A stretch of DNA of 49,665 bases, from positions 1 through 49,665 of IMG/VR virus record IMGVR_UViG_3300025889_000180; one strand, 5' to 3'. Below the pieces are notes generated by a model that searched no databases, was not told the DNA's origin, and was given only the letters and a program-made list of their open reading frames with translations. Every line of letters starts with the position of its first letter. The first letter of the stretch is position 1. This document shows, piece by piece, positions 1 to 49,665 of this stretch. The stretch comes from a virus. Both the position numbers and the translations under genes were made by a program.

Positions 1-20
1 GTGTTTGTGCTGTGTAGCAT
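1..20 (-). CDS. 5' end of a minus-strand gene cut by the left edge (probable start of the DnaA-like gene)
   Basis: Only the first six codons (M-L-H-S-T-N) lie in the window. The ATG at 20..18 sits behind a complete Bacteroidota-type promoter and a 37-nt leader that is a near copy of the leader of the gene at 191-733, so a real gene start is well supported although the product cannot be read here. If the two window ends are adjacent with one missing base (modulo three), this start runs into the DnaA domain IV frame that is open at 49665 and gives a normal-looking N-terminus. That junction is an inference. Confidence 0.55.
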
Positions 21-66
21 GATGTGAGAGATTTAGAGTTTGTCAGAATCGACGATGCAAAGATAA
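18..66 (-). repeat. Promoter-leader direct repeat, copy 1
   Basis: This segment (start codon, leader and -7 box on the minus strand) matches 731-780 with about eight differences in 52 aligned positions. Both copies end exactly at a start codon, so what is duplicated is a promoter plus untranslated leader, not coding sequence. Confidence 0.85.
58..65 (-). promoter_or_regulatory. Early promoter, TATCTTTG -7 box
   Basis: The minus strand reads TATCTTTG, the Bacteroidota -7 consensus TAnnTTTG, with a TTTG -33 element 20 nt upstream. It would drive the gene starting at 20 and, if the window ends join, the whole replication operon. Confidence 0.75.
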
Positions 67-184
67 GGAACAGAATTCCAAAATCCAAATTTATTTTTTA
101 CCCTTTAGGGTAGTTTTCGCTTCTCATCGGCATGATGTATGTGCCGAACACGGCAACGTACACATCACACCATGAGGTGATGAG

Positions 185-203
185 CTTCCCTTAGAAAGGG
201 AAG
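185..203 (-). terminator. Hairpin over the stop codon of the gene at 191-733
   Basis: CTTCCCTT and AAGGGAAG form a perfect 8-bp stem with a 3-nt loop that includes the stop codon of the minus-strand gene. There is no strong T-run immediately after it, so it may be a weak terminator, an mRNA 3'-end stabilizer, or simply one more member of the local hairpin array. Confidence 0.45.
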
Positions 204-733
204 TCATCAGATGTTGGACAACCATCAGCAATCAAGGCTTCAGCCTCAATGCGGAGACGCTCCAACTCCGCAGAGCGATGACGTGCCATAGCCTCCTCAG
301 GAGACTCTCCTGGAAGGAGAGTAAGCTTCATCTGAGCCTTCTTACGAGCCTTCGGCTCGACAACCACAACCTCCTTACGAGGCTCGAAAGGCTGAGCATC
401 ACCTTCGGTGATTGCATGGACAACCTTCGTCTTGGTTACCTTGCCAACTTTGTTGGCAGTAGCAGTCTTGGCTTGAGCAAGCTCAAGACCTGCATCTGAC
501 GCCCTACGAGGAGAACGAACAGCCTTCTTCGAAGCCTTCGGCTTCTTGGCTGACTTAGCCTTCTTCGCAGATTCCTTAGGAATCTCGACAGATGACAACA
601 GCTCAGCAAGCTGAGCCATGGACGTGTTAACAGCTTTGAGCTTGCTCTCCGAAGGAGAGAAGACGAAGGAGTTAACGTTAGACTTCAACTGCTTTAGCAG
701 TTCGATACGAGTGATTTCTGATGTCTTCGACAT
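191..733 (-). CDS. Lys/Ala-rich basic protein with an SSB-like C-terminal tip
   Basis: The 180-aa product has an N-terminal helical segment, a histone H1-like Lys/Ala/Ser/Pro stretch around residues 53-80 (AKKAKSAKKPKASKKAV), a second basic patch near 125-135, and an acidic-hydrophobic end, TSDDFPF. The basic stretch suggests nucleic-acid binding. The ending resembles the bacterial SSB C-terminal tip (DDDIPF) that recruits host replication proteins; both points are inferences. Arg and Lys codons are mostly CGT/CGC and AAG, like the capsid gene and unlike the AGA-rich genes nearby, which suggests high expression. A strong early promoter lies at 772-779 with a leader shared with the left-edge gene. 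The coding sequence contains at least twelve perfect hairpins, so its RNA may have a role of its own. No family was recognised. Confidence 0.8.
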   Translation of the reverse strand: MSKTSEITRIELLKQLKSNVNSFVFSPSESKLKAVNTSMAQLAELLSSVEIPKESAKKAKSAKKPKASKKAVRSPRRASDAGLELAQAKTATANKVGKVTKTKVVHAITEGDAQPFEPRKEVVVVEPKARKKAQMKLTLLPGESPEEAMARHRSAELERLRIEAEALIADGCPTSDDFPF

Positions 734-780
734 GATGTAAGAGATTTAGATTTTGGCTGAATTGCCGATTGCAAAGATAT
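731..780 (-). repeat. Promoter-leader direct repeat, copy 2
   Basis: This is the second copy of the promoter-leader module at 18-66, ending at the ATG (733) of the Lys/Ala-rich protein gene. Conservation of the untranslated leader right up to the ATG suggests a shared regulator or RNA structure acting on both early transcripts. Confidence 0.85.
772..779 (-). promoter_or_regulatory. Early promoter, TATCTTTG -7 box
   Basis: The minus strand carries TATCTTTG with a TTTG -33 element 21 nt upstream, giving the full bipartite Bacteroidota promoter. It drives the gene at 191-733 through a leader of about 38 nt. Confidence 0.8.
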
Positions 781-1325
781 GGCGATGGGAAACGAAATGT
801 CAAATTTTTTGTCGACTAATTTCACTCGCCATTTTCCTGAGCATAATGCGCCCCCAAATCACGCGAAATTCGCGTATGTGCGTAACGTCATGCCCGCATC
901 ATGTGTGTCATGTGCGCCATCGTGAGGGAAGGTCGATATCTAACCTAAAGGTTAGGGGAGGGGGTTGTCCCTCCTTGAAACTTAACGGTTTAAAAACCGT
1001 TTGCTGTCGAACTGCTTCAACCGATGGGCTTTAGGAATCTGATTAACAGGCTATTAGCCTGGTAATCAAAAGCTAAAAGGTATGCAAGAATCCTAAAGGA
1101 TTCTAGGGGACGGGGTTGGTCAAGTCCGTTTCGGTGCAAGCACCGAGTCACTCATAGATACACATAATCCCCACGATCTGTATAGCTGGCATTTTTTTAA
1201 AGTCGGGTTGTGAACTGAGTTATGAACAAAACCCGCCTGTACACTGGTTAAAATGCTGTTACATAGAGACTTATGTGGTTTACTTAAAGTGTTACTTCAG
1301 ACTTGACTTTTACAAAAAAAAGTTG

Positions 1326-1333
1326 TAACTTCG
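1326..1333 (+). promoter_or_regulatory. Possible promoter for the structured RNA
   Basis: TAACTTCG differs from TAnnTTTG at one position and has a TTG 20 nt upstream (1303-1305). Transcription would start just before the nested fold at 1354-1428. This is weak evidence on its own. Confidence 0.3.
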
Positions 1334-1353
1334 CCAAGCTTGTTAGCGATAAA

Positions 1354-1428
1354 GCTTCGATGCTGTTTTAAGACTAAGGAGCTATCTTAGATACGTGCGT
1401 GTACGCACTAAAACAGAGACTACGAAGC
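1354..1428. ncRNA. Candidate structured RNA, nested four-stem fold
   Basis: Four perfectly complementary stems nest without conflict: P1 GCTTCG 1354-1359 with 1423-1428; P2 CTGTTTTA 1363-1370 with 1409-1416; inside P2, P3 CTAAG 1374-1378 with 1386-1390 (7-nt loop) and P4 GTGCG 1395-1399 with 1404-1408 (4-nt loop). P4 abuts the end of P2, as in a three-way junction. It is not a tRNA: no T-loop or anticodon arm fits. It could be a small RNA, a leader element, or a DNA cruciform at an origin. The strand cannot be decided from pairing alone, although the plus strand has a possible promoter just upstream. Confidence 0.55.
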
Positions 1429-1473
1429 GTCAGTCAAACATATTAAGTTGTGAAGGCGCAAAGACTGTTTTAT

Positions 1474-1481
1474 TATATTTG
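1474..1481 (+). promoter_or_regulatory. Promoter TATATTTG, 5 nt before ATG
   Basis: This perfect TAnnTTTG box lies 5 nt before the ATG at 1487 and opens the plus-strand gene series. A TTG lies 23 nt upstream, a looser spacing than at the early promoters. The short distance implies a leaderless or almost leaderless mRNA. Confidence 0.75.
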
Positions 1482-1486
1482 CAGTC

Positions 1487-1969
1487 ATGAAAGCGTTAAG
1501 ATACAATGGCGACCCTATCGACCCCAAGAAGCTAAAGAAGGGGATATCCTGGTCTGAGAGCAGAGGGGGTAAGTATATGATCAACCCTACTAGTTCTGCT
1601 ACGGGGATGTATGGGCAGCTTTATAGTCAAGTTGATGACCTCCCTATGATGCAGGGGGTATCTAGGGACTCGTTGGCGAGAGATATGAGACTACAGGATA
1701 TGCTCATGGACATGCGTATCAACGAAGGTATCGGTGGGCCTAGCTTAAGTAAGAACGCAGCTGATCTCGAAAGAGAGTATAAAGGACAGCTTGGGGAGCA
1801 ATGGAACTTCCGTCCTGATGAGGTAGCTGCTTTGAGTCACTTCTTAGGGCGTCAAGGAGCAAGGGAGTATTTTGCTTCTTTGAGAGACGGCAAGCCGTTT
1901 AATGTCCCAGGGGTGAATAAGACCCCAGAAGAATATTTACGTATTTATAATGAAGGGATAGAGAGATGA
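1487..1969 (+). CDS. Transglycosylase-like virion protein
   Basis: In this 160-aa product, residues 22-44 contain ESRGG...NPTSSATGMYGQ, resembling the active-site region of lytic transglycosylases of the SLT/goose-lysozyme fold (catalytic Glu, then a Ser/Gly-Ala/Thr-Gly-x-x-Gln stretch); E24 would be the catalytic acid. The rest, including a helical C-terminus, was not recognised. A virion-associated murein-cutting role is inferred and would fit the other cell-wall genes within 4 kb (HExxH protein, M15 peptidase). The ATG at 1487 is set by the promoter 5 nt upstream. The stop overlaps the next start (ATGA), so the genes are co-translated. Confidence 0.6.
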   Translation: MKALRYNGDPIDPKKLKKGISWSESRGGKYMINPTSSATGMYGQLYSQVDDLPMMQGVSRDSLARDMRLQDMLMDMRINEGIGGPSLSKNAADLEREYKGQLGEQWNFRPDEVAALSHFLGRQGAREYFASLRDGKPFNVPGVNKTPEEYLRIYNEGIER

Positions 1970-2229
1970 GTAAAAGAAATTACAGTCAAGAGTATGCTGA
2001 TTTTCATTCTTCTAAAGAAGCGATTCAAAAAAGATCTGAATTAAACAGCTACAACGAAAAAAATAAAGGCAAAGGAGACGCCTCTCATGATTCCAGTGGC
2101 AGGATAGTTGGACGCAGATCGGTTGCGGCTAATAGAGGAGACGGTCAGACTACTCAGGGCGATAGAAACGCTAGAGGAAAAGGAGCTAAAAGAAAGCCTT
2201 ATCGTTTGTGGAGAAAAACAAGGGATTAA
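1966..2229 (+). CDS. Small basic hypothetical protein
   Basis: The product is an 87-aa, strongly basic, Gly/Arg/Lys/Asn-rich protein without predicted membrane segments or recognisable motifs. It starts inside the stop codon of the upstream transglycosylase-like gene and is followed after 14 nt by the next gene, so it belongs to the same transcript. The composition suggests a disordered protein that may bind DNA or be packed in the virion, but no function can be assigned. Confidence 0.6.
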   Translation: MSKRNYSQEYADFHSSKEAIQKRSELNSYNEKNKGKGDASHDSSGRIVGRRSVAANRGDGQTTQGDRNARGKGAKRKPYRLWRKTRD

Positions 2230-2243
2230 ATAAATAGACAATT

Positions 2244-2960
2244 ATGACTAGACAAGAAGAAAGAGAAGCGCTTAAGCAAAAAAAGACCAACATGCGAGCC
2301 ATGCGTAAAGCAGGCAGGCGTGGAGATCAAGTTAGAGATGGGTACGAGGGGTATAAGGCTTTAAAGGCGGACGATGCTCGCGCGGCTAATACCGTACAAG
2401 AGCGTAGATCTGATAACTTTAACAAAGCAATGATAAGTGCTGCTCTTTTAGGAACTGCTGTTGGTGGTGCTGCTGTTTTAGCTCCTGGTATGTTAGCTGG
2501 CGGGCTTGGCGGTGGCGCTGCTGCTGCTGGTACTACCGCTGGTACGACAGCTGCGGGTACTGTTGCCGCTGGTACGACAGCAGGTGTGAGTGGTGCTACT
2601 ACTACTAGCGGATTGCTGGCTGGTTTAAGTGCAGCTCCTGGTGCAGGAGGGGTAGCGGCCAGTACTACTGCCGCCGCCACAACTGCTGGTACTGCTGCTG
2701 CCACCACCGCTGGTACTGCTGCTGCTAACACTATTGCAAATGTTGGAAGCGCATCGTCAAAAGCGCTGAGCCTTGGTCAGAAAGTAAATAAAGGATTGGA
2801 AATATCAAATCAAGTAAACGACGTCTACGGAGCCATAAAAGAAATGAATGAGCAATTTAATCAACCTCAGACTTACGAGGTAGAGCCTGGATCAGATTTA
2901 TTGACTCAACCTACTGGCCCTGACTACAGTTATTTTACTCCAACCTGGTACTATAATTAA
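2244..2960 (+). CDS. Ala/Gly/Thr-rich protein with glycine-zipper segment
   Basis: The 238-aa product has three parts: a basic N-terminus (residues 1-60), a long low-complexity Ala/Gly/Thr region (about 65-170) that begins with a hydrophobic glycine-zipper-like stretch (LGTAVGGAAVLAPGMLAGGL), and an acidic, polar C-terminus. The DNA of the middle part contains degenerate GCTGGTAC-type repeats. Such sequences can insert into membranes, and ejected internal virion proteins often have them; that role is an inference. An antisense open frame over the Ala-rich part is a composition artefact. Confidence 0.65.
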   Translation: MTRQEEREALKQKKTNMRAMRKAGRRGDQVRDGYEGYKALKADDARAANTVQERRSDNFNKAMISAALLGTAVGGAAVLAPGMLAGGLGGGAAAAGTTAGTTAAGTVAAGTTAGVSGATTTSGLLAGLSAAPGAGGVAASTTAAATTAGTAAATTAGTAAANTIANVGSASSKALSLGQKVNKGLEISNQVNDVYGAIKEMNEQFNQPQTYEVEPGSDLLTQPTGPDYSYFTPTWYYN

Positions 2961-2964
2961 TTAC

Positions 2965-2972
2965 TATATTTG
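2965..2972 (+). promoter_or_regulatory. Promoter TATATTTG, 4 nt before ATG
   Basis: This perfect TAnnTTTG box lies 4 nt before the ATG at 2977, in the short gap after the Ala/Gly-rich gene. No -33 TTTG is visible at the usual distance. Confidence 0.7.
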
Positions 2973-2976
2973 TGCT

Positions 2977-3384
2977 ATGAGATCAATTACGAAAGGTGGA
3001 GAACCTAAACAATCTATGAAGGTTTCTGGGCAGTACGCCCTGACGCCTATACAGCAAACCGAAGGTGGTGACCAGTTTGTAGAAATGGAACTACCTAACG
3101 GTAAAACAGCTACAGTTTTCGGCGACTGGGAAAGTTACGGTAATCCAGACCAGGAAGGTCGCATAGAGGATATGGACTACAGAATATACCCGCTTGGAGA
3201 CGGAACTTACGCTCTTGATGCTGGAGAGATGGAAAGCGAAATGATGAGAAATGAGGGCAGAGAGTTTGCAAGCCAAGCCCAAGGAGGTCAGGGAGCTTCT
3301 AAAATGGAAGATCTTTTAGAGATGCTGACCCAAAGAAAAGGGATGGGTCAATCACAAAATGGTGGAATGAGGCCAGTAAAATAA
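2977..3384 (+). CDS. Hypothetical protein
   Basis: This 135-aa protein has a central beta-rich segment (FVEMELPNGKTATVFGDWE) and a Met/Gln/Gly-rich, probably disordered C-terminus with a short helix near 108-120. No family was recognised. It has its own promoter with a 4-nt gap to the ATG, and the next gene follows after 5 nt. Its place among probable virion and lysis genes suggests a minor structural protein. Confidence 0.65.
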   Translation: MRSITKGGEPKQSMKVSGQYALTPIQQTEGGDQFVEMELPNGKTATVFGDWESYGNPDQEGRIEDMDYRIYPLGDGTYALDAGEMESEMMRNEGREFASQAQGGQGASKMEDLLEMLTQRKGMGQSQNGGMRPVK

Positions 3385-3389
3385 AAAAC

Positions 3390-3929
3390 ATGGCTTCACC
3401 TAAGTATACAAAATACCGATCTAATGAAGGTGCTTTAGGCACGGCAGAACAGAGGCTTGTTGGCGCTCTCCAAAGCCAAGGCGTCGGCGCTGAGGGGTTG
3501 ATGTATCTTTTGTCTTCTATGCGCTCACCTAGTGATCAAGAACGCATGAATGCTATGTTCTCTGATCGGCCAGAATATACTGCGCCTGGTAGAGCATACA
3601 GAACGGAGAGCGGTGCTGTAAGGTATCAACCACCGTCAGATATCGAAGGAGAGTACCTAGGAGAAGGTAGACGTATCACCAAAGAAGATGTAGCTGAGAT
3701 TACAGGCGGTAGAGCTGAAACGAAAGAGAGGGGACAGATTGCTGTAGCTAAGATGTTGGAAGATCCAGCGGTACTCAGATACTTTATGGATATATACGGT
3801 AAAGCTGGAGAAGCTTTTAGCCCTCGTTTAGCTAAAATATCTAGAGGTAAAGGATCAGAGGATTGTCAGCCAGATAGAACTGGTAAGATACCAGCTAGTT
3901 GCAAAGGCCAGAAGGACGCTTACAATTAA
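3390..3929 (+). CDS. Hypothetical protein
   Basis: The 179-aa product is mostly helical and polar, with a basic C-terminal third containing two Cys residues (about 161 and 171). No motif was recognised. The stop codon TAA overlaps the ATG of the next small frame (TAATG), a coupling used repeatedly in this genome. It is likely co-transcribed from the promoter at 2965. Confidence 0.6.
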   Translation: MASPKYTKYRSNEGALGTAEQRLVGALQSQGVGAEGLMYLLSSMRSPSDQERMNAMFSDRPEYTAPGRAYRTESGAVRYQPPSDIEGEYLGEGRRITKEDVAEITGGRAETKERGQIAVAKMLEDPAVLRYFMDIYGKAGEAFSPRLAKISRGKGSEDCQPDRTGKIPASCKGQKDAYN

Positions 3930-4066
3930 TGGGTAGTAAGAACTACTTCAATCCTAGATTAAAAAGAATAGATCCTTCGTGGGTGGCAGAAAAAAATAAC
4001 TTAAGAAATGACACCAAAAAAAACATCTCTAGAAAGAAAACAGGCAAGGGCGGGAAGGAGATATGA
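3929..4066 (+). CDS. Small hypothetical protein, 45 aa
   Basis: This short frame starts in the TAATG overlap with the upstream stop and ends 59 nt inside the next gene. The product is basic (N-terminus MGSKNYFNPRLKRIDPSW) and has no recognisable domain. The coupled start speaks for translation; the long overlap with the following gene and the short length speak against it. It could instead be a translational bridge to the gene at 4008. Confidence 0.4.
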   Translation: MGSKNYFNPRLKRIDPSWVAEKNNLRNDTKKNISRKKTGKGGKEI

Positions 4067-4604
4067 CAGAAGGGTAGGTAGAACACCTATTACAGACGCT
4101 AAGACACAAGATATGCTTATGGCTCTGTCTCAGATGAGGCAAGATGTAGATAACAAGTTGCCAGCTGGATCTTACCTCATGAACGAAAAGAGGATAATAA
4201 AATATCCTGGCGCTGGAGAAGACGTTATTGAACATGAAAAAGTCCACGCCGCCCAGCACAATATGCTTGGTCGGCTACGTGTTCAAGACCCAGAGATTAG
4301 AAAAGCTTCTAGAGCTCTTAATAAGTCTATAACCGAAGACCAATTAGCTTCATTTACAGAAGCTGGTAAGTACATAAGACAGCCCCATGAACTAGAAGCT
4401 CACCTTAGGGGTGCTGCACCAATGATTAAAAGTCTTGGACTAAAAGATAGTAGCTTTGACGAAATACTTATAGGACTGCAAAGAGCTGAGGAAGAAGGTG
4501 TTAGCAATCAAAACATGAGGAACTTGATGCTGTTTATGCAAAATGAGTTCACCCCAGAACAAAAAAATATTATTGAATCTGCTTTTAAATCTTCAGGGAT
4601 TTGA
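4008..4604 (+). CDS. HExxH zincin-like protein
   Basis: The 198-aa product contains HEKVHAAQH at residues 76-84, a zinc-metallopeptidase HExxH motif, followed about 50 residues later by HELEAHL (127-133), which could supply the third ligand as in gluzincin-like folds. The N-terminus is basic and the C-terminus helical. No signal peptide is visible, so it probably acts inside the cell or as a virion component. It lies between small virion-like genes and a lipoprotein/M15 peptidase pair. The family is not certain; catalytic function is inferred from the motif only. Confidence 0.6.
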   Translation: MTPKKTSLERKQARAGRRYDRRVGRTPITDAKTQDMLMALSQMRQDVDNKLPAGSYLMNEKRIIKYPGAGEDVIEHEKVHAAQHNMLGRLRVQDPEIRKASRALNKSITEDQLASFTEAGKYIRQPHELEAHLRGAAPMIKSLGLKDSSFDEILIGLQRAEEEGVSNQNMRNLMLFMQNEFTPEQKNIIESAFKSSGI

Positions 4605-4612
4605 TATATTGG
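4605..4612 (+). promoter_or_regulatory. Possible promoter TATATTGG, 4 nt before ATG
   Basis: The box matches TAnnTTTG at all but one position and sits exactly 4 nt before the ATG at 4617, the same spacing as at the perfect boxes. Confidence 0.45.
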
Positions 4613-4616
4613 CCTT

Positions 4617-4796
4617 ATGAAAAAATTTATTCTACTCCTTATTTCAGTCGTAACCCTGGCTAGCTGTTCACCTCATACTACGCCAGCTAAGCATCGTCGC
4701 TACCACAAGAGCAAGATGAAAGGTCCAGATTTTCCAGGCACAACATGCATGAACAATGAATCTCAGCAAGAATTTATCGCTCAAAGAAGTTATTAA
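4617..4796 (+). CDS. Small outer-membrane lipoprotein, possible o-spanin-like lysis protein
   Basis: This 59-aa frame encodes a signal peptide (MKKFILLLISVVTLASC) ending in a lipobox L-A-S-C with Cys17 as the lipidated residue. A short basic mature part of about 42 residues follows (HRRYHKSK), with a second Cys at 44. It overlaps the start of the M15 peptidase gene by 41 nt in another frame. Small lipoproteins beside or inside lysis genes are typical of o-spanins; a spanin role here is inferred, and a moron-type surface lipoprotein is the alternative. A promoter-like box lies 4 nt before the ATG. Confidence 0.6.
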   Translation: MKKFILLLISVVTLASCSPHTTPAKHRRYHKSKMKGPDFPGTTCMNNESQQEFIAQRSY

Positions 4797-5217
4797 GTCT
4801 AATACAGCAACTCGCCTTGGGATAGACAACACCCCAGAGCAATGGGAAATTAATAACTTGCGAGCCGTAGCCGATAACGTCTTTCAGCCGCTACGCGATC
4901 ACTTTGGCATCCCTATAGGAGTAAGCTCTGGATATAGGTGCAAAGCCTTAAATAAGGCTATCGGGGGGAGCAAGTACTCACAGCATATGATTGGTGAGGC
5001 TCTCGACCTGGACGCAGATATATATGGAGGTTTGAAGAACTCAGAGATATTCAACTATATCAAGAAAAACCTTGAATGGGATCAGATGATATGGGAGTTC
5101 GGCGATGACGAAGAGCCAGACTGGGTTCACGTATCGTACAAAGAGTCTGGGAATAACAGGAAGCAAATTAAAAGAGCGTACAGAGATTCTTCTGGCGTGT
5201 ATTATAAAGTAATATAA
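4756..5217 (+). CDS. M15-family peptidase (endolysin-like)
   Basis: The 153-aa product is a D-Ala-D-Ala carboxypeptidase-like peptidase of family M15A. The zinc-binding pattern SQHMIGEALDLD (H77, D84) and WVHVSY (H125) is complete, preceded by the conserved SSGYRC segment (58-62). It would cleave cross-links in peptidoglycan, either as endolysin or as a virion-associated enzyme; there is no signal peptide, so release through the holin is expected. The gene overlaps the upstream lipoprotein gene, and its stop overlaps the next ATG (TAATG). Confidence 0.85.
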   Translation: MNLSKNLSLKEVIKSNTATRLGIDNTPEQWEINNLRAVADNVFQPLRDHFGIPIGVSSGYRCKALNKAIGGSKYSQHMIGEALDLDADIYGGLKNSEIFNYIKKNLEWDQMIWEFGDDEEPDWVHVSYKESGNNRKQIKRAYRDSSGVYYKVI

Positions 5218-5354
5218 TGGCTAAAGCTAAACTTGTAGACTACGCACCAAAAGACACTAAAGTGTCTAGACCAGGTGTCCATGCTAAGACTAAATCCTCT
5301 AAGATTAAGACTAGTAAAAACTACAAAAAAGCCTATCGTGGGCAAGGGCGTTAA
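5217..5354 (+). CDS. Small Lys-rich protein, 45 aa
   Basis: The frame starts in the TAATG overlap with the M15 gene and encodes a basic protein beginning MAKAKLVDYAPKDTK and ending in KNYKKAYRGQGR. Small Lys-rich proteins of this type seem familiar from marine phages, always beside structural genes, but no function is known to me. The coupled start and the good composition support it over the overlapping alternative frame at 5275-5475. It converges with the reversed regulator gene and overlaps its 3' end by 4 nt. Confidence 0.6.
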   Translation: MAKAKLVDYAPKDTKVSRPGVHAKTKSSKIKTSKNYKKAYRGQGR

Positions 5355-5770
5355 AGAGCGTTGTAAAAACGCTGTACCGCTAGCCTACCTTTCTGCGATA
5401 GCGCATAACGAACTCTGTAATTATATTTTGTTTCATCACGGAACAGATGATCCTCTAGAGTATTCGAAGGTGTAAGCTTATCGAAATGTTTGTATATATA
5501 CCCAGCTATAACCAGTGGGTATATCATCCTGTCCGCTAAGTTCTTTCGATTCATTCCATATTCAGAAGCCAAGTAGTCTATGGTGAAGAATTCAAGATCG
5601 TATATAAACAACATTAGGTTTAAATAAGATTTAGTCAGATCGGGATTGTTTTCAATAAAATCATTTGTAGCCGACCTAAGATTTTTTAAAAAGTTTTTGT
5701 TTATATATTTTTCAGGAAGTTTTGATGCCTCTCTGAATAACCTTGATTTTTTAACCGTAGATTTAGGCAT
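5351..5770 (-). CDS. Winged-helix transcription regulator, reversed in the late region
   Basis: The 139-aa product has a helix-turn-helix/winged-helix arrangement in its second half: FFTIDYLASEYGMNRKNLADRMIYPLVIAGYI around residues 60-91 looks like a recognition-helix region followed by a wing, and the C-terminus (RYALSQKGRLAVQRF) resembles the end of MarR/PadR-like domains. It is the only gene on the minus strand between 1487 and 41702 and faces the next gene across 41 bp. That gap contains a palindrome over the -7 box of the divergent gene. Control of the adjacent promoter, and perhaps of its own, is inferred. The exact family is unknown. Confidence 0.7.
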   Translation of the reverse strand: MPKSTVKKSRLFREASKLPEKYINKNFLKNLRSATNDFIENNPDLTKSYLNLMLFIYDLEFFTIDYLASEYGMNRKNLADRMIYPLVIAGYIYKHFDKLTPSNTLEDHLFRDETKYNYRVRYALSQKGRLAVQRFYNAL

Positions 5771-5784
5771 AGATATTATTATTG

Positions 5785-5797
5785 TATCTTTGAGATA
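5785..5797 (+). promoter_or_regulatory. Promoter TATCTTTG with overlapping palindrome (possible operator)
   Basis: The -7 box TATCTTTG (5785-5792) for the gene at 5812 is part of a perfect inverted repeat TATCT-TTG-AGATA (5785-5797). It lies between the divergent regulator gene and its neighbour, where a repressor site would block the box. Confidence 0.55.
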
Positions 5798-5811
5798 AAC
5801 AAATTTACATC

Positions 5812-6117
5812 ATGAACCCTAAAGACACCCTCTTCTTTGCCGAAATGTATTCCCTCGTCAAGAAGATGGAGGAGACCATTGATGAGTTCGATATGAAAGA
5901 CAGAACTCTGGCGTCAATAGTCATAGGCGTTATTGATCATGACGCAATTGAAGACGGCGACGAGTCAGCTGAGATGAAAACAATGTACAGCTTTAATATA
6001 CAGAGCAGACATGAGTTAGACGCTCTTAAAGAAGTAATGGACAGCGCATATCAAGATGAAGACGACGAGATTGATCTTGATGACTTTTTAGGCGACTTGG
6101 GGATATCTTTAAATTGA
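5812..6117 (+). CDS. Acidic hypothetical protein
   Basis: The 101-aa product is very acidic, with an Asp/Glu-rich C-terminus (DEDDEIDLDDFLGDLG) and an N-terminal amphipathic helix. No family was recognised. It has its own promoter with a leader of about 19 nt and stands opposite the winged-helix regulator, so it may be that regulator's main target. Acidic small phage proteins can mimic DNA or act as adaptors, but nothing here proves it. Confidence 0.65.
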   Translation: MNPKDTLFFAEMYSLVKKMEETIDEFDMKDRTLASIVIGVIDHDAIEDGDESAEMKTMYSFNIQSRHELDALKEVMDSAYQDEDDEIDLDDFLGDLGISLN

Positions 6118-6149
6118 TATTATGTTAAAATTAAACAAATTAATTTTAT

Positions 6150-6386
6150 ATGGAAGGCTTAATCAGGAAAATAGTAGTCGGCAAAGATCCTAAAAACGGC
6201 ATGGCATATTACTCTGGCATGCGAGCTGGAAAGGGAGAGATTTGCGCAATTGTAATGGACGAAGAGCATTTGTTCCGTTATCAGAAAAAAAGATATTTAA
6301 TCTACATAGAATCAGAGGGCTCTACGATGCTTTGGAAGTCTATAGATTCTATGCCATGCATAATTGAATTTGATTTAAATTTTTAA
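6150..6386 (+). CDS. Hypothetical protein
   Basis: The 78-aa product is a compact, probably beta-rich protein (segments GEICAIVMDEEHLFRYQ and KRYLIYIESEG). No motif was recognised. It lies 32 nt after the acidic gene and 1 nt before the GroES-like gene, so the three are probably one transcript. Confidence 0.6.
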   Translation: MEGLIRKIVVGKDPKNGMAYYSGMRAGKGEICAIVMDEEHLFRYQKKRYLIYIESEGSTMLWKSIDSMPCIIEFDLNF

Positions 6387-6387
6387 A

Positions 6388-6972
6388 ATGGAAAGCTTAA
6401 ACTCTTTCATTGTCTACCTTGAAAAAAGGTATGACAACGAAATTGAAACCAAAGGAGGGCTAAAGCTCTACATAGAGACCAAGTTTGAACCCTTTAAAAA
6501 CAGAGTAAATGAAGGCAAAGTTGTTGCAGTTCCTGCAAAATATGAAACAGGCGTGGAAGTCGGGGACACCCTTTACTTCCATCATCTTGTTGTTTTGGCT
6601 GATGGTCAACCTCTTCCTGTTGATGATAATCATTATGTTGTATGTTATCATCCTGAGCATGCCATTAGTTCTCAAGCTATTGCTTACAAGTCTGAAAAGA
6701 CTGGCGAAATCCACCCTCTCTCTACCTGGTCAATTCTTCAACATGTTGAGCAAAAGAAAGAGATTAAATCGAACATTATTGAAGTTGTTGAGCTTAAAGA
6801 AAGGCAAGTCAAGAAAGCTAAGGTTGCTTTTGAAAACAATCACCTCAAAAAGCTAGGTGTTAAAAAAGGCGACATCGTAGGTATTCGAAAGGACTCTGAT
6901 TACTCTTTTAAGATAGACGGAGAGACTTTTTATCGTACTCGATTAGACGATCTATTGTATGTCGAAGCTTAA
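6388..6972 (+). CDS. GroES-like co-chaperonin with two domains
   Basis: The 194-aa product has two regions resembling the GroES fold. The first (residues 1-75) has FIVYLEKR..., a glycine-rich turn, GKVVAVP and VEVGDTLYFHH. The second (about 125-194) ends GVKKGDIVGIRKDSDYSFKIDGETFYRTRLDDLLYVE, close to the conserved GroES C-terminus (VGDIV...Y.....I.G.E....R..DLL..VE). GroES has about 97 residues, so this looks like a tandem duplication or a highly diverged pair. It would work with host GroEL to fold phage proteins such as the capsid, as T4 gp31 does. No GroEL partner is encoded here. Confidence 0.65.
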   Translation: MESLNSFIVYLEKRYDNEIETKGGLKLYIETKFEPFKNRVNEGKVVAVPAKYETGVEVGDTLYFHHLVVLADGQPLPVDDNHYVVCYHPEHAISSQAIAYKSEKTGEIHPLSTWSILQHVEQKKEIKSNIIEVVELKERQVKKAKVAFENNHLKKLGVKKGDIVGIRKDSDYSFKIDGETFYRTRLDDLLYVEA

Positions 6973-7249
6973 GTTTACAACTATAAGCGCTGCCGAACGA
7001 CTTATGGAGAGCATGGAGGTAGCTATAAACAATATGATCGAGGAGATTAAAAAACCCGTCGATCCAGAGGCTGGTGGCTCTGCTAGGAAGGCGGAGCTAC
7101 AGTCTATCAAGCAGACGGCTATAGACTGTAAAGAGTTACTGGTAGAGCGCCAGCGATTAGAACAAATGGTTAAAGATCTTAAGAACAATGGAGAAATCGA
7201 AGAAACAAAAGACTACTCAGGAGGATTTGCAGAAAGGTACTCAAAGTAG
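6959..7249 (+). CDS. Coiled-coil hypothetical protein
   Basis: The 96-aa product is mainly helical with heptad-like hydrophobic spacing (residues 10-85), suggesting a coiled coil. Its start overlaps the end of the GroES-like gene by 14 nt. No function was recognised. Confidence 0.6.
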   Translation: MSKLKFTTISAAERLMESMEVAINNMIEEIKKPVDPEAGGSARKAELQSIKQTAIDCKELLVERQRLEQMVKDLKNNGEIEETKDYSGGFAERYSK

Positions 7250-7337
7250 ACCTAGCGGGTTGATTTATTGGGACGACTATAACTTTAAACAGAACAACAC
7301 ACAAGAACTTGAAGAGATAGAATATACGCCTTCGTAG
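7188..7337 (+). CDS. Small ORF ending inside the tRNA gene, 49 aa
   Basis: An ATG at 7188, within the end of the coiled-coil gene, opens a 49-codon frame (MEKSKKQKTTQEDLQK...) whose TAG stop is bases 8-10 of the tRNA. The middle part (SGLIYWDDYNF) has a plausible hydrophobic cluster. Translation through the 5' edge of a tRNA would be unusual, so it may be spurious. It fits the habit of close overlaps here and fills an otherwise empty 78-nt gap. Confidence 0.4.
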   Translation: MEKSKKQKTTQEDLQKGTQSRPSGLIYWDDYNFKQNNTQELEEIEYTPS

Positions 7338-7401
7338 CTCAGCTGGATAGAGCAACAGCCTTCTAAGCTGTGGGTCACAGGTTCGAGTCCTGTCGAGGGT
7401 A
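7328..7401 (+). tRNA. tRNA-Arg (anticodon UCU)
   Basis: All four arms fold: acceptor GCCTTCG with CGAGGGT (one G-U at the end, one inside), D stem GCTC/GAGC, anticodon stem ACAGC/GCTGT with loop CTTCTAA (anticodon TCT at 7362-7364), and T stem ACAGG/CCTGT with loop TTCGAGT. CCA is not encoded. It reads AGA/AGG, and AGA is a frequent Arg codon in most late genes here, so the phage carries the tRNA that its own codon use needs. Confidence 0.95.
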
Positions 7402-7419
7402 CTAATTAAATTAAACAAC

Positions 7420-7608
7420 ATGCCAGACCTATATTGCCCTGAATGCGGTAAGGAACGCTTTGAGCGATCCCTTACTATGAAAGTAAAAGACGGAAGCACT
7501 TACTTCTTAGAAGGAGAGTGTGAGTGCGGAACCCAAATGAAATTATCCAATCCTAAGACGGGTGTGCCGTCTATTGGGAAGATGGATAAATTTGGAAGAA
7601 GTTATTGA
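7420..7608 (+). CDS. Zinc-ribbon protein
   Basis: The 62-aa product begins MPDLYCPECGKERF and later has GECECGTQM: a C-x2-C plus C-x-C pattern that can hold one zinc ion (C6, C9, C34, C36). It is followed, with a TGATG overlap, by the terminase gene. Small zinc-ribbon proteins before TerL may help packaging or DNA binding; the position also invites comparison with a small terminase subunit, but no such domain is visible. Confidence 0.65.
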   Translation: MPDLYCPECGKERFERSLTMKVKDGSTYFLEGECECGTQMKLSNPKTGVPSIGKMDKFGRSY

Positions 7609-9752
7609 TGTCCACCTTAATCGACATAAAAGGATATGAGACTAAGGGGATTAAGATCGACCCTAACGATACAGAGGGAGAAGTTATTGAGCTCCATGGG
7701 CTACTCGTGGTACTTCCAAAGAAACCACCCAGATCGCAGATTCTCTTCCATGACCTACCAAAGGCAATGCAGCTGTGGCAAAGGATACCTATGCCAGAGG
7801 AGTTGCAGCGGATACGCAGTATGGATGAGTGGCTCGAAAAGCCTTCCGAGTTTCGAAAGAAGTTTCATTCTTACATCGAACAGGAGTTTCAGCGTAGGCG
7901 TGACGGTGTTTGGTTTTACAATAATGGGGAACCTACGTATATTACAGGGAGACACTATATGTTTCTACAATGGTCTAAAATTGATGTCGGATATCCATCA
8001 TACCTCGCTTTCCAAAGAGAGATCTTTCTCCACCTGGCTGCTTGCGAAGCTGATCCCCGTTGTTTCGGTCAGCTTTATACTAAGTGTCGTCGTTCTGGCT
8101 ACACTAATATATGTTCTGCTGTACTTGTGGATGAAGCTAGTCAAGTTAAAGAAAAGCTTCTTGGCATTCAATCGAAAACTGGTAAAGACGCCCAGGAGAA
8201 CATTTTCATGAAGAAGGTGGTCTCTATCTTTAGAGGCTACCCATTCTTTTTTAAACCTATACAAGACGGTACGACAAACCCGCGTATGGAACTGGCGTTT
8301 CGTGAGCCATCAAAAAGGATCACGAAAAACAACAAGACCTCGCAGCATGGAGATGCCCTTAACAGCGGGATAAACTGGAAGAACACCACGAATAACGCAT
8401 ACGACGGCGAGAAACTACATATGTTGTATCTCGATGAGGCTGGCAAGTGGGAGAAACCTAGTGATATCAGAGAAGCCTGGAGGATAGAAAGAACGTGTCT
8501 TATCGTTGGTAAAAAAATTGTAGGGAAGGCTCTTGTAGGGAGTACGGTAAACCCTATGGATAAAGGAGGGGAAGAGTACAGAGACCTCTGGAAAGACTCA
8601 GATCCAAACGAACGCAACAACAACGGAAGAACCAGGTCTGGCCTGTACAGGATATTTATTCCAGCTTATGAAGCTCTAGAGGGGTTTTTTGATAGGTATG
8701 GAAACCCAGTCATCGACGATCCTTCCGAAAGCGTACACATACATGGTGACGTAATAGGTATTGACGGTCTTGCTATTGATATGGGGAGCCGTAAGTATTT
8801 AAAAAACGAGCGACATTCCTTTAAAGACGACCCTTCTGAACTTAATGAGATCATCAGGCAGTTTCCGTTTACCGAAGATGAAGCATTCAGGGACAGCATT
8901 GAGGGTAGTTTATTCAATATCGGAAAGATATATCAGCAGATAGAACACAACGATAATATATACCCCAATCCAGTAGTAAGAGGCAATTTTGTTTGGCGAA
9001 CAAAAGACGAAGAGGCTGTTTTCTCCCCAGACCCTAATGGAAGGTTTTTTGTGGCTTGGCTTCCGCCAGACCACCTTAGAAACATAAAAAAGGACGATAA
9101 AGGAAAAAAGATAGCCCCAAATGCTCATATAGGCGTTGGAGGTGTTGACTCCTACGACCTTGACGCTACGGTGGACGGAAGGGGCTCTAAAGGAGCTTTA
9201 CACATGTACAACAAGTTCAACATGGACGTCCCTGGAAATATGTTCGTGGTAGAGTATGCTTCACGCCCAGATCTAGCTAGCATCTTCTATGAGGATGTAC
9301 TTATGTGTGCTTTCTTTTATGGTTACCCTATACTTATAGAGAACAACAAGTACGGTATCGCAAGATACTTTGAATCAAGGGGTTACGACGGTTACTTAAT
9401 GGACCGTCCAGACTTCTTAAAGAATCCTAACTCTTCTACTAACGTTAGGACAAAAGGCATCCCTTCTAACTCTCAGGATGTTATCCAGGCTCACGCCCAT
9501 GCTATAGAGGCATATATCCACGATCACGTAGGTATTAACCCAGAAAACGGCGAAATCGGTAAGATGCTTTTTAATAGGACTCTAGAAGATTGGATAGGTT
9601 ACAAGATAGATAAAAGAACTAAGTTTGACTTGACTATTAGTTCTGGTCTGGCCCTTTTAGCAGCTCAGAAATCAAAGAAAGAAAAACCAGTATCTACCTT
9701 TAACGATAAGAAGTTTTTTAGGACTTTTAAGCCAAAAGCTTGGCACTCCTAG
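7608..9752 (+). CDS. terL: Terminase large subunit
   Basis: The 714-aa product is the ATPase-nuclease motor that packages DNA into the prohead. A degenerate Walker A-like segment is near residues 157-168 (YTKCRRSGYTNI), a Walker B at about 271-278 (MLYLDEAG), and an RNase H-like nuclease domain begins near 508 (GVGGVDSYDLDAT), followed by a second acidic motif near 575 (ILIENNKYG). The ATG at 7608 overlaps the previous stop (TGATG) and is preferred over the TTG one codon earlier. The portal gene follows after a promoter. Confidence 0.93.
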   Translation: MSTLIDIKGYETKGIKIDPNDTEGEVIELHGLLVVLPKKPPRSQILFHDLPKAMQLWQRIPMPEELQRIRSMDEWLEKPSEFRKKFHSYIEQEFQRRRDGVWFYNNGEPTYITGRHYMFLQWSKIDVGYPSYLAFQREIFLHLAACEADPRCFGQLYTKCRRSGYTNICSAVLVDEASQVKEKLLGIQSKTGKDAQENIFMKKVVSIFRGYPFFFKPIQDGTTNPRMELAFREPSKRITKNNKTSQHGDALNSGINWKNTTNNAYDGEKLHMLYLDEAGKWEKPSDIREAWRIERTCLIVGKKIVGKALVGSTVNPMDKGGEEYRDLWKDSDPNERNNNGRTRSGLYRIFIPAYEALEGFFDRYGNPVIDDPSESVHIHGDVIGIDGLAIDMGSRKYLKNERHSFKDDPSELNEIIRQFPFTEDEAFRDSIEGSLFNIGKIYQQIEHNDNIYPNPVVRGNFVWRTKDEEAVFSPDPNGRFFVAWLPPDHLRNIKKDDKGKKIAPNAHIGVGGVDSYDLDATVDGRGSKGALHMYNKFNMDVPGNMFVVEYASRPDLASIFYEDVLMCAFFYGYPILIENNKYGIARYFESRGYDGYLMDRPDFLKNPNSSTNVRTKGIPSNSQDVIQAHAHAIEAYIHDHVGINPENGEIGKMLFNRTLEDWIGYKIDKRTKFDLTISSGLALLAAQKSKKEKPVSTFNDKKFFRTFKPKAWHS

Positions 9753-9758
9753 TTTTAC

Positions 9759-9784
9759 TATATTTGCATTGAGTTAAAAAACTC
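9759..9784 (+). promoter_or_regulatory. Promoter TATATTTG with hairpin leader before the portal gene
   Basis: A perfect -7 box at 9759-9766 is followed by a leader of about 30 nt with a hairpin GAGTT-AAAA-AACTC (9771-9784). It is unlike the leaderless promoters, and the hairpin may affect translation of the portal protein. Confidence 0.6.
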
Positions 9785-9796
9785 TACTCATTGCAG

Positions 9797-12226
9797 ATGT
9801 ACAATAAAGATAAAAATTCATCTACTTTTCCAGATCCTTTCTGTACTTCAGAGGAAAAAAGGTCAAAAGATTATGGGCTTAAATATGCTAAGTCTATATA
9901 TTCTCAATGGGGAAAAATAGATCAAGATGGCTCTAGTTATAAAAACAGGAGAAACACCTTTGAAAGAAACAGGAAGTACGCAAACGGAACTCAAGACACG
10001 TCTATATATAGGTCGCTTCTTACTTCTTTGGATCCTAATAACGGTGATGGAAGTATGCTTAACCTGGATTTTACACCAGTGCCCATCCTTCCTAAATTCG
10101 TAAGGATCGTAGTAAATAAAATTCTTTCTTTAAACCCATATCCTAACTTAGAAGCTGTAGACCCTCTGTCTTCTAGTGAGAAAGATTTAGAAAGAAAAAA
10201 GATAGAATATGCTGTAAAAGCTAAAAAAGCCCTTACTGGAATTAATGAAAAGCTTGGTGTTCAAATTGCTGGACCAACAGAAAATATACCAGAAAGTTTA
10301 GAAGAGGCTGAAATTTTTATAGGCAACAACATTAAATCTAATTCTGAAATTGCAGCTCAGATTGCCACAAGCCTGACCCTAGAGTGGAATAGTTTTAATG
10401 ACAATATTCTGAGAAGGTGTGTAAACGACCTGACCGTATTAGGTATGGCCGTTGTAAAAAGAAGCAATGATCCAGAATACGGCATAAAAACAGACTATAT
10501 AGACCCAGCTTCGTTTATTCATAGCTATACTGAAGACCCAAACTTTGAAGATATAGTGTATGCTGGTCACGTAAAGTACTTAACTATTAGCGAGTTAAAA
10601 AGATTAGCTGGCGATCAATTCACCGACGAAGATTATAAAAAAATTGCCCAGTCTGCTCAAAAAAGATACGGATATAATAGCGATAAGTTAAATCAGTCTG
10701 CCTATGATCAAATGTCTAATTCTATGACTCGTGGATTCGATGAGTATAGAGTTGGAATTCTTGACTTCGAGTTTTTATCTGTTGACACTGAATACTTTGA
10801 ATCAAAAGAAAGCAGATTTGGCAATGTTGGGTTTTATCCCAAAGGAGAAGTTTATAAAACTCCTAAAAACTCTGTTTTTAATAGAGAGGTTCAAAAACTT
10901 GAAAACGCTTGCGTTTATGGAGGCTCTTACATTTTAGGTACCGAATTTATTTTCGATTACGGAAAGAAAACAAACATCCCTAAAAACGTTCATGATATAA
11001 CTCGGACCAACATGTCTTACTCTGTTTGTGCTACAAACTTTTTAGACATGATTCCAAAGTCCATGGTTGACAGCTGTATTGGTTTTGCAGATCAACTCCA
11101 GTTAACCCACCTTAAGATTCAGCAATCTGTAGCTAAAGCAAAGCCAGACGGTATAATCATTGATATTGAAGGTCTTGAAAATGTTCAGCTCGGAAAAGGT
11201 GGAGAGCTACAACCATTGGATCTTCACGACATCTATGAACAAACTGGTGTTTTTTATTACAGAAGTAAAAATCCAGAGGGGGGCTTTCAGAACCCTCCAA
11301 TTAGAGAGATAAACAATAGTATCAGAAACATTAATGAGCTTATTGGTTTGTACAACCATTACCTTAGAATGATTCGTGATGCTACTGGCATTAACGAGGT
11401 TATGGATGCCTCTTCACCAAAGTCAGATGCTCTAGTTGGCGTTCAGCAACAAGCTCTTGCGGCTGCCAATAATGCTATATATGACATTACAAACTCCTCT
11501 ATGATTTTGTATAAAAAGGTCTGTAGCGACATTGTAAAATGCATTCAGATTATTCATCCTGATTCTGTTCTATATCGCATTTACCAAAATGCTATAGGAA
11601 AAGAAAATATGAAGGTTTTAACCTCATTCAAGGATTTGGCTATGTATAACTTTGGTGTTCGCGTAGTGAAAGAGATGGAGGATTCTGAAAGACAATACTT
11701 AGAGCAAAACATTCAAATTGCTTTGTCTCAAAAAGAAATAGACTTAGAAGACGCTGTTGCTGTTCGTCAGTTAAAAGACATTAACCAAGCTGAAAGACTT
11801 TTAATTGTTAGGAGAAAGAAAAGAATTGCTCAGCAGCAGCAAATCGCAATGCAGAATTCACAGCAACAAGCTCAGATTCAACAACAGTCGGCTCAGGCAT
11901 CTTCTCAGGCCAGACAGCAGGAAATGCAAATGGAAGCTCAGCTAAAATCTCAAGAATTGCAATTAAAGGCGCAGCTTGAAGCCCAGCTTGAGCAAGTAAA
12001 ACACGGGTTTAGAAAAGAGATAGAGATAATTAAAGCTCAAGCCCTTTTAGGTGTTAGGTCTGATGATCAACAATTTAAGGAAAAACTCGAAACCTTAAAG
12101 GAAGATCGAAAAGATGATCGCGTTAAAAAACAAACAATAGAGCAGAGCAAGCTAATATCTCAAAGACAAGGGGAAAGAGGGGAGCTTCAGGATAATAGCA
12201 CTATATCACCAGAAATATTATTGTAA
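9797..12226 (+). CDS. Portal protein
   Basis: The 809-aa product forms the ring at the capsid vertex through which DNA passes. It is recognised by size, by position directly after TerL, and by the conserved helical region around residues 520-570 (NELIGLYNHYLRMIRDATGINEV, then SPKSDALVGVQQQA). The C-terminal 130 residues are Gln-rich and form a predicted coiled coil, as in barrel-bearing portals of podoviruses. The ATG at 9797 is preferred over a TTG two codons earlier. It is followed by the first tail-fibre gene after 1 nt. Confidence 0.88.
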   Translation: MYNKDKNSSTFPDPFCTSEEKRSKDYGLKYAKSIYSQWGKIDQDGSSYKNRRNTFERNRKYANGTQDTSIYRSLLTSLDPNNGDGSMLNLDFTPVPILPKFVRIVVNKILSLNPYPNLEAVDPLSSSEKDLERKKIEYAVKAKKALTGINEKLGVQIAGPTENIPESLEEAEIFIGNNIKSNSEIAAQIATSLTLEWNSFNDNILRRCVNDLTVLGMAVVKRSNDPEYGIKTDYIDPASFIHSYTEDPNFEDIVYAGHVKYLTISELKRLAGDQFTDEDYKKIAQSAQKRYGYNSDKLNQSAYDQMSNSMTRGFDEYRVGILDFEFLSVDTEYFESKESRFGNVGFYPKGEVYKTPKNSVFNREVQKLENACVYGGSYILGTEFIFDYGKKTNIPKNVHDITRTNMSYSVCATNFLDMIPKSMVDSCIGFADQLQLTHLKIQQSVAKAKPDGIIIDIEGLENVQLGKGGELQPLDLHDIYEQTGVFYYRSKNPEGGFQNPPIREINNSIRNINELIGLYNHYLRMIRDATGINEVMDASSPKSDALVGVQQQALAAANNAIYDITNSSMILYKKVCSDIVKCIQIIHPDSVLYRIYQNAIGKENMKVLTSFKDLAMYNFGVRVVKEMEDSERQYLEQNIQIALSQKEIDLEDAVAVRQLKDINQAERLLIVRRKKRIAQQQQIAMQNSQQQAQIQQQSAQASSQARQQEMQMEAQLKSQELQLKAQLEAQLEQVKHGFRKEIEIIKAQALLGVRSDDQQFKEKLETLKEDRKDDRVKKQTIEQSKLISQRQGERGELQDNSTISPEILL

Positions 12227-12227
12227 G

Positions 12228-12626
12228 ATGGCTACAACTATAAATTTAGACACGTCTCAAAGGGTGGACATAATTTGTAAAAAAGGAGATACATTTTCTT
12301 TAAGGCTTACGGTAACAGATTCTAGTGGCGCCGCCAATTTTGCTGTCGGGGATGTTTTTCTGATGGAAGTAAGAGATTCCGATACTGGAGACCCTGTATC
12401 TAACAGAGAAAATCCAGCTGTTAATTTTTCTATTACAGTAACGGCAGACTCTGACGACGTTACCGCAAAGTATGTTGATCTCACTTTGGCCGCCACTACA
12501 ATGAAAACCATGCCTTCTGGCTTGTATGTGTATGACGTCGAGCAAAAAACAACTTCAGGCGTGGTATCCACTTTAATTTATGGTACACTCAAGGTAAACG
12601 AAGATATTTCTGAAACAGTCTCTTAA
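12228..12626 (+). CDS. Tail appendage/baseplate-like protein (BppU-N-like)
   Basis: The 132-aa product is beta-rich and resembles the N-terminal domains that attach receptor-binding proteins to tails: a start with DxxxGDTFSLRLTVTD, then DVFLMEVRDSDTGDP and a C-terminal YVYDVEQKTTSGVVSTLIYGTLKV. The likeness to BppU_N is by pattern only. It sits between portal and fibre genes, so an adaptor role is likely. Confidence 0.55.
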   Translation: MATTINLDTSQRVDIICKKGDTFSLRLTVTDSSGAANFAVGDVFLMEVRDSDTGDPVSNRENPAVNFSITVTADSDDVTAKYVDLTLAATTMKTMPSGLYVYDVEQKTTSGVVSTLIYGTLKVNEDISETVS

Positions 12627-12635
12627 AGATGTGCC

Positions 12636-14324
12636 ATGCCAGTAAGCGTATCCCAACCATCAAAGATTGCTGTATCAAGCTCTAACGGAGGAGTAATAAA
12701 TATCTCTGTCGTTGCCTCCGAGGAGACCAAGGTGGTTTCCCTTACGACTGCTGCTGCCAACAACGTTTCTATTGCTGGAGCTATTGGTGCGGGGCCCGCT
12801 GGCGCTACAGGTCCGCAAGGACCACAGGGGGAGACTGGACCTGCGGGTGCGGCTGGTCAGGGCTTACCCACAGGCGGTGTTGAGAAACAGGTCATCTTTA
12901 AGCAGAGCGAAACTGATTACGACACAGATTGGGGCTATGTTGAATCTGTATACCTTCAAGTTCAAAACGATGAGGGTAGTACTCTTCCTGCTGGGACACC
13001 AGTTTATGCAAAAGGTATTCAAGGCAACAGTATACTGATAGGAAGAGCTGATGCTGACGACTCTTCTAAGATGCCAGCTATCGGAGTATTACTTGAAGAA
13101 ACTACAAATGGCTCTTCAGCCGAAATCATCACAGCTGGTCTGTTCAACAAAACAGTGAGTGGGCTGACTGGAGTTAGCGTAGGAGACACTGTGTTTGTTA
13201 GCAATACTGGCACCCTGACCACAATAAAGCCTACTGGGGCTTCCGATCTATTGCAGAACATAGGTATTGTTCTTCAAACCAACGGGAGCAACATCCAGAA
13301 GATGAAGGTGTCTGCTATTGACAGAACAAATGACATCCCCAACCTTGCTAGCGGAACCTTCTTTCTTGGCGGGGCTACTGGTCAGATATCTCCATATACC
13401 CTGCCTATCTCTGATGGAACCAACGGTCAGGCATTGGTTACTAACGGAAACGGCGCTTTGTCTTTCGGTGATGTAGATTCTGTCTTGACTTCTGGTATTA
13501 CGATCTCCAACAACAACAATGCATTCTCGCACATGACGTCTCCTATCTCTGCTGGTACCTCAGTTGAGGCCATCTTGAGAGACATGCTTGAGAAGTACAA
13601 CATTACTACGATAACCTTGAACGCTGTTAAAGCAGCTTATCAGAATACCGATGGTAGCTACCCAGCAACTGCAAACAAGAGCAGCTTTGAGACTCTTGAG
13701 GTTGGTCGAGGGGTGAAGTCAGACGGGTTTAGTTTCAGTATTGCAAACACAAGTCAAACTTCGGACAACTCTGTTTTGTTCCAGATTGACGGAAGCACAG
13801 TTGTTTCTGGAGTTTCTGAAACAGGTTCTCCAGCTACATACACCGCTAACACCTTGGACCCTGGCACTGTTGGCTCCAAACAGTATGTGGTCAAGGCTAC
13901 CGACAACGGTTCTGGAACTAACTATACTATTGACAATTCTAAGTCTGTCACTTGGAGGTATTTGGCCCGCCTCGGCACGGCAACAACCAATAGCATCACG
14001 GGTGTTCAAGCTGCTCAGAACCTGTATGACAGCGGTCTCACAGAGATGGACAGCGATCTCAACTCTGGGTCTACGTGGACTAATGCTCGAACCGACTCGA
14101 ACTCCAATAGCCAGAACAATTACACTTATATAGTATTCCCAGCTACTTGGGGAGATTTGCAAGGTGTTGTTCAAGATCTTTCGCTTCCAGTGCTTGGCGC
14201 GTTTACTGACCTTGGTGACTTTACAATAAATAATCAGTACGGGGTGTCAATCTCGTATAGTTTTTACGTTTCCAATCAGACAGCTGCTTTTGCTGATAAC
14301 ACCCGACTAGACATAACCTTCTAA
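12636..14324 (+). CDS. Tail-fibre protein with collagen-like repeat
   Basis: The 562-aa product has a short beta-rich N-terminus, a collagen-like Gly-x-y tract at about residues 53-75 (GPAGATGPQGPQGETGPAG), a domain around 105-230 rich in GDTVFVSNTG-type beta turns, and a C-terminal Ser/Thr/Asn-rich domain of about 250 residues probably involved in receptor binding. Collagen-like triplets trimerise fibres in many phages. It is one of five consecutive fibre or appendage genes. Confidence 0.8.
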   Translation: MPVSVSQPSKIAVSSSNGGVINISVVASEETKVVSLTTAAANNVSIAGAIGAGPAGATGPQGPQGETGPAGAAGQGLPTGGVEKQVIFKQSETDYDTDWGYVESVYLQVQNDEGSTLPAGTPVYAKGIQGNSILIGRADADDSSKMPAIGVLLEETTNGSSAEIITAGLFNKTVSGLTGVSVGDTVFVSNTGTLTTIKPTGASDLLQNIGIVLQTNGSNIQKMKVSAIDRTNDIPNLASGTFFLGGATGQISPYTLPISDGTNGQALVTNGNGALSFGDVDSVLTSGITISNNNNAFSHMTSPISAGTSVEAILRDMLEKYNITTITLNAVKAAYQNTDGSYPATANKSSFETLEVGRGVKSDGFSFSIANTSQTSDNSVLFQIDGSTVVSGVSETGSPATYTANTLDPGTVGSKQYVVKATDNGSGTNYTIDNSKSVTWRYLARLGTATTNSITGVQAAQNLYDSGLTEMDSDLNSGSTWTNARTDSNSNSQNNYTYIVFPATWGDLQGVVQDLSLPVLGAFTDLGDFTINNQYGVSISYSFYVSNQTAAFADNTRLDITF

Positions 14325-14326
14325 CC

Positions 14327-14812
14327 ATGGCAATTAAGTATCCTGATTATTTACAGAACAATAACCCAAATGCAGTTCTCATTGATGCTACTGAGAATCA
14401 GACTAAGGGTTTTGGTTTCTTTGACACTACTGGTGACAGAGACAACCTTGCTTCTGCTCTTCAGGTAGACGGGTATCTAGCCATTGTTGGAACGACCACA
14501 CTAACAGCCTATATATATCAGGGAGGGACCTGGACCGATGCAAACAACTGGGTTGAGATAGGAGGCGCTGGATTAGAGAACGTAGTAGAAGATACAACGC
14601 CTCAGCTTGGCGGCAACCTTGACGTTCAGTCAAACTCTTTGTTTACTAGCGTTACGGACGGAAACGTCACGATTACGCCAAACGGTACAGGGTATATTGA
14701 TCTCGACGGTGCTATTCACTTCAAGAGGTTTACTTCTCCTCCAACTGCGTTTGATGGAGGGATGTACGCTGATAATCAGAACAACCTTTACTTCGGAGTT
14801 AATGATGATTAA
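14327..14812 (+). CDS. Tail-fibre-associated protein
   Basis: The 161-aa product starts MAIKYPDYLQNNNPNAVLID and ends with a beta-helix-like segment (TPQLGGNLDVQSNSLFTSVT) of the kind found in fibre shafts of marine phages. It lies 2 nt after the collagen-like fibre gene. A short fibre or a fibre chaperone/adaptor are both possible. Confidence 0.65.
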   Translation: MAIKYPDYLQNNNPNAVLIDATENQTKGFGFFDTTGDRDNLASALQVDGYLAIVGTTTLTAYIYQGGTWTDANNWVEIGGAGLENVVEDTTPQLGGNLDVQSNSLFTSVTDGNVTITPNGTGYIDLDGAIHFKRFTSPPTAFDGGMYADNQNNLYFGVNDD

Positions 14813-14820
14813 AAAGTTTG

Positions 14821-14828
14821 TATATTTG
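14821..14828 (+). promoter_or_regulatory. Promoter TATATTTG, long leader
   Basis: A perfect -7 box is followed by a 41-nt leader that contains the palindrome CTTTTCGAAAAG (14835-14846). It drives the fibre gene at 14870. Confidence 0.6.
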
Positions 14829-14869
14829 CATCAACTTTTCGAAAAGAACAACATTAAAAACAAACACTC

Positions 14870-15943
14870 ATGAGTACATGGAAAAAAGTCCTTATTGATG
14901 GGGACTTCACGGGCGGTGATGGTATTGCCATCCAAAACACCACCACAGGCGCGATTAGAGTTGACTTAAAACCCGCTGGCGGTCTCGATATCGAATCAGG
15001 TCAGCTTGCGTTAGATCTCAGCGATGGTTCAATTACTGGTACACTTGCTGTCGGAGACGGTGGTACTGGTCTGACTTCAATTGCTAAAGGTTCTATCCTT
15101 GTAGCAAATGCCGCTAACACCCTTAGCGCTCTTAGCGGTGGTGTTGGTGAGGACGGCTATGTATTGACCTATGACGAGACTGCCGACACCATTTCTTGGG
15201 CGGCAGGTGCCTCAGGGTCTTTGGAGGGCCTTTCTGACACTGCCATTACTTCGGCTGCTTCTGGTCAGGTTCTTATCTATGACGACGTAGCTGGCAAGTG
15301 GGAGAACAACACTTTGACCGATGGTGATTCGATCACAATCACAGAAGGTGATGGAACAGTAACAATTTCTGTAACTGACGCGTCTGTAACCAACGCTAAG
15401 CTTGCGAACGCCAGCACTACATTGGGTAGCACTGCATTGACGCTTGGCCAAACTACCACGTCCATCGCTGGTATGACCGCTATCGATTACACCGCAGCAA
15501 ACGGTACGCTCGCTGCAAATATCGGCGCCAACACTTTGACTATTGGTGGAGCGGCTTCTACGGTATCTATTGCTGGTACGCTTGAGATTCAGGGCGATAT
15601 CAATCAGATTACAACAACTGAACTCGTTGTAACCGATAAAACAATCCGAACCGCTAATGGAGCAACAACAACTTCAGGGGCTAATGGTGCTGGTCTTGCT
15701 GTTGACACGTCTGGAATTACTGGATGGGATACTGACGCTGCTATCAAGCTGAACACTACGGTCGCTAGATTCTCCGAGTGGGAGATGATCAAGGGTTCGA
15801 CATCAAGCGGAGGCAACTCCTTTATTGCGGGTATGGTTCAAGCAGCAGATACTACAGCTCTAGACGCCTTAGATCCAGGTATCGGAACCTTGGGTATGGT
15901 TGTTAGCGGTGGAGCGGGAGTGCTTTACATCCAAACAGCCTAA
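14870..15943 (+). CDS. Tail-fibre protein, MSTWKK type (paralogue 1)
   Basis: The 357-aa product starts MSTWKKVLIDGDF and continues with beta-helix shaft repeats (LKPAGGLDIESGQLALDLSDG; GTLAVGDGGTGLTSIAKG). A triple-stranded shaft and a C-terminal knob (VVSGGAGVLYIQTA) are inferred. The N-terminal motif MSTWKK(V/I)L(I/V)(D/E)GD is shared with the gene at 16335, so both probably dock to the same site on the particle. Confidence 0.8.
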   Translation: MSTWKKVLIDGDFTGGDGIAIQNTTTGAIRVDLKPAGGLDIESGQLALDLSDGSITGTLAVGDGGTGLTSIAKGSILVANAANTLSALSGGVGEDGYVLTYDETADTISWAAGASGSLEGLSDTAITSAASGQVLIYDDVAGKWENNTLTDGDSITITEGDGTVTISVTDASVTNAKLANASTTLGSTALTLGQTTTSIAGMTAIDYTAANGTLAANIGANTLTIGGAASTVSIAGTLEIQGDINQITTTELVVTDKTIRTANGATTTSGANGAGLAVDTSGITGWDTDAAIKLNTTVARFSEWEMIKGSTSSGGNSFIAGMVQAADTTALDALDPGIGTLGMVVSGGAGVLYIQTA

Positions 15944-15956
15944 TACCATTTGAAAT

Positions 15957-16133
15957 ATGGGCTTGCTGAACAAACAGCAGGGTGTTGGTAGTCGAGTGGC
16001 TACTGACACCCTGGCTCAGCAAGAGTTAAACTTTCTGTTAAAAGTCCTTTCTGAGGCTAAGTTTGACGGAAAAGATGTACTTTTGTTGGGTTCAATCGTA
16101 ACAAAGCTGACCAATCAGCTTGAAGCAAAATAA
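15957..16133 (+). CDS. Small hypothetical protein, 58 aa
   Basis: This frame between two fibre genes encodes MGLLNKQQGVGSRVATDTLAQ... with a helical middle (LNFLLKVLSEAKFDG) and a C-terminal helix. Codon use and composition are normal for the window, and it fills the gap without overlap. Together with the next small gene it could be a fibre-assembly factor. Not recognised. Confidence 0.6.
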   Translation: MGLLNKQQGVGSRVATDTLAQQELNFLLKVLSEAKFDGKDVLLLGSIVTKLTNQLEAK

Positions 16134-16153
16134 AAATTTAAATTCTTAATTCA

Positions 16154-16327
16154 ATGAAACTCGATTTAACGGAAATCTATTTCTTGCAGCAAGCAAGCGA
16201 GAACGTAACAGTGAAAGCTAAGGACGCTAAGATTGTAGCGAATCTGATGGATAAGCTCAACAAAGAGTTTGAAAGGCTTCAAAAAATCGAAGAAAAGAAA
16301 AACCTAGAGGAGGCGGCACAAGCTTAA
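16154..16327 (+). CDS. Small coiled-coil protein, 57 aa
   Basis: The frame encodes MKLDLTEIYFLQQASENVTV... with an extended charged helix (MDKLNKEFERLQKIEEKKNLEEA) likely to form a coiled coil. The A/T-rich leader ending TTCTTAATTCA is like those before other starts here. Located directly before the second MSTWKK fibre gene. Confidence 0.6.
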   Translation: MKLDLTEIYFLQQASENVTVKAKDAKIVANLMDKLNKEFERLQKIEEKKNLEEAAQA

Positions 16328-16334
16328 GGATTGA

Positions 16335-17426
16335 ATGTCAACCTGGAAGAAAATATTAGTAGAAGGTGATGCGGTAACCAATAACTTGGCTACCGCTAAC
16401 CTTAGTCAAGCTGATTCAGTTAGGTCGTATGATTTAAATGGTAATACCAATCGCGTAGCATTTAAAGATGGTATAGTGCAGTTTTCAAATTCTTCTAATA
16501 GCGTGAGTCACCAGTTTGACAACGTTAATGGAGTATTTGATGCTAGGTCAGCAAGCGGTATTAGGTTGAGTGACGGAGATAACGGTCAATACTTAGATTT
16601 AAAGCCTAAGTCTGAAATCTCTGCCAGTTACACTATTACCTTTCCTAATGCGGCTCCAGGGGCTGCAAACAAAATTCTTGAGTCAGACGCTAGCGGCAAT
16701 CTCACTTGGATTGATACACCTTCAGGCGGCGGTGGCGTTACGATAAATAACAACACTAACAACTACTTAGTTACGGCATCGGGAACCGCCAACACCCTCA
16801 ATGGCGAATCTAATCTTACTTACAGTACAGATTTATCCATAACTTCAGGTAGTTTACACTTAAACACAAATAACAAATACCTTACTGGAAAGATCGCCGC
16901 AACTGGGGCCACAAGGAATATTATAGGTATTGACACTGGTGATTCAATTGTGGTTGGCAATCCAACTGCCAATAAAGTTACATTAACTGGTGTTGTTACC
17001 GCTGATAGCGGCATAAAGCACATATTATCTAGTACGGCTTCTATTTCGGCTGCTGGTGACTATGGGGTAGGATCGGAAGTTTTCTATAACGGAAACACAA
17101 CCACTACGGCTGGTCAGATATACTACCTAAGTAGTTCTGGGTGGGTTCTTGCAGATGCAGATGCAGAAAGCACAGCTAGTGGACTGTTAGGCGTGGCTAT
17201 AGGAACTAACTCAGGAACCGATGGAATGGTTTTGAGGGGTATGGTGTATTTGTCAGCACAAGGATCCCCCGTTAGTGGGGCTAAGGTGTTTCTATCTACA
17301 ACCGCTGGTGGCGCTACTGGTACAGCTCCAAATACCTCTGGAGATATTCAGCGAGTTCTAGGCTACGTGACAGGAAATGGAATTGTGTACTTTAACCCAT
17401 CTGTTGAATATATTGAGATAGCGTAA
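16335..17426 (+). CDS. Tail-fibre protein, MSTWKK type (paralogue 2)
   Basis: The 363-aa product starts MSTWKKILVEGDA, matching the N-terminus of the fibre at 14870, but the remainder differs. Residues 250-350 contain a domain with GQIYYLSSSGWVLADADAES and GMVLRGMVYLSAQGSPVSGAKVFLS, resembling the surface domain of the collagen-like fibre (residues 105-230). Shared N-terminus and exchanged C-terminal domains point to fibre shuffling. Confidence 0.78.
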   Translation: MSTWKKILVEGDAVTNNLATANLSQADSVRSYDLNGNTNRVAFKDGIVQFSNSSNSVSHQFDNVNGVFDARSASGIRLSDGDNGQYLDLKPKSEISASYTITFPNAAPGAANKILESDASGNLTWIDTPSGGGGVTINNNTNNYLVTASGTANTLNGESNLTYSTDLSITSGSLHLNTNNKYLTGKIAATGATRNIIGIDTGDSIVVGNPTANKVTLTGVVTADSGIKHILSSTASISAAGDYGVGSEVFYNGNTTTTAGQIYYLSSSGWVLADADAESTASGLLGVAIGTNSGTDGMVLRGMVYLSAQGSPVSGAKVFLSTTAGGATGTAPNTSGDIQRVLGYVTGNGIVYFNPSVEYIEIA

Positions 17427-17430
17427 TGGC

Positions 17431-18780
17431 ATGCCAGAAATTTCATCATATAGCGGAGTAGATATGGCAAATATTGCTAAAATAAGCGGAATATCTAAGG
17501 GTTCTAGTGGCGGCTCATATGATCCCGTGAATTCTACTGGTACATATACAGAAACCGTACCTACATCTGGATTGATTCAGATGGGAGGGGCTTACAGGCA
17601 AGCAAACGCTGAAACAACTGGGAAAACAACTGGGACAGATACTGTAACTGGTTTTACGTTCGGAGTTGATATTAAAAGGAACTACTCATCAGACGTAAAC
17701 GGAAAATGGGCTTCAGCAGAAACTCCTTTTTCTGGGACGGTACAAAAAATAAGTGCAACTAGCCAGTCAGTATGGATTTTAGACACATCTGGTCAGCTTT
17801 GGGGTATGTCTAATAGTAACAGCTTTTGGGGTCTTGGTGGATCAAGTACGGACAGATCTTTTACTAAAGCAACAGGGATTGGCGACTCTGACACGGGTTG
17901 GACTGATGTTTCTTGTGCCACGACAACTATCTACGCCATCAACTCTGGAAAGTTATATGTGCAAGGGGCTAATAGTTATGGTATGTATGGCGACGGCACT
18001 ACAACCACAACTTATAATGGTTGGAGGCAAGTCGGAACTGATTCAGACTGGGTTTCCATTTCTGCTGCCAATGGACACGCAGCAGCGATTAAAGGATCTA
18101 ATAACGTTCTATATACCGCTGGTGGAAACGCTAATGGTAGGACTGGACAAAACACTACGTCAGGAAATACTACCACATGGACCGCTGTCAATGCTACAAA
18201 TTTGGTTAGCGGCACAAACAATAACTTTTCACACGTCTATGCCTCTTATAATCATACCGTGGCTATTCAAAGCGGACGAGCGTTCGGTTGTGGCCTGGTA
18301 AACTCCCAACGCCAGCTAGGAATGAACCTAACTTCGAACCAAACAGTTATGGTTCAAACTGGTTCGGTAAGTGGTACACTTCAAACAGATTGGACGAAAA
18401 TTTATGTAAATTATTATGGATCCCATTTGATTAATTCAAGTGGTCATCTCTACTATCAGGGATCTGGAAGTAATTATCTCAGCGGTGCTGGAAACACGAC
18501 TAACCAATACGGAGGAGATGTTGTTAGAATCAGCACTTGGACTGACGCTGAAGAAGTAATTGTAGATGGAACAATTTATAATCCCTCCACATTGGTATTT
18601 AAGCGCAGTGGAAAATTGTACTTTGTTGGTATGAACCGAATAGGAAACATTTTTCCAAACTTAGGTTCATCTTATGTAACTCAACCTACCGTAATTATCA
18701 ACTCTCAGATTAACGGAACCGCAACATACACGGTTCCAAATAGCGCAAATGCACATACTTTATTTGCACAATATCAATAA
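17431..18780 (+). CDS. RCC1-like beta-propeller tail protein
   Basis: The 449-aa product carries about six to seven repeats of the RCC1 type between residues 95 and 430: each has a Trp/Tyr-rich strand with (L/V)(W/Y)..G.N..G..G.G, for example QLWGMSNSNSFWGLGGSS, KLYVQGANSYGMYGDGTT and VLYTAGGNANGRTGQNTT. RCC1 repeats build a beta-propeller used for protein or carbohydrate binding. In a fibre block it is most likely a receptor-binding head. The short gene at 18782 follows without a gap. Confidence 0.75.
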   Translation: MPEISSYSGVDMANIAKISGISKGSSGGSYDPVNSTGTYTETVPTSGLIQMGGAYRQANAETTGKTTGTDTVTGFTFGVDIKRNYSSDVNGKWASAETPFSGTVQKISATSQSVWILDTSGQLWGMSNSNSFWGLGGSSTDRSFTKATGIGDSDTGWTDVSCATTTIYAINSGKLYVQGANSYGMYGDGTTTTTYNGWRQVGTDSDWVSISAANGHAAAIKGSNNVLYTAGGNANGRTGQNTTSGNTTTWTAVNATNLVSGTNNNFSHVYASYNHTVAIQSGRAFGCGLVNSQRQLGMNLTSNQTVMVQTGSVSGTLQTDWTKIYVNYYGSHLINSSGHLYYQGSGSNYLSGAGNTTNQYGGDVVRISTWTDAEEVIVDGTIYNPSTLVFKRSGKLYFVGMNRIGNIFPNLGSSYVTQPTVIINSQINGTATYTVPNSANAHTLFAQYQ

Positions 18781-18781
18781 A

Positions 18782-19039
18782 ATGGCTAAACACAGAATTA
18801 TTATTACAACAGAAGAAGAATTAAGAAAACATTGGTCGGACTCAAGATGCCCAAATTTCGGATTCTCATTTAATGAAACAACGCTTTCTGAGTGCCTGAA
18901 ACTAGACGAAAACACATGGGAGGCAACATACGAAACCATGGAGGTTACCAAGCCTGTAACTTATACCTATCTTGATGTAAATGCTGGAGGTGAAATCACC
19001 TACACACTACAAGAAGGTGAGTATGGCTTGTATAATTAA
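18782..19039 (+). CDS. Small protein after the RCC1-like gene
   Basis: The 85-aa product starts MAKHRIIITTEEELRKHW; the ATG at 18782 follows the previous stop by 1 nt and is preferred over an upstream start that overlaps the fibre gene. The C-terminal half is beta-rich (YTYLDVNAGGEITYTLQEGEYG). Its position at the end of the fibre operon, before the terminator at 19063, suggests a fibre assembly chaperone or tip protein, by position only. Confidence 0.6.
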   Translation: MAKHRIIITTEEELRKHWSDSRCPNFGFSFNETTLSECLKLDENTWEATYETMEVTKPVTYTYLDVNAGGEITYTLQEGEYGLYN

Positions 19040-19062
19040 ACATGCTGTGATCATACTCACAT

Positions 19063-19087
19063 AAAAAGGCCGAAAAGGGCCTTTTTT
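19063..19087 (+). terminator. Rho-independent terminator of the fibre operon
   Basis: AAAAAGGCC (19063-19071) and GGCCTTTTT (19078-19086) form a 9-bp stem with a 6-nt loop and a T-run. The promoter of the next operon starts 10 nt later. Confidence 0.9.
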
Positions 19088-19096
19088 GTTTTTTAT

Positions 19097-19104
19097 TATC
19101 TTTG
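19097..19104 (+). promoter_or_regulatory. Promoter TATCTTTG, 4 nt before ATG
   Basis: A perfect -7 box is placed 10 nt after the terminator hairpin and exactly 4 nt before the ATG at 19109. The hairpin occupies the place of a -33 element. Confidence 0.8.
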
Positions 19105-19108
19105 TCTT

Positions 19109-19396
19109 ATGGCTGAAGATGTAAAGAAAAAACTCAAGCGGTTTGGGCTCTCTGGACTCAATAAACCAAAGAGTTCGCCTAGCGGTAAAAAATCGCATAT
19201 TGTTGCTGTCCGTGATGGCGGCAAGGTAAAGATTATCCGATTTGGAGAGCGTGGAGCTAGCACAGCTGGCAAACCAAAAGCGGGGGAGAGCGCTCGTATG
19301 AAAGCTAAGCGCAAGTCATTTAAAGCTAGGCACAGAAAGAACATCGCTAAAGGGCCTACAAGCGCAGCTTATTGGGCTAATAAAGTAAAATGGTGA
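19109..19396 (+). CDS. Basic small phage protein
   Basis: The 95-aa product is rich in Lys/Arg, with a central segment (KSHIVAVRDGGKVKIIRFGERG) and a conserved-looking end (KARHRKNIAKGPTSAAYWANKVKW). Proteins of this shape precede capsid genes in marine phages, in my recollection, but their function is unknown. The basic character suggests DNA or RNA binding. It is first in a three-gene set (19109-19957) with overlapping starts and stops. Confidence 0.7.
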   Translation: MAEDVKKKLKRFGLSGLNKPKSSPSGKKSHIVAVRDGGKVKIIRFGERGASTAGKPKAGESARMKAKRKSFKARHRKNIAKGPTSAAYWANKVKW

Positions 19397-19581
19397 TGAA
19401 CGCTGTCAAGTACAACAAAGGCGGGAAGCTAAAAGTTAGCAGTGCCACACAGTCTGTCCCTGCACCTGATGGATTTCACTGGATGATAGATAGAGGTAGA
19501 TACTTCCTTATGAAGGGAGATTACAAACCACATCCTAATGCCGTAAAAGAAGCTAAGTTTAAGCTAGTGTCTCATGGCTAA
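19390..19581 (+). CDS. Small hypothetical protein
   Basis: The 63-aa product (MVMNAVKYNKGGKLKVS...) has a Gly/Lys-rich start and a central aromatic segment (DGFHWMIDRGRYFLMKGDYKP). It overlaps its neighbours by 7 and 8 nt, so it is translationally coupled. Two ATG codons (19390, 19396) are possible starts. Confidence 0.65.
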   Translation: MVMNAVKYNKGGKLKVSSATQSVPAPDGFHWMIDRGRYFLMKGDYKPHPNAVKEAKFKLVSHG

Positions 19582-19957
19582 AGTTGCGACTAAGAAAGAT
19601 CCAGCTAAATGGGCAGCAGCAAAGGCTAGAGCAAAAGCAAAAATGGGCGGAAAGCATTCTGCTCGCGCTATGCAGCTCGCTGTGAAGTATTACAAAGATG
19701 CTGGAGGTACATACTCTGGCGAAAAGTCTAGCGGTAATAAGCTGTCAAAGTGGACCAAAGAAGATTGGGGAACAAAGTCTGGCAAGAAGTCTAGCGAGAC
19801 TGGCGAAAGATATTTACCTAAGAAAGCAATAAAGGCTTTGAGTTCGGCAGAGTACGCAGCGACAACTAGAGCAAAGAGGGAGGGAACTAAAGAAGGGAAG
19901 CAGTTTGTCCCCCAGCCTAAAAAGATTGCTAAAAGAGTTGCAAAATACAGAAAATAA
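19574..19957 (+). CDS. DUF5872-like basic protein
   Basis: The 127-aa product contains KLSKWTKEDWGTKSGKKS at about 55-72 and GERYLPKKAIKALSSAEYA...GKQFVPQPKKIA in the second half, which resembles the DUF5872 family by memory. The N-terminus is Ala/Lys-rich. Function is unknown; the family recurs in phages and in some cellular contexts with DNA-binding proteins. Confidence 0.65.
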   Translation: MAKVATKKDPAKWAAAKARAKAKMGGKHSARAMQLAVKYYKDAGGTYSGEKSSGNKLSKWTKEDWGTKSGKKSSETGERYLPKKAIKALSSAEYAATTRAKREGTKEGKQFVPQPKKIAKRVAKYRK

Positions 19958-19965
19958 ATAAGTTA

Positions 19966-19973
19966 TATATTTG
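19966..19973 (+). promoter_or_regulatory. Promoter TATATTTG for scaffold and capsid genes
   Basis: A perfect -7 box followed by an 18-nt A/T-rich leader to the ATG at 19992. Because the capsid gene ends in a strong terminator, this is probably its main promoter. Confidence 0.7.
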
Positions 19974-19991
19974 CACTTAAATTAAATTCTA

Positions 19992-21044
19992 ATGGAAGAA
20001 AATATTCAAATCCAAGAGCAAGAAGCGCCTCAACAAGAGAGTAATGAGATTCGTTTCATTAGCGATGAAGAGGTTGCTCAGTCTACAGGACAATTTAACG
20101 ACAAAAATTTTCAGGCTTCAAACGTGAAGCCTGTAAATCAAGAAGAGCAACAAGGTTATGAGCAAGAAGAGCAGATTAGCCACCAACAATATGCGCCAGA
20201 AGAAATTGAGGGTGCGGTATTCGAATTCCTTAGCGAAAGGCTTGGGAGGAGTATCTCGTCCTTAGATGATCTTCAGGTACAAAAGCAGGAGCAAAGAGAG
20301 ATTGACGAAAGAATTTCAGTGATTGCTGAGTTTGTACAAGATACAGGCCGCGATCCAAGAGATTGGTTTATCTATCAGCAGTTGAACCCTTCCGAAATGG
20401 ATGACATAACTGCTATTCAGGTACAGATGGCAACTGAGTACCCCAACCTATCTCAAGAAGAAATAAAATTGTTAGTCTCTAGCAAATATAAGCTCGACCC
20501 AGACCTACACTCAGAGGGCGAGGTAAGACTTTCGCAACTGCAAATGAAGATTGATGCTGATAAATCCCGCAAGGAGATTGATTCTTTAAGATCAAGATAT
20601 AAAACTCCAGAGCGGACCTCAGAGAATTCTTCATTAATTGATGACGATTGGGTGAACAATATGACAAAAGAACTGGAAGACATGGAAGGGATTGAATTTG
20701 ATCTCGGAAATGGAAAGACCTTTACTTTTGGAATGGACAATAACTACAAAAGTCAGCTTGCTGAGAAAAACGCTCGCCTTGACGAGTTTTTTGATTCTTA
20801 TGTGCGTGAGGACGGTAGTTGGGATTACGACATGCTAAATATGCATAGAACTGTAATTGATAACATCGACAAAGTTGTACAGTCTGTTTATAGACAGGGT
20901 ATGGCTGATGGTCAAAGAGGTATCGTGCAGAATGCGGCCAACGCAACTCCTACGTCTCCAAATCAAGGAAACGCACAACCCGCTGAGAACAGCCTCGCTC
21001 AGCAACTCAGACAAATTCTGAGACCTAACGGAGGCATGTTTTAA
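19992..21044 (+). CDS. Scaffolding protein
   Basis: The 350-aa product is acidic, Gln/Glu-rich and largely helical, and stands directly before the major capsid gene, as scaffolds do. Residues 1-75 are a disordered Gln/Glu stretch, the middle has several helices with predicted coiled-coil character, and the last 40 residues are Pro/Asn/Gln-rich and end in a helix (SLAQQLRQILRPNG) that could bind the capsid protein. The function is inferred from position and composition. Confidence 0.75.
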   Translation: MEENIQIQEQEAPQQESNEIRFISDEEVAQSTGQFNDKNFQASNVKPVNQEEQQGYEQEEQISHQQYAPEEIEGAVFEFLSERLGRSISSLDDLQVQKQEQREIDERISVIAEFVQDTGRDPRDWFIYQQLNPSEMDDITAIQVQMATEYPNLSQEEIKLLVSSKYKLDPDLHSEGEVRLSQLQMKIDADKSRKEIDSLRSRYKTPERTSENSSLIDDDWVNNMTKELEDMEGIEFDLGNGKTFTFGMDNNYKSQLAEKNARLDEFFDSYVREDGSWDYDMLNMHRTVIDNIDKVVQSVYRQGMADGQRGIVQNAANATPTSPNQGNAQPAENSLAQQLRQILRPNGGMF

Positions 21045-21063
21045 AAATAAAAGCTAAAAAATT

Positions 21064-22407
21064 ATGGCTATTACACAACGACAAGGTGCTGGTGAAGGAA
21101 ACGGTCCACAACTGTACACAGCCAGCCCAGATAAATACGTATCTTTGGGCGATCTAGTTAACGCAACAAGAGACGACGTAAGAGACATCTACGTCTCAGC
21201 CTATGGAGACCAAGGCTTAAGCGGTCTCGTAGAAATTATCGGCGCTAAGAAGAGTGCTGGAAGTTCTGACGAAACAGTCTGGTTCGAAGAAGGCCGCTTG
21301 GGACGTAGAGTCACTATGGATGCTTCAGGTAATGTGACCAAAATTGACAACAAAACAAACGACTCTGAGGCAGCTGCGCTTCGCAAGTACGACGTTTTGC
21401 TCAAAGGTGCTGATCGTGTGGTTATCACCAACGAGCCAGCCGACGGTGCAGTATACACGGCAGTTGACATGTCAGACGGTTCAACATACACGTTCGAGGC
21501 GGCAGAGTACACAGTTATTGGTAACGCTTACCCACAGGGTACCAACCAGCCAACAAGACCATTCTCTCCTCGTCTGACTAAATACTCAAACCCATTTGTT
21601 ATTGTTAAGGAGAGCTTCCACGTAACTGGTTCACAGGCTTCTAACATCGGCTGGGTAAACGTCGGTGGTCAGAACATGTGGTACTTGAAGGGTGAGCTCG
21701 ACGCTCGTCGTAAGTTCATGAACATGCGCGAAGGTATGTTGGTCTTCGGTGAGAAGAACTACAATACTACCTCTACTCCACCTGCATTTGGTGGTGGTTC
21801 TGTTGGTTCTGAAGGTTACGTAGCTGCTGTTACTGCCCGTGGCGGTATCGCAACTGACCCATTTACTGCTGCATTCAACGCGGCTAATGGATTCGATGAA
21901 ATCATCGTTGAGATCGACAAGCAGGGCGCACCATCTGAGAACGCTCTTTACTTGAATAGAGAGCTTTCTCTCAAGTGTGATAATCAAATCGCAGCCGCTG
22001 GCATGGCGGGAGGCGGTATCGGAGCCGCTGCTGGATTCGGCGCATTCAACAACGACAAGGACATGGCTATCGCTATGGGCTTTAAGTCATTCACTCGTGG
22101 TGGTTACACCTTCCACAAGCATGACTGGAAGTTGTTGAACGACCCAGCTGCTGGTGGTGCTTCTGACGTAAAAGGTGCTTTGATTCCTTTGTCTGTAATC
22201 GTAGATGCTAAGACTGGTAATTCTCACCACTCATTGGAGATGAACTACAAGTCTGCTGGCAACTACAGCAGAGAGATGGAGCACTGGGTAGAAGGCGGCG
22301 GAGTTCTCGGCTACAACACTGGCGGAGAGGACTTGGCTAAGTTCAACTACCGTTCTGAGTGCAACTTGTGCGTTCGTGGTGCAAACCAGCACTTCTTGTT
22401 CAAGTAA
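21064..22407 (+). CDS. Major capsid protein
   Basis: The 447-aa product is the likely main shell protein: it follows the scaffold gene after 19 nt, has a length typical for HK97-fold capsids, and uses a clearly optimised codon set (CGT, AAG, AAC, GGT) expected for the most abundant protein. A long helix-like segment near residues 205-225 (GELDARRKFMNMREGMLVFGEKN) and Gly-rich loops (near 240 and 310) are visible. A strong terminator follows directly. Confidence 0.85.
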   Translation: MAITQRQGAGEGNGPQLYTASPDKYVSLGDLVNATRDDVRDIYVSAYGDQGLSGLVEIIGAKKSAGSSDETVWFEEGRLGRRVTMDASGNVTKIDNKTNDSEAAALRKYDVLLKGADRVVITNEPADGAVYTAVDMSDGSTYTFEAAEYTVIGNAYPQGTNQPTRPFSPRLTKYSNPFVIVKESFHVTGSQASNIGWVNVGGQNMWYLKGELDARRKFMNMREGMLVFGEKNYNTTSTPPAFGGGSVGSEGYVAAVTARGGIATDPFTAAFNAANGFDEIIVEIDKQGAPSENALYLNRELSLKCDNQIAAAGMAGGGIGAAAGFGAFNNDKDMAIAMGFKSFTRGGYTFHKHDWKLLNDPAAGGASDVKGALIPLSVIVDAKTGNSHHSLEMNYKSAGNYSREMEHWVEGGGVLGYNTGGEDLAKFNYRSECNLCVRGANQHFLFK

Positions 22408-22416
22408 TATGTTTTG

Positions 22417-22462
22417 GTATAGCGGGGAGGGGCAATACGGTTCCTCCCTTCTATACTTTTTT
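22417..22462 (+). terminator. Terminator after the major capsid gene
   Basis: Outer stem GTATAG/CTATAC (22417-22422, 22451-22456) and inner stem GGGAGG/CCTCCC (22425-22430, 22443-22448), followed by six T residues (22457-22462). Confidence 0.88.
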
Positions 22463-22486
22463 CTTATTTAATTAAATCGAAATTCA

Positions 22487-23293
22487 ATGACTACTACAGC
22501 TAAGCGGGAGCGCCCCGCCAACAAAGCGCAAGGATCTGCACCAGTTGCAGAAAAAAAGGTTGATCTGTCAAAGTTTCAGAACAACATAAAAATCCCTACA
22601 GAGTTTGAGATTATTGGTAAGGGCGGTCTTGTTTATATGTTGAACAAGTCGGAAGTGATGTACCACGACAAAACAAAAAACAAGCAGGTTGCTTTGCGTT
22701 ACTGCCCTAACGAACCTAGCGTCTATCGAGACGAACAGAACGAGAACTCACTCAAGGGAAGCATTGTGTTCAGAGAGGGTAGATTGTTTGTTCCTGAAGA
22801 GCAACATAACCTCAGGATGTTTCTTGAGATGCACCCAGACAATAAGGTTAACGGGGGCAAGATATTTGCGAAGGTTGATCATGCAGCTTTAGCGAAGAAG
22901 GAGCTAGAAGGAGACTTCTTGTATGCGGATGCTGTGAACCTGGTTCGAACCAAGCCAGTAGACGAAATTATGTCGGTTGCAACAGCTTTTGCTATTAACA
23001 CTGACCGCATGGTAGACGAGGTTCGTCACGACCTCTTGGTATTCGCAAAGAAGAACCCAAAAGCATTCATCGAAGCTTTCGACAACCCAGTCATCGAGAC
23101 CAAGGCTAAAGTTAAGAAAGCAATGAAGTATAATATTATTTCTCATAATAATGGCCATATCGTCTGGACAGACACAAACAAGCATATTATTTCTGTTCCA
23201 GCAGGTAAGGATCCAGTTGATATCTTCGTTCGTTACTGCATGACAGAGGGCGGCTCTATTGTGCTAGACGAAATTGAGCGTCAACTAGCATAA
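22487..23293 (+). CDS. Hypothetical virion protein after the capsid gene
   Basis: The 268-aa product has a basic disordered start (TTTAKRERPANKAQG), a central domain with alternating strands, and a helical part (residues 150-205: DAVNLVRTKPVDEIMSVATAFAINTD). No family was recognised. It lies between two terminators. No clear TAnnTTTG box was seen before it, so read-through from the capsid transcript or an unseen promoter is needed. A head decoration or internal protein is possible. Confidence 0.65.
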   Translation: MTTTAKRERPANKAQGSAPVAEKKVDLSKFQNNIKIPTEFEIIGKGGLVYMLNKSEVMYHDKTKNKQVALRYCPNEPSVYRDEQNENSLKGSIVFREGRLFVPEEQHNLRMFLEMHPDNKVNGGKIFAKVDHAALAKKELEGDFLYADAVNLVRTKPVDEIMSVATAFAINTDRMVDEVRHDLLVFAKKNPKAFIEAFDNPVIETKAKVKKAMKYNIISHNNGHIVWTDTNKHIISVPAGKDPVDIFVRYCMTEGGSIVLDEIERQLA

Positions 23294-23313
23294 GATAATC
23301 TAATATATACGTA

Positions 23314-23340
23314 AAAAGGCCCTCGAAATGGGGGCCTTTT
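23314..23340 (+). terminator. Terminator before the connector operon
   Basis: AAAAGGCCC (23314-23322) pairs with GGGCCTTTT (23332-23340) around a 9-nt loop, with further T residues after it. A promoter box starts 9 nt later. Confidence 0.9.
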
Positions 23341-23348
23341 CTTTTTCG

Positions 23349-23356
23349 TATATTTG
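23349..23356 (+). promoter_or_regulatory. Promoter TATATTTG, 4 nt before ATG
   Basis: A perfect -7 box directly after the terminator and exactly 4 nt before the ATG at 23361. It repeats the terminator-promoter-start arrangement at 19063-19109. Confidence 0.85.
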
Positions 23357-23360
23357 CTTC

Positions 23361-24098
23361 ATGGCACAAGCAAAAGGAGCTAGCATACAGAACGTGTATG
23401 AAACGTTGCAAGATTTAGCTAATAAAGACCAACAGGGATTTGTCAGCATAAACGAGTTCAACAGATTTGCACAGATTGCTCAGCTAAAAATATACAACAG
23501 TCTTTTCGATGAGCTAAAAGACACTAAGAGAATGCAACGCGCTGGATTTAACCCTGTGCGTGACAAGTCGCGTATTAAAAGAATTGAAGAAGATCTGTCT
23601 TATTTTTCTAAAAAACAGACAGTAATAAAGTCTAATGATTTCTTTAATAAGCCTGAAGACATGTCTAGAATCATTAGCATTTCTACGGCTGGAAGCATAT
23701 TGCTAGATCAGTCAACAAAAAAACCTGTAGAGATATGCTATGATGAAGAAAAGATTGAGCGTCTTTTATTGAACAATCTTAGTACCCCCACTGAGGAATT
23801 TCCAGTTGCTTTAATATCTGACGATATATACGTGTTTCCTACCTCTGTAAAAAAGATAGAGATTAGATACTATAAAATACCTCAATCAAGGCTGTCGGAC
23901 GGCGAGAGAACAACTACTGGAAACCAACCAGCGTATTCTGCCAACAGTGTTAATTATGACTTTGAATTGCCAGAGCACTACACTTACGATCTAGTTCAAG
24001 AAATTGCCAAAATGATTGGTATAAACCTTAGGGATTCTGAACTGGTTAATTATGCCGATGCAGAAACAAAGAATAATAAACAATCAGAGACATTCTAA
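23361..24098 (+). CDS. Head-tail connector-like protein 1
   Basis: The 245-aa product (MAQAKGASIQNVYETLQDLAN...) stands after the capsid genes and before a second connector-like gene. It has a helical N-terminal half with an RxxR-rich segment and a beta-rich C-terminal half (ISDDIYVFPTSVKKIEIRYYKIPQ). This is the usual order for head completion or adaptor proteins. The ATG at 23361 is set by the promoter 4 nt upstream; an upstream in-frame ATG at 23328 lies inside the terminator. The stop overlaps the next ATG. Confidence 0.65.
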   Translation: MAQAKGASIQNVYETLQDLANKDQQGFVSINEFNRFAQIAQLKIYNSLFDELKDTKRMQRAGFNPVRDKSRIKRIEEDLSYFSKKQTVIKSNDFFNKPEDMSRIISISTAGSILLDQSTKKPVEICYDEEKIERLLLNNLSTPTEEFPVALISDDIYVFPTSVKKIEIRYYKIPQSRLSDGERTTTGNQPAYSANSVNYDFELPEHYTYDLVQEIAKMIGINLRDSELVNYADAETKNNKQSETF

Positions 24099-24943
24099 TG
24101 GCAAGAAATACAGTACCTCTAGATCAAGTTATTGGTAATTTCATTCTCACTATGGGGGATGATGATTATGCAGGTGGAGCCTCTGACAACCAAATTAGAA
24201 CTCACGCTCTTCGCGGTATTCGTGAAATGGGCTTTGATATGTCTAAGAAGATTAGATCCATCAAGCTGGCTGTAAACACCTCCACTAACACCGTTGAGCT
24301 TCCAGACGATTACGTGGATTGGAGCAAGATTGGAGTTGTTGGATCTGATAATATAGTTTATGTTTTGGGTGAAAACAAGAATATAAACTACTCTCAGGCT
24401 TATGCTAACGCAACTGGTCAAAAAGTAGGAACGGCGTCTAGCGCTGTAGACTCTGATAATGACGGGGTATACGACAGGATTGACTCAAAAGGCGCTACTG
24501 GAGGCGGGTCTCCATCTAGCTCTGATGACATCACTCAGGGAATGAATTCACACGTATTTAGAAACTTCGCTTATGGTGGAGCAAACGCTATATATGGTCT
24601 TGGAGGGGGTCAATACTATGGTCAGTTTAGAATTAACCTAGATCAAAACAGAATTGAACTATCTACAAATGGAACTTCTTCAGAAGTAGTTATTGAGTAT
24701 GTAGCTGACGAAGGCAGGTCTAAAAACCCTTCTGTTCATCTGTATGCCGAAGAAGCTTTGATGTCTTATATATACTACAAGATCATTGAACGAAAGTCTT
24801 CGGTTCCAGCAAACGAAAAAGCTAGAGCTAGAGCAGAATACTACAACGAAAGAAGAAAAGCTAACGCTCGTATCAAGTCCTTCACCAAGGAGGAGGCCCT
24901 TAAGACTATCAGAAAGAACTATAAGCAATCACCTAAGTTCTAA
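24098..24943 (+). CDS. Head-tail connector / tail-tube-like protein 2
   Basis: The 281-aa product has an N-terminal helical domain (DNQIRTHALRGIREMGFDMSK), a segment KLAVNTSTNTVELPDDYVDWSKIG like those in phage tail tubular/adaptor proteins, a Ser/Gly-rich loop around 110-150, and a helical C-terminus with Arg/Lys. The likeness to T7-type tail tubular protein A is by pattern and position only. Its start overlaps the upstream stop and its stop overlaps the next ATG (TAATG), so three genes are coupled. Confidence 0.6.
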   Translation: MARNTVPLDQVIGNFILTMGDDDYAGGASDNQIRTHALRGIREMGFDMSKKIRSIKLAVNTSTNTVELPDDYVDWSKIGVVGSDNIVYVLGENKNINYSQAYANATGQKVGTASSAVDSDNDGVYDRIDSKGATGGGSPSSSDDITQGMNSHVFRNFAYGGANAIYGLGGGQYYGQFRINLDQNRIELSTNGTSSEVVIEYVADEGRSKNPSVHLYAEEALMSYIYYKIIERKSSVPANEKARARAEYYNERRKANARIKSFTKEEALKTIRKNYKQSPKF

Positions 24944-27900
24944 TGACTATTGATAAAATAAAACTTAGACGTCTTGCAAAAGACAAAGACGAGCGTTTTT
25001 TTGAAGAGGGCGACATGCTTGATGCTCTCAACGCTATGATAAGCGCTGATGGAGAGTCTTCTGGTGGGGTTTTAAAAAACATTGATGGGACATTGCCTGG
25101 AACCGCTGAAACGACTAACGATCAGATTCCAAATGAAGCATCGAGAGTTGTAGGCAGTGTTTCTGACCCAACAAGGGGTTACGTATATTTCTTTGTATGG
25201 TCTACAACATCGTCTAATCACGCAATATACAGATACGATGTGTCTAATCATAAATACAAGGTTGTACTCAAGTCATCCGTTCTTGGATTTCAAAAGCAAG
25301 GTTTTGTAAAAGCGGAAATAATAAACAACGATTTTAAAAAAGACGGAAGCACACAGACTGTAATTTATTTTACTGACACCACAGAGTCAGCAAGTCAAAA
25401 ACCCCCCAGGAAAATAAATGTAGACAGAGTGCTAGAGGATGGTGTCAATAACTACTCTAGCACCGAACTAGAAGAGCTTCTCTCTGTTGTCAAAAGCCCC
25501 ATTCTGTTTCCCCCTACTGTAACTATGCTGACAGATACAAGTAGGAAGACAAACGGTCTTTATGGTAAGACATTTCAAGCCGCCGTTCAGCTTGTGTATA
25601 AAGACGGCGAAGAGTCGGCTTTGTCTCCACACTCTACTTTGTTCTTTCCTAAATATATGTCTCTGCAAGGCATTGTGAACTCAAACGTAGATCAAGCCTC
25701 TGTATTAAGTGAAAACGTAGCACATATCAACACAAGGTGGGGTGACCTGCCAGTTACACTAGATGAATTTAAAAAAGAAGTTAGCAAAATAAAGCTTCTT
25801 GTAAGTGAGAATAATTCTTCTGTCTTTTATCTTGTAGATGAGTTTGACCCCAATTCTGACGTAACAAAGAACGGTTTAAACCTGTATAGCGCATCTTCTG
25901 GAATATACAAGTTCTATAATGATGGTCTTTATACATATGAGTCTACGTCTGAAACCGATAGGGTTTACGATGACGTTCCTCAAAAGGCTGCGGGTCAGGC
26001 CATATCTGGAAACAGGCTTATGTATTCGGCTCCAACATCTGGATACCCAAACGTTAATGCCCGTGCGACAATATCTGTAAACTACGAGCAAGCCCCAAGC
26101 ACTACTTTTTCTAGCAGCACCTCCGATCAGAGTTTTATACAGCATAACCAAGAAATTACTACCTCCAATTTCAGCGAAGGTTATTTAAAAATAGATACAA
26201 CTAGCTTGGCTGCAACTATCTCGGCAAACACAACGGTAAGCCTTTTGTTTGAGTATAAGCCATCTGCTTTTCTTCAATTTGGGTGGTATTCTCAAAGCGG
26301 CGGCGATGCTACAGATCGCCCATTATATCGCGCTTCTTTTATCGACAGTGATGGCGATAATCTCAACTTATTTGCTGGAGAAGCAGATGACGGAGATGCT
26401 ATATCAGATACAGGGTCTACTAGTTCGATTTCTAACGTTGCACTTTCAGCTGCTGCGGAGGGGTCCATGTATTTAAGCATTGATCCTGATGAGATAAACT
26501 GGAGGTCTGTTGAGGTGTCCTATACCACTACAGCCCAAGAATCTAGAGCTAGTGTCGTTAGTAAATTGTATGGTCTATTAACAGAAAAAACTCTTTCGTA
26601 TAGTTATTTCAACACAACACCTATCTCGTTTAAATTAAGAGATGGCTTTTCAGCTATAACTCACGAGTTTAAAACAAAAAAAATATCTTTTGATATTTCT
26701 TTTAATAGTGGTTCCTGGGATGGAACTAACGGAGAATGGATTCAGGTAAATCCTATGGCCTGGAACTATAGCATTCCAAGCGGTACACTTTTTAGTGGCT
26801 TGGAGCAGCAGTTTGTTTCATCTGGTTCTGAGCTTATGCTATTGAACGTCACTGGTTCACAAGACCAAGTAGTCTCTGGGTCTTTTTCGGGTTTTGATGT
26901 TTACACATATTTTACTAGCTCCCAAGGTCCTAGATTAGAAAATGGATTTCCTTTATCGGGCGTTGAAGACCGCTGGGGACAATACACTTTAAGCCCATCT
27001 CAAGAAAACGGGGCCAGAAACGGCTCTCTCTTTTCTTATCAAAGTTTTAATCGAAGGACGTTTAAAGCTGGTTCTAAACATAAATTTGGAATAGTCTATT
27101 TTGATAAACATGGAAGACCAGGCAGGGTAAATGAGTTAGGATCTGTTGATGTTCTTCCGTTTGGCAATAGCGCAAGGACAATAAACTCAACAGCATATAA
27201 CGGCCCTTGTACTATTTCTGTTGATATGTTGAGTCAGCCTCCAAGCTGGGCTTCGTCTTATCAGATAGTATATCCTGGCATGAGCACATGGGAGAAGTTT
27301 GTATCCTTTTCTGTTGGTGGCGGTTTCTTTAAAGACATTTTAACTAGCACAAGTACAAATACTTACACTGAAGACCAAAGTAAAATATATGTCAGTTTTA
27401 ATACGCTATTAAAGTATCAATCAGACAAAGGCGCTTTAAAGGACTATGCGTATACCCCAGGAGACAAACTTAGGGTTATAAGTTATATGGCGCAAACAAA
27501 TTCGTCTAACCTATCTTATACTGATATCCTTTACGATGTTGTTGGATACTCTACAGAAGTAGCCGACATAAAACCAGATGGCGAAACGGCGGATGATATT
27601 CACACTAATCACAAAGGCAAGTTTTTAATATTAAATAGGGTTGGCGGGCAAGATGTTATAAATTTTGAACCTGACGGCCAATATAATTTCTGGGGCCATA
27701 GGTGTGTAGTGGAGATATTAACTCCAAAAAAATCAACATCAACTGAAATATTCTACGAAATAGGAGAGTCTAGGAAGATCTTAGGCTCAAAAGAATTAAC
27801 CAATTCATCAAATAATAAGCATAACGACAGCCAACCAATCATACTTACTGAGGGAGATACATACTACGGGGCTAGACCTATAGTCGTCCCAAATATTGAT

Positions 27901-29409
27901 ACTATTCAATCATCAGATTCTTTTTCAGTCACAAATATTGAGGATTTTGTTTATCAGTCCAGAAATCTAGAGTCGATGGACGCTTCTGACTTCTTTACTT
28001 CTAGAGCGTGGAGTAAGGGTCGGCCACACATAAAACAACAAAAGGCTGCTACTATAAAGTATGAAAACAGGATTGTATATAGCGAAGAGTTCAAGGAAAA
28101 CACATTAAGGTTTCCGTTATCTTCATTTAATCCAGCCTCTTATTCTTTTAAAGATCTTCCAAAAAGGTATGGTTCAATAAACTATATTGGTGAGTACAAT
28201 CAAAGCTTAGTCTGCTTACAAGAGAATAAACTGTCTTACGTCCCCGTAAACAGAAACATTGTCGAGTACCTGGATGGAGATAAATCCTTAACGGCAAGTT
28301 CATTGGTTTTAAGTAATCACCAAGAGTCAAATGGTGATTTTGGCGTTGGAAATGATGCGTCTTCTGTTCTTATTAGGGATGGAATGATATTTTTTGCTGA
28401 TTCGTCAAGAAGAAAAATAATGATGGCTAGGGGTCCTGAGCTTACTGCAATCTCAGATGTAGAGATGAGTTCTTATTTTGAGAGCAACATTGAAAGCATG
28501 AAGGCTGCTACTGGAGAAGGAGGTAGGATAATTAGCGGTTTTGACTCACAGAATGACATGATAGTGATTACCATTGAGCCTAAAATAAATAACGGCTCTG
28601 TAACCTATCCTGGCACGACTGTTGGGTATTCAATAACAGAAAACGCTTGGATAAGTAGATACAGCTTTAAGCCATCAAACTACGCAACAATTGATAACCT
28701 TTTGCTTTCTAGCTTCTGGTATCAGAACGCTGACAACACTGAGTCGTACTTGATGAACGCTCATAGAAACACGTCAAAAAATACTATTTACGGCACCCAA
28801 GAAAACACTGAAGTATCGGTAATCTCGAAGATTAGTCCATCGGAAGTGAAAGTTTTTAATGCTATATCATACGAGGGTAATTCTCCATACTGGGATATGA
28901 ATCCTGGAGCAACTACAAATCTTGGCCAGACATCTGGAACGATAACCGATTGGTCTCAAAAAGAAGGTAGCTATTACTCTATTATGCCAAAGGACGTTGA
29001 GTACAAATATGTTTACATAGGAACTATTGCTGCTGATGGTATTACTATTGGAAGTCAAATTGTAAATCTTGACGATATATCCAGGCTGGACAGATTTCCG
29101 TTTAGATTAGATTCGGAATTACTTTTTTGGCATAATGGAGAGTCTTATACTCAAGATGGTTTTGTTTCATCTGCTTCTGTAACTAGCTACGACCTTTCAT
29201 CAAAGAAGATAACTCTTTCAGATGCAATTACCGAAAATGGAGCAGAGAGTAAGAAATTATTCTTTAGGCTGTCCACTGATGGTAATGCAATGAGGGGTCA
29301 CTGGATGAACATAAAGATTGTCAATAATAGTAATTCAGCTAACGAATTGTATTGTATTAACACACACATTATGGATTCTAAGTCTCATCATCCAAAAGGT
29401 CAACAATAA
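24943..29409 (+). CDS. Large tail protein (1488 aa)
   Basis: The protein is beta-rich and Ser/Thr/Asn-rich, without signal peptide or membrane segments, and its size and position (after two connector-like genes) fit a tail nozzle/hub of T7 tail tubular protein B type or a stabilisation protein. A propeller-like core is suggested by repeated short strand-turn motifs, for example residues 980-1260 (GSINYIGEYNQSLVCLQENK; SVLIRDGMIFFADSSRRKI). The family was not identified with certainty. Confidence 0.65.
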   Translation: MTIDKIKLRRLAKDKDERFFEEGDMLDALNAMISADGESSGGVLKNIDGTLPGTAETTNDQIPNEASRVVGSVSDPTRGYVYFFVWSTTSSNHAIYRYDVSNHKYKVVLKSSVLGFQKQGFVKAEIINNDFKKDGSTQTVIYFTDTTESASQKPPRKINVDRVLEDGVNNYSSTELEELLSVVKSPILFPPTVTMLTDTSRKTNGLYGKTFQAAVQLVYKDGEESALSPHSTLFFPKYMSLQGIVNSNVDQASVLSENVAHINTRWGDLPVTLDEFKKEVSKIKLLVSENNSSVFYLVDEFDPNSDVTKNGLNLYSASSGIYKFYNDGLYTYESTSETDRVYDDVPQKAAGQAISGNRLMYSAPTSGYPNVNARATISVNYEQAPSTTFSSSTSDQSFIQHNQEITTSNFSEGYLKIDTTSLAATISANTTVSLLFEYKPSAFLQFGWYSQSGGDATDRPLYRASFIDSDGDNLNLFAGEADDGDAISDTGSTSSISNVALSAAAEGSMYLSIDPDEINWRSVEVSYTTTAQESRASVVSKLYGLLTEKTLSYSYFNTTPISFKLRDGFSAITHEFKTKKISFDISFNSGSWDGTNGEWIQVNPMAWNYSIPSGTLFSGLEQQFVSSGSELMLLNVTGSQDQVVSGSFSGFDVYTYFTSSQGPRLENGFPLSGVEDRWGQYTLSPSQENGARNGSLFSYQSFNRRTFKAGSKHKFGIVYFDKHGRPGRVNELGSVDVLPFGNSARTINSTAYNGPCTISVDMLSQPPSWASSYQIVYPGMSTWEKFVSFSVGGGFFKDILTSTSTNTYTEDQSKIYVSFNTLLKYQSDKGALKDYAYTPGDKLRVISYMAQTNSSNLSYTDILYDVVGYSTEVADIKPDGETADDIHTNHKGKFLILNRVGGQDVINFEPDGQYNFWGHRCVVEILTPKKSTSTEIFYEIGESRKILGSKELTNSSNNKHNDSQPIILTEGDTYYGARPIVVPNIDTIQSSDSFSVTNIEDFVYQSRNLESMDASDFFTSRAWSKGRPHIKQQKAATIKYENRIVYSEEFKENTLRFPLSSFNPASYSFKDLPKRYGSINYIGEYNQSLVCLQENKLSYVPVNRNIVEYLDGDKSLTASSLVLSNHQESNGDFGVGNDASSVLIRDGMIFFADSSRRKIMMARGPELTAISDVEMSSYFESNIESMKAATGEGGRIISGFDSQNDMIVITIEPKINNGSVTYPGTTVGYSITENAWISRYSFKPSNYATIDNLLLSSFWYQNADNTESYLMNAHRNTSKNTIYGTQENTEVSVISKISPSEVKVFNAISYEGNSPYWDMNPGATTNLGQTSGTITDWSQKEGSYYSIMPKDVEYKYVYIGTIAADGITIGSQIVNLDDISRLDRFPFRLDSELLFWHNGESYTQDGFVSSASVTSYDLSSKKITLSDAITENGAESKKLFFRLSTDGNAMRGHWMNIKIVNNSNSANELYCINTHIMDSKSHHPKGQQ

Positions 29410-29410
29410 C

Positions 29411-29418
29411 TATATTTG
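29411..29418 (+). promoter_or_regulatory. Promoter TATATTTG, 4 nt before ATG
   Basis: A perfect -7 box starts 2 nt after the stop of the 1488-aa tail protein and ends exactly 4 nt before the ATG at 29423. Confidence 0.8.
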
Positions 29419-29422
29419 CAAC

Positions 29423-30433
29423 ATGTCAGAAGTATTAAATAAATTACTGGATCTGGGGATTAAGTATGGGCCAGAAGTGTCTCAGTATTTCTCTGGTCAA
29501 AAGAGAATCAAACAGGCTATTGAGGATCAAAGGAAAGAAAAGATGCCAGAGCTCGCTAGAAAAACAGCGACAGCTTCAGAGCAAAACCTGCTCAATATGG
29601 CTAACAGGGCCTTGCTTTCCCCAGCCAGAGAGGATCTACGGCGCAACATGCAATCTGCTTTGCGTCAAACCGACCCAGATGATCTTTCTAGATTGTTAAG
29701 AGCTTCTGCTGGGGCCGAGGATAAAATAGCACAATCAGAAATAGCCCAGAGAATGGCAGCATCAACCGCAGCTGCTCCAATAGAAAGATCTATAGAGGAT
29801 TACAATAACAGCCTTTTAGACAGGGAGAAGCTTTATATGCTTATGAAGGATAGAAATATCAACGAGCTTGAAGACCAGTCACAGAGAATGAAAGGGAAAG
29901 GTTTTAGCACCCTGTTTGATATCTTGGGTGATTCTAGAGGGATGTTTGCTAAGCCGCTGGATGAGAACCCTCCAGACCGTATGGAACAGGTGGACAGCCT
30001 TCCTGATGCTCAGATTGAGAATCCAGCTCTTGAGAAAACATTGCTTGGATCTCCAAATTCGTTAGATATGTCTGCTCTTCAGAAGGCTAGAGAGTATGGC
30101 GACAATTTGACGGCTGGTAATGAATTGATGGACTTGTTGTATGTTGATGTCTCGGCTCCTGAAGACATGAAGCCTCTACCAAGAAAGGATGGGCCTTTGG
30201 GTTCGGGCGTAAGACGTAGACCAGATTTAGTAGACATCCTTGCTGGAGGTAGCGGGCCTTCAAACCTTGAAGGGATTCTTACTGACCCGTTGTACACAAG
30301 AAGTTCATTGGAGGCTATGAAAGATTCGGATGCTAATCGTGTAGGCTTTCCAGTAATAAGAACCGCAGACAATGTACCAAGAGTAAACCCAGGTACGATT
30401 CAGGACCTTCTTAAATTCTTGACCAACAGATAA
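29423..30433 (+). CDS. Hypothetical internal virion protein
   Basis: The 336-aa product starts MSEVLNKLLDLGIKYG; an upstream in-frame start at 29318 is rejected because it lies inside the previous gene and ahead of the promoter. The first 180 residues are helical with many Ala, Arg and Glu; the rest is Pro/Asp-rich. It is first in the set that includes the 559-aa and 2607-aa proteins, which look like ejected internal proteins. No family was recognised. Confidence 0.65.
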   Translation: MSEVLNKLLDLGIKYGPEVSQYFSGQKRIKQAIEDQRKEKMPELARKTATASEQNLLNMANRALLSPAREDLRRNMQSALRQTDPDDLSRLLRASAGAEDKIAQSEIAQRMAASTAAAPIERSIEDYNNSLLDREKLYMLMKDRNINELEDQSQRMKGKGFSTLFDILGDSRGMFAKPLDENPPDRMEQVDSLPDAQIENPALEKTLLGSPNSLDMSALQKAREYGDNLTAGNELMDLLYVDVSAPEDMKPLPRKDGPLGSGVRRRPDLVDILAGGSGPSNLEGILTDPLYTRSSLEAMKDSDANRVGFPVIRTADNVPRVNPGTIQDLLKFLTNR

Positions 30434-32112
30434 TGGCTGAGACAAATCAAGGGTTGTTTTTTAACCCACAGAAAGAAAACGTAGTAGGTCAAGCCTACAA
30501 CGACTTGGTTGTTAGTCAGAATGAAAGAAAGGCTGAGGAGGTTTCTGCGGCAACAGCTGCTACTGCTCTTCAAAAAGCTGAGCAGACAGCTCAATCAGAC
30601 GCAGCAAAGGAAAGACTAAAGATTCTAAAAGAGCAGGCTTCAGCGGCTCAAAAAGAAGCCAAGGAAAGACAAAAGGAAATATTGAGCGCTATTAAAGATA
30701 TTGACTCGATACCGAACGGAATGTACAACGCTTACGGTAGTTCATTGCGGGAAGGAGCAAAATATCTTCAAGATAACATGGCTGATCTTATTGAACAGTA
30801 CGGTGTTGAAAAAGTTTATGTGTGGACGGAGCAATTAAATCAGGCTGCTGAAGAGCTTTCAAATTCTTTTAATACATCTTTAAAAGAAGCTAATAAGTTA
30901 TTAGCTGATGGAGAGCTTAAGCAGGAAGTTGATAAAGGCTTTTTAGAGTCTTTTAGTCAATCTGATTATGATAATGGAATGTCGTATCTCAATGATACGA
31001 AAAGATTTAAAATGAACTTTAATGAAGGTTGGCAAATTTTAAACCAAGAAGGAAAAGAAATTCCTTTTTCAGAATGGGTAAAAAGCGGTATCACTGAACC
31101 TTCTCAGCTTTTTGTTTCTAAGCCAGTTAAGTCTTATCCAGGAAGCGTCATACAAGCTTGGGGTGAATATCCAACAATACCAAAAAACTTGGAGTCAGAA
31201 GAAGCTATGGAAGCTTGGATCGAAGCAGAACTCAGAACTCCTAATCATCCATATGCGCTATCAGCCTTTGATGAATATTATAATAATCAAGCTCCTGAAA
31301 ATATGTCAAGAGAAGATTTTTATTCAGATTTTAAGGCTGGTGTAGAACGTAAAAATGACGCGATATCTGAATTTAAAGATAGATGGATGGAGCTTTATAG
31401 AGATGCAATGAAGCTCAAAAACAAGAGTAAGTCTTCATCTTCAACTAAAAGGTCTGGAGAAGAAGTTATGTCTGAAATTTCATTTACCACTTTTGCTGGG
31501 TATGAAACTGAAAAAACTCTAGCCTCAATGTTTATAGGTGAGGGTCCAGTATCAGAACAGGACATTAAGTCCATGGGTCTAATAGGAGTGGCTAGTTTGC
31601 CTTCAGATATAACCTTTAATCTTGACGTATTAAACAATAAAGAGAAAGAAATTTTTGGCGTTGAAGGATCAGAGATTAAACTTAAATCTTTAGCTTTTAA
31701 CCGTGACGGAAGATTGTTTATAGGGGGCGAGGGATTGATACTTGATGGGGCTGAGAGTCAATATCAATACACCGATGACATATTAAAAAGCGTGGCGTTA
31801 GACAAGAATGAATTTAAAGATCCAAAAAACGGGCCAATACTGAAGGTTCTTGATTTTGGAAGTGAGCCATGGATAAGAATAATGAAAGAGGTTGGCAGAA
31901 AGTCTGTGACCCCAACAAATAGAAATATAGTTAGACAATACTTTAGCGACTTAAATGAAGACGCAGAAGAAGCTAATTTCTATATAGGGTTGCTTTCAGT
32001 GGCTAAATCAACTAACAGTTCATTTTTACAAAAAACAATCGGTGAGGTAGCTCAAGCAAACGGCATAAGCGAAGATGAGGTTCGTAAGATTGTCGAGCAG
32101 CTGAACCAATAG
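30433..32112 (+). CDS. Hypothetical internal virion protein (559 aa)
   Basis: The product has an Ala/Lys/Gln-rich N-terminal coiled coil (residues 30-90), a helical middle and a mixed alpha/beta C-terminus. No membrane segment or catalytic motif is visible. Its ATG overlaps the upstream stop (TAATG), and the giant LPD38 gene follows after 24 nt. The role is inferred from position, like that of T7 gp15-type internal core proteins. Confidence 0.65.
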   Translation: MAETNQGLFFNPQKENVVGQAYNDLVVSQNERKAEEVSAATAATALQKAEQTAQSDAAKERLKILKEQASAAQKEAKERQKEILSAIKDIDSIPNGMYNAYGSSLREGAKYLQDNMADLIEQYGVEKVYVWTEQLNQAAEELSNSFNTSLKEANKLLADGELKQEVDKGFLESFSQSDYDNGMSYLNDTKRFKMNFNEGWQILNQEGKEIPFSEWVKSGITEPSQLFVSKPVKSYPGSVIQAWGEYPTIPKNLESEEAMEAWIEAELRTPNHPYALSAFDEYYNNQAPENMSREDFYSDFKAGVERKNDAISEFKDRWMELYRDAMKLKNKSKSSSSTKRSGEEVMSEISFTTFAGYETEKTLASMFIGEGPVSEQDIKSMGLIGVASLPSDITFNLDVLNNKEKEIFGVEGSEIKLKSLAFNRDGRLFIGGEGLILDGAESQYQYTDDILKSVALDKNEFKDPKNGPILKVLDFGSEPWIRIMKEVGRKSVTPTNRNIVRQYFSDLNEDAEEANFYIGLLSVAKSTNSSFLQKTIGEVAQANGISEDEVRKIVEQLNQ

Positions 32113-32124
32113 TGTATTATTTCG

Positions 32125-32132
32125 TAAATTAG
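32125..32132 (+). promoter_or_regulatory. Possible promoter TAAATTAG, 4 nt before ATG
   Basis: The box differs from TAnnTTTG at one position and lies exactly 4 nt before the ATG at 32137. Confidence 0.45.
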
Positions 32133-32136
32133 CCGC

Positions 32137-35100
32137 ATGGCAAATCACAATCTTGAAGAACTGATTCTTGCAGGGTCAAACGACCTTAGCCTTTTAGCTA
32201 AAAATTTCACTAAAGATGAAATAGAAAGCGCTAAAACTGACATTGAAAAAAAAAATCCAGACGTAAACGTACTTCCAGACGCTGGGGAATCAGTATCGGG
32301 AGATACTTCTTTGGAATCTGCACCTGCGACTGCTAAGCAGGACACATCAATAGCTAAACTGCCAGATTGGTTAGCTGGTAACGTACCGACTCAAGAGATT
32401 ATCCTGGAAAACATCTACAAGGATGAAAACATTACGTCTGAACTTCAGAGGAGAGGCAACGAAATAAATGAAATAACCTCTAGGATAAAGGCCGACAAGT
32501 ATAAAGACATAACCGAGTTCGGGGTAGCATCTATGTATGGGCTGACTGGCTCTACTCGCGTAAACACAGCATACAGTCAAAAAGAGAAGGACAAGAAGGC
32601 GCTACAAGAAGCTCAATTATCACTGATTGACTTCAATAGAAGAGCATACACCAGAGTTTACAGCGACATAGTAGAAGAGACTTACAGACAGAAGTTTCCA
32701 GAACCTCCAAAGTATGCTGCTGGCGAATATAAAGGGGAGTCTGTTGCATGGGCGGAATGGGTGTCAAGAGCAAAGGAAATGGAGTCATTGCTGTATGACC
32801 AGGAGGGCATGATCCTTGACCTTGATGATGATGGATATGTAGGTAAAACCAAGGGCGTCGCTAATGACTTGTGGGTGGACGTTAGACTGGCTATAAACAC
32901 AGCTGCTGATATTGGAGTTTTTGGAATCGGTTTGGCGGCAACTGGTGGCGGCAATTTGCTTGATGATGCTAGCGTCAGGAAATACGCAGTGGAATCAAAC
33001 AAGCGAAGAAAGCAGCTGATGGAGGAGAGAAGCTTAAGAGCTTCTGGCTTTGCCGACGACATGGAATTTAGTAGTCTGTCTTTTAACAAGTCTCTTGCCT
33101 ATCTTGACGAATTTCTTTCTTCGGCTATTGAAAGCTCTCCATACACGGCAGCAGCTATAGGTATAGGTACTGTCGCTTCGCCAGTCGCCTCCGTTGGTGC
33201 GCTTTCGTATTTGTCTGGAGCTAGGGCGTACTATCAGGCTAAGCTAGACTCTTCGTTCGACAAGTTCTTTGTGAATGGACAGGAAGTAGACCCGATCAAT
33301 CAATCTAATCTTTTGAGCAGGATTCAAAAGTATTACGAGTCAGAAGACTTTGAGATTAGAAACGATGGTGACGGAGATTACATTGAATTAGAGGGACCAT
33401 TCGGTCCACAAAAGGTTTTTGTTGAGCAAGACAACGCTGCTCGATGGGGCTACGCAGCCGCACTGGGTATTGCAGAGGGCTTGCCAGAAGCTTTGGGTAC
33501 CCACATTGTAATGAAGGGGGTTGAGTCTTTCTTAACAGGCAACAAGCAACCGCTTACGAATATAATGCAGGGCTACCTTAAGGCTTCCATGACTGGTGTT
33601 TTACCAGAAACCGCACAAGAATTTGCAACTGAATTCATGACTGTGCTCGCCGACGCTGCAATAAAGGGCGAGTACATAAGCGTTGATCAAGCATTGGCTA
33701 GAATGACTCAAGCTGCCGCGACTGGAGGCTTGTCTGGCTCTGCTGTGGGTCCCGTTGTTTTTGGCGGGAAAATGATCGCCATGGGTAGAGAGGGACGGGA
33801 AGTTTTCTTTGGAAGCAACGAAATTGCAAGGGCGTTAGCAGGAAAAGTTGACGCTCTGCCAGTTGTCGATTTCGAAACGGCTCAACAGCAACAAGACGTT
33901 TTAGCTGCCCTTAATGGGCAGGACATAACAGATTTTGAAAGAGGGGTTCTAGAAGATCAACTCCAAGACTTTAACGCCAAAATAGAAACTAAAAACCAGC
34001 AGTTACAGGAGGGTCTTTCTAGATTGTACGAGGTAGACCCAATGAAGGCTATTGAGGTTTCAAAAAACATTAATGAGCTTAACGCTATAAACCAGGCGGT
34101 AAAAGCAAACAAGGACATCGTTACAAGAGACTTAGCAAAAGCAGGCATCCAAGAAAGATTGGATGCATTGAGAGAGAGCATTGCAAGAGATCTTACAGGC
34201 ATTCAAACCGAACCGCCAGAAGTTCTTGAGACAGCTGAGCAGCTTTCGGCAGAGCTTCAAGTGTCAGCTGAGTCCATAGGTAAGAAGCTTGGTAAGACGG
34301 CTGAGGAGGCTCAGGCACTAATGGATTCGGGTATTGCCCCTACAGCATTGTTGGCTGCGGCTAACCTCGCTGGAAAAGAGGGGAATGTAATTGTTTACGA
34401 AAGTAGAGACGAGTTCTTGCAGGGCGCACCCGACCCAGAGCTTGCTAATAGACAAAAGTCCATTGCTCAGTTCGACCCAAAAACTGGAACAATTCACGTT
34501 ACAGCTCAAGCTGGAGCGAAAGATGTACTGGAAGAGGCCGCACACAGAAAGCTTGATGAGGGTGAATTCAACTTCGACGAAATGGCCGAGGAGCTTCTCA
34601 ACTCTGAGAACGCGGTAATAAGAGCCATTGCGGAACAAAGGCGAGATGAATACTCCGACAGTAAGGATGTAAGCGAAGAGATTGTAGTGGGCGTACTCAG
34701 GGAAAGTCCAGACGTTGAGTTCGAAAGCTCTTCCCTTAACGCGATTAACAAAGACCTTAAGGATACCTATAAGTTAGAGGTAGCCGCTGCTCAGCAGGCA
34801 ACGCCGATAACCAGAGGTAAATACGAACAGACTATGACTACCGTCGTGCAGTCTGCCGTAAACAACTTGCAAGAAAGGGTTCACAGTATTGGTCTAGACA
34901 TAAATGATGTTGCTGAGAGCGTAGGAGTTGATATGACTGGAGATCTTACACTTCAGGATCTCGACAAGATTACCAACGAATACAACAGAAGAGTTCCTCT
35001 TACCGTAGAGGGAGCCTTACCAAAGAACGCGCAGCTCACTAACCCAGAGCTTAGACTCAAGCTTCAAGAGTTTGGGTTCACAGACGAGAACGGAAGGCTA

Positions 35101-38100
35101 AACACTTCTCTTCCCACCATTCTGATGAAGCTGGACGAGTTGGGTAATGTCACTATAAACGGGAGACAATACTTCTCTGGTATTGACGCTGAACAAATCC
35201 GATCAGGGGCGGGTATTAATATGCTGTTGGCAAGTACAAATAAAGGTACTGCAACTAAATTCTACAACCTCTTGAGAGAGTTGGTTGATCAATCAGGCTC
35301 AAACAACTTCTTGGTCCTGTATGAAGTGATGGGCGAGCAGGCTGCACAGACCAGCGTAATATACACGGACAAGGGGATATCAAACCTGCTGGCAAAAGAA
35401 GGGGCAACAAAGGAAGATATAAACGCTCTTATAGCTGGTATTAATGGGTTAGAAGAGGTAACCAGAAAATCAAAAGGCGTAGAGGGAGGATACATTATTT
35501 CGTATAGAGAAGTACTTGAAAATCCACCCAACAAAAAGAACCCTATATCAAAGAGCCAGAAGAAGTATTACGTTGCTCCAAACAAGAAAGCAGCTGATGC
35601 TTGGATTCGTGAGCAAAACAGAAATAAAAAGTCTCAGCAAAAACAAGGAGGAAGGGAAGGTGAGATTTATCAAGCTGAATACCTTGAAGTTGAAGGTAAA
35701 CCGCAAAAGGCCACGGAACCGTTTAGCATGCCAGTCATGCTGAGAGATGCAATAGCAAATCTCAAGACTGGAAATTCAGCTCAAAAGCAACAGGCATACA
35801 GAGAAATTCTTGAGTACCTACTAAATAAAAACATCTCCTCAAAGATGACCATTGAACAACGAGATGCTTTTAATGCGCCCCTTGTTGATTCATATGCGGT
35901 TGACATGTCGGAGATTCGAAGCGAAAAACTCACGGAGCAAAGCAGGGGTAACGTCGTGGCTGGAGTTGTTGGAAGCCTTGTAACAAACAGCATAATGGGA
36001 GGTCAAGAAATAGACCTAGAAGACACACAGAGGTCTCAATACTCTTATGGTATTGCAACGGAAAACTCAAGCTACTTTGATTTCGAGACTCCGTTCAAAG
36101 CAGAAACTTTGAATTTTGATGATTCTAAGATTCATGACAACAAGAAGTGGTTCAACAACCAGATTGTCGAAAACCTTGTAGAGGAAGAAGCAGCAGAGGA
36201 CAAGAAGGCCGCAAAGGACTCCAGATTCATGGGTTTGCCAGAGACTCCTTTTACGATGTCGTACACGGAGGAAGTTGTGAATTCAGCTGGCACATATTCA
36301 AATCAAGTATTTAGGCAAAAAGAATTCCAAGACGGTTGGCACTTCTGGAATTGGTGGGTGTTGCAGACGGGCAACGGAAAAGTGAAACAAATTGGAGGGT
36401 GGGGTTACTTTGACGAAAGCGGTCAGTTCAAAAGACTTGTTAATATACCTCAAAAGAAGGACCGAAACACAGGGGCAGTTCTTGAGGTTGAACCGCTTTT
36501 CAGAAACAATCAGCAGAGGAAAATCGACACAAATAAAAGAGAGATAAGCAAGAGAAAGGTGAATAATGAGATGCTCGAAGCAGAGAACTCTCGGATCGAA
36601 CAGGAGTTAAAAGACAAGACTAAAGACTCAAACATTTCCTATGGTTTACTTTTTTCAAGCGCGTCTCTTGAACACGTAAGTCTTAATGCATTCTTCAGAG
36701 CAAACGAAAGGAATCATTACTTAAAGTCTATGTCGAATCTGTTTGACGTTATGACTGACTCTAATTCGATGGAGCAGGGAGACCGTATTCAGTTCTCGCC
36801 TTTGATGAGTGAGGCCCCTTCTTACCAGAGGCATAATGATGAACAGTTCGAAAACTTGATCGATGTAGAATTAGGATCTCTAGAAGTTGTGACTGATTTC
36901 GCTAGAGAAGACGTGTTGCAAACTGGCAAGGTTGTAAATTTCTTTAGAAACTACGCTAGATTTAATGATCCGAACATCGTCAACTCTATCGAAAAGACGG
37001 AGAACGGATGGAAGCTCAGTGTAAATCTGAAGGTTAGTGACGCTAACCAGAAGATGGTTGACGACTATAATACTAACGAGCGTCCGAAAAGTAGAGAGGA
37101 TGTGGAAGCTGCGATTCATTCGTTTAAGTATGGGTCTAGTTACGAACCGAAAGCGTCCAGGATTATGCCTCCTCGCTACTACGACCTGAAGAACGACAGA
37201 GGTGCATTCAAGGGAACAATCGACTTTCTCAACACTTGGATGGTAGACAAGTACGCCGAGATCCTGGGGCTTCAGGAACAAGTGGAGAAACAGAAAGGAA
37301 GAAAGGTTCCTCAGTCCCAGAACTTCAAAGAGATAGAACAGCTTATGTACGGTAGGTCTAGATACGCCATGGAGCAACTGGACCAGAAGATGCAAGCGGC
37401 TAAGCAGTTCATGATGGATAACGGTATTACTCACACCGATCTTAGTCAGTACATGTATGCACGTCACGCAGAAGAGCGTAATGCACATATCGCAAAAAAA
37501 CGTCCAGACCTTCTTAATGGTTCTGGTATGTCCAACGAAGCGGCTGCTGAGGTTCTGTCTAAGCTCGACACTAAAGAGATCAAGGAGGCGGCAGCTATGT
37601 TTGACGCCATTATTGACGATACTCGTAAAACGATGAAGGATTACGGATTGGAGAGTCAGGAGAGATTGGACGCATGGGACCAGCTGTATCAACACTATGT
37701 GCCGCTTCAGGGTTTTGCTGACGACGAAATGGAAGCAAGTCGAAATGCATACCCTACGGGAGGGGCAGGCATGTCAGTATACGGGTCCAAGGTTAAGGCA
37801 GCTATTGGTCGTGAGTCTGAAGCTGCCAATGTTCTTGCCAACATTGTAATGCAGAACGCTGTAACCCATCAATGGGCTGAGAAAAACAGAGTATTGGAAA
37901 GCTTACACGATCTCGTGAACAAGAACCCAATGGAGGATGTGTGGTCTATTGTAGATGCAAAAGTCCCGCTTACGAAGCTTGACGAGAATGGAAGGCAAGT
38001 TCCGATGACTATTATGGAGATGCATGCGGATCCTAACACAGTCCCAGTGCGTATCAATGGAGAGCAGAAGTTCATCAGATTCCAAGACCCATACTACGCT

Positions 38101-39960
38101 GACGTGCTGAACGGTATGACCATGGAGCAGACCAACACGTTTTTACGCGCTATGCGAGCTCCAGTCTCTTGGTTGCGGGGTGTATTCACACAATGGGACC
38201 CTAACTTCTTCGTGTCTAACTTCGCTCGTGATATTGGGGGTTCGATCTACACAGCTTCTTCTGACCTAGATGCTGGGGTTATAGATAATGTAAACACCAA
38301 AGGTTTTCAAAAGAAGATGTTTGGTAATACGTTCCGTAGCTTGAATGCATTGCTTGGTGAGGCGGTAAGAGGCAAAGAACTTCCAGCAGAACTTCAAAAG
38401 TTCTACGATGAATGGAAAGAGGATGGCGGTCAGACTGGGTGGAACTACGTGAAGGACTTAAAAGAAATCGAAGCTGAGCTAGCTGTTAACGCTGACGACC
38501 TGACTCGTGGTAAACAACTTAGAGAGAAGCTGTTCTCTTCACCTAAGAAGTTCTTTGAGTTTGTCGAGGGCGTTAATGACGCATTTGAAAACAGCATTCG
38601 TCTTTCAGCTTATATGACTGCTAGACAGCAGGGAGCTTCGAGACAGCAAGCAGCTGTATTCTCCAAGAACATCACGGTTAACTTCAACAAGCAAGGTGAG
38701 GCTGGTCCAGCGATTAACACGATGTACCTCTTCTTCAACGCTGCTATCCAAGGTAACAAGAGGGTGTATGAATCTATCACGCGAGTAAAGCCACCAGTGA
38801 GGCCTGATGGAAGCACACGAGAATGGTACGAAAGAGCTACTGGAGCTCAGAAGGTTGCAGCTGGAATGGCTGGGTTTACTGGTATGCTTACGCTCTTGAA
38901 TATTGCCATGAGCGGGCGCGATCCAGAGGATGACGAGTTGTGGTACAACAAGGTGTCGGAGTACGACAAGCAAAGAAACATGATTATCTGCTACGGTCCT
39001 GAGCGTGACGACTTCTTGAAGATCCCATTGCCATACGGCTTTGGTCTGTTCAACAACATGGGTCTTGCTTTGGCAGAAACATCTACAGGTAACAGAACCA
39101 CAAATGAGGCTCTCATGTTCCTTGGTACGTCTGCTTTCTCTGCCTTCTCTCCAATCTCATTTGGTGGTGATGCAGACAACCCAGGTACATTTGTGTTGCG
39201 TTCGTTTGCACCGACTACCCTCAAGCCTTTTGTTGAGCTTGCTGAAAACAGAACATACTTTGGCTCACCAATCACAGGAGAACAGCTTCCGTTCGGAACA
39301 CCAGTACCGTCTTCTGAGCTTTCATTTAGAGCGCCTCAAGAGATTCAAACTTTCTTCGAGTGGATGAATCAAGCTACTGGTGGTAGTCAGTTTAAGTCTG
39401 GCTGGGCTGATTTCAATCCAGACTACACCTGGTACTTATTTGAATATTTCGTCGGTGGATCAGGGGACTTTGTTCTGTCTACAGGAGAGCAAGCTAGAAA
39501 CTTAATCGAGATGTCTAAGCGATCTATAGAAAAGGCAAAAGAATCAGGGAGTGTAGGAGAGTTAATTAAAGCGCTAGGATATGGATTCTCCGAGGAGGGT
39601 CAAGTGAGGATCAACTACAACGATATTCCAATCGCCAAGAAGATTTACGGTGAGGCTTCTCCATTCTATGACATCGAAGCGTTCAAGGACAACTCCATGG
39701 AGGTCGAACAACTGTTCAGAGAAATCAAAGAAAACAAGTTGGTCCAGGAACCAGGAAGATACAATGGAGTGCAAACATTGCATGAAGATTATCAACAAGC
39801 CAATAAAACACTCAAGATATTGAGAGAGGCCTTAAGAGAGGCCAGAGATATCGAAGACTACATCGACAGACAAAACAGAATTTTCGACCTCTACGAAGCT
39901 CAACGAAAAGTGATGGCTAGGTATAACAAGAAATATAAGGAATTACGTGGACAAAATTAA
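32137..39960 (+). CDS. Giant internal virion protein with LPD38-like domain (2607 aa)
   Basis: This is by far the largest gene here. The C-terminal third contains a segment near residues 2015-2035 (WDPNFFVSNFARDIGG) matching the core of the Large Polyvalent Protein-associated domain LPD38. Hydrophobic or Gly/Ala-rich stretches near 330-360 and 520-560 may insert into membranes. An EEAAH sequence near 800 could belong to a minimal metallopeptidase but lacks clear partner residues. Long helical and coiled-coil regions occupy the middle. Such proteins are usually packaged in the head and ejected with the DNA to build a channel or to act on the host; this is inferred. The holin gene overlaps its 3' end by 14 nt. 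Confidence 0.8.
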   Translation: MANHNLEELILAGSNDLSLLAKNFTKDEIESAKTDIEKKNPDVNVLPDAGESVSGDTSLESAPATAKQDTSIAKLPDWLAGNVPTQEIILENIYKDENITSELQRRGNEINEITSRIKADKYKDITEFGVASMYGLTGSTRVNTAYSQKEKDKKALQEAQLSLIDFNRRAYTRVYSDIVEETYRQKFPEPPKYAAGEYKGESVAWAEWVSRAKEMESLLYDQEGMILDLDDDGYVGKTKGVANDLWVDVRLAINTAADIGVFGIGLAATGGGNLLDDASVRKYAVESNKRRKQLMEERSLRASGFADDMEFSSLSFNKSLAYLDEFLSSAIESSPYTAAAIGIGTVASPVASVGALSYLSGARAYYQAKLDSSFDKFFVNGQEVDPINQSNLLSRIQKYYESEDFEIRNDGDGDYIELEGPFGPQKVFVEQDNAARWGYAAALGIAEGLPEALGTHIVMKGVESFLTGNKQPLTNIMQGYLKASMTGVLPETAQEFATEFMTVLADAAIKGEYISVDQALARMTQAAATGGLSGSAVGPVVFGGKMIAMGREGREVFFGSNEIARALAGKVDALPVVDFETAQQQQDVLAALNGQDITDFERGVLEDQLQDFNAKIETKNQQLQEGLSRLYEVDPMKAIEVSKNINELNAINQAVKANKDIVTRDLAKAGIQERLDALRESIARDLTGIQTEPPEVLETAEQLSAELQVSAESIGKKLGKTAEEAQALMDSGIAPTALLAAANLAGKEGNVIVYESRDEFLQGAPDPELANRQKSIAQFDPKTGTIHVTAQAGAKDVLEEAAHRKLDEGEFNFDEMAEELLNSENAVIRAIAEQRRDEYSDSKDVSEEIVVGVLRESPDVEFESSSLNAINKDLKDTYKLEVAAAQQATPITRGKYEQTMTTVVQSAVNNLQERVHSIGLDINDVAESVGVDMTGDLTLQDLDKITNEYNRRVPLTVEGALPKNAQLTNPELRLKLQEFGFTDENGRLNTSLPTILMKLDELGNVTINGRQYFSGIDAEQIRSGAGINMLLASTNKGTATKFYNLLRELVDQSGSNNFLVLYEVMGEQAAQTSVIYTDKGISNLLAKEGATKEDINALIAGINGLEEVTRKSKGVEGGYIISYREVLENPPNKKNPISKSQKKYYVAPNKKAADAWIREQNRNKKSQQKQGGREGEIYQAEYLEVEGKPQKATEPFSMPVMLRDAIANLKTGNSAQKQQAYREILEYLLNKNISSKMTIEQRDAFNAPLVDSYAVDMSEIRSEKLTEQSRGNVVAGVVGSLVTNSIMGGQEIDLEDTQRSQYSYGIATENSSYFDFETPFKAETLNFDDSKIHDNKKWFNNQIVENLVEEEAAEDKKAAKDSRFMGLPETPFTMSYTEEVVNSAGTYSNQVFRQKEFQDGWHFWNWWVLQTGNGKVKQIGGWGYFDESGQFKRLVNIPQKKDRNTGAVLEVEPLFRNNQQRKIDTNKREISKRKVNNEMLEAENSRIEQELKDKTKDSNISYGLLFSSASLEHVSLNAFFRANERNHYLKSMSNLFDVMTDSNSMEQGDRIQFSPLMSEAPSYQRHNDEQFENLIDVELGSLEVVTDFAREDVLQTGKVVNFFRNYARFNDPNIVNSIEKTENGWKLSVNLKVSDANQKMVDDYNTNERPKSREDVEAAIHSFKYGSSYEPKASRIMPPRYYDLKNDRGAFKGTIDFLNTWMVDKYAEILGLQEQVEKQKGRKVPQSQNFKEIEQLMYGRSRYAMEQLDQKMQAAKQFMMDNGITHTDLSQYMYARHAEERNAHIAKKRPDLLNGSGMSNEAAAEVLSKLDTKEIKEAAAMFDAIIDDTRKTMKDYGLESQERLDAWDQLYQHYVPLQGFADDEMEASRNAYPTGGAGMSVYGSKVKAAIGRESEAANVLANIVMQNAVTHQWAEKNRVLESLHDLVNKNPMEDVWSIVDAKVPLTKLDENGRQVPMTIMEMHADPNTVPVRINGEQKFIRFQDPYYADVLNGMTMEQTNTFLRAMRAPVSWLRGVFTQWDPNFFVSNFARDIGGSIYTASSDLDAGVIDNVNTKGFQKKMFGNTFRSLNALLGEAVRGKELPAELQKFYDEWKEDGGQTGWNYVKDLKEIEAELAVNADDLTRGKQLREKLFSSPKKFFEFVEGVNDAFENSIRLSAYMTARQQGASRQQAAVFSKNITVNFNKQGEAGPAINTMYLFFNAAIQGNKRVYESITRVKPPVRPDGSTREWYERATGAQKVAAGMAGFTGMLTLLNIAMSGRDPEDDELWYNKVSEYDKQRNMIICYGPERDDFLKIPLPYGFGLFNNMGLALAETSTGNRTTNEALMFLGTSAFSAFSPISFGGDADNPGTFVLRSFAPTTLKPFVELAENRTYFGSPITGEQLPFGTPVPSSELSFRAPQEIQTFFEWMNQATGGSQFKSGWADFNPDYTWYLFEYFVGGSGDFVLSTGEQARNLIEMSKRSIEKAKESGSVGELIKALGYGFSEEGQVRINYNDIPIAKKIYGEASPFYDIEAFKDNSMEVEQLFREIKENKLVQEPGRYNGVQTLHEDYQQANKTLKILREALREARDIEDYIDRQNRIFDLYEAQRKVMARYNKKYKELRGQN

Positions 39961-40375
39961 AGATACTAAGCTAGGAGAATGGCTCAAAGAAAAAGCCCCT
40001 AGCGTTCTTGAAACTGTTGGTGACCTTCTTCCAAACCAAGGCGCTTTAGGTGTGGTCAAAAACTTGCTGGATAAAGACCCTAGTGTTGATCCAGTAGAAG
40101 CCAAGGCCAAAGTAGACGCTGAGATTGCTTTCCAAAACAACGTTACGGAACGCTGGAAGTCTGACATGGGGAGTGATGTCAAGTTGGCAAAAGTTATCAG
40201 GCCAGTCATGTTAATAGTGCTTACTGTAATTTTTTTAGGCTTAGTGATATTTGACTCAATTGATAATCAGCCATTTAACGTGAAAGAGAGTTACGTATCT
40301 TTGCTGGAGATATTAATGCTAACAGTTTTCGGGGCTTACTTTGCTGGTAGAACCGTAGAAAAAACAAAGAGATGA
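39947..40375 (+). CDS. Holin (3TM-holin family-like)
   Basis: The 142-aa product has a soluble N-terminal part of about 80 residues and two clear membrane segments (84-106, IRPVMLIVLTVIFLGLVIF, and about 118-137, YVSLLEILMLTVFGAYFAG), ending GRTVEKTKR. The pattern RWKSDMGSD...IRP...DS...GAYF.GR matches the GTA/3TM holin family. It would permeabilise the inner membrane at lysis. The start is GTG at 39947, overlapping the giant gene. The next gene starts in its stop codon (ATGA). Confidence 0.85.
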   Translation: MDKIKDTKLGEWLKEKAPSVLETVGDLLPNQGALGVVKNLLDKDPSVDPVEAKAKVDAEIAFQNNVTERWKSDMGSDVKLAKVIRPVMLIVLTVIFLGLVIFDSIDNQPFNVKESYVSLLEILMLTVFGAYFAGRTVEKTKR

Positions 40376-40584
40376 GCGTCGAAACCCTCAGTCATTTTGA
40401 ATTCTTAATGGTGGCTTTAAGCCTTGTTGGGGGCTGGGTGAAGTTTCACGCCGATTATAATAGGTTGTCTGCTAGAGTCGAAGCTTTGGAGAACGACAAT
40501 ACAGAGTTTAAAGCAGACGTAAGACAGATACTAAAAGACATTCAAGAAATTAAGCTACTTTTGGCTAAGAACCAAATGCAATGA
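40372..40584 (+). CDS. Spanin-like membrane-anchored coiled-coil protein
   Basis: The 70-aa product has one N-terminal hydrophobic segment (residues 9-25, FEFLMVALSLVGGWVKF) followed by a charged coiled coil (29-66). This is the layout of an inner-membrane spanin, although i-spanins are usually longer. The lipoprotein gene at 4617 would be the outer-membrane partner, but it is far away. A holin regulator is an alternative. The stop overlaps the next ATG. Confidence 0.55.
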   Translation: MSVETLSHFEFLMVALSLVGGWVKFHADYNRLSARVEALENDNTEFKADVRQILKDIQEIKLLLAKNQMQ

Positions 40585-41702
40585 GACTTACTTTCTTGTT
40601 CCTTTCTGTGCTAGCATATATTATTAGCACAGGACAGGAATTTTGCGCTACACCTTATGAAACCAATCAGATCCAGCCACGAGAAGTTGGGTTTGAGAGG
40701 GGTATGACCGAGTGGAAAACCATCCCTATGGTCGTACATGTATGTTATTCCGACAGCCTAGGCGGTTGGTTCAGTGAGGAGTACGTACAGGAAGCTGTTG
40801 ATAATCTCAACCTATACATGGCTGAGGCTATGATACAGGCTGATCTGGTTCACGTAGGTTACCAGGACTTAGAATACTATTCATGGTACGAAGTTTACGA
40901 AAGTGGTAGTATTTGTTTTCCTACGTATGGAACACAGAATTCAATATTGGCTATTGACCAATGGTTACCCGAATGGGATCCAGATTACTATTGCAATGTA
41001 TATGTTATTCCCCTTATGTGCGGAGGTATCCTTGGTTGGTCCTACGTAACTGTAAGTGAGACAAACGCCAGGGACGGCATCTGGTTAAAGTCAGACATCT
41101 TCGGCATGGACAGCCCTCACGAAAGGAACGGGGAGAATAAAGTATTTACTCACGAGATGGGTCACTACTGCGGATTACACCACACATTTCAGTCCGTACA
41201 GTACTGCGGAGACGATGACGACATGCCTTGCGATATGTGGGGAGACTTTGTGTGCGACACCCCTCCAACTAAAGTGCAATGGAGTTGTGACCCTCCCGTA
41301 TGCCCAGAGGGTTTGTATAACTACACAGCAGACAACCATATGGACTACTATCCAGACTCTTGCAGGTATCACTTCACTGAAGGTCAAATAGATAGGATGC
41401 ACATCATGCTTGAGTATCAGCGAGCTGGTCTATTCGGTGGTGAACCGTTTTGCTTGGGGGATATAAACAACGACAACATCGTTGGTATGGCTGACCTTAT
41501 TATGCTCTTAGCTTGCTGGGGGGATACTGGATGCCTTGATGGGGATTTGAACAATAACGGACTGGTAGATATATATGACCTTAACATCATGCTTTCTAAG
41601 TGGGGATGGGAATGTGTTGGCTTTGAGCCAGACCCATTCTACAGAGAAGATCCACCAGTACTTAAAATAGAAAAGGGCCGAAGCCCCTTCCCGTTCAAGT
41701 AA
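40581..41702 (+). CDS. Secreted pappalysin-like (M43) metalloprotease with dockerin-like repeats
   Basis: The 373-aa product has an N-terminal signal peptide (MRLTFLFLSVLAYIISTG), a metzincin zinc site HEMGHYCGLHH (H191, E192, H195, H201) with a Met-turn NHMDY (M254), as in family M43, and many Cys residues suited to disulfides outside the cytoplasm. Residues 293-309 and 321-338 are two calcium-binding dockerin-type repeats (GDINNDNIVGMADLIML; GDLNNNGLVDIYDLNIML). Such proteases are common in Bacteroidota and Planctomycetes but unusual in phages. It is last in the late operon, coupled to the spanin-like gene (ATGA). Lysis, a moron changing the host surface, or digestion of extracellular protein are all possible. 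Confidence 0.85.
   Translation: MRLTFLFLSVLAYIISTGQEFCATPYETNQIQPREVGFERGMTEWKTIPMVVHVCYSDSLGGWFSEEYVQEAVDNLNLYMAEAMIQADLVHVGYQDLEYYSWYEVYESGSICFPTYGTQNSILAIDQWLPEWDPDYYCNVYVIPLMCGGILGWSYVTVSETNARDGIWLKSDIFGMDSPHERNGENKVFTHEMGHYCGLHHTFQSVQYCGDDDDMPCDMWGDFVCDTPPTKVQWSCDPPVCPEGLYNYTADNHMDYYPDSCRYHFTEGQIDRMHIMLEYQRAGLFGGEPFCLGDINNDNIVGMADLIMLLACWGDTGCLDGDLNNNGLVDIYDLNIMLSKWGWECVGFEPDPFYREDPPVLKIEKGRSPFPFK
41671..41690 (-). terminator. Terminator of the minus-strand operon, inside the 3' end of the protease gene
   Basis: On the minus strand AAGGGGC-TTCG-GCCCTTT forms a 7-bp stem (one G-U) closed by the very stable C(UUCG)G tetraloop, followed by TCTATTTT. It ends the replication/RNR operon while lying within the coding region of the convergent gene. 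Confidence 0.8.
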
Positions 41703-41741
41703 TATAGCTGGGATATCCAGCATTGGTCTATACGCTTCATA

Positions 41742-41894
41742 TCAAAAGCTGTATAGATGACACTCACAATTCTTCCTGCCACACTTGTAGCATCTGCCTT
41801 GGCGGTCCATCTGCTTCATGTAGCGCTTCCATCCAAACCTGTACATATACCAGTCGTGGATGTCTTCGATAAGCAGCTTTATCTTACTGGACAT
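41742..41894 (-). CDS. Small Cys-rich protein after the RNR gene, 50 aa
   Basis: The frame overlaps the end of the RNR gene by 16 nt and encodes MSSKIKLLIEDIHDWYMYRF... ending with a Cys cluster CYKCGRKNCECH, which could bind zinc or serve as a small thiol protein. Class II RNRs need a reductant, and phages often encode a thioredoxin or glutaredoxin beside the RNR; there is no such fold here, so that link is speculation. It is the last gene before the minus-strand terminator. Confidence 0.55.
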   Translation of the reverse strand: MSSKIKLLIEDIHDWYMYRFGWKRYMKQMDRQGRCYKCGRKNCECHLYSF

Positions 41895-43771
41895 GCTCCT
41901 GTGTCACAATCCATGATCTCGACGTCATCCATATCGAGCTGTTCAAGGCTCACGATAGGTGTGGTCCCAGCCTTCATGTCAAGGTAAGTTCCCTCGTCAA
42001 TCTCTTCGAGCGGGGCCTGTTTAAAGCCGTGCTCATTATGCAGCAAGAAGGAAACAGACTTCACGTTCTTGTAGTTGAGTGCCAACCACTCTCTAATCTG
42101 TTCGAGCTCTTCCTTACGGTAGTAGATAGTAACCGATACTGCGTTGTCTGACCATTCGGCTTGCAATCGCTTGATAACTTCCAGTTGATCGATAGCTGTC
42201 ATGTCCTGCGCAAACGTAGTACCCTTCGGGAACTTACAAGGGAAGCTAACCACGATAGTAGACTTGTCTTCTGTGCCGTCAAAGTTCAGCACGTACTCCA
42301 CAGGGTACCCGTGCTTCCTGGCGGCATGTGCCAGACTGCTATCAGCTGACATGCGGATTCGTCTAATGTAGTATTCGCTATACCCTGGGTGAGCTCCTGG
42401 TGTAACGCCAGCAAGTAGACTAAGCGTTCCTGACGGCTTAACTGTTGTAAGTTTAATGGATGTTGGAAATCCTGCCAGTCTAGAGTATTCTTTGTCATAT
42501 TCTCTTAAGTATTGGTAGCAGTCACTCAACCAAGATCTCTGCTCTTCCGTAGCCTGAAGATAACCAGTAACTCCGATACCCATTCTCATGTTCTTGTGAA
42601 CGATATCTTCCGTTTCCTTGATCGCACATTTGATGGACAAACTATGCTTGTTAATCCTGTACAGATAACGAGCTACCTTCTTCAACTCTTCGTAGTTGGA
42701 AATGTTTGGCAAGTAAATCTCAGCTAGGCAGCATGTCTCGTAGTTAGCCAATGACTGCTCAGCACATGGGTTGAAACCCTGTACGTCAGGATCTGGATAC
42801 TCTACCTCGTATGTTCTACCCATACGTCTAGACGCTTCTAGGTTGATCAATCCGTAAGGCTCCCCGTTTCCGTTATAGCCTTCCCAAAACTCTTCAGGGA
42901 GTTGAGAGATATCAGAACATACTACAGAGTTGTTTGACATGGCCCTCCAGTTTGGAATGCCTCCGAGGTCCCAGCGCTTAGCCTGTAAGTACTCGATGTC
43001 ATCGCAATCACCCAGTGCAATCTGTGCTGATCGACGCACGTTACCAGCAACAACAATCTTACCGATGATGTTCATGATGTCTAGACAATCTACAGGGCGC
43101 AGTCTCTTGCCAGCACGTTTGTTTAAGATGTCATTGATCTCACCCATTCCCCATACCAAGTCGTCAGGACCAGAAGCTGTTCCTCCAAATCCTTTGATTG
43201 GAGAGCCCTTAGAGCGAATCAAATGAACAGCATAAGTGAAGTCCTCACCAGTAAAGAATGAAGCCTCTAGGACGCGACGCAACAACTCCACCCATCCCTC
43301 TCTGCTGTCAGGGACAATAAAATCTGCGTCGTTGACGTCCTTCCGTACTACACGTACACGGTTCTTAATCTTAGGAAGTTGATAAACGTTCTCCCGCTGG
43401 ATGTTGTACCCTACGCCAGATCCTAACATGAGCATCTCAAACGCCCAAGTAAAAGGTCTGATGGGGTCGTCAACAACTACGAACGCGCAGTTTTGTAGCG
43501 AAGGGAGCCCCAAATTATCGACTGTCTTGGTACCTAGTTGCCAGAGAAATCGTCCAGCAACGGTGCCTTTCAGTTCCATCATCATCTTCTTGAGTTCACC
43601 CTCTTCAAATTGGGTGAATCCACAGTTGAGCTGGTCACGACACGCATCGACAACTCTGTCAACGGTGTCCTCCCACTCTTCTGTTTTGCCATTTTCTAGT
43701 TCTCTGGAATAGGTACGCTTATAGACAGCATACCCTACCTCGCCCCAGGGGACAAGTGAAGGATCATACAT
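41879..43771 (-). CDS. nrdJ: Adenosylcobalamin-dependent ribonucleotide reductase (class II, monomeric type)
   Basis: The 630-aa product makes deoxyribonucleotides from ribonucleotides by B12 radical chemistry. Visible residues match the Lactobacillus-type enzyme: C95 (LQNCAF), thiyl C336 with E338 in FNPCAEQ, redox partner C347 eleven residues on, and the C-terminal shuttle pair C622/C627 (CDTGACPVR). Being class II it needs cobalamin from the host or environment. It is near the end of the early operon; the segment before it (43772-43814) is short, with a weak TATCTTAG box at 43806-43813. Confidence 0.93.
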   Translation of the reverse strand: MYDPSLVPWGEVGYAVYKRTYSRELENGKTEEWEDTVDRVVDACRDQLNCGFTQFEEGELKKMMMELKGTVAGRFLWQLGTKTVDNLGLPSLQNCAFVVVDDPIRPFTWAFEMLMLGSGVGYNIQRENVYQLPKIKNRVRVVRKDVNDADFIVPDSREGWVELLRRVLEASFFTGEDFTYAVHLIRSKGSPIKGFGGTASGPDDLVWGMGEINDILNKRAGKRLRPVDCLDIMNIIGKIVVAGNVRRSAQIALGDCDDIEYLQAKRWDLGGIPNWRAMSNNSVVCSDISQLPEEFWEGYNGNGEPYGLINLEASRRMGRTYEVEYPDPDVQGFNPCAEQSLANYETCCLAEIYLPNISNYEELKKVARYLYRINKHSLSIKCAIKETEDIVHKNMRMGIGVTGYLQATEEQRSWLSDCYQYLREYDKEYSRLAGFPTSIKLTTVKPSGTLSLLAGVTPGAHPGYSEYYIRRIRMSADSSLAHAARKHGYPVEYVLNFDGTEDKSTIVVSFPCKFPKGTTFAQDMTAIDQLEVIKRLQAEWSDNAVSVTIYYRKEELEQIREWLALNYKNVKSVSFLLHNEHGFKQAPLEEIDEGTYLDMKAGTTPIVSLEQLDMDDVEIMDCDTGACPVR

Positions 43772-43805
43772 AATAAAAAGTTTTAAAAATTAAAAAAGCA
43801 GACGA

Positions 43806-43813
43806 CTAAGATA
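43806..43813 (-). promoter_or_regulatory. Possible promoter TATCTTAG before the RNR gene
   Basis: The minus strand reads TATCTTAG (one mismatch to TAnnTTTG) with a leader of about 34 nt. It lies within the short palindrome GACT-AAGAT-AGTC (43804-43816). Weak evidence. Confidence 0.35.
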
Positions 43814-43814
43814 G

Positions 43815-44312
43815 TCAAAAGTCTTTAAAATACTTCCAGATTCGGTACGATTGCAACTCTCTGATATCCAACAATGTAAGCTTTGTTATCACGTCAGAGC
43901 GGTCTTTTCTGGTGTATTTTTTCTTGTATGCATCTGCCTTTGAGTCAACAGATACATCTTCCACATTCTTCTCGCAGTAGTCTTTTAACTCTACGCGATC
44001 AACGATGCTGAAACCACCTTCTTCTGGCATATCAAAAGCTATGATTTTAGCACCGCCGTACATCCACCCTGGGTTTCCTGCTACGTTTTTAAACTCGCAC
44101 CAAATCTCATCGGGCAGATTATTTCCTTTCACATCGACACCCCACTTTCCAGAGTTTCCGTGCTTGAGCCAGTAGTCGATATGTAGTTGCATATCGTCCT
44201 TTCTTGAGCCTTTCATTACTTGAAAACCCAACGCTTCAGCGGCTAGTACAAATCGTACTTCAGCTACCCTCCCCGTCGCCGAAGAGTATACTTTCCTGTT
44301 CTGACTTATCAT
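43815..44312 (-). CDS. PD-(D/E)XK nuclease-like protein
   Basis: The product is 165 aa from the ATG at 44312 (a TTG lies four codons earlier). It contains GRVAEVRFVLAAEALGF, then IDYWLKHGNSGKWGVDVKG, which fits a PD-(D/E)XK core with the acidic residue in an early helix and D-x-K at the end of a strand. A role in recombination or host DNA degradation is inferred from the operon. It overlaps the upstream gene by 53 nt. The assignment is tentative. Confidence 0.5.
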   Translation of the reverse strand: MISQNRKVYSSATGRVAEVRFVLAAEALGFQVMKGSRKDDMQLHIDYWLKHGNSGKWGVDVKGNNLPDEIWCEFKNVAGNPGWMYGGAKIIAFDMPEEGGFSIVDRVELKDYCEKNVEDVSVDSKADAYKKKYTRKDRSDVITKLTLLDIRELQSYRIWKYFKDF

Positions 44313-44541
44313 AGTTCGCTTCAAAATGTTGAAATGAAGCTTCCTTGATTAAGTCAAGCTCCGCGTTGAGTACAACTCTAACCATTTGGATCATGTTCGC
44401 CACGATCCCAGGATTAATCCTTGGAGACCCGCCCCTCTCGTGCAGGTCTTCATAGAACTCCGTGATTACATTATGCATTCGCAGTGTTGCTATGCTGTAG
44501 CTCTCACTTAGTTGATCTTTTGTCAACTCTTTTTTTACCAT
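44260..44541 (-). CDS. Hypothetical helical protein
   Basis: The 93-aa product is helical (residues 6-80) with an acidic C-terminus. No motif was recognised. It overlaps the upstream endonuclease gene by 38 nt and the downstream nuclease-like gene by 53 nt, so it sits in a tightly packed block. Confidence 0.55.
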   Translation of the reverse strand: MVKKELTKDQLSESYSIATLRMHNVITEFYEDLHERGGSPRINPGIVANMIQMVRVVLNAELDLIKEASFQHFEANYDKSEQESILFGDGEGS

Positions 44542-44989
44542 ATCCTAATTCTTTTAGTTTCTGAATAGCCTGCTCCACCTGCGATTTGTTTTTGCAAATG
44601 AATAAAGCTGGGACTGGTTCTCCTGAGTCTGTCAAGTGCTTTAGGAATAGCTTCCATCTCATCGGGAAATCGTGATGTGACGGAGTATACCCTTTGGTCT
44701 CTATGATCCATTCTCCGCTTGGTCCTACGAAGTCTGGGGTGTATTTTATGGGAAGGACTGACGAGCCTGTTCGGTCCGACAAGTCTTTCCCTTTAGCGGT
44801 CATCTTCCAGTATGTACCAGGGTATTTGAATTTATCTACTAGCACATATTCATGTGTTTCGTAGGTAAAACTTAGCCCCGATTCAGCTAAAAGATCGGCG
44901 CAGGTTTTTTCCAACCCGCTCTTGTATTTACCTAAAGAACGTTTCTTCGCTGACTTACGCTTCGGAGTACCGTTTGTCTTTCGCTTCAC
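44504..44989 (-). CDS. Endonuclease I (T7 gp3-like Holliday junction resolvase)
   Basis: The 161-aa product has a basic N-terminus and the PD-(D/E)XK core of T7-type endonuclease I: GLEKTCADLL (E27), YTPDFVG (D86) and IIETKG (E97, K99), spaced much as E20, D55, E65 and K67 in T7. It would resolve branched DNA before packaging. The start is GTG at 44989, set by a TAACTTTG box 5 nt upstream, so it can be transcribed separately from the rest of the operon. Confidence 0.85.
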   Translation of the reverse strand: MKRKTNGTPKRKSAKKRSLGKYKSGLEKTCADLLAESGLSFTYETHEYVLVDKFKYPGTYWKMTAKGKDLSDRTGSSVLPIKYTPDFVGPSGEWIIETKGYTPSHHDFPMRWKLFLKHLTDSGEPVPALFICKNKSQVEQAIQKLKELGYGKKRVDKRSTK

Positions 44990-44994
44990 TAAAG

Positions 44995-45002
44995 CAAAGT
45001 TA
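44995..45002 (-). promoter_or_regulatory. Promoter TAACTTTG, 5 nt before a GTG start
   Basis: The minus strand carries a perfect TAnnTTTG box 5 nt before the GTG at 44989, between the primase-helicase and endonuclease genes. It is another leaderless arrangement and supports the GTG as start. Confidence 0.65.
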
Positions 45003-45006
45003 CAGC

Positions 45007-46824
45007 CTAATTCTCTAAAAAAGAAGAGTTAATTGGAAATGTTATGTAAGTCTGTTCATCATCTTGTAAGTCAATAGGTTGAAACAGCATCTTCTGCGTC
45101 TTAAAAACCCTGAAGCTAGTTCTCGATACATTCATTTCGAACTTGATTGGGTCTTCAAGTGGCGTTGGCTCACCTCCAGTCTCCACGTCACGAACCTTTC
45201 GTACATGAAGCTCAGAGACTTTTCTTAGGTTTGGATCAGGATGCTGTACCTTTCTGTGCAGGGTTAGGAAGCAATCCGCACGGTTGACGAACTTGCCACC
45301 GCCTTCCGTGTCCTCCGCATAAGGAGCTACAGGTAATCCGTCGTCCCCCTTGCGCCTTTGAGCCTCGGTGACAGCATGCATGTTAAGCCATACGGCCACG
45401 TTGTTTGCTGTAGAGAATGTAAGGAACTCAGAAGCAGCTTCGTAGTGGTAGTCATGGACGCCTATGTTGCTGTTAGCCATATCTAGCTTGAGGCTGTTGT
45501 AGGGGTCGATAAATACAGCGTCCACCTCTTGTTGCTTCAGAATCTTCTCAAGGAACACAATGATGTCTGAGTAGCTGTACACCTGTTTGTTGCTGATAAC
45601 CGTAAAGTGCTCGCTAACCCACTCGTATGCGCGTTTACGTTCCATATGATTCATAGAAGATATGTTACGATTGAGCGCAAACTGTATGAGCGTCATCTTG
45701 AGCGATGCTGTTCTGTTTTCTGATGAGTAGACAACCCACTTCCATCCGTGCCTGACCGATGCGTTAATCATAAGGTACAGAGCCATCGTAGTTTTACCCA
45801 CGTTACTATGACCATTAATGATAGTGAACTCCTTCTTGTACCTGAAATACTTGTCGAGTTCTGTGTCGCCAGTGTCTAAACCTACGGGTATCTTGCCGTT
45901 AGCATAGTCGTCTATCCACCTGAAGTCTTCGTCGTCAGAAGAGATGAAGGACATGTCGCCGTCGTTAACCAACAGCTCTCTCTGCGCCTTCTTCTCGTCG
46001 TCAATCGTCGCTCTGATAGGGTCTTGTTTACCCTTCTCGATGGCTTCCCTGATCGTGCGTACAGCCAACTGCTCGTCGTCCACCTCGCGCTTGAGAATCT
46101 CACGGGTCAGTACACGGACCACCTCATCCTCCTCCATACGTCCAGCAGCTACGTATCCACCACACAGCCTAGCCGCGCGTAACAGCGTGTTGTGCTTGTC
46201 GCCATCAGCACATTGACGTATCATTCTAGCAGCTAGATTTAACTTTAAGTAATCGGTGTAACTGCCTGATTTAGAGACAGCTACCTGCGATTCACTCTTC
46301 TCTGTTGCGAATGCACCGAAGACGTTTGAGTCTTCGTTTATCACGATGTCTGGGTCGTATGACTCGAAGCATGCGCGTGACTCGTTGATACCCGACTCGT
46401 CTACCTCTAGGTCGTATTGCTTGTGGAAATATGTGCGTAACGCACGGAAGTGATCGCGGTGCCTTTCAGGGTTCGTTATCTTAACGAGCGCCTTAAGTCC
46501 GTCGCCACTCGGAGAAACCCAACAGCTATACACATAAGGATCCGTGGATAGAATCGTCTTGGATGCATTAACATCAATGTGGTCGAAGTCCAGAACAATG
46601 AATTGGCTGTGCTTCGTAAGCGCCTCATCGCTACGCCCTGCAAACTCGCCACTGAATAGGACGACAGGGAGTTTCTTCTTAAAATCTTTTGAGCCATTGC
46701 GTACCGCTTCAATCGTTGGCGCAGAAGTCCCCTCCTGAATCCGTCTTAACGCAGTCGCAAGCTGTATCACATGAGCATCTTCCTTCGACTTCTTGTAGAG
46801 GTCTTGGAATATCGTTACTTTCAT
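45007..46824 (-). CDS. Primase-helicase (VirE_N/BT4734-like + RecA-type ATPase)
   Basis: The 605-aa product combines two parts. Residues 1-165 are a BT4734/VirE_N-type domain with primase-polymerase-like motifs: LDFDHID (D79, D81), SPSGDGLKALV (105-114) and a later Arg/Asp region (DESGINESRACFESYDPDI). Residues 330-560 are a RecA-type ATPase with Walker A GHSNVGKT (338-345) and Walker B VDAVFIDPYNS (434-444), as in DnaB/gp4-like replicative helicases. It probably primes and unwinds phage DNA. The first 116 nt overlap the DUF3310 gene in another frame. Confidence 0.88.
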   Translation of the reverse strand: MKVTIFQDLYKKSKEDAHVIQLATALRRIQEGTSAPTIEAVRNGSKDFKKKLPVVLFSGEFAGRSDEALTKHSQFIVLDFDHIDVNASKTILSTDPYVYSCWVSPSGDGLKALVKITNPERHRDHFRALRTYFHKQYDLEVDESGINESRACFESYDPDIVINEDSNVFGAFATEKSESQVAVSKSGSYTDYLKLNLAARMIRQCADGDKHNTLLRAARLCGGYVAAGRMEEDEVVRVLTREILKREVDDEQLAVRTIREAIEKGKQDPIRATIDDEKKAQRELLVNDGDMSFISSDDEDFRWIDDYANGKIPVGLDTGDTELDKYFRYKKEFTIINGHSNVGKTTMALYLMINASVRHGWKWVVYSSENRTASLKMTLIQFALNRNISSMNHMERKRAYEWVSEHFTVISNKQVYSYSDIIVFLEKILKQQEVDAVFIDPYNSLKLDMANSNIGVHDYHYEAASEFLTFSTANNVAVWLNMHAVTEAQRRKGDDGLPVAPYAEDTEGGGKFVNRADCFLTLHRKVQHPDPNLRKVSELHVRKVRDVETGGEPTPLEDPIKFEMNVSRTSFRVFKTQKMLFQPIDLQDDEQTYITFPINSSFLEN

Positions 46825-47029
46825 TATAGTGGTATTCTAGTAATAGTTTCAGGTAATGAATTGCTTTTAAAACGTCTTCCTTCCCGTTCTTATGGGCGTG
46901 TCTACACACGTACTTGATTACGTTTCCTTCGATAAATGGTATCTCGTTTAGCGAGATGAATTCAGTTGGCTGAATCTTCATGTGCTTGTAGTGAGCACCA
47001 CCTATCTGTTTGTCACTGTGTTTCTTCAT
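46709..47029 (-). CDS. DUF3310 protein
   Basis: The product is 106 aa from the ATG at 47029; a TTG six codons earlier is less likely. The conserved DUF3310 pattern is clear: QIGGAHY...IQPTEFI near residues 8-25, EGNVIKYVCRH and DVLKAIHYLKLLLE (35-65). The family (often called nucleotide kinase-like) is frequent in phage replication regions; its activity is unclear. The C-terminal 38 residues, Cys/Asp-rich, are encoded over the start of the primase-helicase gene. Confidence 0.85.
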   Translation of the reverse strand: MKKHSDKQIGGAHYKHMKIQPTEFISLNEIPFIEGNVIKYVCRHAHKNGKEDVLKAIHYLKLLLEYHYNESNDIPRPLQEVEGRCSCDTACDCVKTDSGGDFCAND

Positions 47030-47264
47030 GTCTACTGGTTGTTCCAACCTCGACCTTAGATTGAATTTTGTTTATGACAATGCTCTTGTCTTTTGCTTTA
47101 TCCGTAAACAAATCCTTTCTAAGTCTAGTCATCGTTTTTTGATCGTGCCTCATTATGTCAATGGGATTTTCATAACTGCTGACGATCCACACGCTTCTAG
47201 TGTGAGGTTGCTTATTTCTTATTATGGTGACCAAGGCGGTCATGTAATAGATTGGCTTACCCAT
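47013..47264 (-). CDS. Hypothetical early protein with own promoter
   Basis: The product is 83 aa (MGKPIYYMTALVTIIRNKQPH...), with a hydrophobic N-terminal strand/helix and a basic C-terminus. The perfect box TATATTTG (47276..47269) is followed by C-ATG-ATG; with the 4-nt spacing seen at other genes the second ATG (47264) is the start. It overlaps the DUF3310 gene by 17 nt. No family was recognised. Confidence 0.6.
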   Translation of the reverse strand: MGKPIYYMTALVTIIRNKQPHTRSVWIVSSYENPIDIMRHDQKTMTRLRKDLFTDKAKDKSIVINKIQSKVEVGTTSRHEETQ

Positions 47265-47268
47265 CATG

Positions 47269-47276
47269 CAAATATA
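47269..47276 (-). promoter_or_regulatory. Promoter TATATTTG, 4 nt before ATG
   Basis: A perfect box on the minus strand, just after the terminator at 47281-47317. Repeats the terminator-promoter-start arrangement seen on the plus strand. Confidence 0.8.
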
Positions 47277-47280
47277 AGAG

Positions 47281-47317
47281 GAAAGAAAAGGGGTGGGACT
47301 TTCGCCCACACCCCCTT
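47281..47317 (-). terminator. Terminator after the SSB-like gene
   Basis: The minus strand reads AAGGGGGTGTGGG-CGAAAGT-CCCACCCCTTTT followed by more T residues: a strong GC stem with a small bulge and a T-run. It separates the recombination/SSB genes from the DUF3310/primase block. Confidence 0.85.
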
Positions 47318-47339
47318 GCTAACCTGAAAACTACTATAC

Positions 47340-47645
47340 TTAGAAGGGGATGTCCGATGACTCCGCCGTCTTAGCCGTTGTATTTCGACGCTCTTGCGCC
47401 GCTTCGCTGTTAGGGTCCCACACGCTTAAGCATGGTTTACCTGTCTTTGACATGAAGAGTCGGAAACGAACGTTACCGCCCTGACCGCTTTCGTCACGCT
47501 TGGTAGCGTACTGGTCGATAGCATCTTTTAGTTCGCTGTCTTTGAGACGGAAGCTCCATCCCATTAACTCGCCATTGTCATTGTAGCTAGGCTCATCAGC
47601 CCAACCAACGAGTACGCTTTCGTACTTTTTGTTTTGATCACTCAT
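47340..47645 (-). CDS. SSB-like protein with DIPF tip
   Basis: The 101-aa product has a beta-rich core (YESVLVGWADEPSY; GWSFRLKDSELKDAI; VRFRLFMSKTGKPCLSVWDPN), a Thr/Ala/Glu-rich linker and ends SSDIPF, the protein-recruiting tip of bacterial SSB. It is shorter than canonical SSB. Its place in a recombination module, between the exonuclease and the primase genes, fits single-stranded DNA binding. Not identified beyond that. Confidence 0.65.
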   Translation of the reverse strand: MSDQNKKYESVLVGWADEPSYNDNGELMGWSFRLKDSELKDAIDQYATKRDESGQGGNVRFRLFMSKTGKPCLSVWDPNSEAAQERRNTTAKTAESSDIPF

Positions 47646-47713
47646 TTGTTTAATGAATTATATTGGTTATGAATAAATGAATTAAAATTAATTTGATTAA
47701 TATCTTCAGGTGT

Positions 47714-48496
47714 TTAAACTTCATATTCGAGGTAATCTTTTACAGGGTCATAATCCTTTTCAAGGAAGTTTCTGATTCGTCTAACGGCATCGTTGTATTT
47801 CATCTCACCAGTAAACAGAGTTTGCTCTGAACACTTAACCAAGGCTGGAAGGTACGGATAAGTTTTTTCTTGTACAACCCAATAGAAATCTTTTATGCCG
47901 AAAACTTCAGTATATATGTACGCTTGTATATCGTAACAGTAATCTCTTACGCTATACCTGAATTTATCTACGCTTCTAGCTGACTTGCTGTCGCTGATAA
48001 ACCCATCGCCTAAGCAGTCAAGAAAACCCTTGACCTCTACGCCATTTAGATTCTTCAAGAATCCTACCTGATAATCACCCTTGAGATGCGAGTCAAGCAG
48101 TCCACATGTAGCGAGCCTGTCGATCATGTCGTTAGCCATCTTCCAGTCGTCGCCGTTGACAAGAGTCTTACCATCTTCCAGTGCCTCCGTCTGCAAAGCA
48201 GATAGGACAGCTTTATATTCCGAGGTGAGAGACGGCTTCTTAGAAGCTTTGGCTTTGTCAGACAGCTTGGACATGATAACGTTCTCTGATATAACTTGGT
48301 ACTTCTCGAAAGCTTTATCTCTTTCGAAGAGCAACATATCGTACAGCGTACCGAAGTCAAGTGCATCGGATTGATACTTCAGCTCTCCCTTCATGTATCG
48401 GTCAAACTGAGCCATGTCCCCTAGCGCTTGCTTGAGGGATGAGTACGACAGGTGTGATTTGCCATATCGCTCTTGTAGTTTTTCAGGTATATTCAT
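47714..48496 (-). CDS. RecE/RecB-like PD-(D/E)XK exonuclease
   Basis: The 260-aa product matches phage exonucleases of the PDDEXK/exodeoxyribonuclease VIII group: SYSSLKQ (17-23), DFGTLYDMLLFE (47-58), and the core VKGFLDCLGDGFISDSKSA (D160, D169, K171) followed by YDIQAYIY (188-195). It would resect double-stranded DNA to feed the annealing protein encoded two genes upstream. This is a complete red-type recombination pair. Leader of 68 nt separates it from the SSB-like gene. Confidence 0.85.
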   Translation of the reverse strand: MNIPEKLQERYGKSHLSYSSLKQALGDMAQFDRYMKGELKYQSDALDFGTLYDMLLFERDKAFEKYQVISENVIMSKLSDKAKASKKPSLTSEYKAVLSALQTEALEDGKTLVNGDDWKMANDMIDRLATCGLLDSHLKGDYQVGFLKNLNGVEVKGFLDCLGDGFISDSKSARSVDKFRYSVRDYCYDIQAYIYTEVFGIKDFYWVVQEKTYPYLPALVKCSEQTLFTGEMKYNDAVRRIRNFLEKDYDPVKDYLEYEV

Positions 48497-48771
48497 TAGT
48501 AATCGTATGTTTCAATTTTAGCCCAGTGTGTGGGCTGACCCATACAACACCAGTAGCCTTTGCCTTTCTTGTTTATTGTATATTCAGTGATATCAATATC
48601 TGCAAGGAAGTCTTTGTGCTTGATGAAGTATAAGCCAGCCACACTTGGGTTCCTATCGTTGACGTCCACCCAATCTTTCTGGTCTCGCATCTTCAGGCAT
48701 TTACTCCTGAAGTTAGAGAACGTTACATCGTGTGTACGCCTACGGTCTAGGATTTCTGGTGTTTCGCTCAT
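48496..48771 (-). CDS. DUF551-like protein
   Basis: The 91-aa product contains WVDVNDRNPSVAGLYFIKHKD and CCMGQPTHWAKIE, resembling the W-x-V-x-x-R-x-P...THW pattern of DUF551 phage proteins. Function is unknown. Its start overlaps the upstream annealing-protein stop (ATGA), and its stop overlaps the exonuclease start by 1 nt. Confidence 0.6.
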   Translation of the reverse strand: MSETPEILDRRRTHDVTFSNFRSKCLKMRDQKDWVDVNDRNPSVAGLYFIKHKDFLADIDITEYTINKKGKGYWCCMGQPTHWAKIETYDY

Positions 48772-49307
48772 CGAACAAACTTCTGTAAACCAGTTACTTG
48801 TTTCTCTGTGAGTGAACCACCATACTTGTTCATGATGGAGTCGAATGCTTTCTTCTTGTCTGTCTGAGACTTGATGTAAGCAACAGCCTTGTCCATGATG
48901 TTCTCAGGTGGAGCCGTGTCAAACTTTTCCTGAACCGAGTTAATCATCTCTTGCTTTGCAATAGCAACCTCTACTTCGTTGGCTGAAGCAATGGATGTGT
49001 CGATACCGATGCCTAAGATGCCTAACGCTCTACCAATAGCTGATGTCTCACAGTTCTCTACGAAGCTTGTCTTGTTGATCATGCTTGAGCTACGCTCTTC
49101 GTGAGCGTGTCCAGTAGCCACTACGTTGCCTGTGCTGTCTGCAATCCTGCAAATGCACACACACATCTCGCTATCTAGACTAGTGAAGTCTGTTGTTATA
49201 CTCCAGCCTTTGTACTGGTCTTCTTGGCGAAAGAACTTGATACGCTCGTTGACTTCAACGTAGTCTTTGCCCTTGATTTTAGTTGTCTTGAACTTGTAAT
49301 TGCTCAT
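48768..49307 (-). CDS. Single-strand annealing protein (ERF/Rad52-like)
   Basis: The 179-aa product has the ERF/Sak-type signature ENCETSAIGRALGILGIGID (84-103) after a beta-rich N-terminal half (VCICRIADSTGNVVATGHAHEE). Such proteins bind ssDNA and anneal complementary strands during phage recombination or replication. It pairs functionally with the exonuclease at 47714. A 29-nt overlap with the DnaA-like gene shows co-transcription. Confidence 0.8.
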   Translation of the reverse strand: MSNYKFKTTKIKGKDYVEVNERIKFFRQEDQYKGWSITTDFTSLDSEMCVCICRIADSTGNVVATGHAHEERSSSMINKTSFVENCETSAIGRALGILGIGIDTSIASANEVEVAIAKQEMINSVQEKFDTAPPENIMDKAVAYIKSQTDKKKAFDSIMNKYGGSLTEKQVTGLQKFVR

Positions 49308-49665
49308 AATTAAAGGATTTAATTTTAATGGTTTCTATTAATGATTTCTCTACCGACGATAGCCGTTTGATTTGCCACTGAATGTGCTTTAATCTGCCTT
49401 CTAACGATTTGTTTTTAAATAACATAGAGCACATACTCTCAGCTACTTTGTACTTGTTCTTATAGCCTACCCATGTGAGCATGTTGTCTGCATGCTTTTG
49501 ACAATGATGCACAATCGTGCAGTGGCTACAATCAAATACTTTTCCTAAGTGTACTGTTGTTCTGTGTCTTCGTAATGCCACCATTATAGCGGCTCGTGCT
49601 TGTACTTGTTCTGTCTTTCTTGATTTGCTGGGTTTTATTCCAAGCACCTTGTAGTAATCCTCAAT
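49279..49665 (-). CDS. DnaA domain IV-like protein, partial at the window edge
   Basis: The frame is open to the window end; the GTG at 49647 is not a convincing start since the reading frame continues upstream with I-E-D-Y-Y-K. The core (SRKTEQVQARAAIMVALRRH, then LGKVFDCSHCTIVHHCQKH) matches DnaA domain IV: an AR..I..L.R helix, then the DHxTV-type recognition motif, here C-S-H-C-T-I-V. The AAA+ motor is absent from the visible part. It probably binds DnaA boxes or competes with host DnaA. The C-terminal third is helical. Confidence 0.75.
   Translation of the reverse strand: MEDYYKVLGIKPSKSRKTEQVQARAAIMVALRRHRTTVHLGKVFDCSHCTIVHHCQKHADNMLTWVGYKNKYKVAESMCSMLFKNKSLEGRLKHIQWQIKRLSSVEKSLIETIKIKSFNYEQLQVQDN

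Follow-up and report, generated by a model that had tools for sequence, protein, structure and literature searches.

A dense array of perfect mini-hairpins, conserved in structure and not in sequence, at the early genes of a crAss-like virus

Why should about 1 kb of a viral genome be crowded with short perfect inverted repeats that run through a gene and the non-coding DNA beside it, and what keeps them perfect? The question was raised by a linear 49,665-base record in IMG/VR (IMGVR_UViG_3300025889_000180), the whole of which is called the window below. The virus is crAss-like, with a terminase of phrog_6681 and a portal (phrog_6547) about 32% identical to that of Cellulophaga phage phi38:1. 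The hairpin array lies between the late operon, which runs from 1487 on the plus strand, and the early genes, and it crosses the first gene of the early operon (191–733, minus strand). The 180-aa Lys-rich product of this gene resembles a histone H1 tail. The protein matched no Pfam or PHROG family, the gene had no match in the searched genome and phage collections, and the predicted protein structure was of low confidence (pTM 0.27).

Related viral contigs were scanned with the 180-aa protein, its alignments and one neighbouring early gene; their loci carry L numbers, several loci being one contig recovered more than once. L001, 99.9% identical to the window over 5.7 kb, extends beyond its left end and shows a run of small early genes there. 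Upstream of the 180-aa gene, the window virus has the box TATCTTTG (772–779, minus strand), which we take to be a Bacteroidetes-type -7 promoter box. Positions 18–65 and 731–779 form a repeat of 85.7% identity over the promoter and leader of two early genes that follow one another (TATCTTTG ... AAATCTCTNACATCATG). At the place of the box, relatives carry a long palindrome: in L013–L026 the last 60 bp before the gene hold a long imperfect palindrome around GAATTC-TGT-GAATTC, which abuts the start codon and replaces the TATCTTTG of the window.

Read on the minus strand, the start of the array is marked by a single-copy conserved element, TATACAGATCGTGGGGATTATGTGTA (1159–1184; consensus AATACAGATCGTGGGGATTATRTATA). 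The first hairpin, TCGGTG-CTTG-CACCGA (1131–1146), lies 13 nt past this element and has other perfect arms in relatives. It is followed in the non-coding DNA by AGAATCC-TTTA-GGATTCT (1087–1104), CAGGCT-AAT-AGCCTG (1047–1061, within a longer imperfect stem at 1029–1079), AACGGTT-TTTA-AACCGTT (984–1001), GGAGGG-(6 nt)-CCCTCC (957–974), CTAACC-TTTA-GGTTAG (940–955), and ACGCGA-ATT-TCGCGT (861–875). Inside the gene, AACTGC-TAAA-GCAGTT (687–702), CTCTCC-TTC-GGAGAG (645–659), GCTCAG-CTTG-CTGAGC (601–616), AGATTCC-TAA-GGAATCT (569–585), GAAGCC-GAA-GGCTTC (531–545), CTTGAG-CTTG-CTCAAG (472–487), TGCCAAC-AAA-GTTGGCA (442–458), ATCACC-GAA-GGTGAT (398–412), and CGAGCC-GAA-GGCTCG (345–359) precede an overlapping pair at 298–322, composed of ACTCTCCT-TCC-AGGAGAGT (304–322) and CAGGAG-AGT-CTCCTG (298–312). 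The hairpin CTTCCCTT-TCT-AAGGGAAG (185–203) lies across the stop codon, and the tail of the array (99–182) contains 5-bp hairpins at 99–112 and 142–155 and CATCAC-(8 nt)-GTGATG at 163–182.

When a hairpin was defined strictly, as a perfect stem of at least 6 bp with a loop of 3–5 nt, 18 were counted at 99–1146 against 50 in the remaining 48.6 kb (1.03 per kb; Poisson P ~2e-16). The initial annotation had reported about twenty perfect inverted repeats in about 1 kb, and this holds if the hairpins with loops of 6 (957–974) and 8 (163–182) and the 5-bp hairpin at 99–112, all outside the strict definition, are added. Twelve of them had been assigned to the 543-bp gene; eleven do lie wholly within it, whereas the twelfth (185–203) spans the stop codon. 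The remaining descriptive statements agreed with our data: no arm sequence is shared among the window hairpins, the best 1-kb stretch outside the array holds 4 strict hairpins, and the recurrent loops CAAG, TAAA/TTTA, and TTC/GAA are present in the window and hold across relatives.

The protein is rich in Lys, Ala, and Pro, and a few hairpins repeat (KPKAS), so that composition, codon use or the repetitive KPKA sequence of the protein might have produced the hairpins as a by-product. The shuffle comparison that had been set beforehand does not bear this out. Codon-preserving shuffles of the gene gave 1.37 ± 1.05 hairpins (maximum 5 in 1000 shuffles) against the observed 11, and dinucleotide shuffles of 734–1150 gave 0.29 against 6, whereas the stretch 1487–13000 had an ordinary count of 14 against 9.3 shuffled. 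Codon-preserving shuffles fell far short in every strong-array genome, including L003 (20 hairpins vs. 2.13), L056–L062 (17–22 vs. 1.2–2.1), and L084, L086, and L087 (10–17 vs. 0.9–1.3); only the weak arrays of L006–L008 were reached, and by extreme shuffles. In addition, the non-coding parts equal the coding part in hairpin density relative to their own shuffles. For the strong arrays, composition and codon use are thus ruled out as the cause, and we regard a by-product origin as hardly credible. The array is confirmed as real, strong, and far above chance.

At least 20 distinct related viral contigs have an array in this position, built from other arms; in the group the arrays comprise 18–34 hairpins over about 1.2 kb. 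Some of these arrays are denser than that of the window (27–34 hairpins in about 1.25 kb in L016–L026), and L013–L015 have 17–18. In the nearer set, the 180-aa protein is 53–70% identical by alignment; in L084 and L087 it is 35–42% identical over the N-terminal part, and the array is kept with wholly different arms. However, L027–L029 have only a weak array, and in L082, L079, and L069 the place is taken by a related first early gene, or by a short gene whose composition is similar, with no array. Thus, the array is not essential to the lineage. The nearest named relatives, phi38:1, the Flavobacterium elemo phages and MW202828, share a homologous portal and terminase with the window virus (~28–48% identity) but, unlike it, lack the array; in phi38:1, elemoE, and MW202828 none occurs anywhere in the genomes (best 4–5 hairpins per kb).

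Two observations concern the contigs themselves. Several contigs, independent of one another, terminate within the array or at it (window base 1, base 1 of L004 and L021, and the ends of L025 and L030), which suggests that the array breaks assemblies. Separately, positions 1–1076 of L087 are perfectly palindromic, with arms of 536 bp around a central CTAG; this may be a genuine inverted duplication or a chimera from amplification or assembly.

The other comparison set beforehand concerned the fate of the stems in related genomes, and there they are kept through compensatory changes. In the codon alignment, GAGTTGC-TGAAG-GCAACT (ELLKAT) corresponds to GAGCTGC-TGAAG-GCAGCT (ELLKAA), and CGATGC-TTTA-GCATCG (DALAS) to CGAAGC-TTTA-GCTTCG (EALAS) and CAAGGC-TTTA-GCCTTG (KALAL). 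Four coding hairpins were followed through 12 genomes, giving 300 aligned pair cells. Among them, 99.0% were paired and 30 were changed on both sides against 9.4 in shuffles, counts that span related genomes and are not independent events; no one-sided G.U change occurred in the 300 cells. When the partners were slid by 1–3 columns, only 24–50% of the pairing was left. The gene shows 21 distinct pairs with compensated changes, and each of these changes was non-synonymous on at least one side. Projection of the non-coding upstream hairpins between genomes, whose counts are likewise not independent events, gave 210 compensated and 224 identical cases, 87 with one broken pair and 703 with more, the last because hairpins there move and turn over. 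Structure is therefore conserved and sequence is not, and the paired changes override the encoded protein.

Whether the conserved structure belongs to RNA or to DNA was judged from the loops, the stems, and the mismatches. An early or antisense transcript might fold into serial hairpins for the sake of stability, regulation or the binding of protein; the array does start at a fixed point where transcription could begin, it runs with the early transcript, and CUUG is a good RNA loop. If RNA were the selected strand, G.U pairs would be tolerated on that strand. Against 164 perfect stems, 55 unique one-mismatch stems were found, with G.T in 7, A.C in 10, and other mismatches in 38. On either strand, G.T and A.C were no commoner than the number of mismatch types predicts, the rRNA positive control being too small to inform. 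Per kb, imperfect stems are slightly above background and perfect stems about elevenfold; where a single pair is broken in an otherwise intact stem, it is mostly the outermost one. Covariation with G.U wobble on the transcribed strand, the mark of a structured RNA, was thus not found; the pairs that are retained are Watson-Crick only.

The loops point in the same direction. GNA triloops form very stable DNA mini-hairpins. In a census of 283 unique hairpins from 22 arrays, GNA/TNC made up 78 of 160 triloops against 20 expected, that is, nearly half of the triloops fall in this DNA class. The excess of GAA loops in the gene comes partly from codons, yet the upstream part also has GNA/TNC loops (TAC 9, TTC 4, GTA 2). 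Among the 104 tetraloops, CTTG/CAAG (26) and TTTA/TAAA (21) were frequent, GNRA loops were few, and UNCG was absent; UNCG is stable in RNA only, whereas GNRA and CUUG are stable in DNA as well (PMC8794818). The loops showed no consistent preference for one strand and so give no sign of a single-strand-specific reader. Stems of 6, 7, 8, and 9 bp numbered 111, 118, 48, and 6 in the census, with the mode at 7 and none of 10 bp or more, whereas background stems fall geometrically. In the non-coding part, GC content declines over these four lengths (0.51, 0.47, 0.43, and 0.39), so that longer stems are AT-richer, as a stability threshold predicts. An Rfam search of the window matched only a tRNA (7328–7401, plus strand), a phage tRNA gene for tRNA-Arg by similarity to other phages, and assigned no RNA family to the array. 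On the G.U test, the loop types and Rfam, an RNA fold was rejected as the main cause, and a structured transcript is in our judgement unlikely. DNA structure is favoured and RNA structure disfavoured. The suggestion of selection for structure in the initial annotation is therefore strongly supported by the paired changes as far as structure conservation is concerned, but its structured RNA is disfavoured and its packaging signal found no support.

The array disregards gene ends and behaves like something launched at the element. In the window and in 22 of the 25 contigs with the array locus, this 26-bp sequence is present once per locus, in one orientation that always points into the array. 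The first hairpin begins 12–13 bp past it in 13 of 19 genomes, the 200 bp ahead of it contain none, and hairpin density is high for about 1.2 kb from it and down to background by about 2.7 kb. A histogram of the hairpin spacings showed, on inspection, no clear period. The intergenic block that adjoins the array (window 1190–1480; about -750 to -480 from the gene start in L012–L026) has a mean column identity of 69% over 13 genomes and includes one co-varying hairpin and several invariant motifs; a structured RNA in this block was not retained, RNAalifold giving only weak covariation.

Short DNA hairpins in a phage early region recall bacteriophage N4. CrAss-like relatives are known to carry virion RNA polymerases, and GNA/TNC loops are enriched in the arrays, so hairpins extruded by supercoiling and read by such a polymerase had to be weighed. 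The early promoters of N4 are short DNA hairpins with 3-base loops, extruded in a gyrase-dependent manner and read by the injected polymerase (PMC4496689), and the array shares with them the short 3-nt-loop hairpins that supercoiling can form. However, N4 has three promoters with conserved bases, whereas the hairpins of the array number in the tens, have neither arm nor flanking sequence in common, and carry loops that occur in both strand orientations and are inverted between relatives. The 2607-aa protein of the window contains a D-x-D-G-D-like string (DGDGD), but no polymerase match was obtained, and neither PDB nor the named PHROGs gave a match to it. The gene adjoining that of this giant protein, which has an LPD38 domain, encodes a Peptidase_M43 (pappalysin-type) domain (40581–41702, plus strand). 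The unrelated arms, the lack of shared bases and the lack of a fixed loop strand speak against an N4-type promoter, and we consider hairpin promoters of this kind very improbable. Palindromic protein-binding sites such as operators were likewise rejected, as they would share arms.

A further explanation requires no function at all. In a mutational zone, frequent template switching would perfect short quasi-palindromes, by fold-back of the nascent strand, either at an origin or where heavy transcription makes the DNA prone to R-loops, and hairpins would pile up downstream of the element. Precedents exist: template switching is reported to make and maintain perfect hairpins with enrichment of GNRA and CUUG loops (PMC8794818), and transcription-associated perfection of quasi-palindromes is described in yeast (PMC3820800). 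Several features of the array agree with this explanation, namely the directional onset and decay from one element, the rewritten amino acids, and pairing that is perfect or absent with few intermediates. The near absence of imperfect intermediates is explicable by templated correction without any function. The footprint of template switching, perfect arms and a loop inverted on unchanged arms, was also observed: the hairpin at 472–487 has the same arms in L013–L015 with the loop CAAG (Leu to Gln), and TAT/ATA, TAAA/TTTA, TCAA/TTGA, CTTG/CAAG, and TATG/CATA inversions were seen, three of them between L018 and L019. On near-identical arms, inversions made up 8 of 43 multi-difference pairs against 3.7 expected, a modest statistic (P ~0.02) drawn from related genomes.

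Template switching alone accommodates other features less well. The stem class is narrow, cut off sharply below 6 bp and empty above 9 bp, longer stems are AT-richer, and deeply diverged genomes maintain the same density although the protein pays for it; the size class, the stability trend and this persistence argue for selection as well. A functionless mutational zone is the main rival, a possibility that we take seriously and hold to be somewhat improbable. Template switching itself, which the initial annotation had offered as the alternative to selection, is upheld by the few imperfect intermediates and some loop inversions as a contributing process, but it is not fully separable from selection here.

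The reading we prefer, to which we give an even chance, is that of a cis-acting array of DNA mini-hairpins that folds in a single-stranded or underwound control region and is kept by both selection and templated correction. The control region, an early promoter and/or a replication origin in the divergent region, would become single-stranded or underwound from the side of the element. The opened DNA may then fold, from about 12 bp past the element, into serial mini-hairpins with perfect 6–8 bp stems and DNA-stable loops of 3–4 nt. The string of hairpins might act as a structural platform, for instance one on which primase or helicase is loaded, to which a structure-binding protein attaches, or which protects exposed single strands. 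Selection for the fold, assisted by hairpin-templated (template-switch) correction, would maintain the perfect arms; the correction would also flip a loop occasionally.

The element may serve as an early promoter, as an origin, or in both roles. That the array region is an origin is possible from the sequence, for which there are weak hints. The window virus encodes a DnaB-like primase-helicase and a 122-aa protein (49279–49647, minus strand) that matched Bac_DnaA_C, a DnaA domain IV-type helix-turn-helix, weakly (E 9e-5, a match that falls short of the Pfam curated cut-off) and that had no match in PDB. In addition, a DnaA-box-like doublet, GTGGATAWC-NN-GTGNATAAC, lies just ahead of the element in 6 of 25 loci and is absent in the window. 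In the basal unwinding system of DnaA, a pair of DnaA boxes lies near the unwinding motif, with a maximum spacer of 16 bp in the published search. The distance from the doublet to the AT-rich part of the element exceeds this maximum, and these hints do not fit the published architecture. The GC skew of the window tracks gene direction and does not separate an origin from transcription.

No such array was found in the database families, Rfam or the open-licence literature searched, although absence there is not proof of novelty. The closest known phenomenon is the coding palindromes of nematomorph mitochondrial DNA, discussed as possibly parasitic (PMC6649704), which share with the array inverted repeats in coding sequence that are either perfect or missing, imperfect ones showing no excess; this binary perfection also fits the mutational explanation. 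However, the nematomorph palindromes are long (up to 284 bp) and scattered over mitochondrial genes, whereas the array has uniform 6–9 bp stems in one 1.2-kb zone of a dsDNA phage, with a fixed start, and extends into non-coding DNA. With stems of 6–9 bp only and at one locus, it does not belong to that class. The hairpins maintained by template switching (PMC8794818) are similar in their perfect stems, simultaneous paired changes, CTTG-type loops, and occasional loop inversion, but they lie in RNA genes under RNA selection, whereas the array, at one locus, has no G.U pairs and no UNCG loops.

The array may represent an undescribed genetic element of crAss-like phages, in which hairpins are launched from a single-copy opening site and DNA structure, in place of protein or RNA, is the conserved trait that dictates the amino acids of the resident gene; in our estimate this is equally likely to be right or wrong. 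When genomes show conserved secondary structure, the usual explanation is RNA; the pairing rules of this array instead indicate DNA, within coding sequence, and the covariation is so strict that intermediates are nearly missing. If the array is purely mutational, it would be among the clearest natural records of hairpin-templated mutation, and its rules, such as stem size, loop preference, inversion, and distance from the start site, would become measurable. If it is functional, it would constitute a cis element of a new class, by which phage genomes are opened, primed or regulated, and would offer a natural means of assaying how DNA hairpins form in cells.
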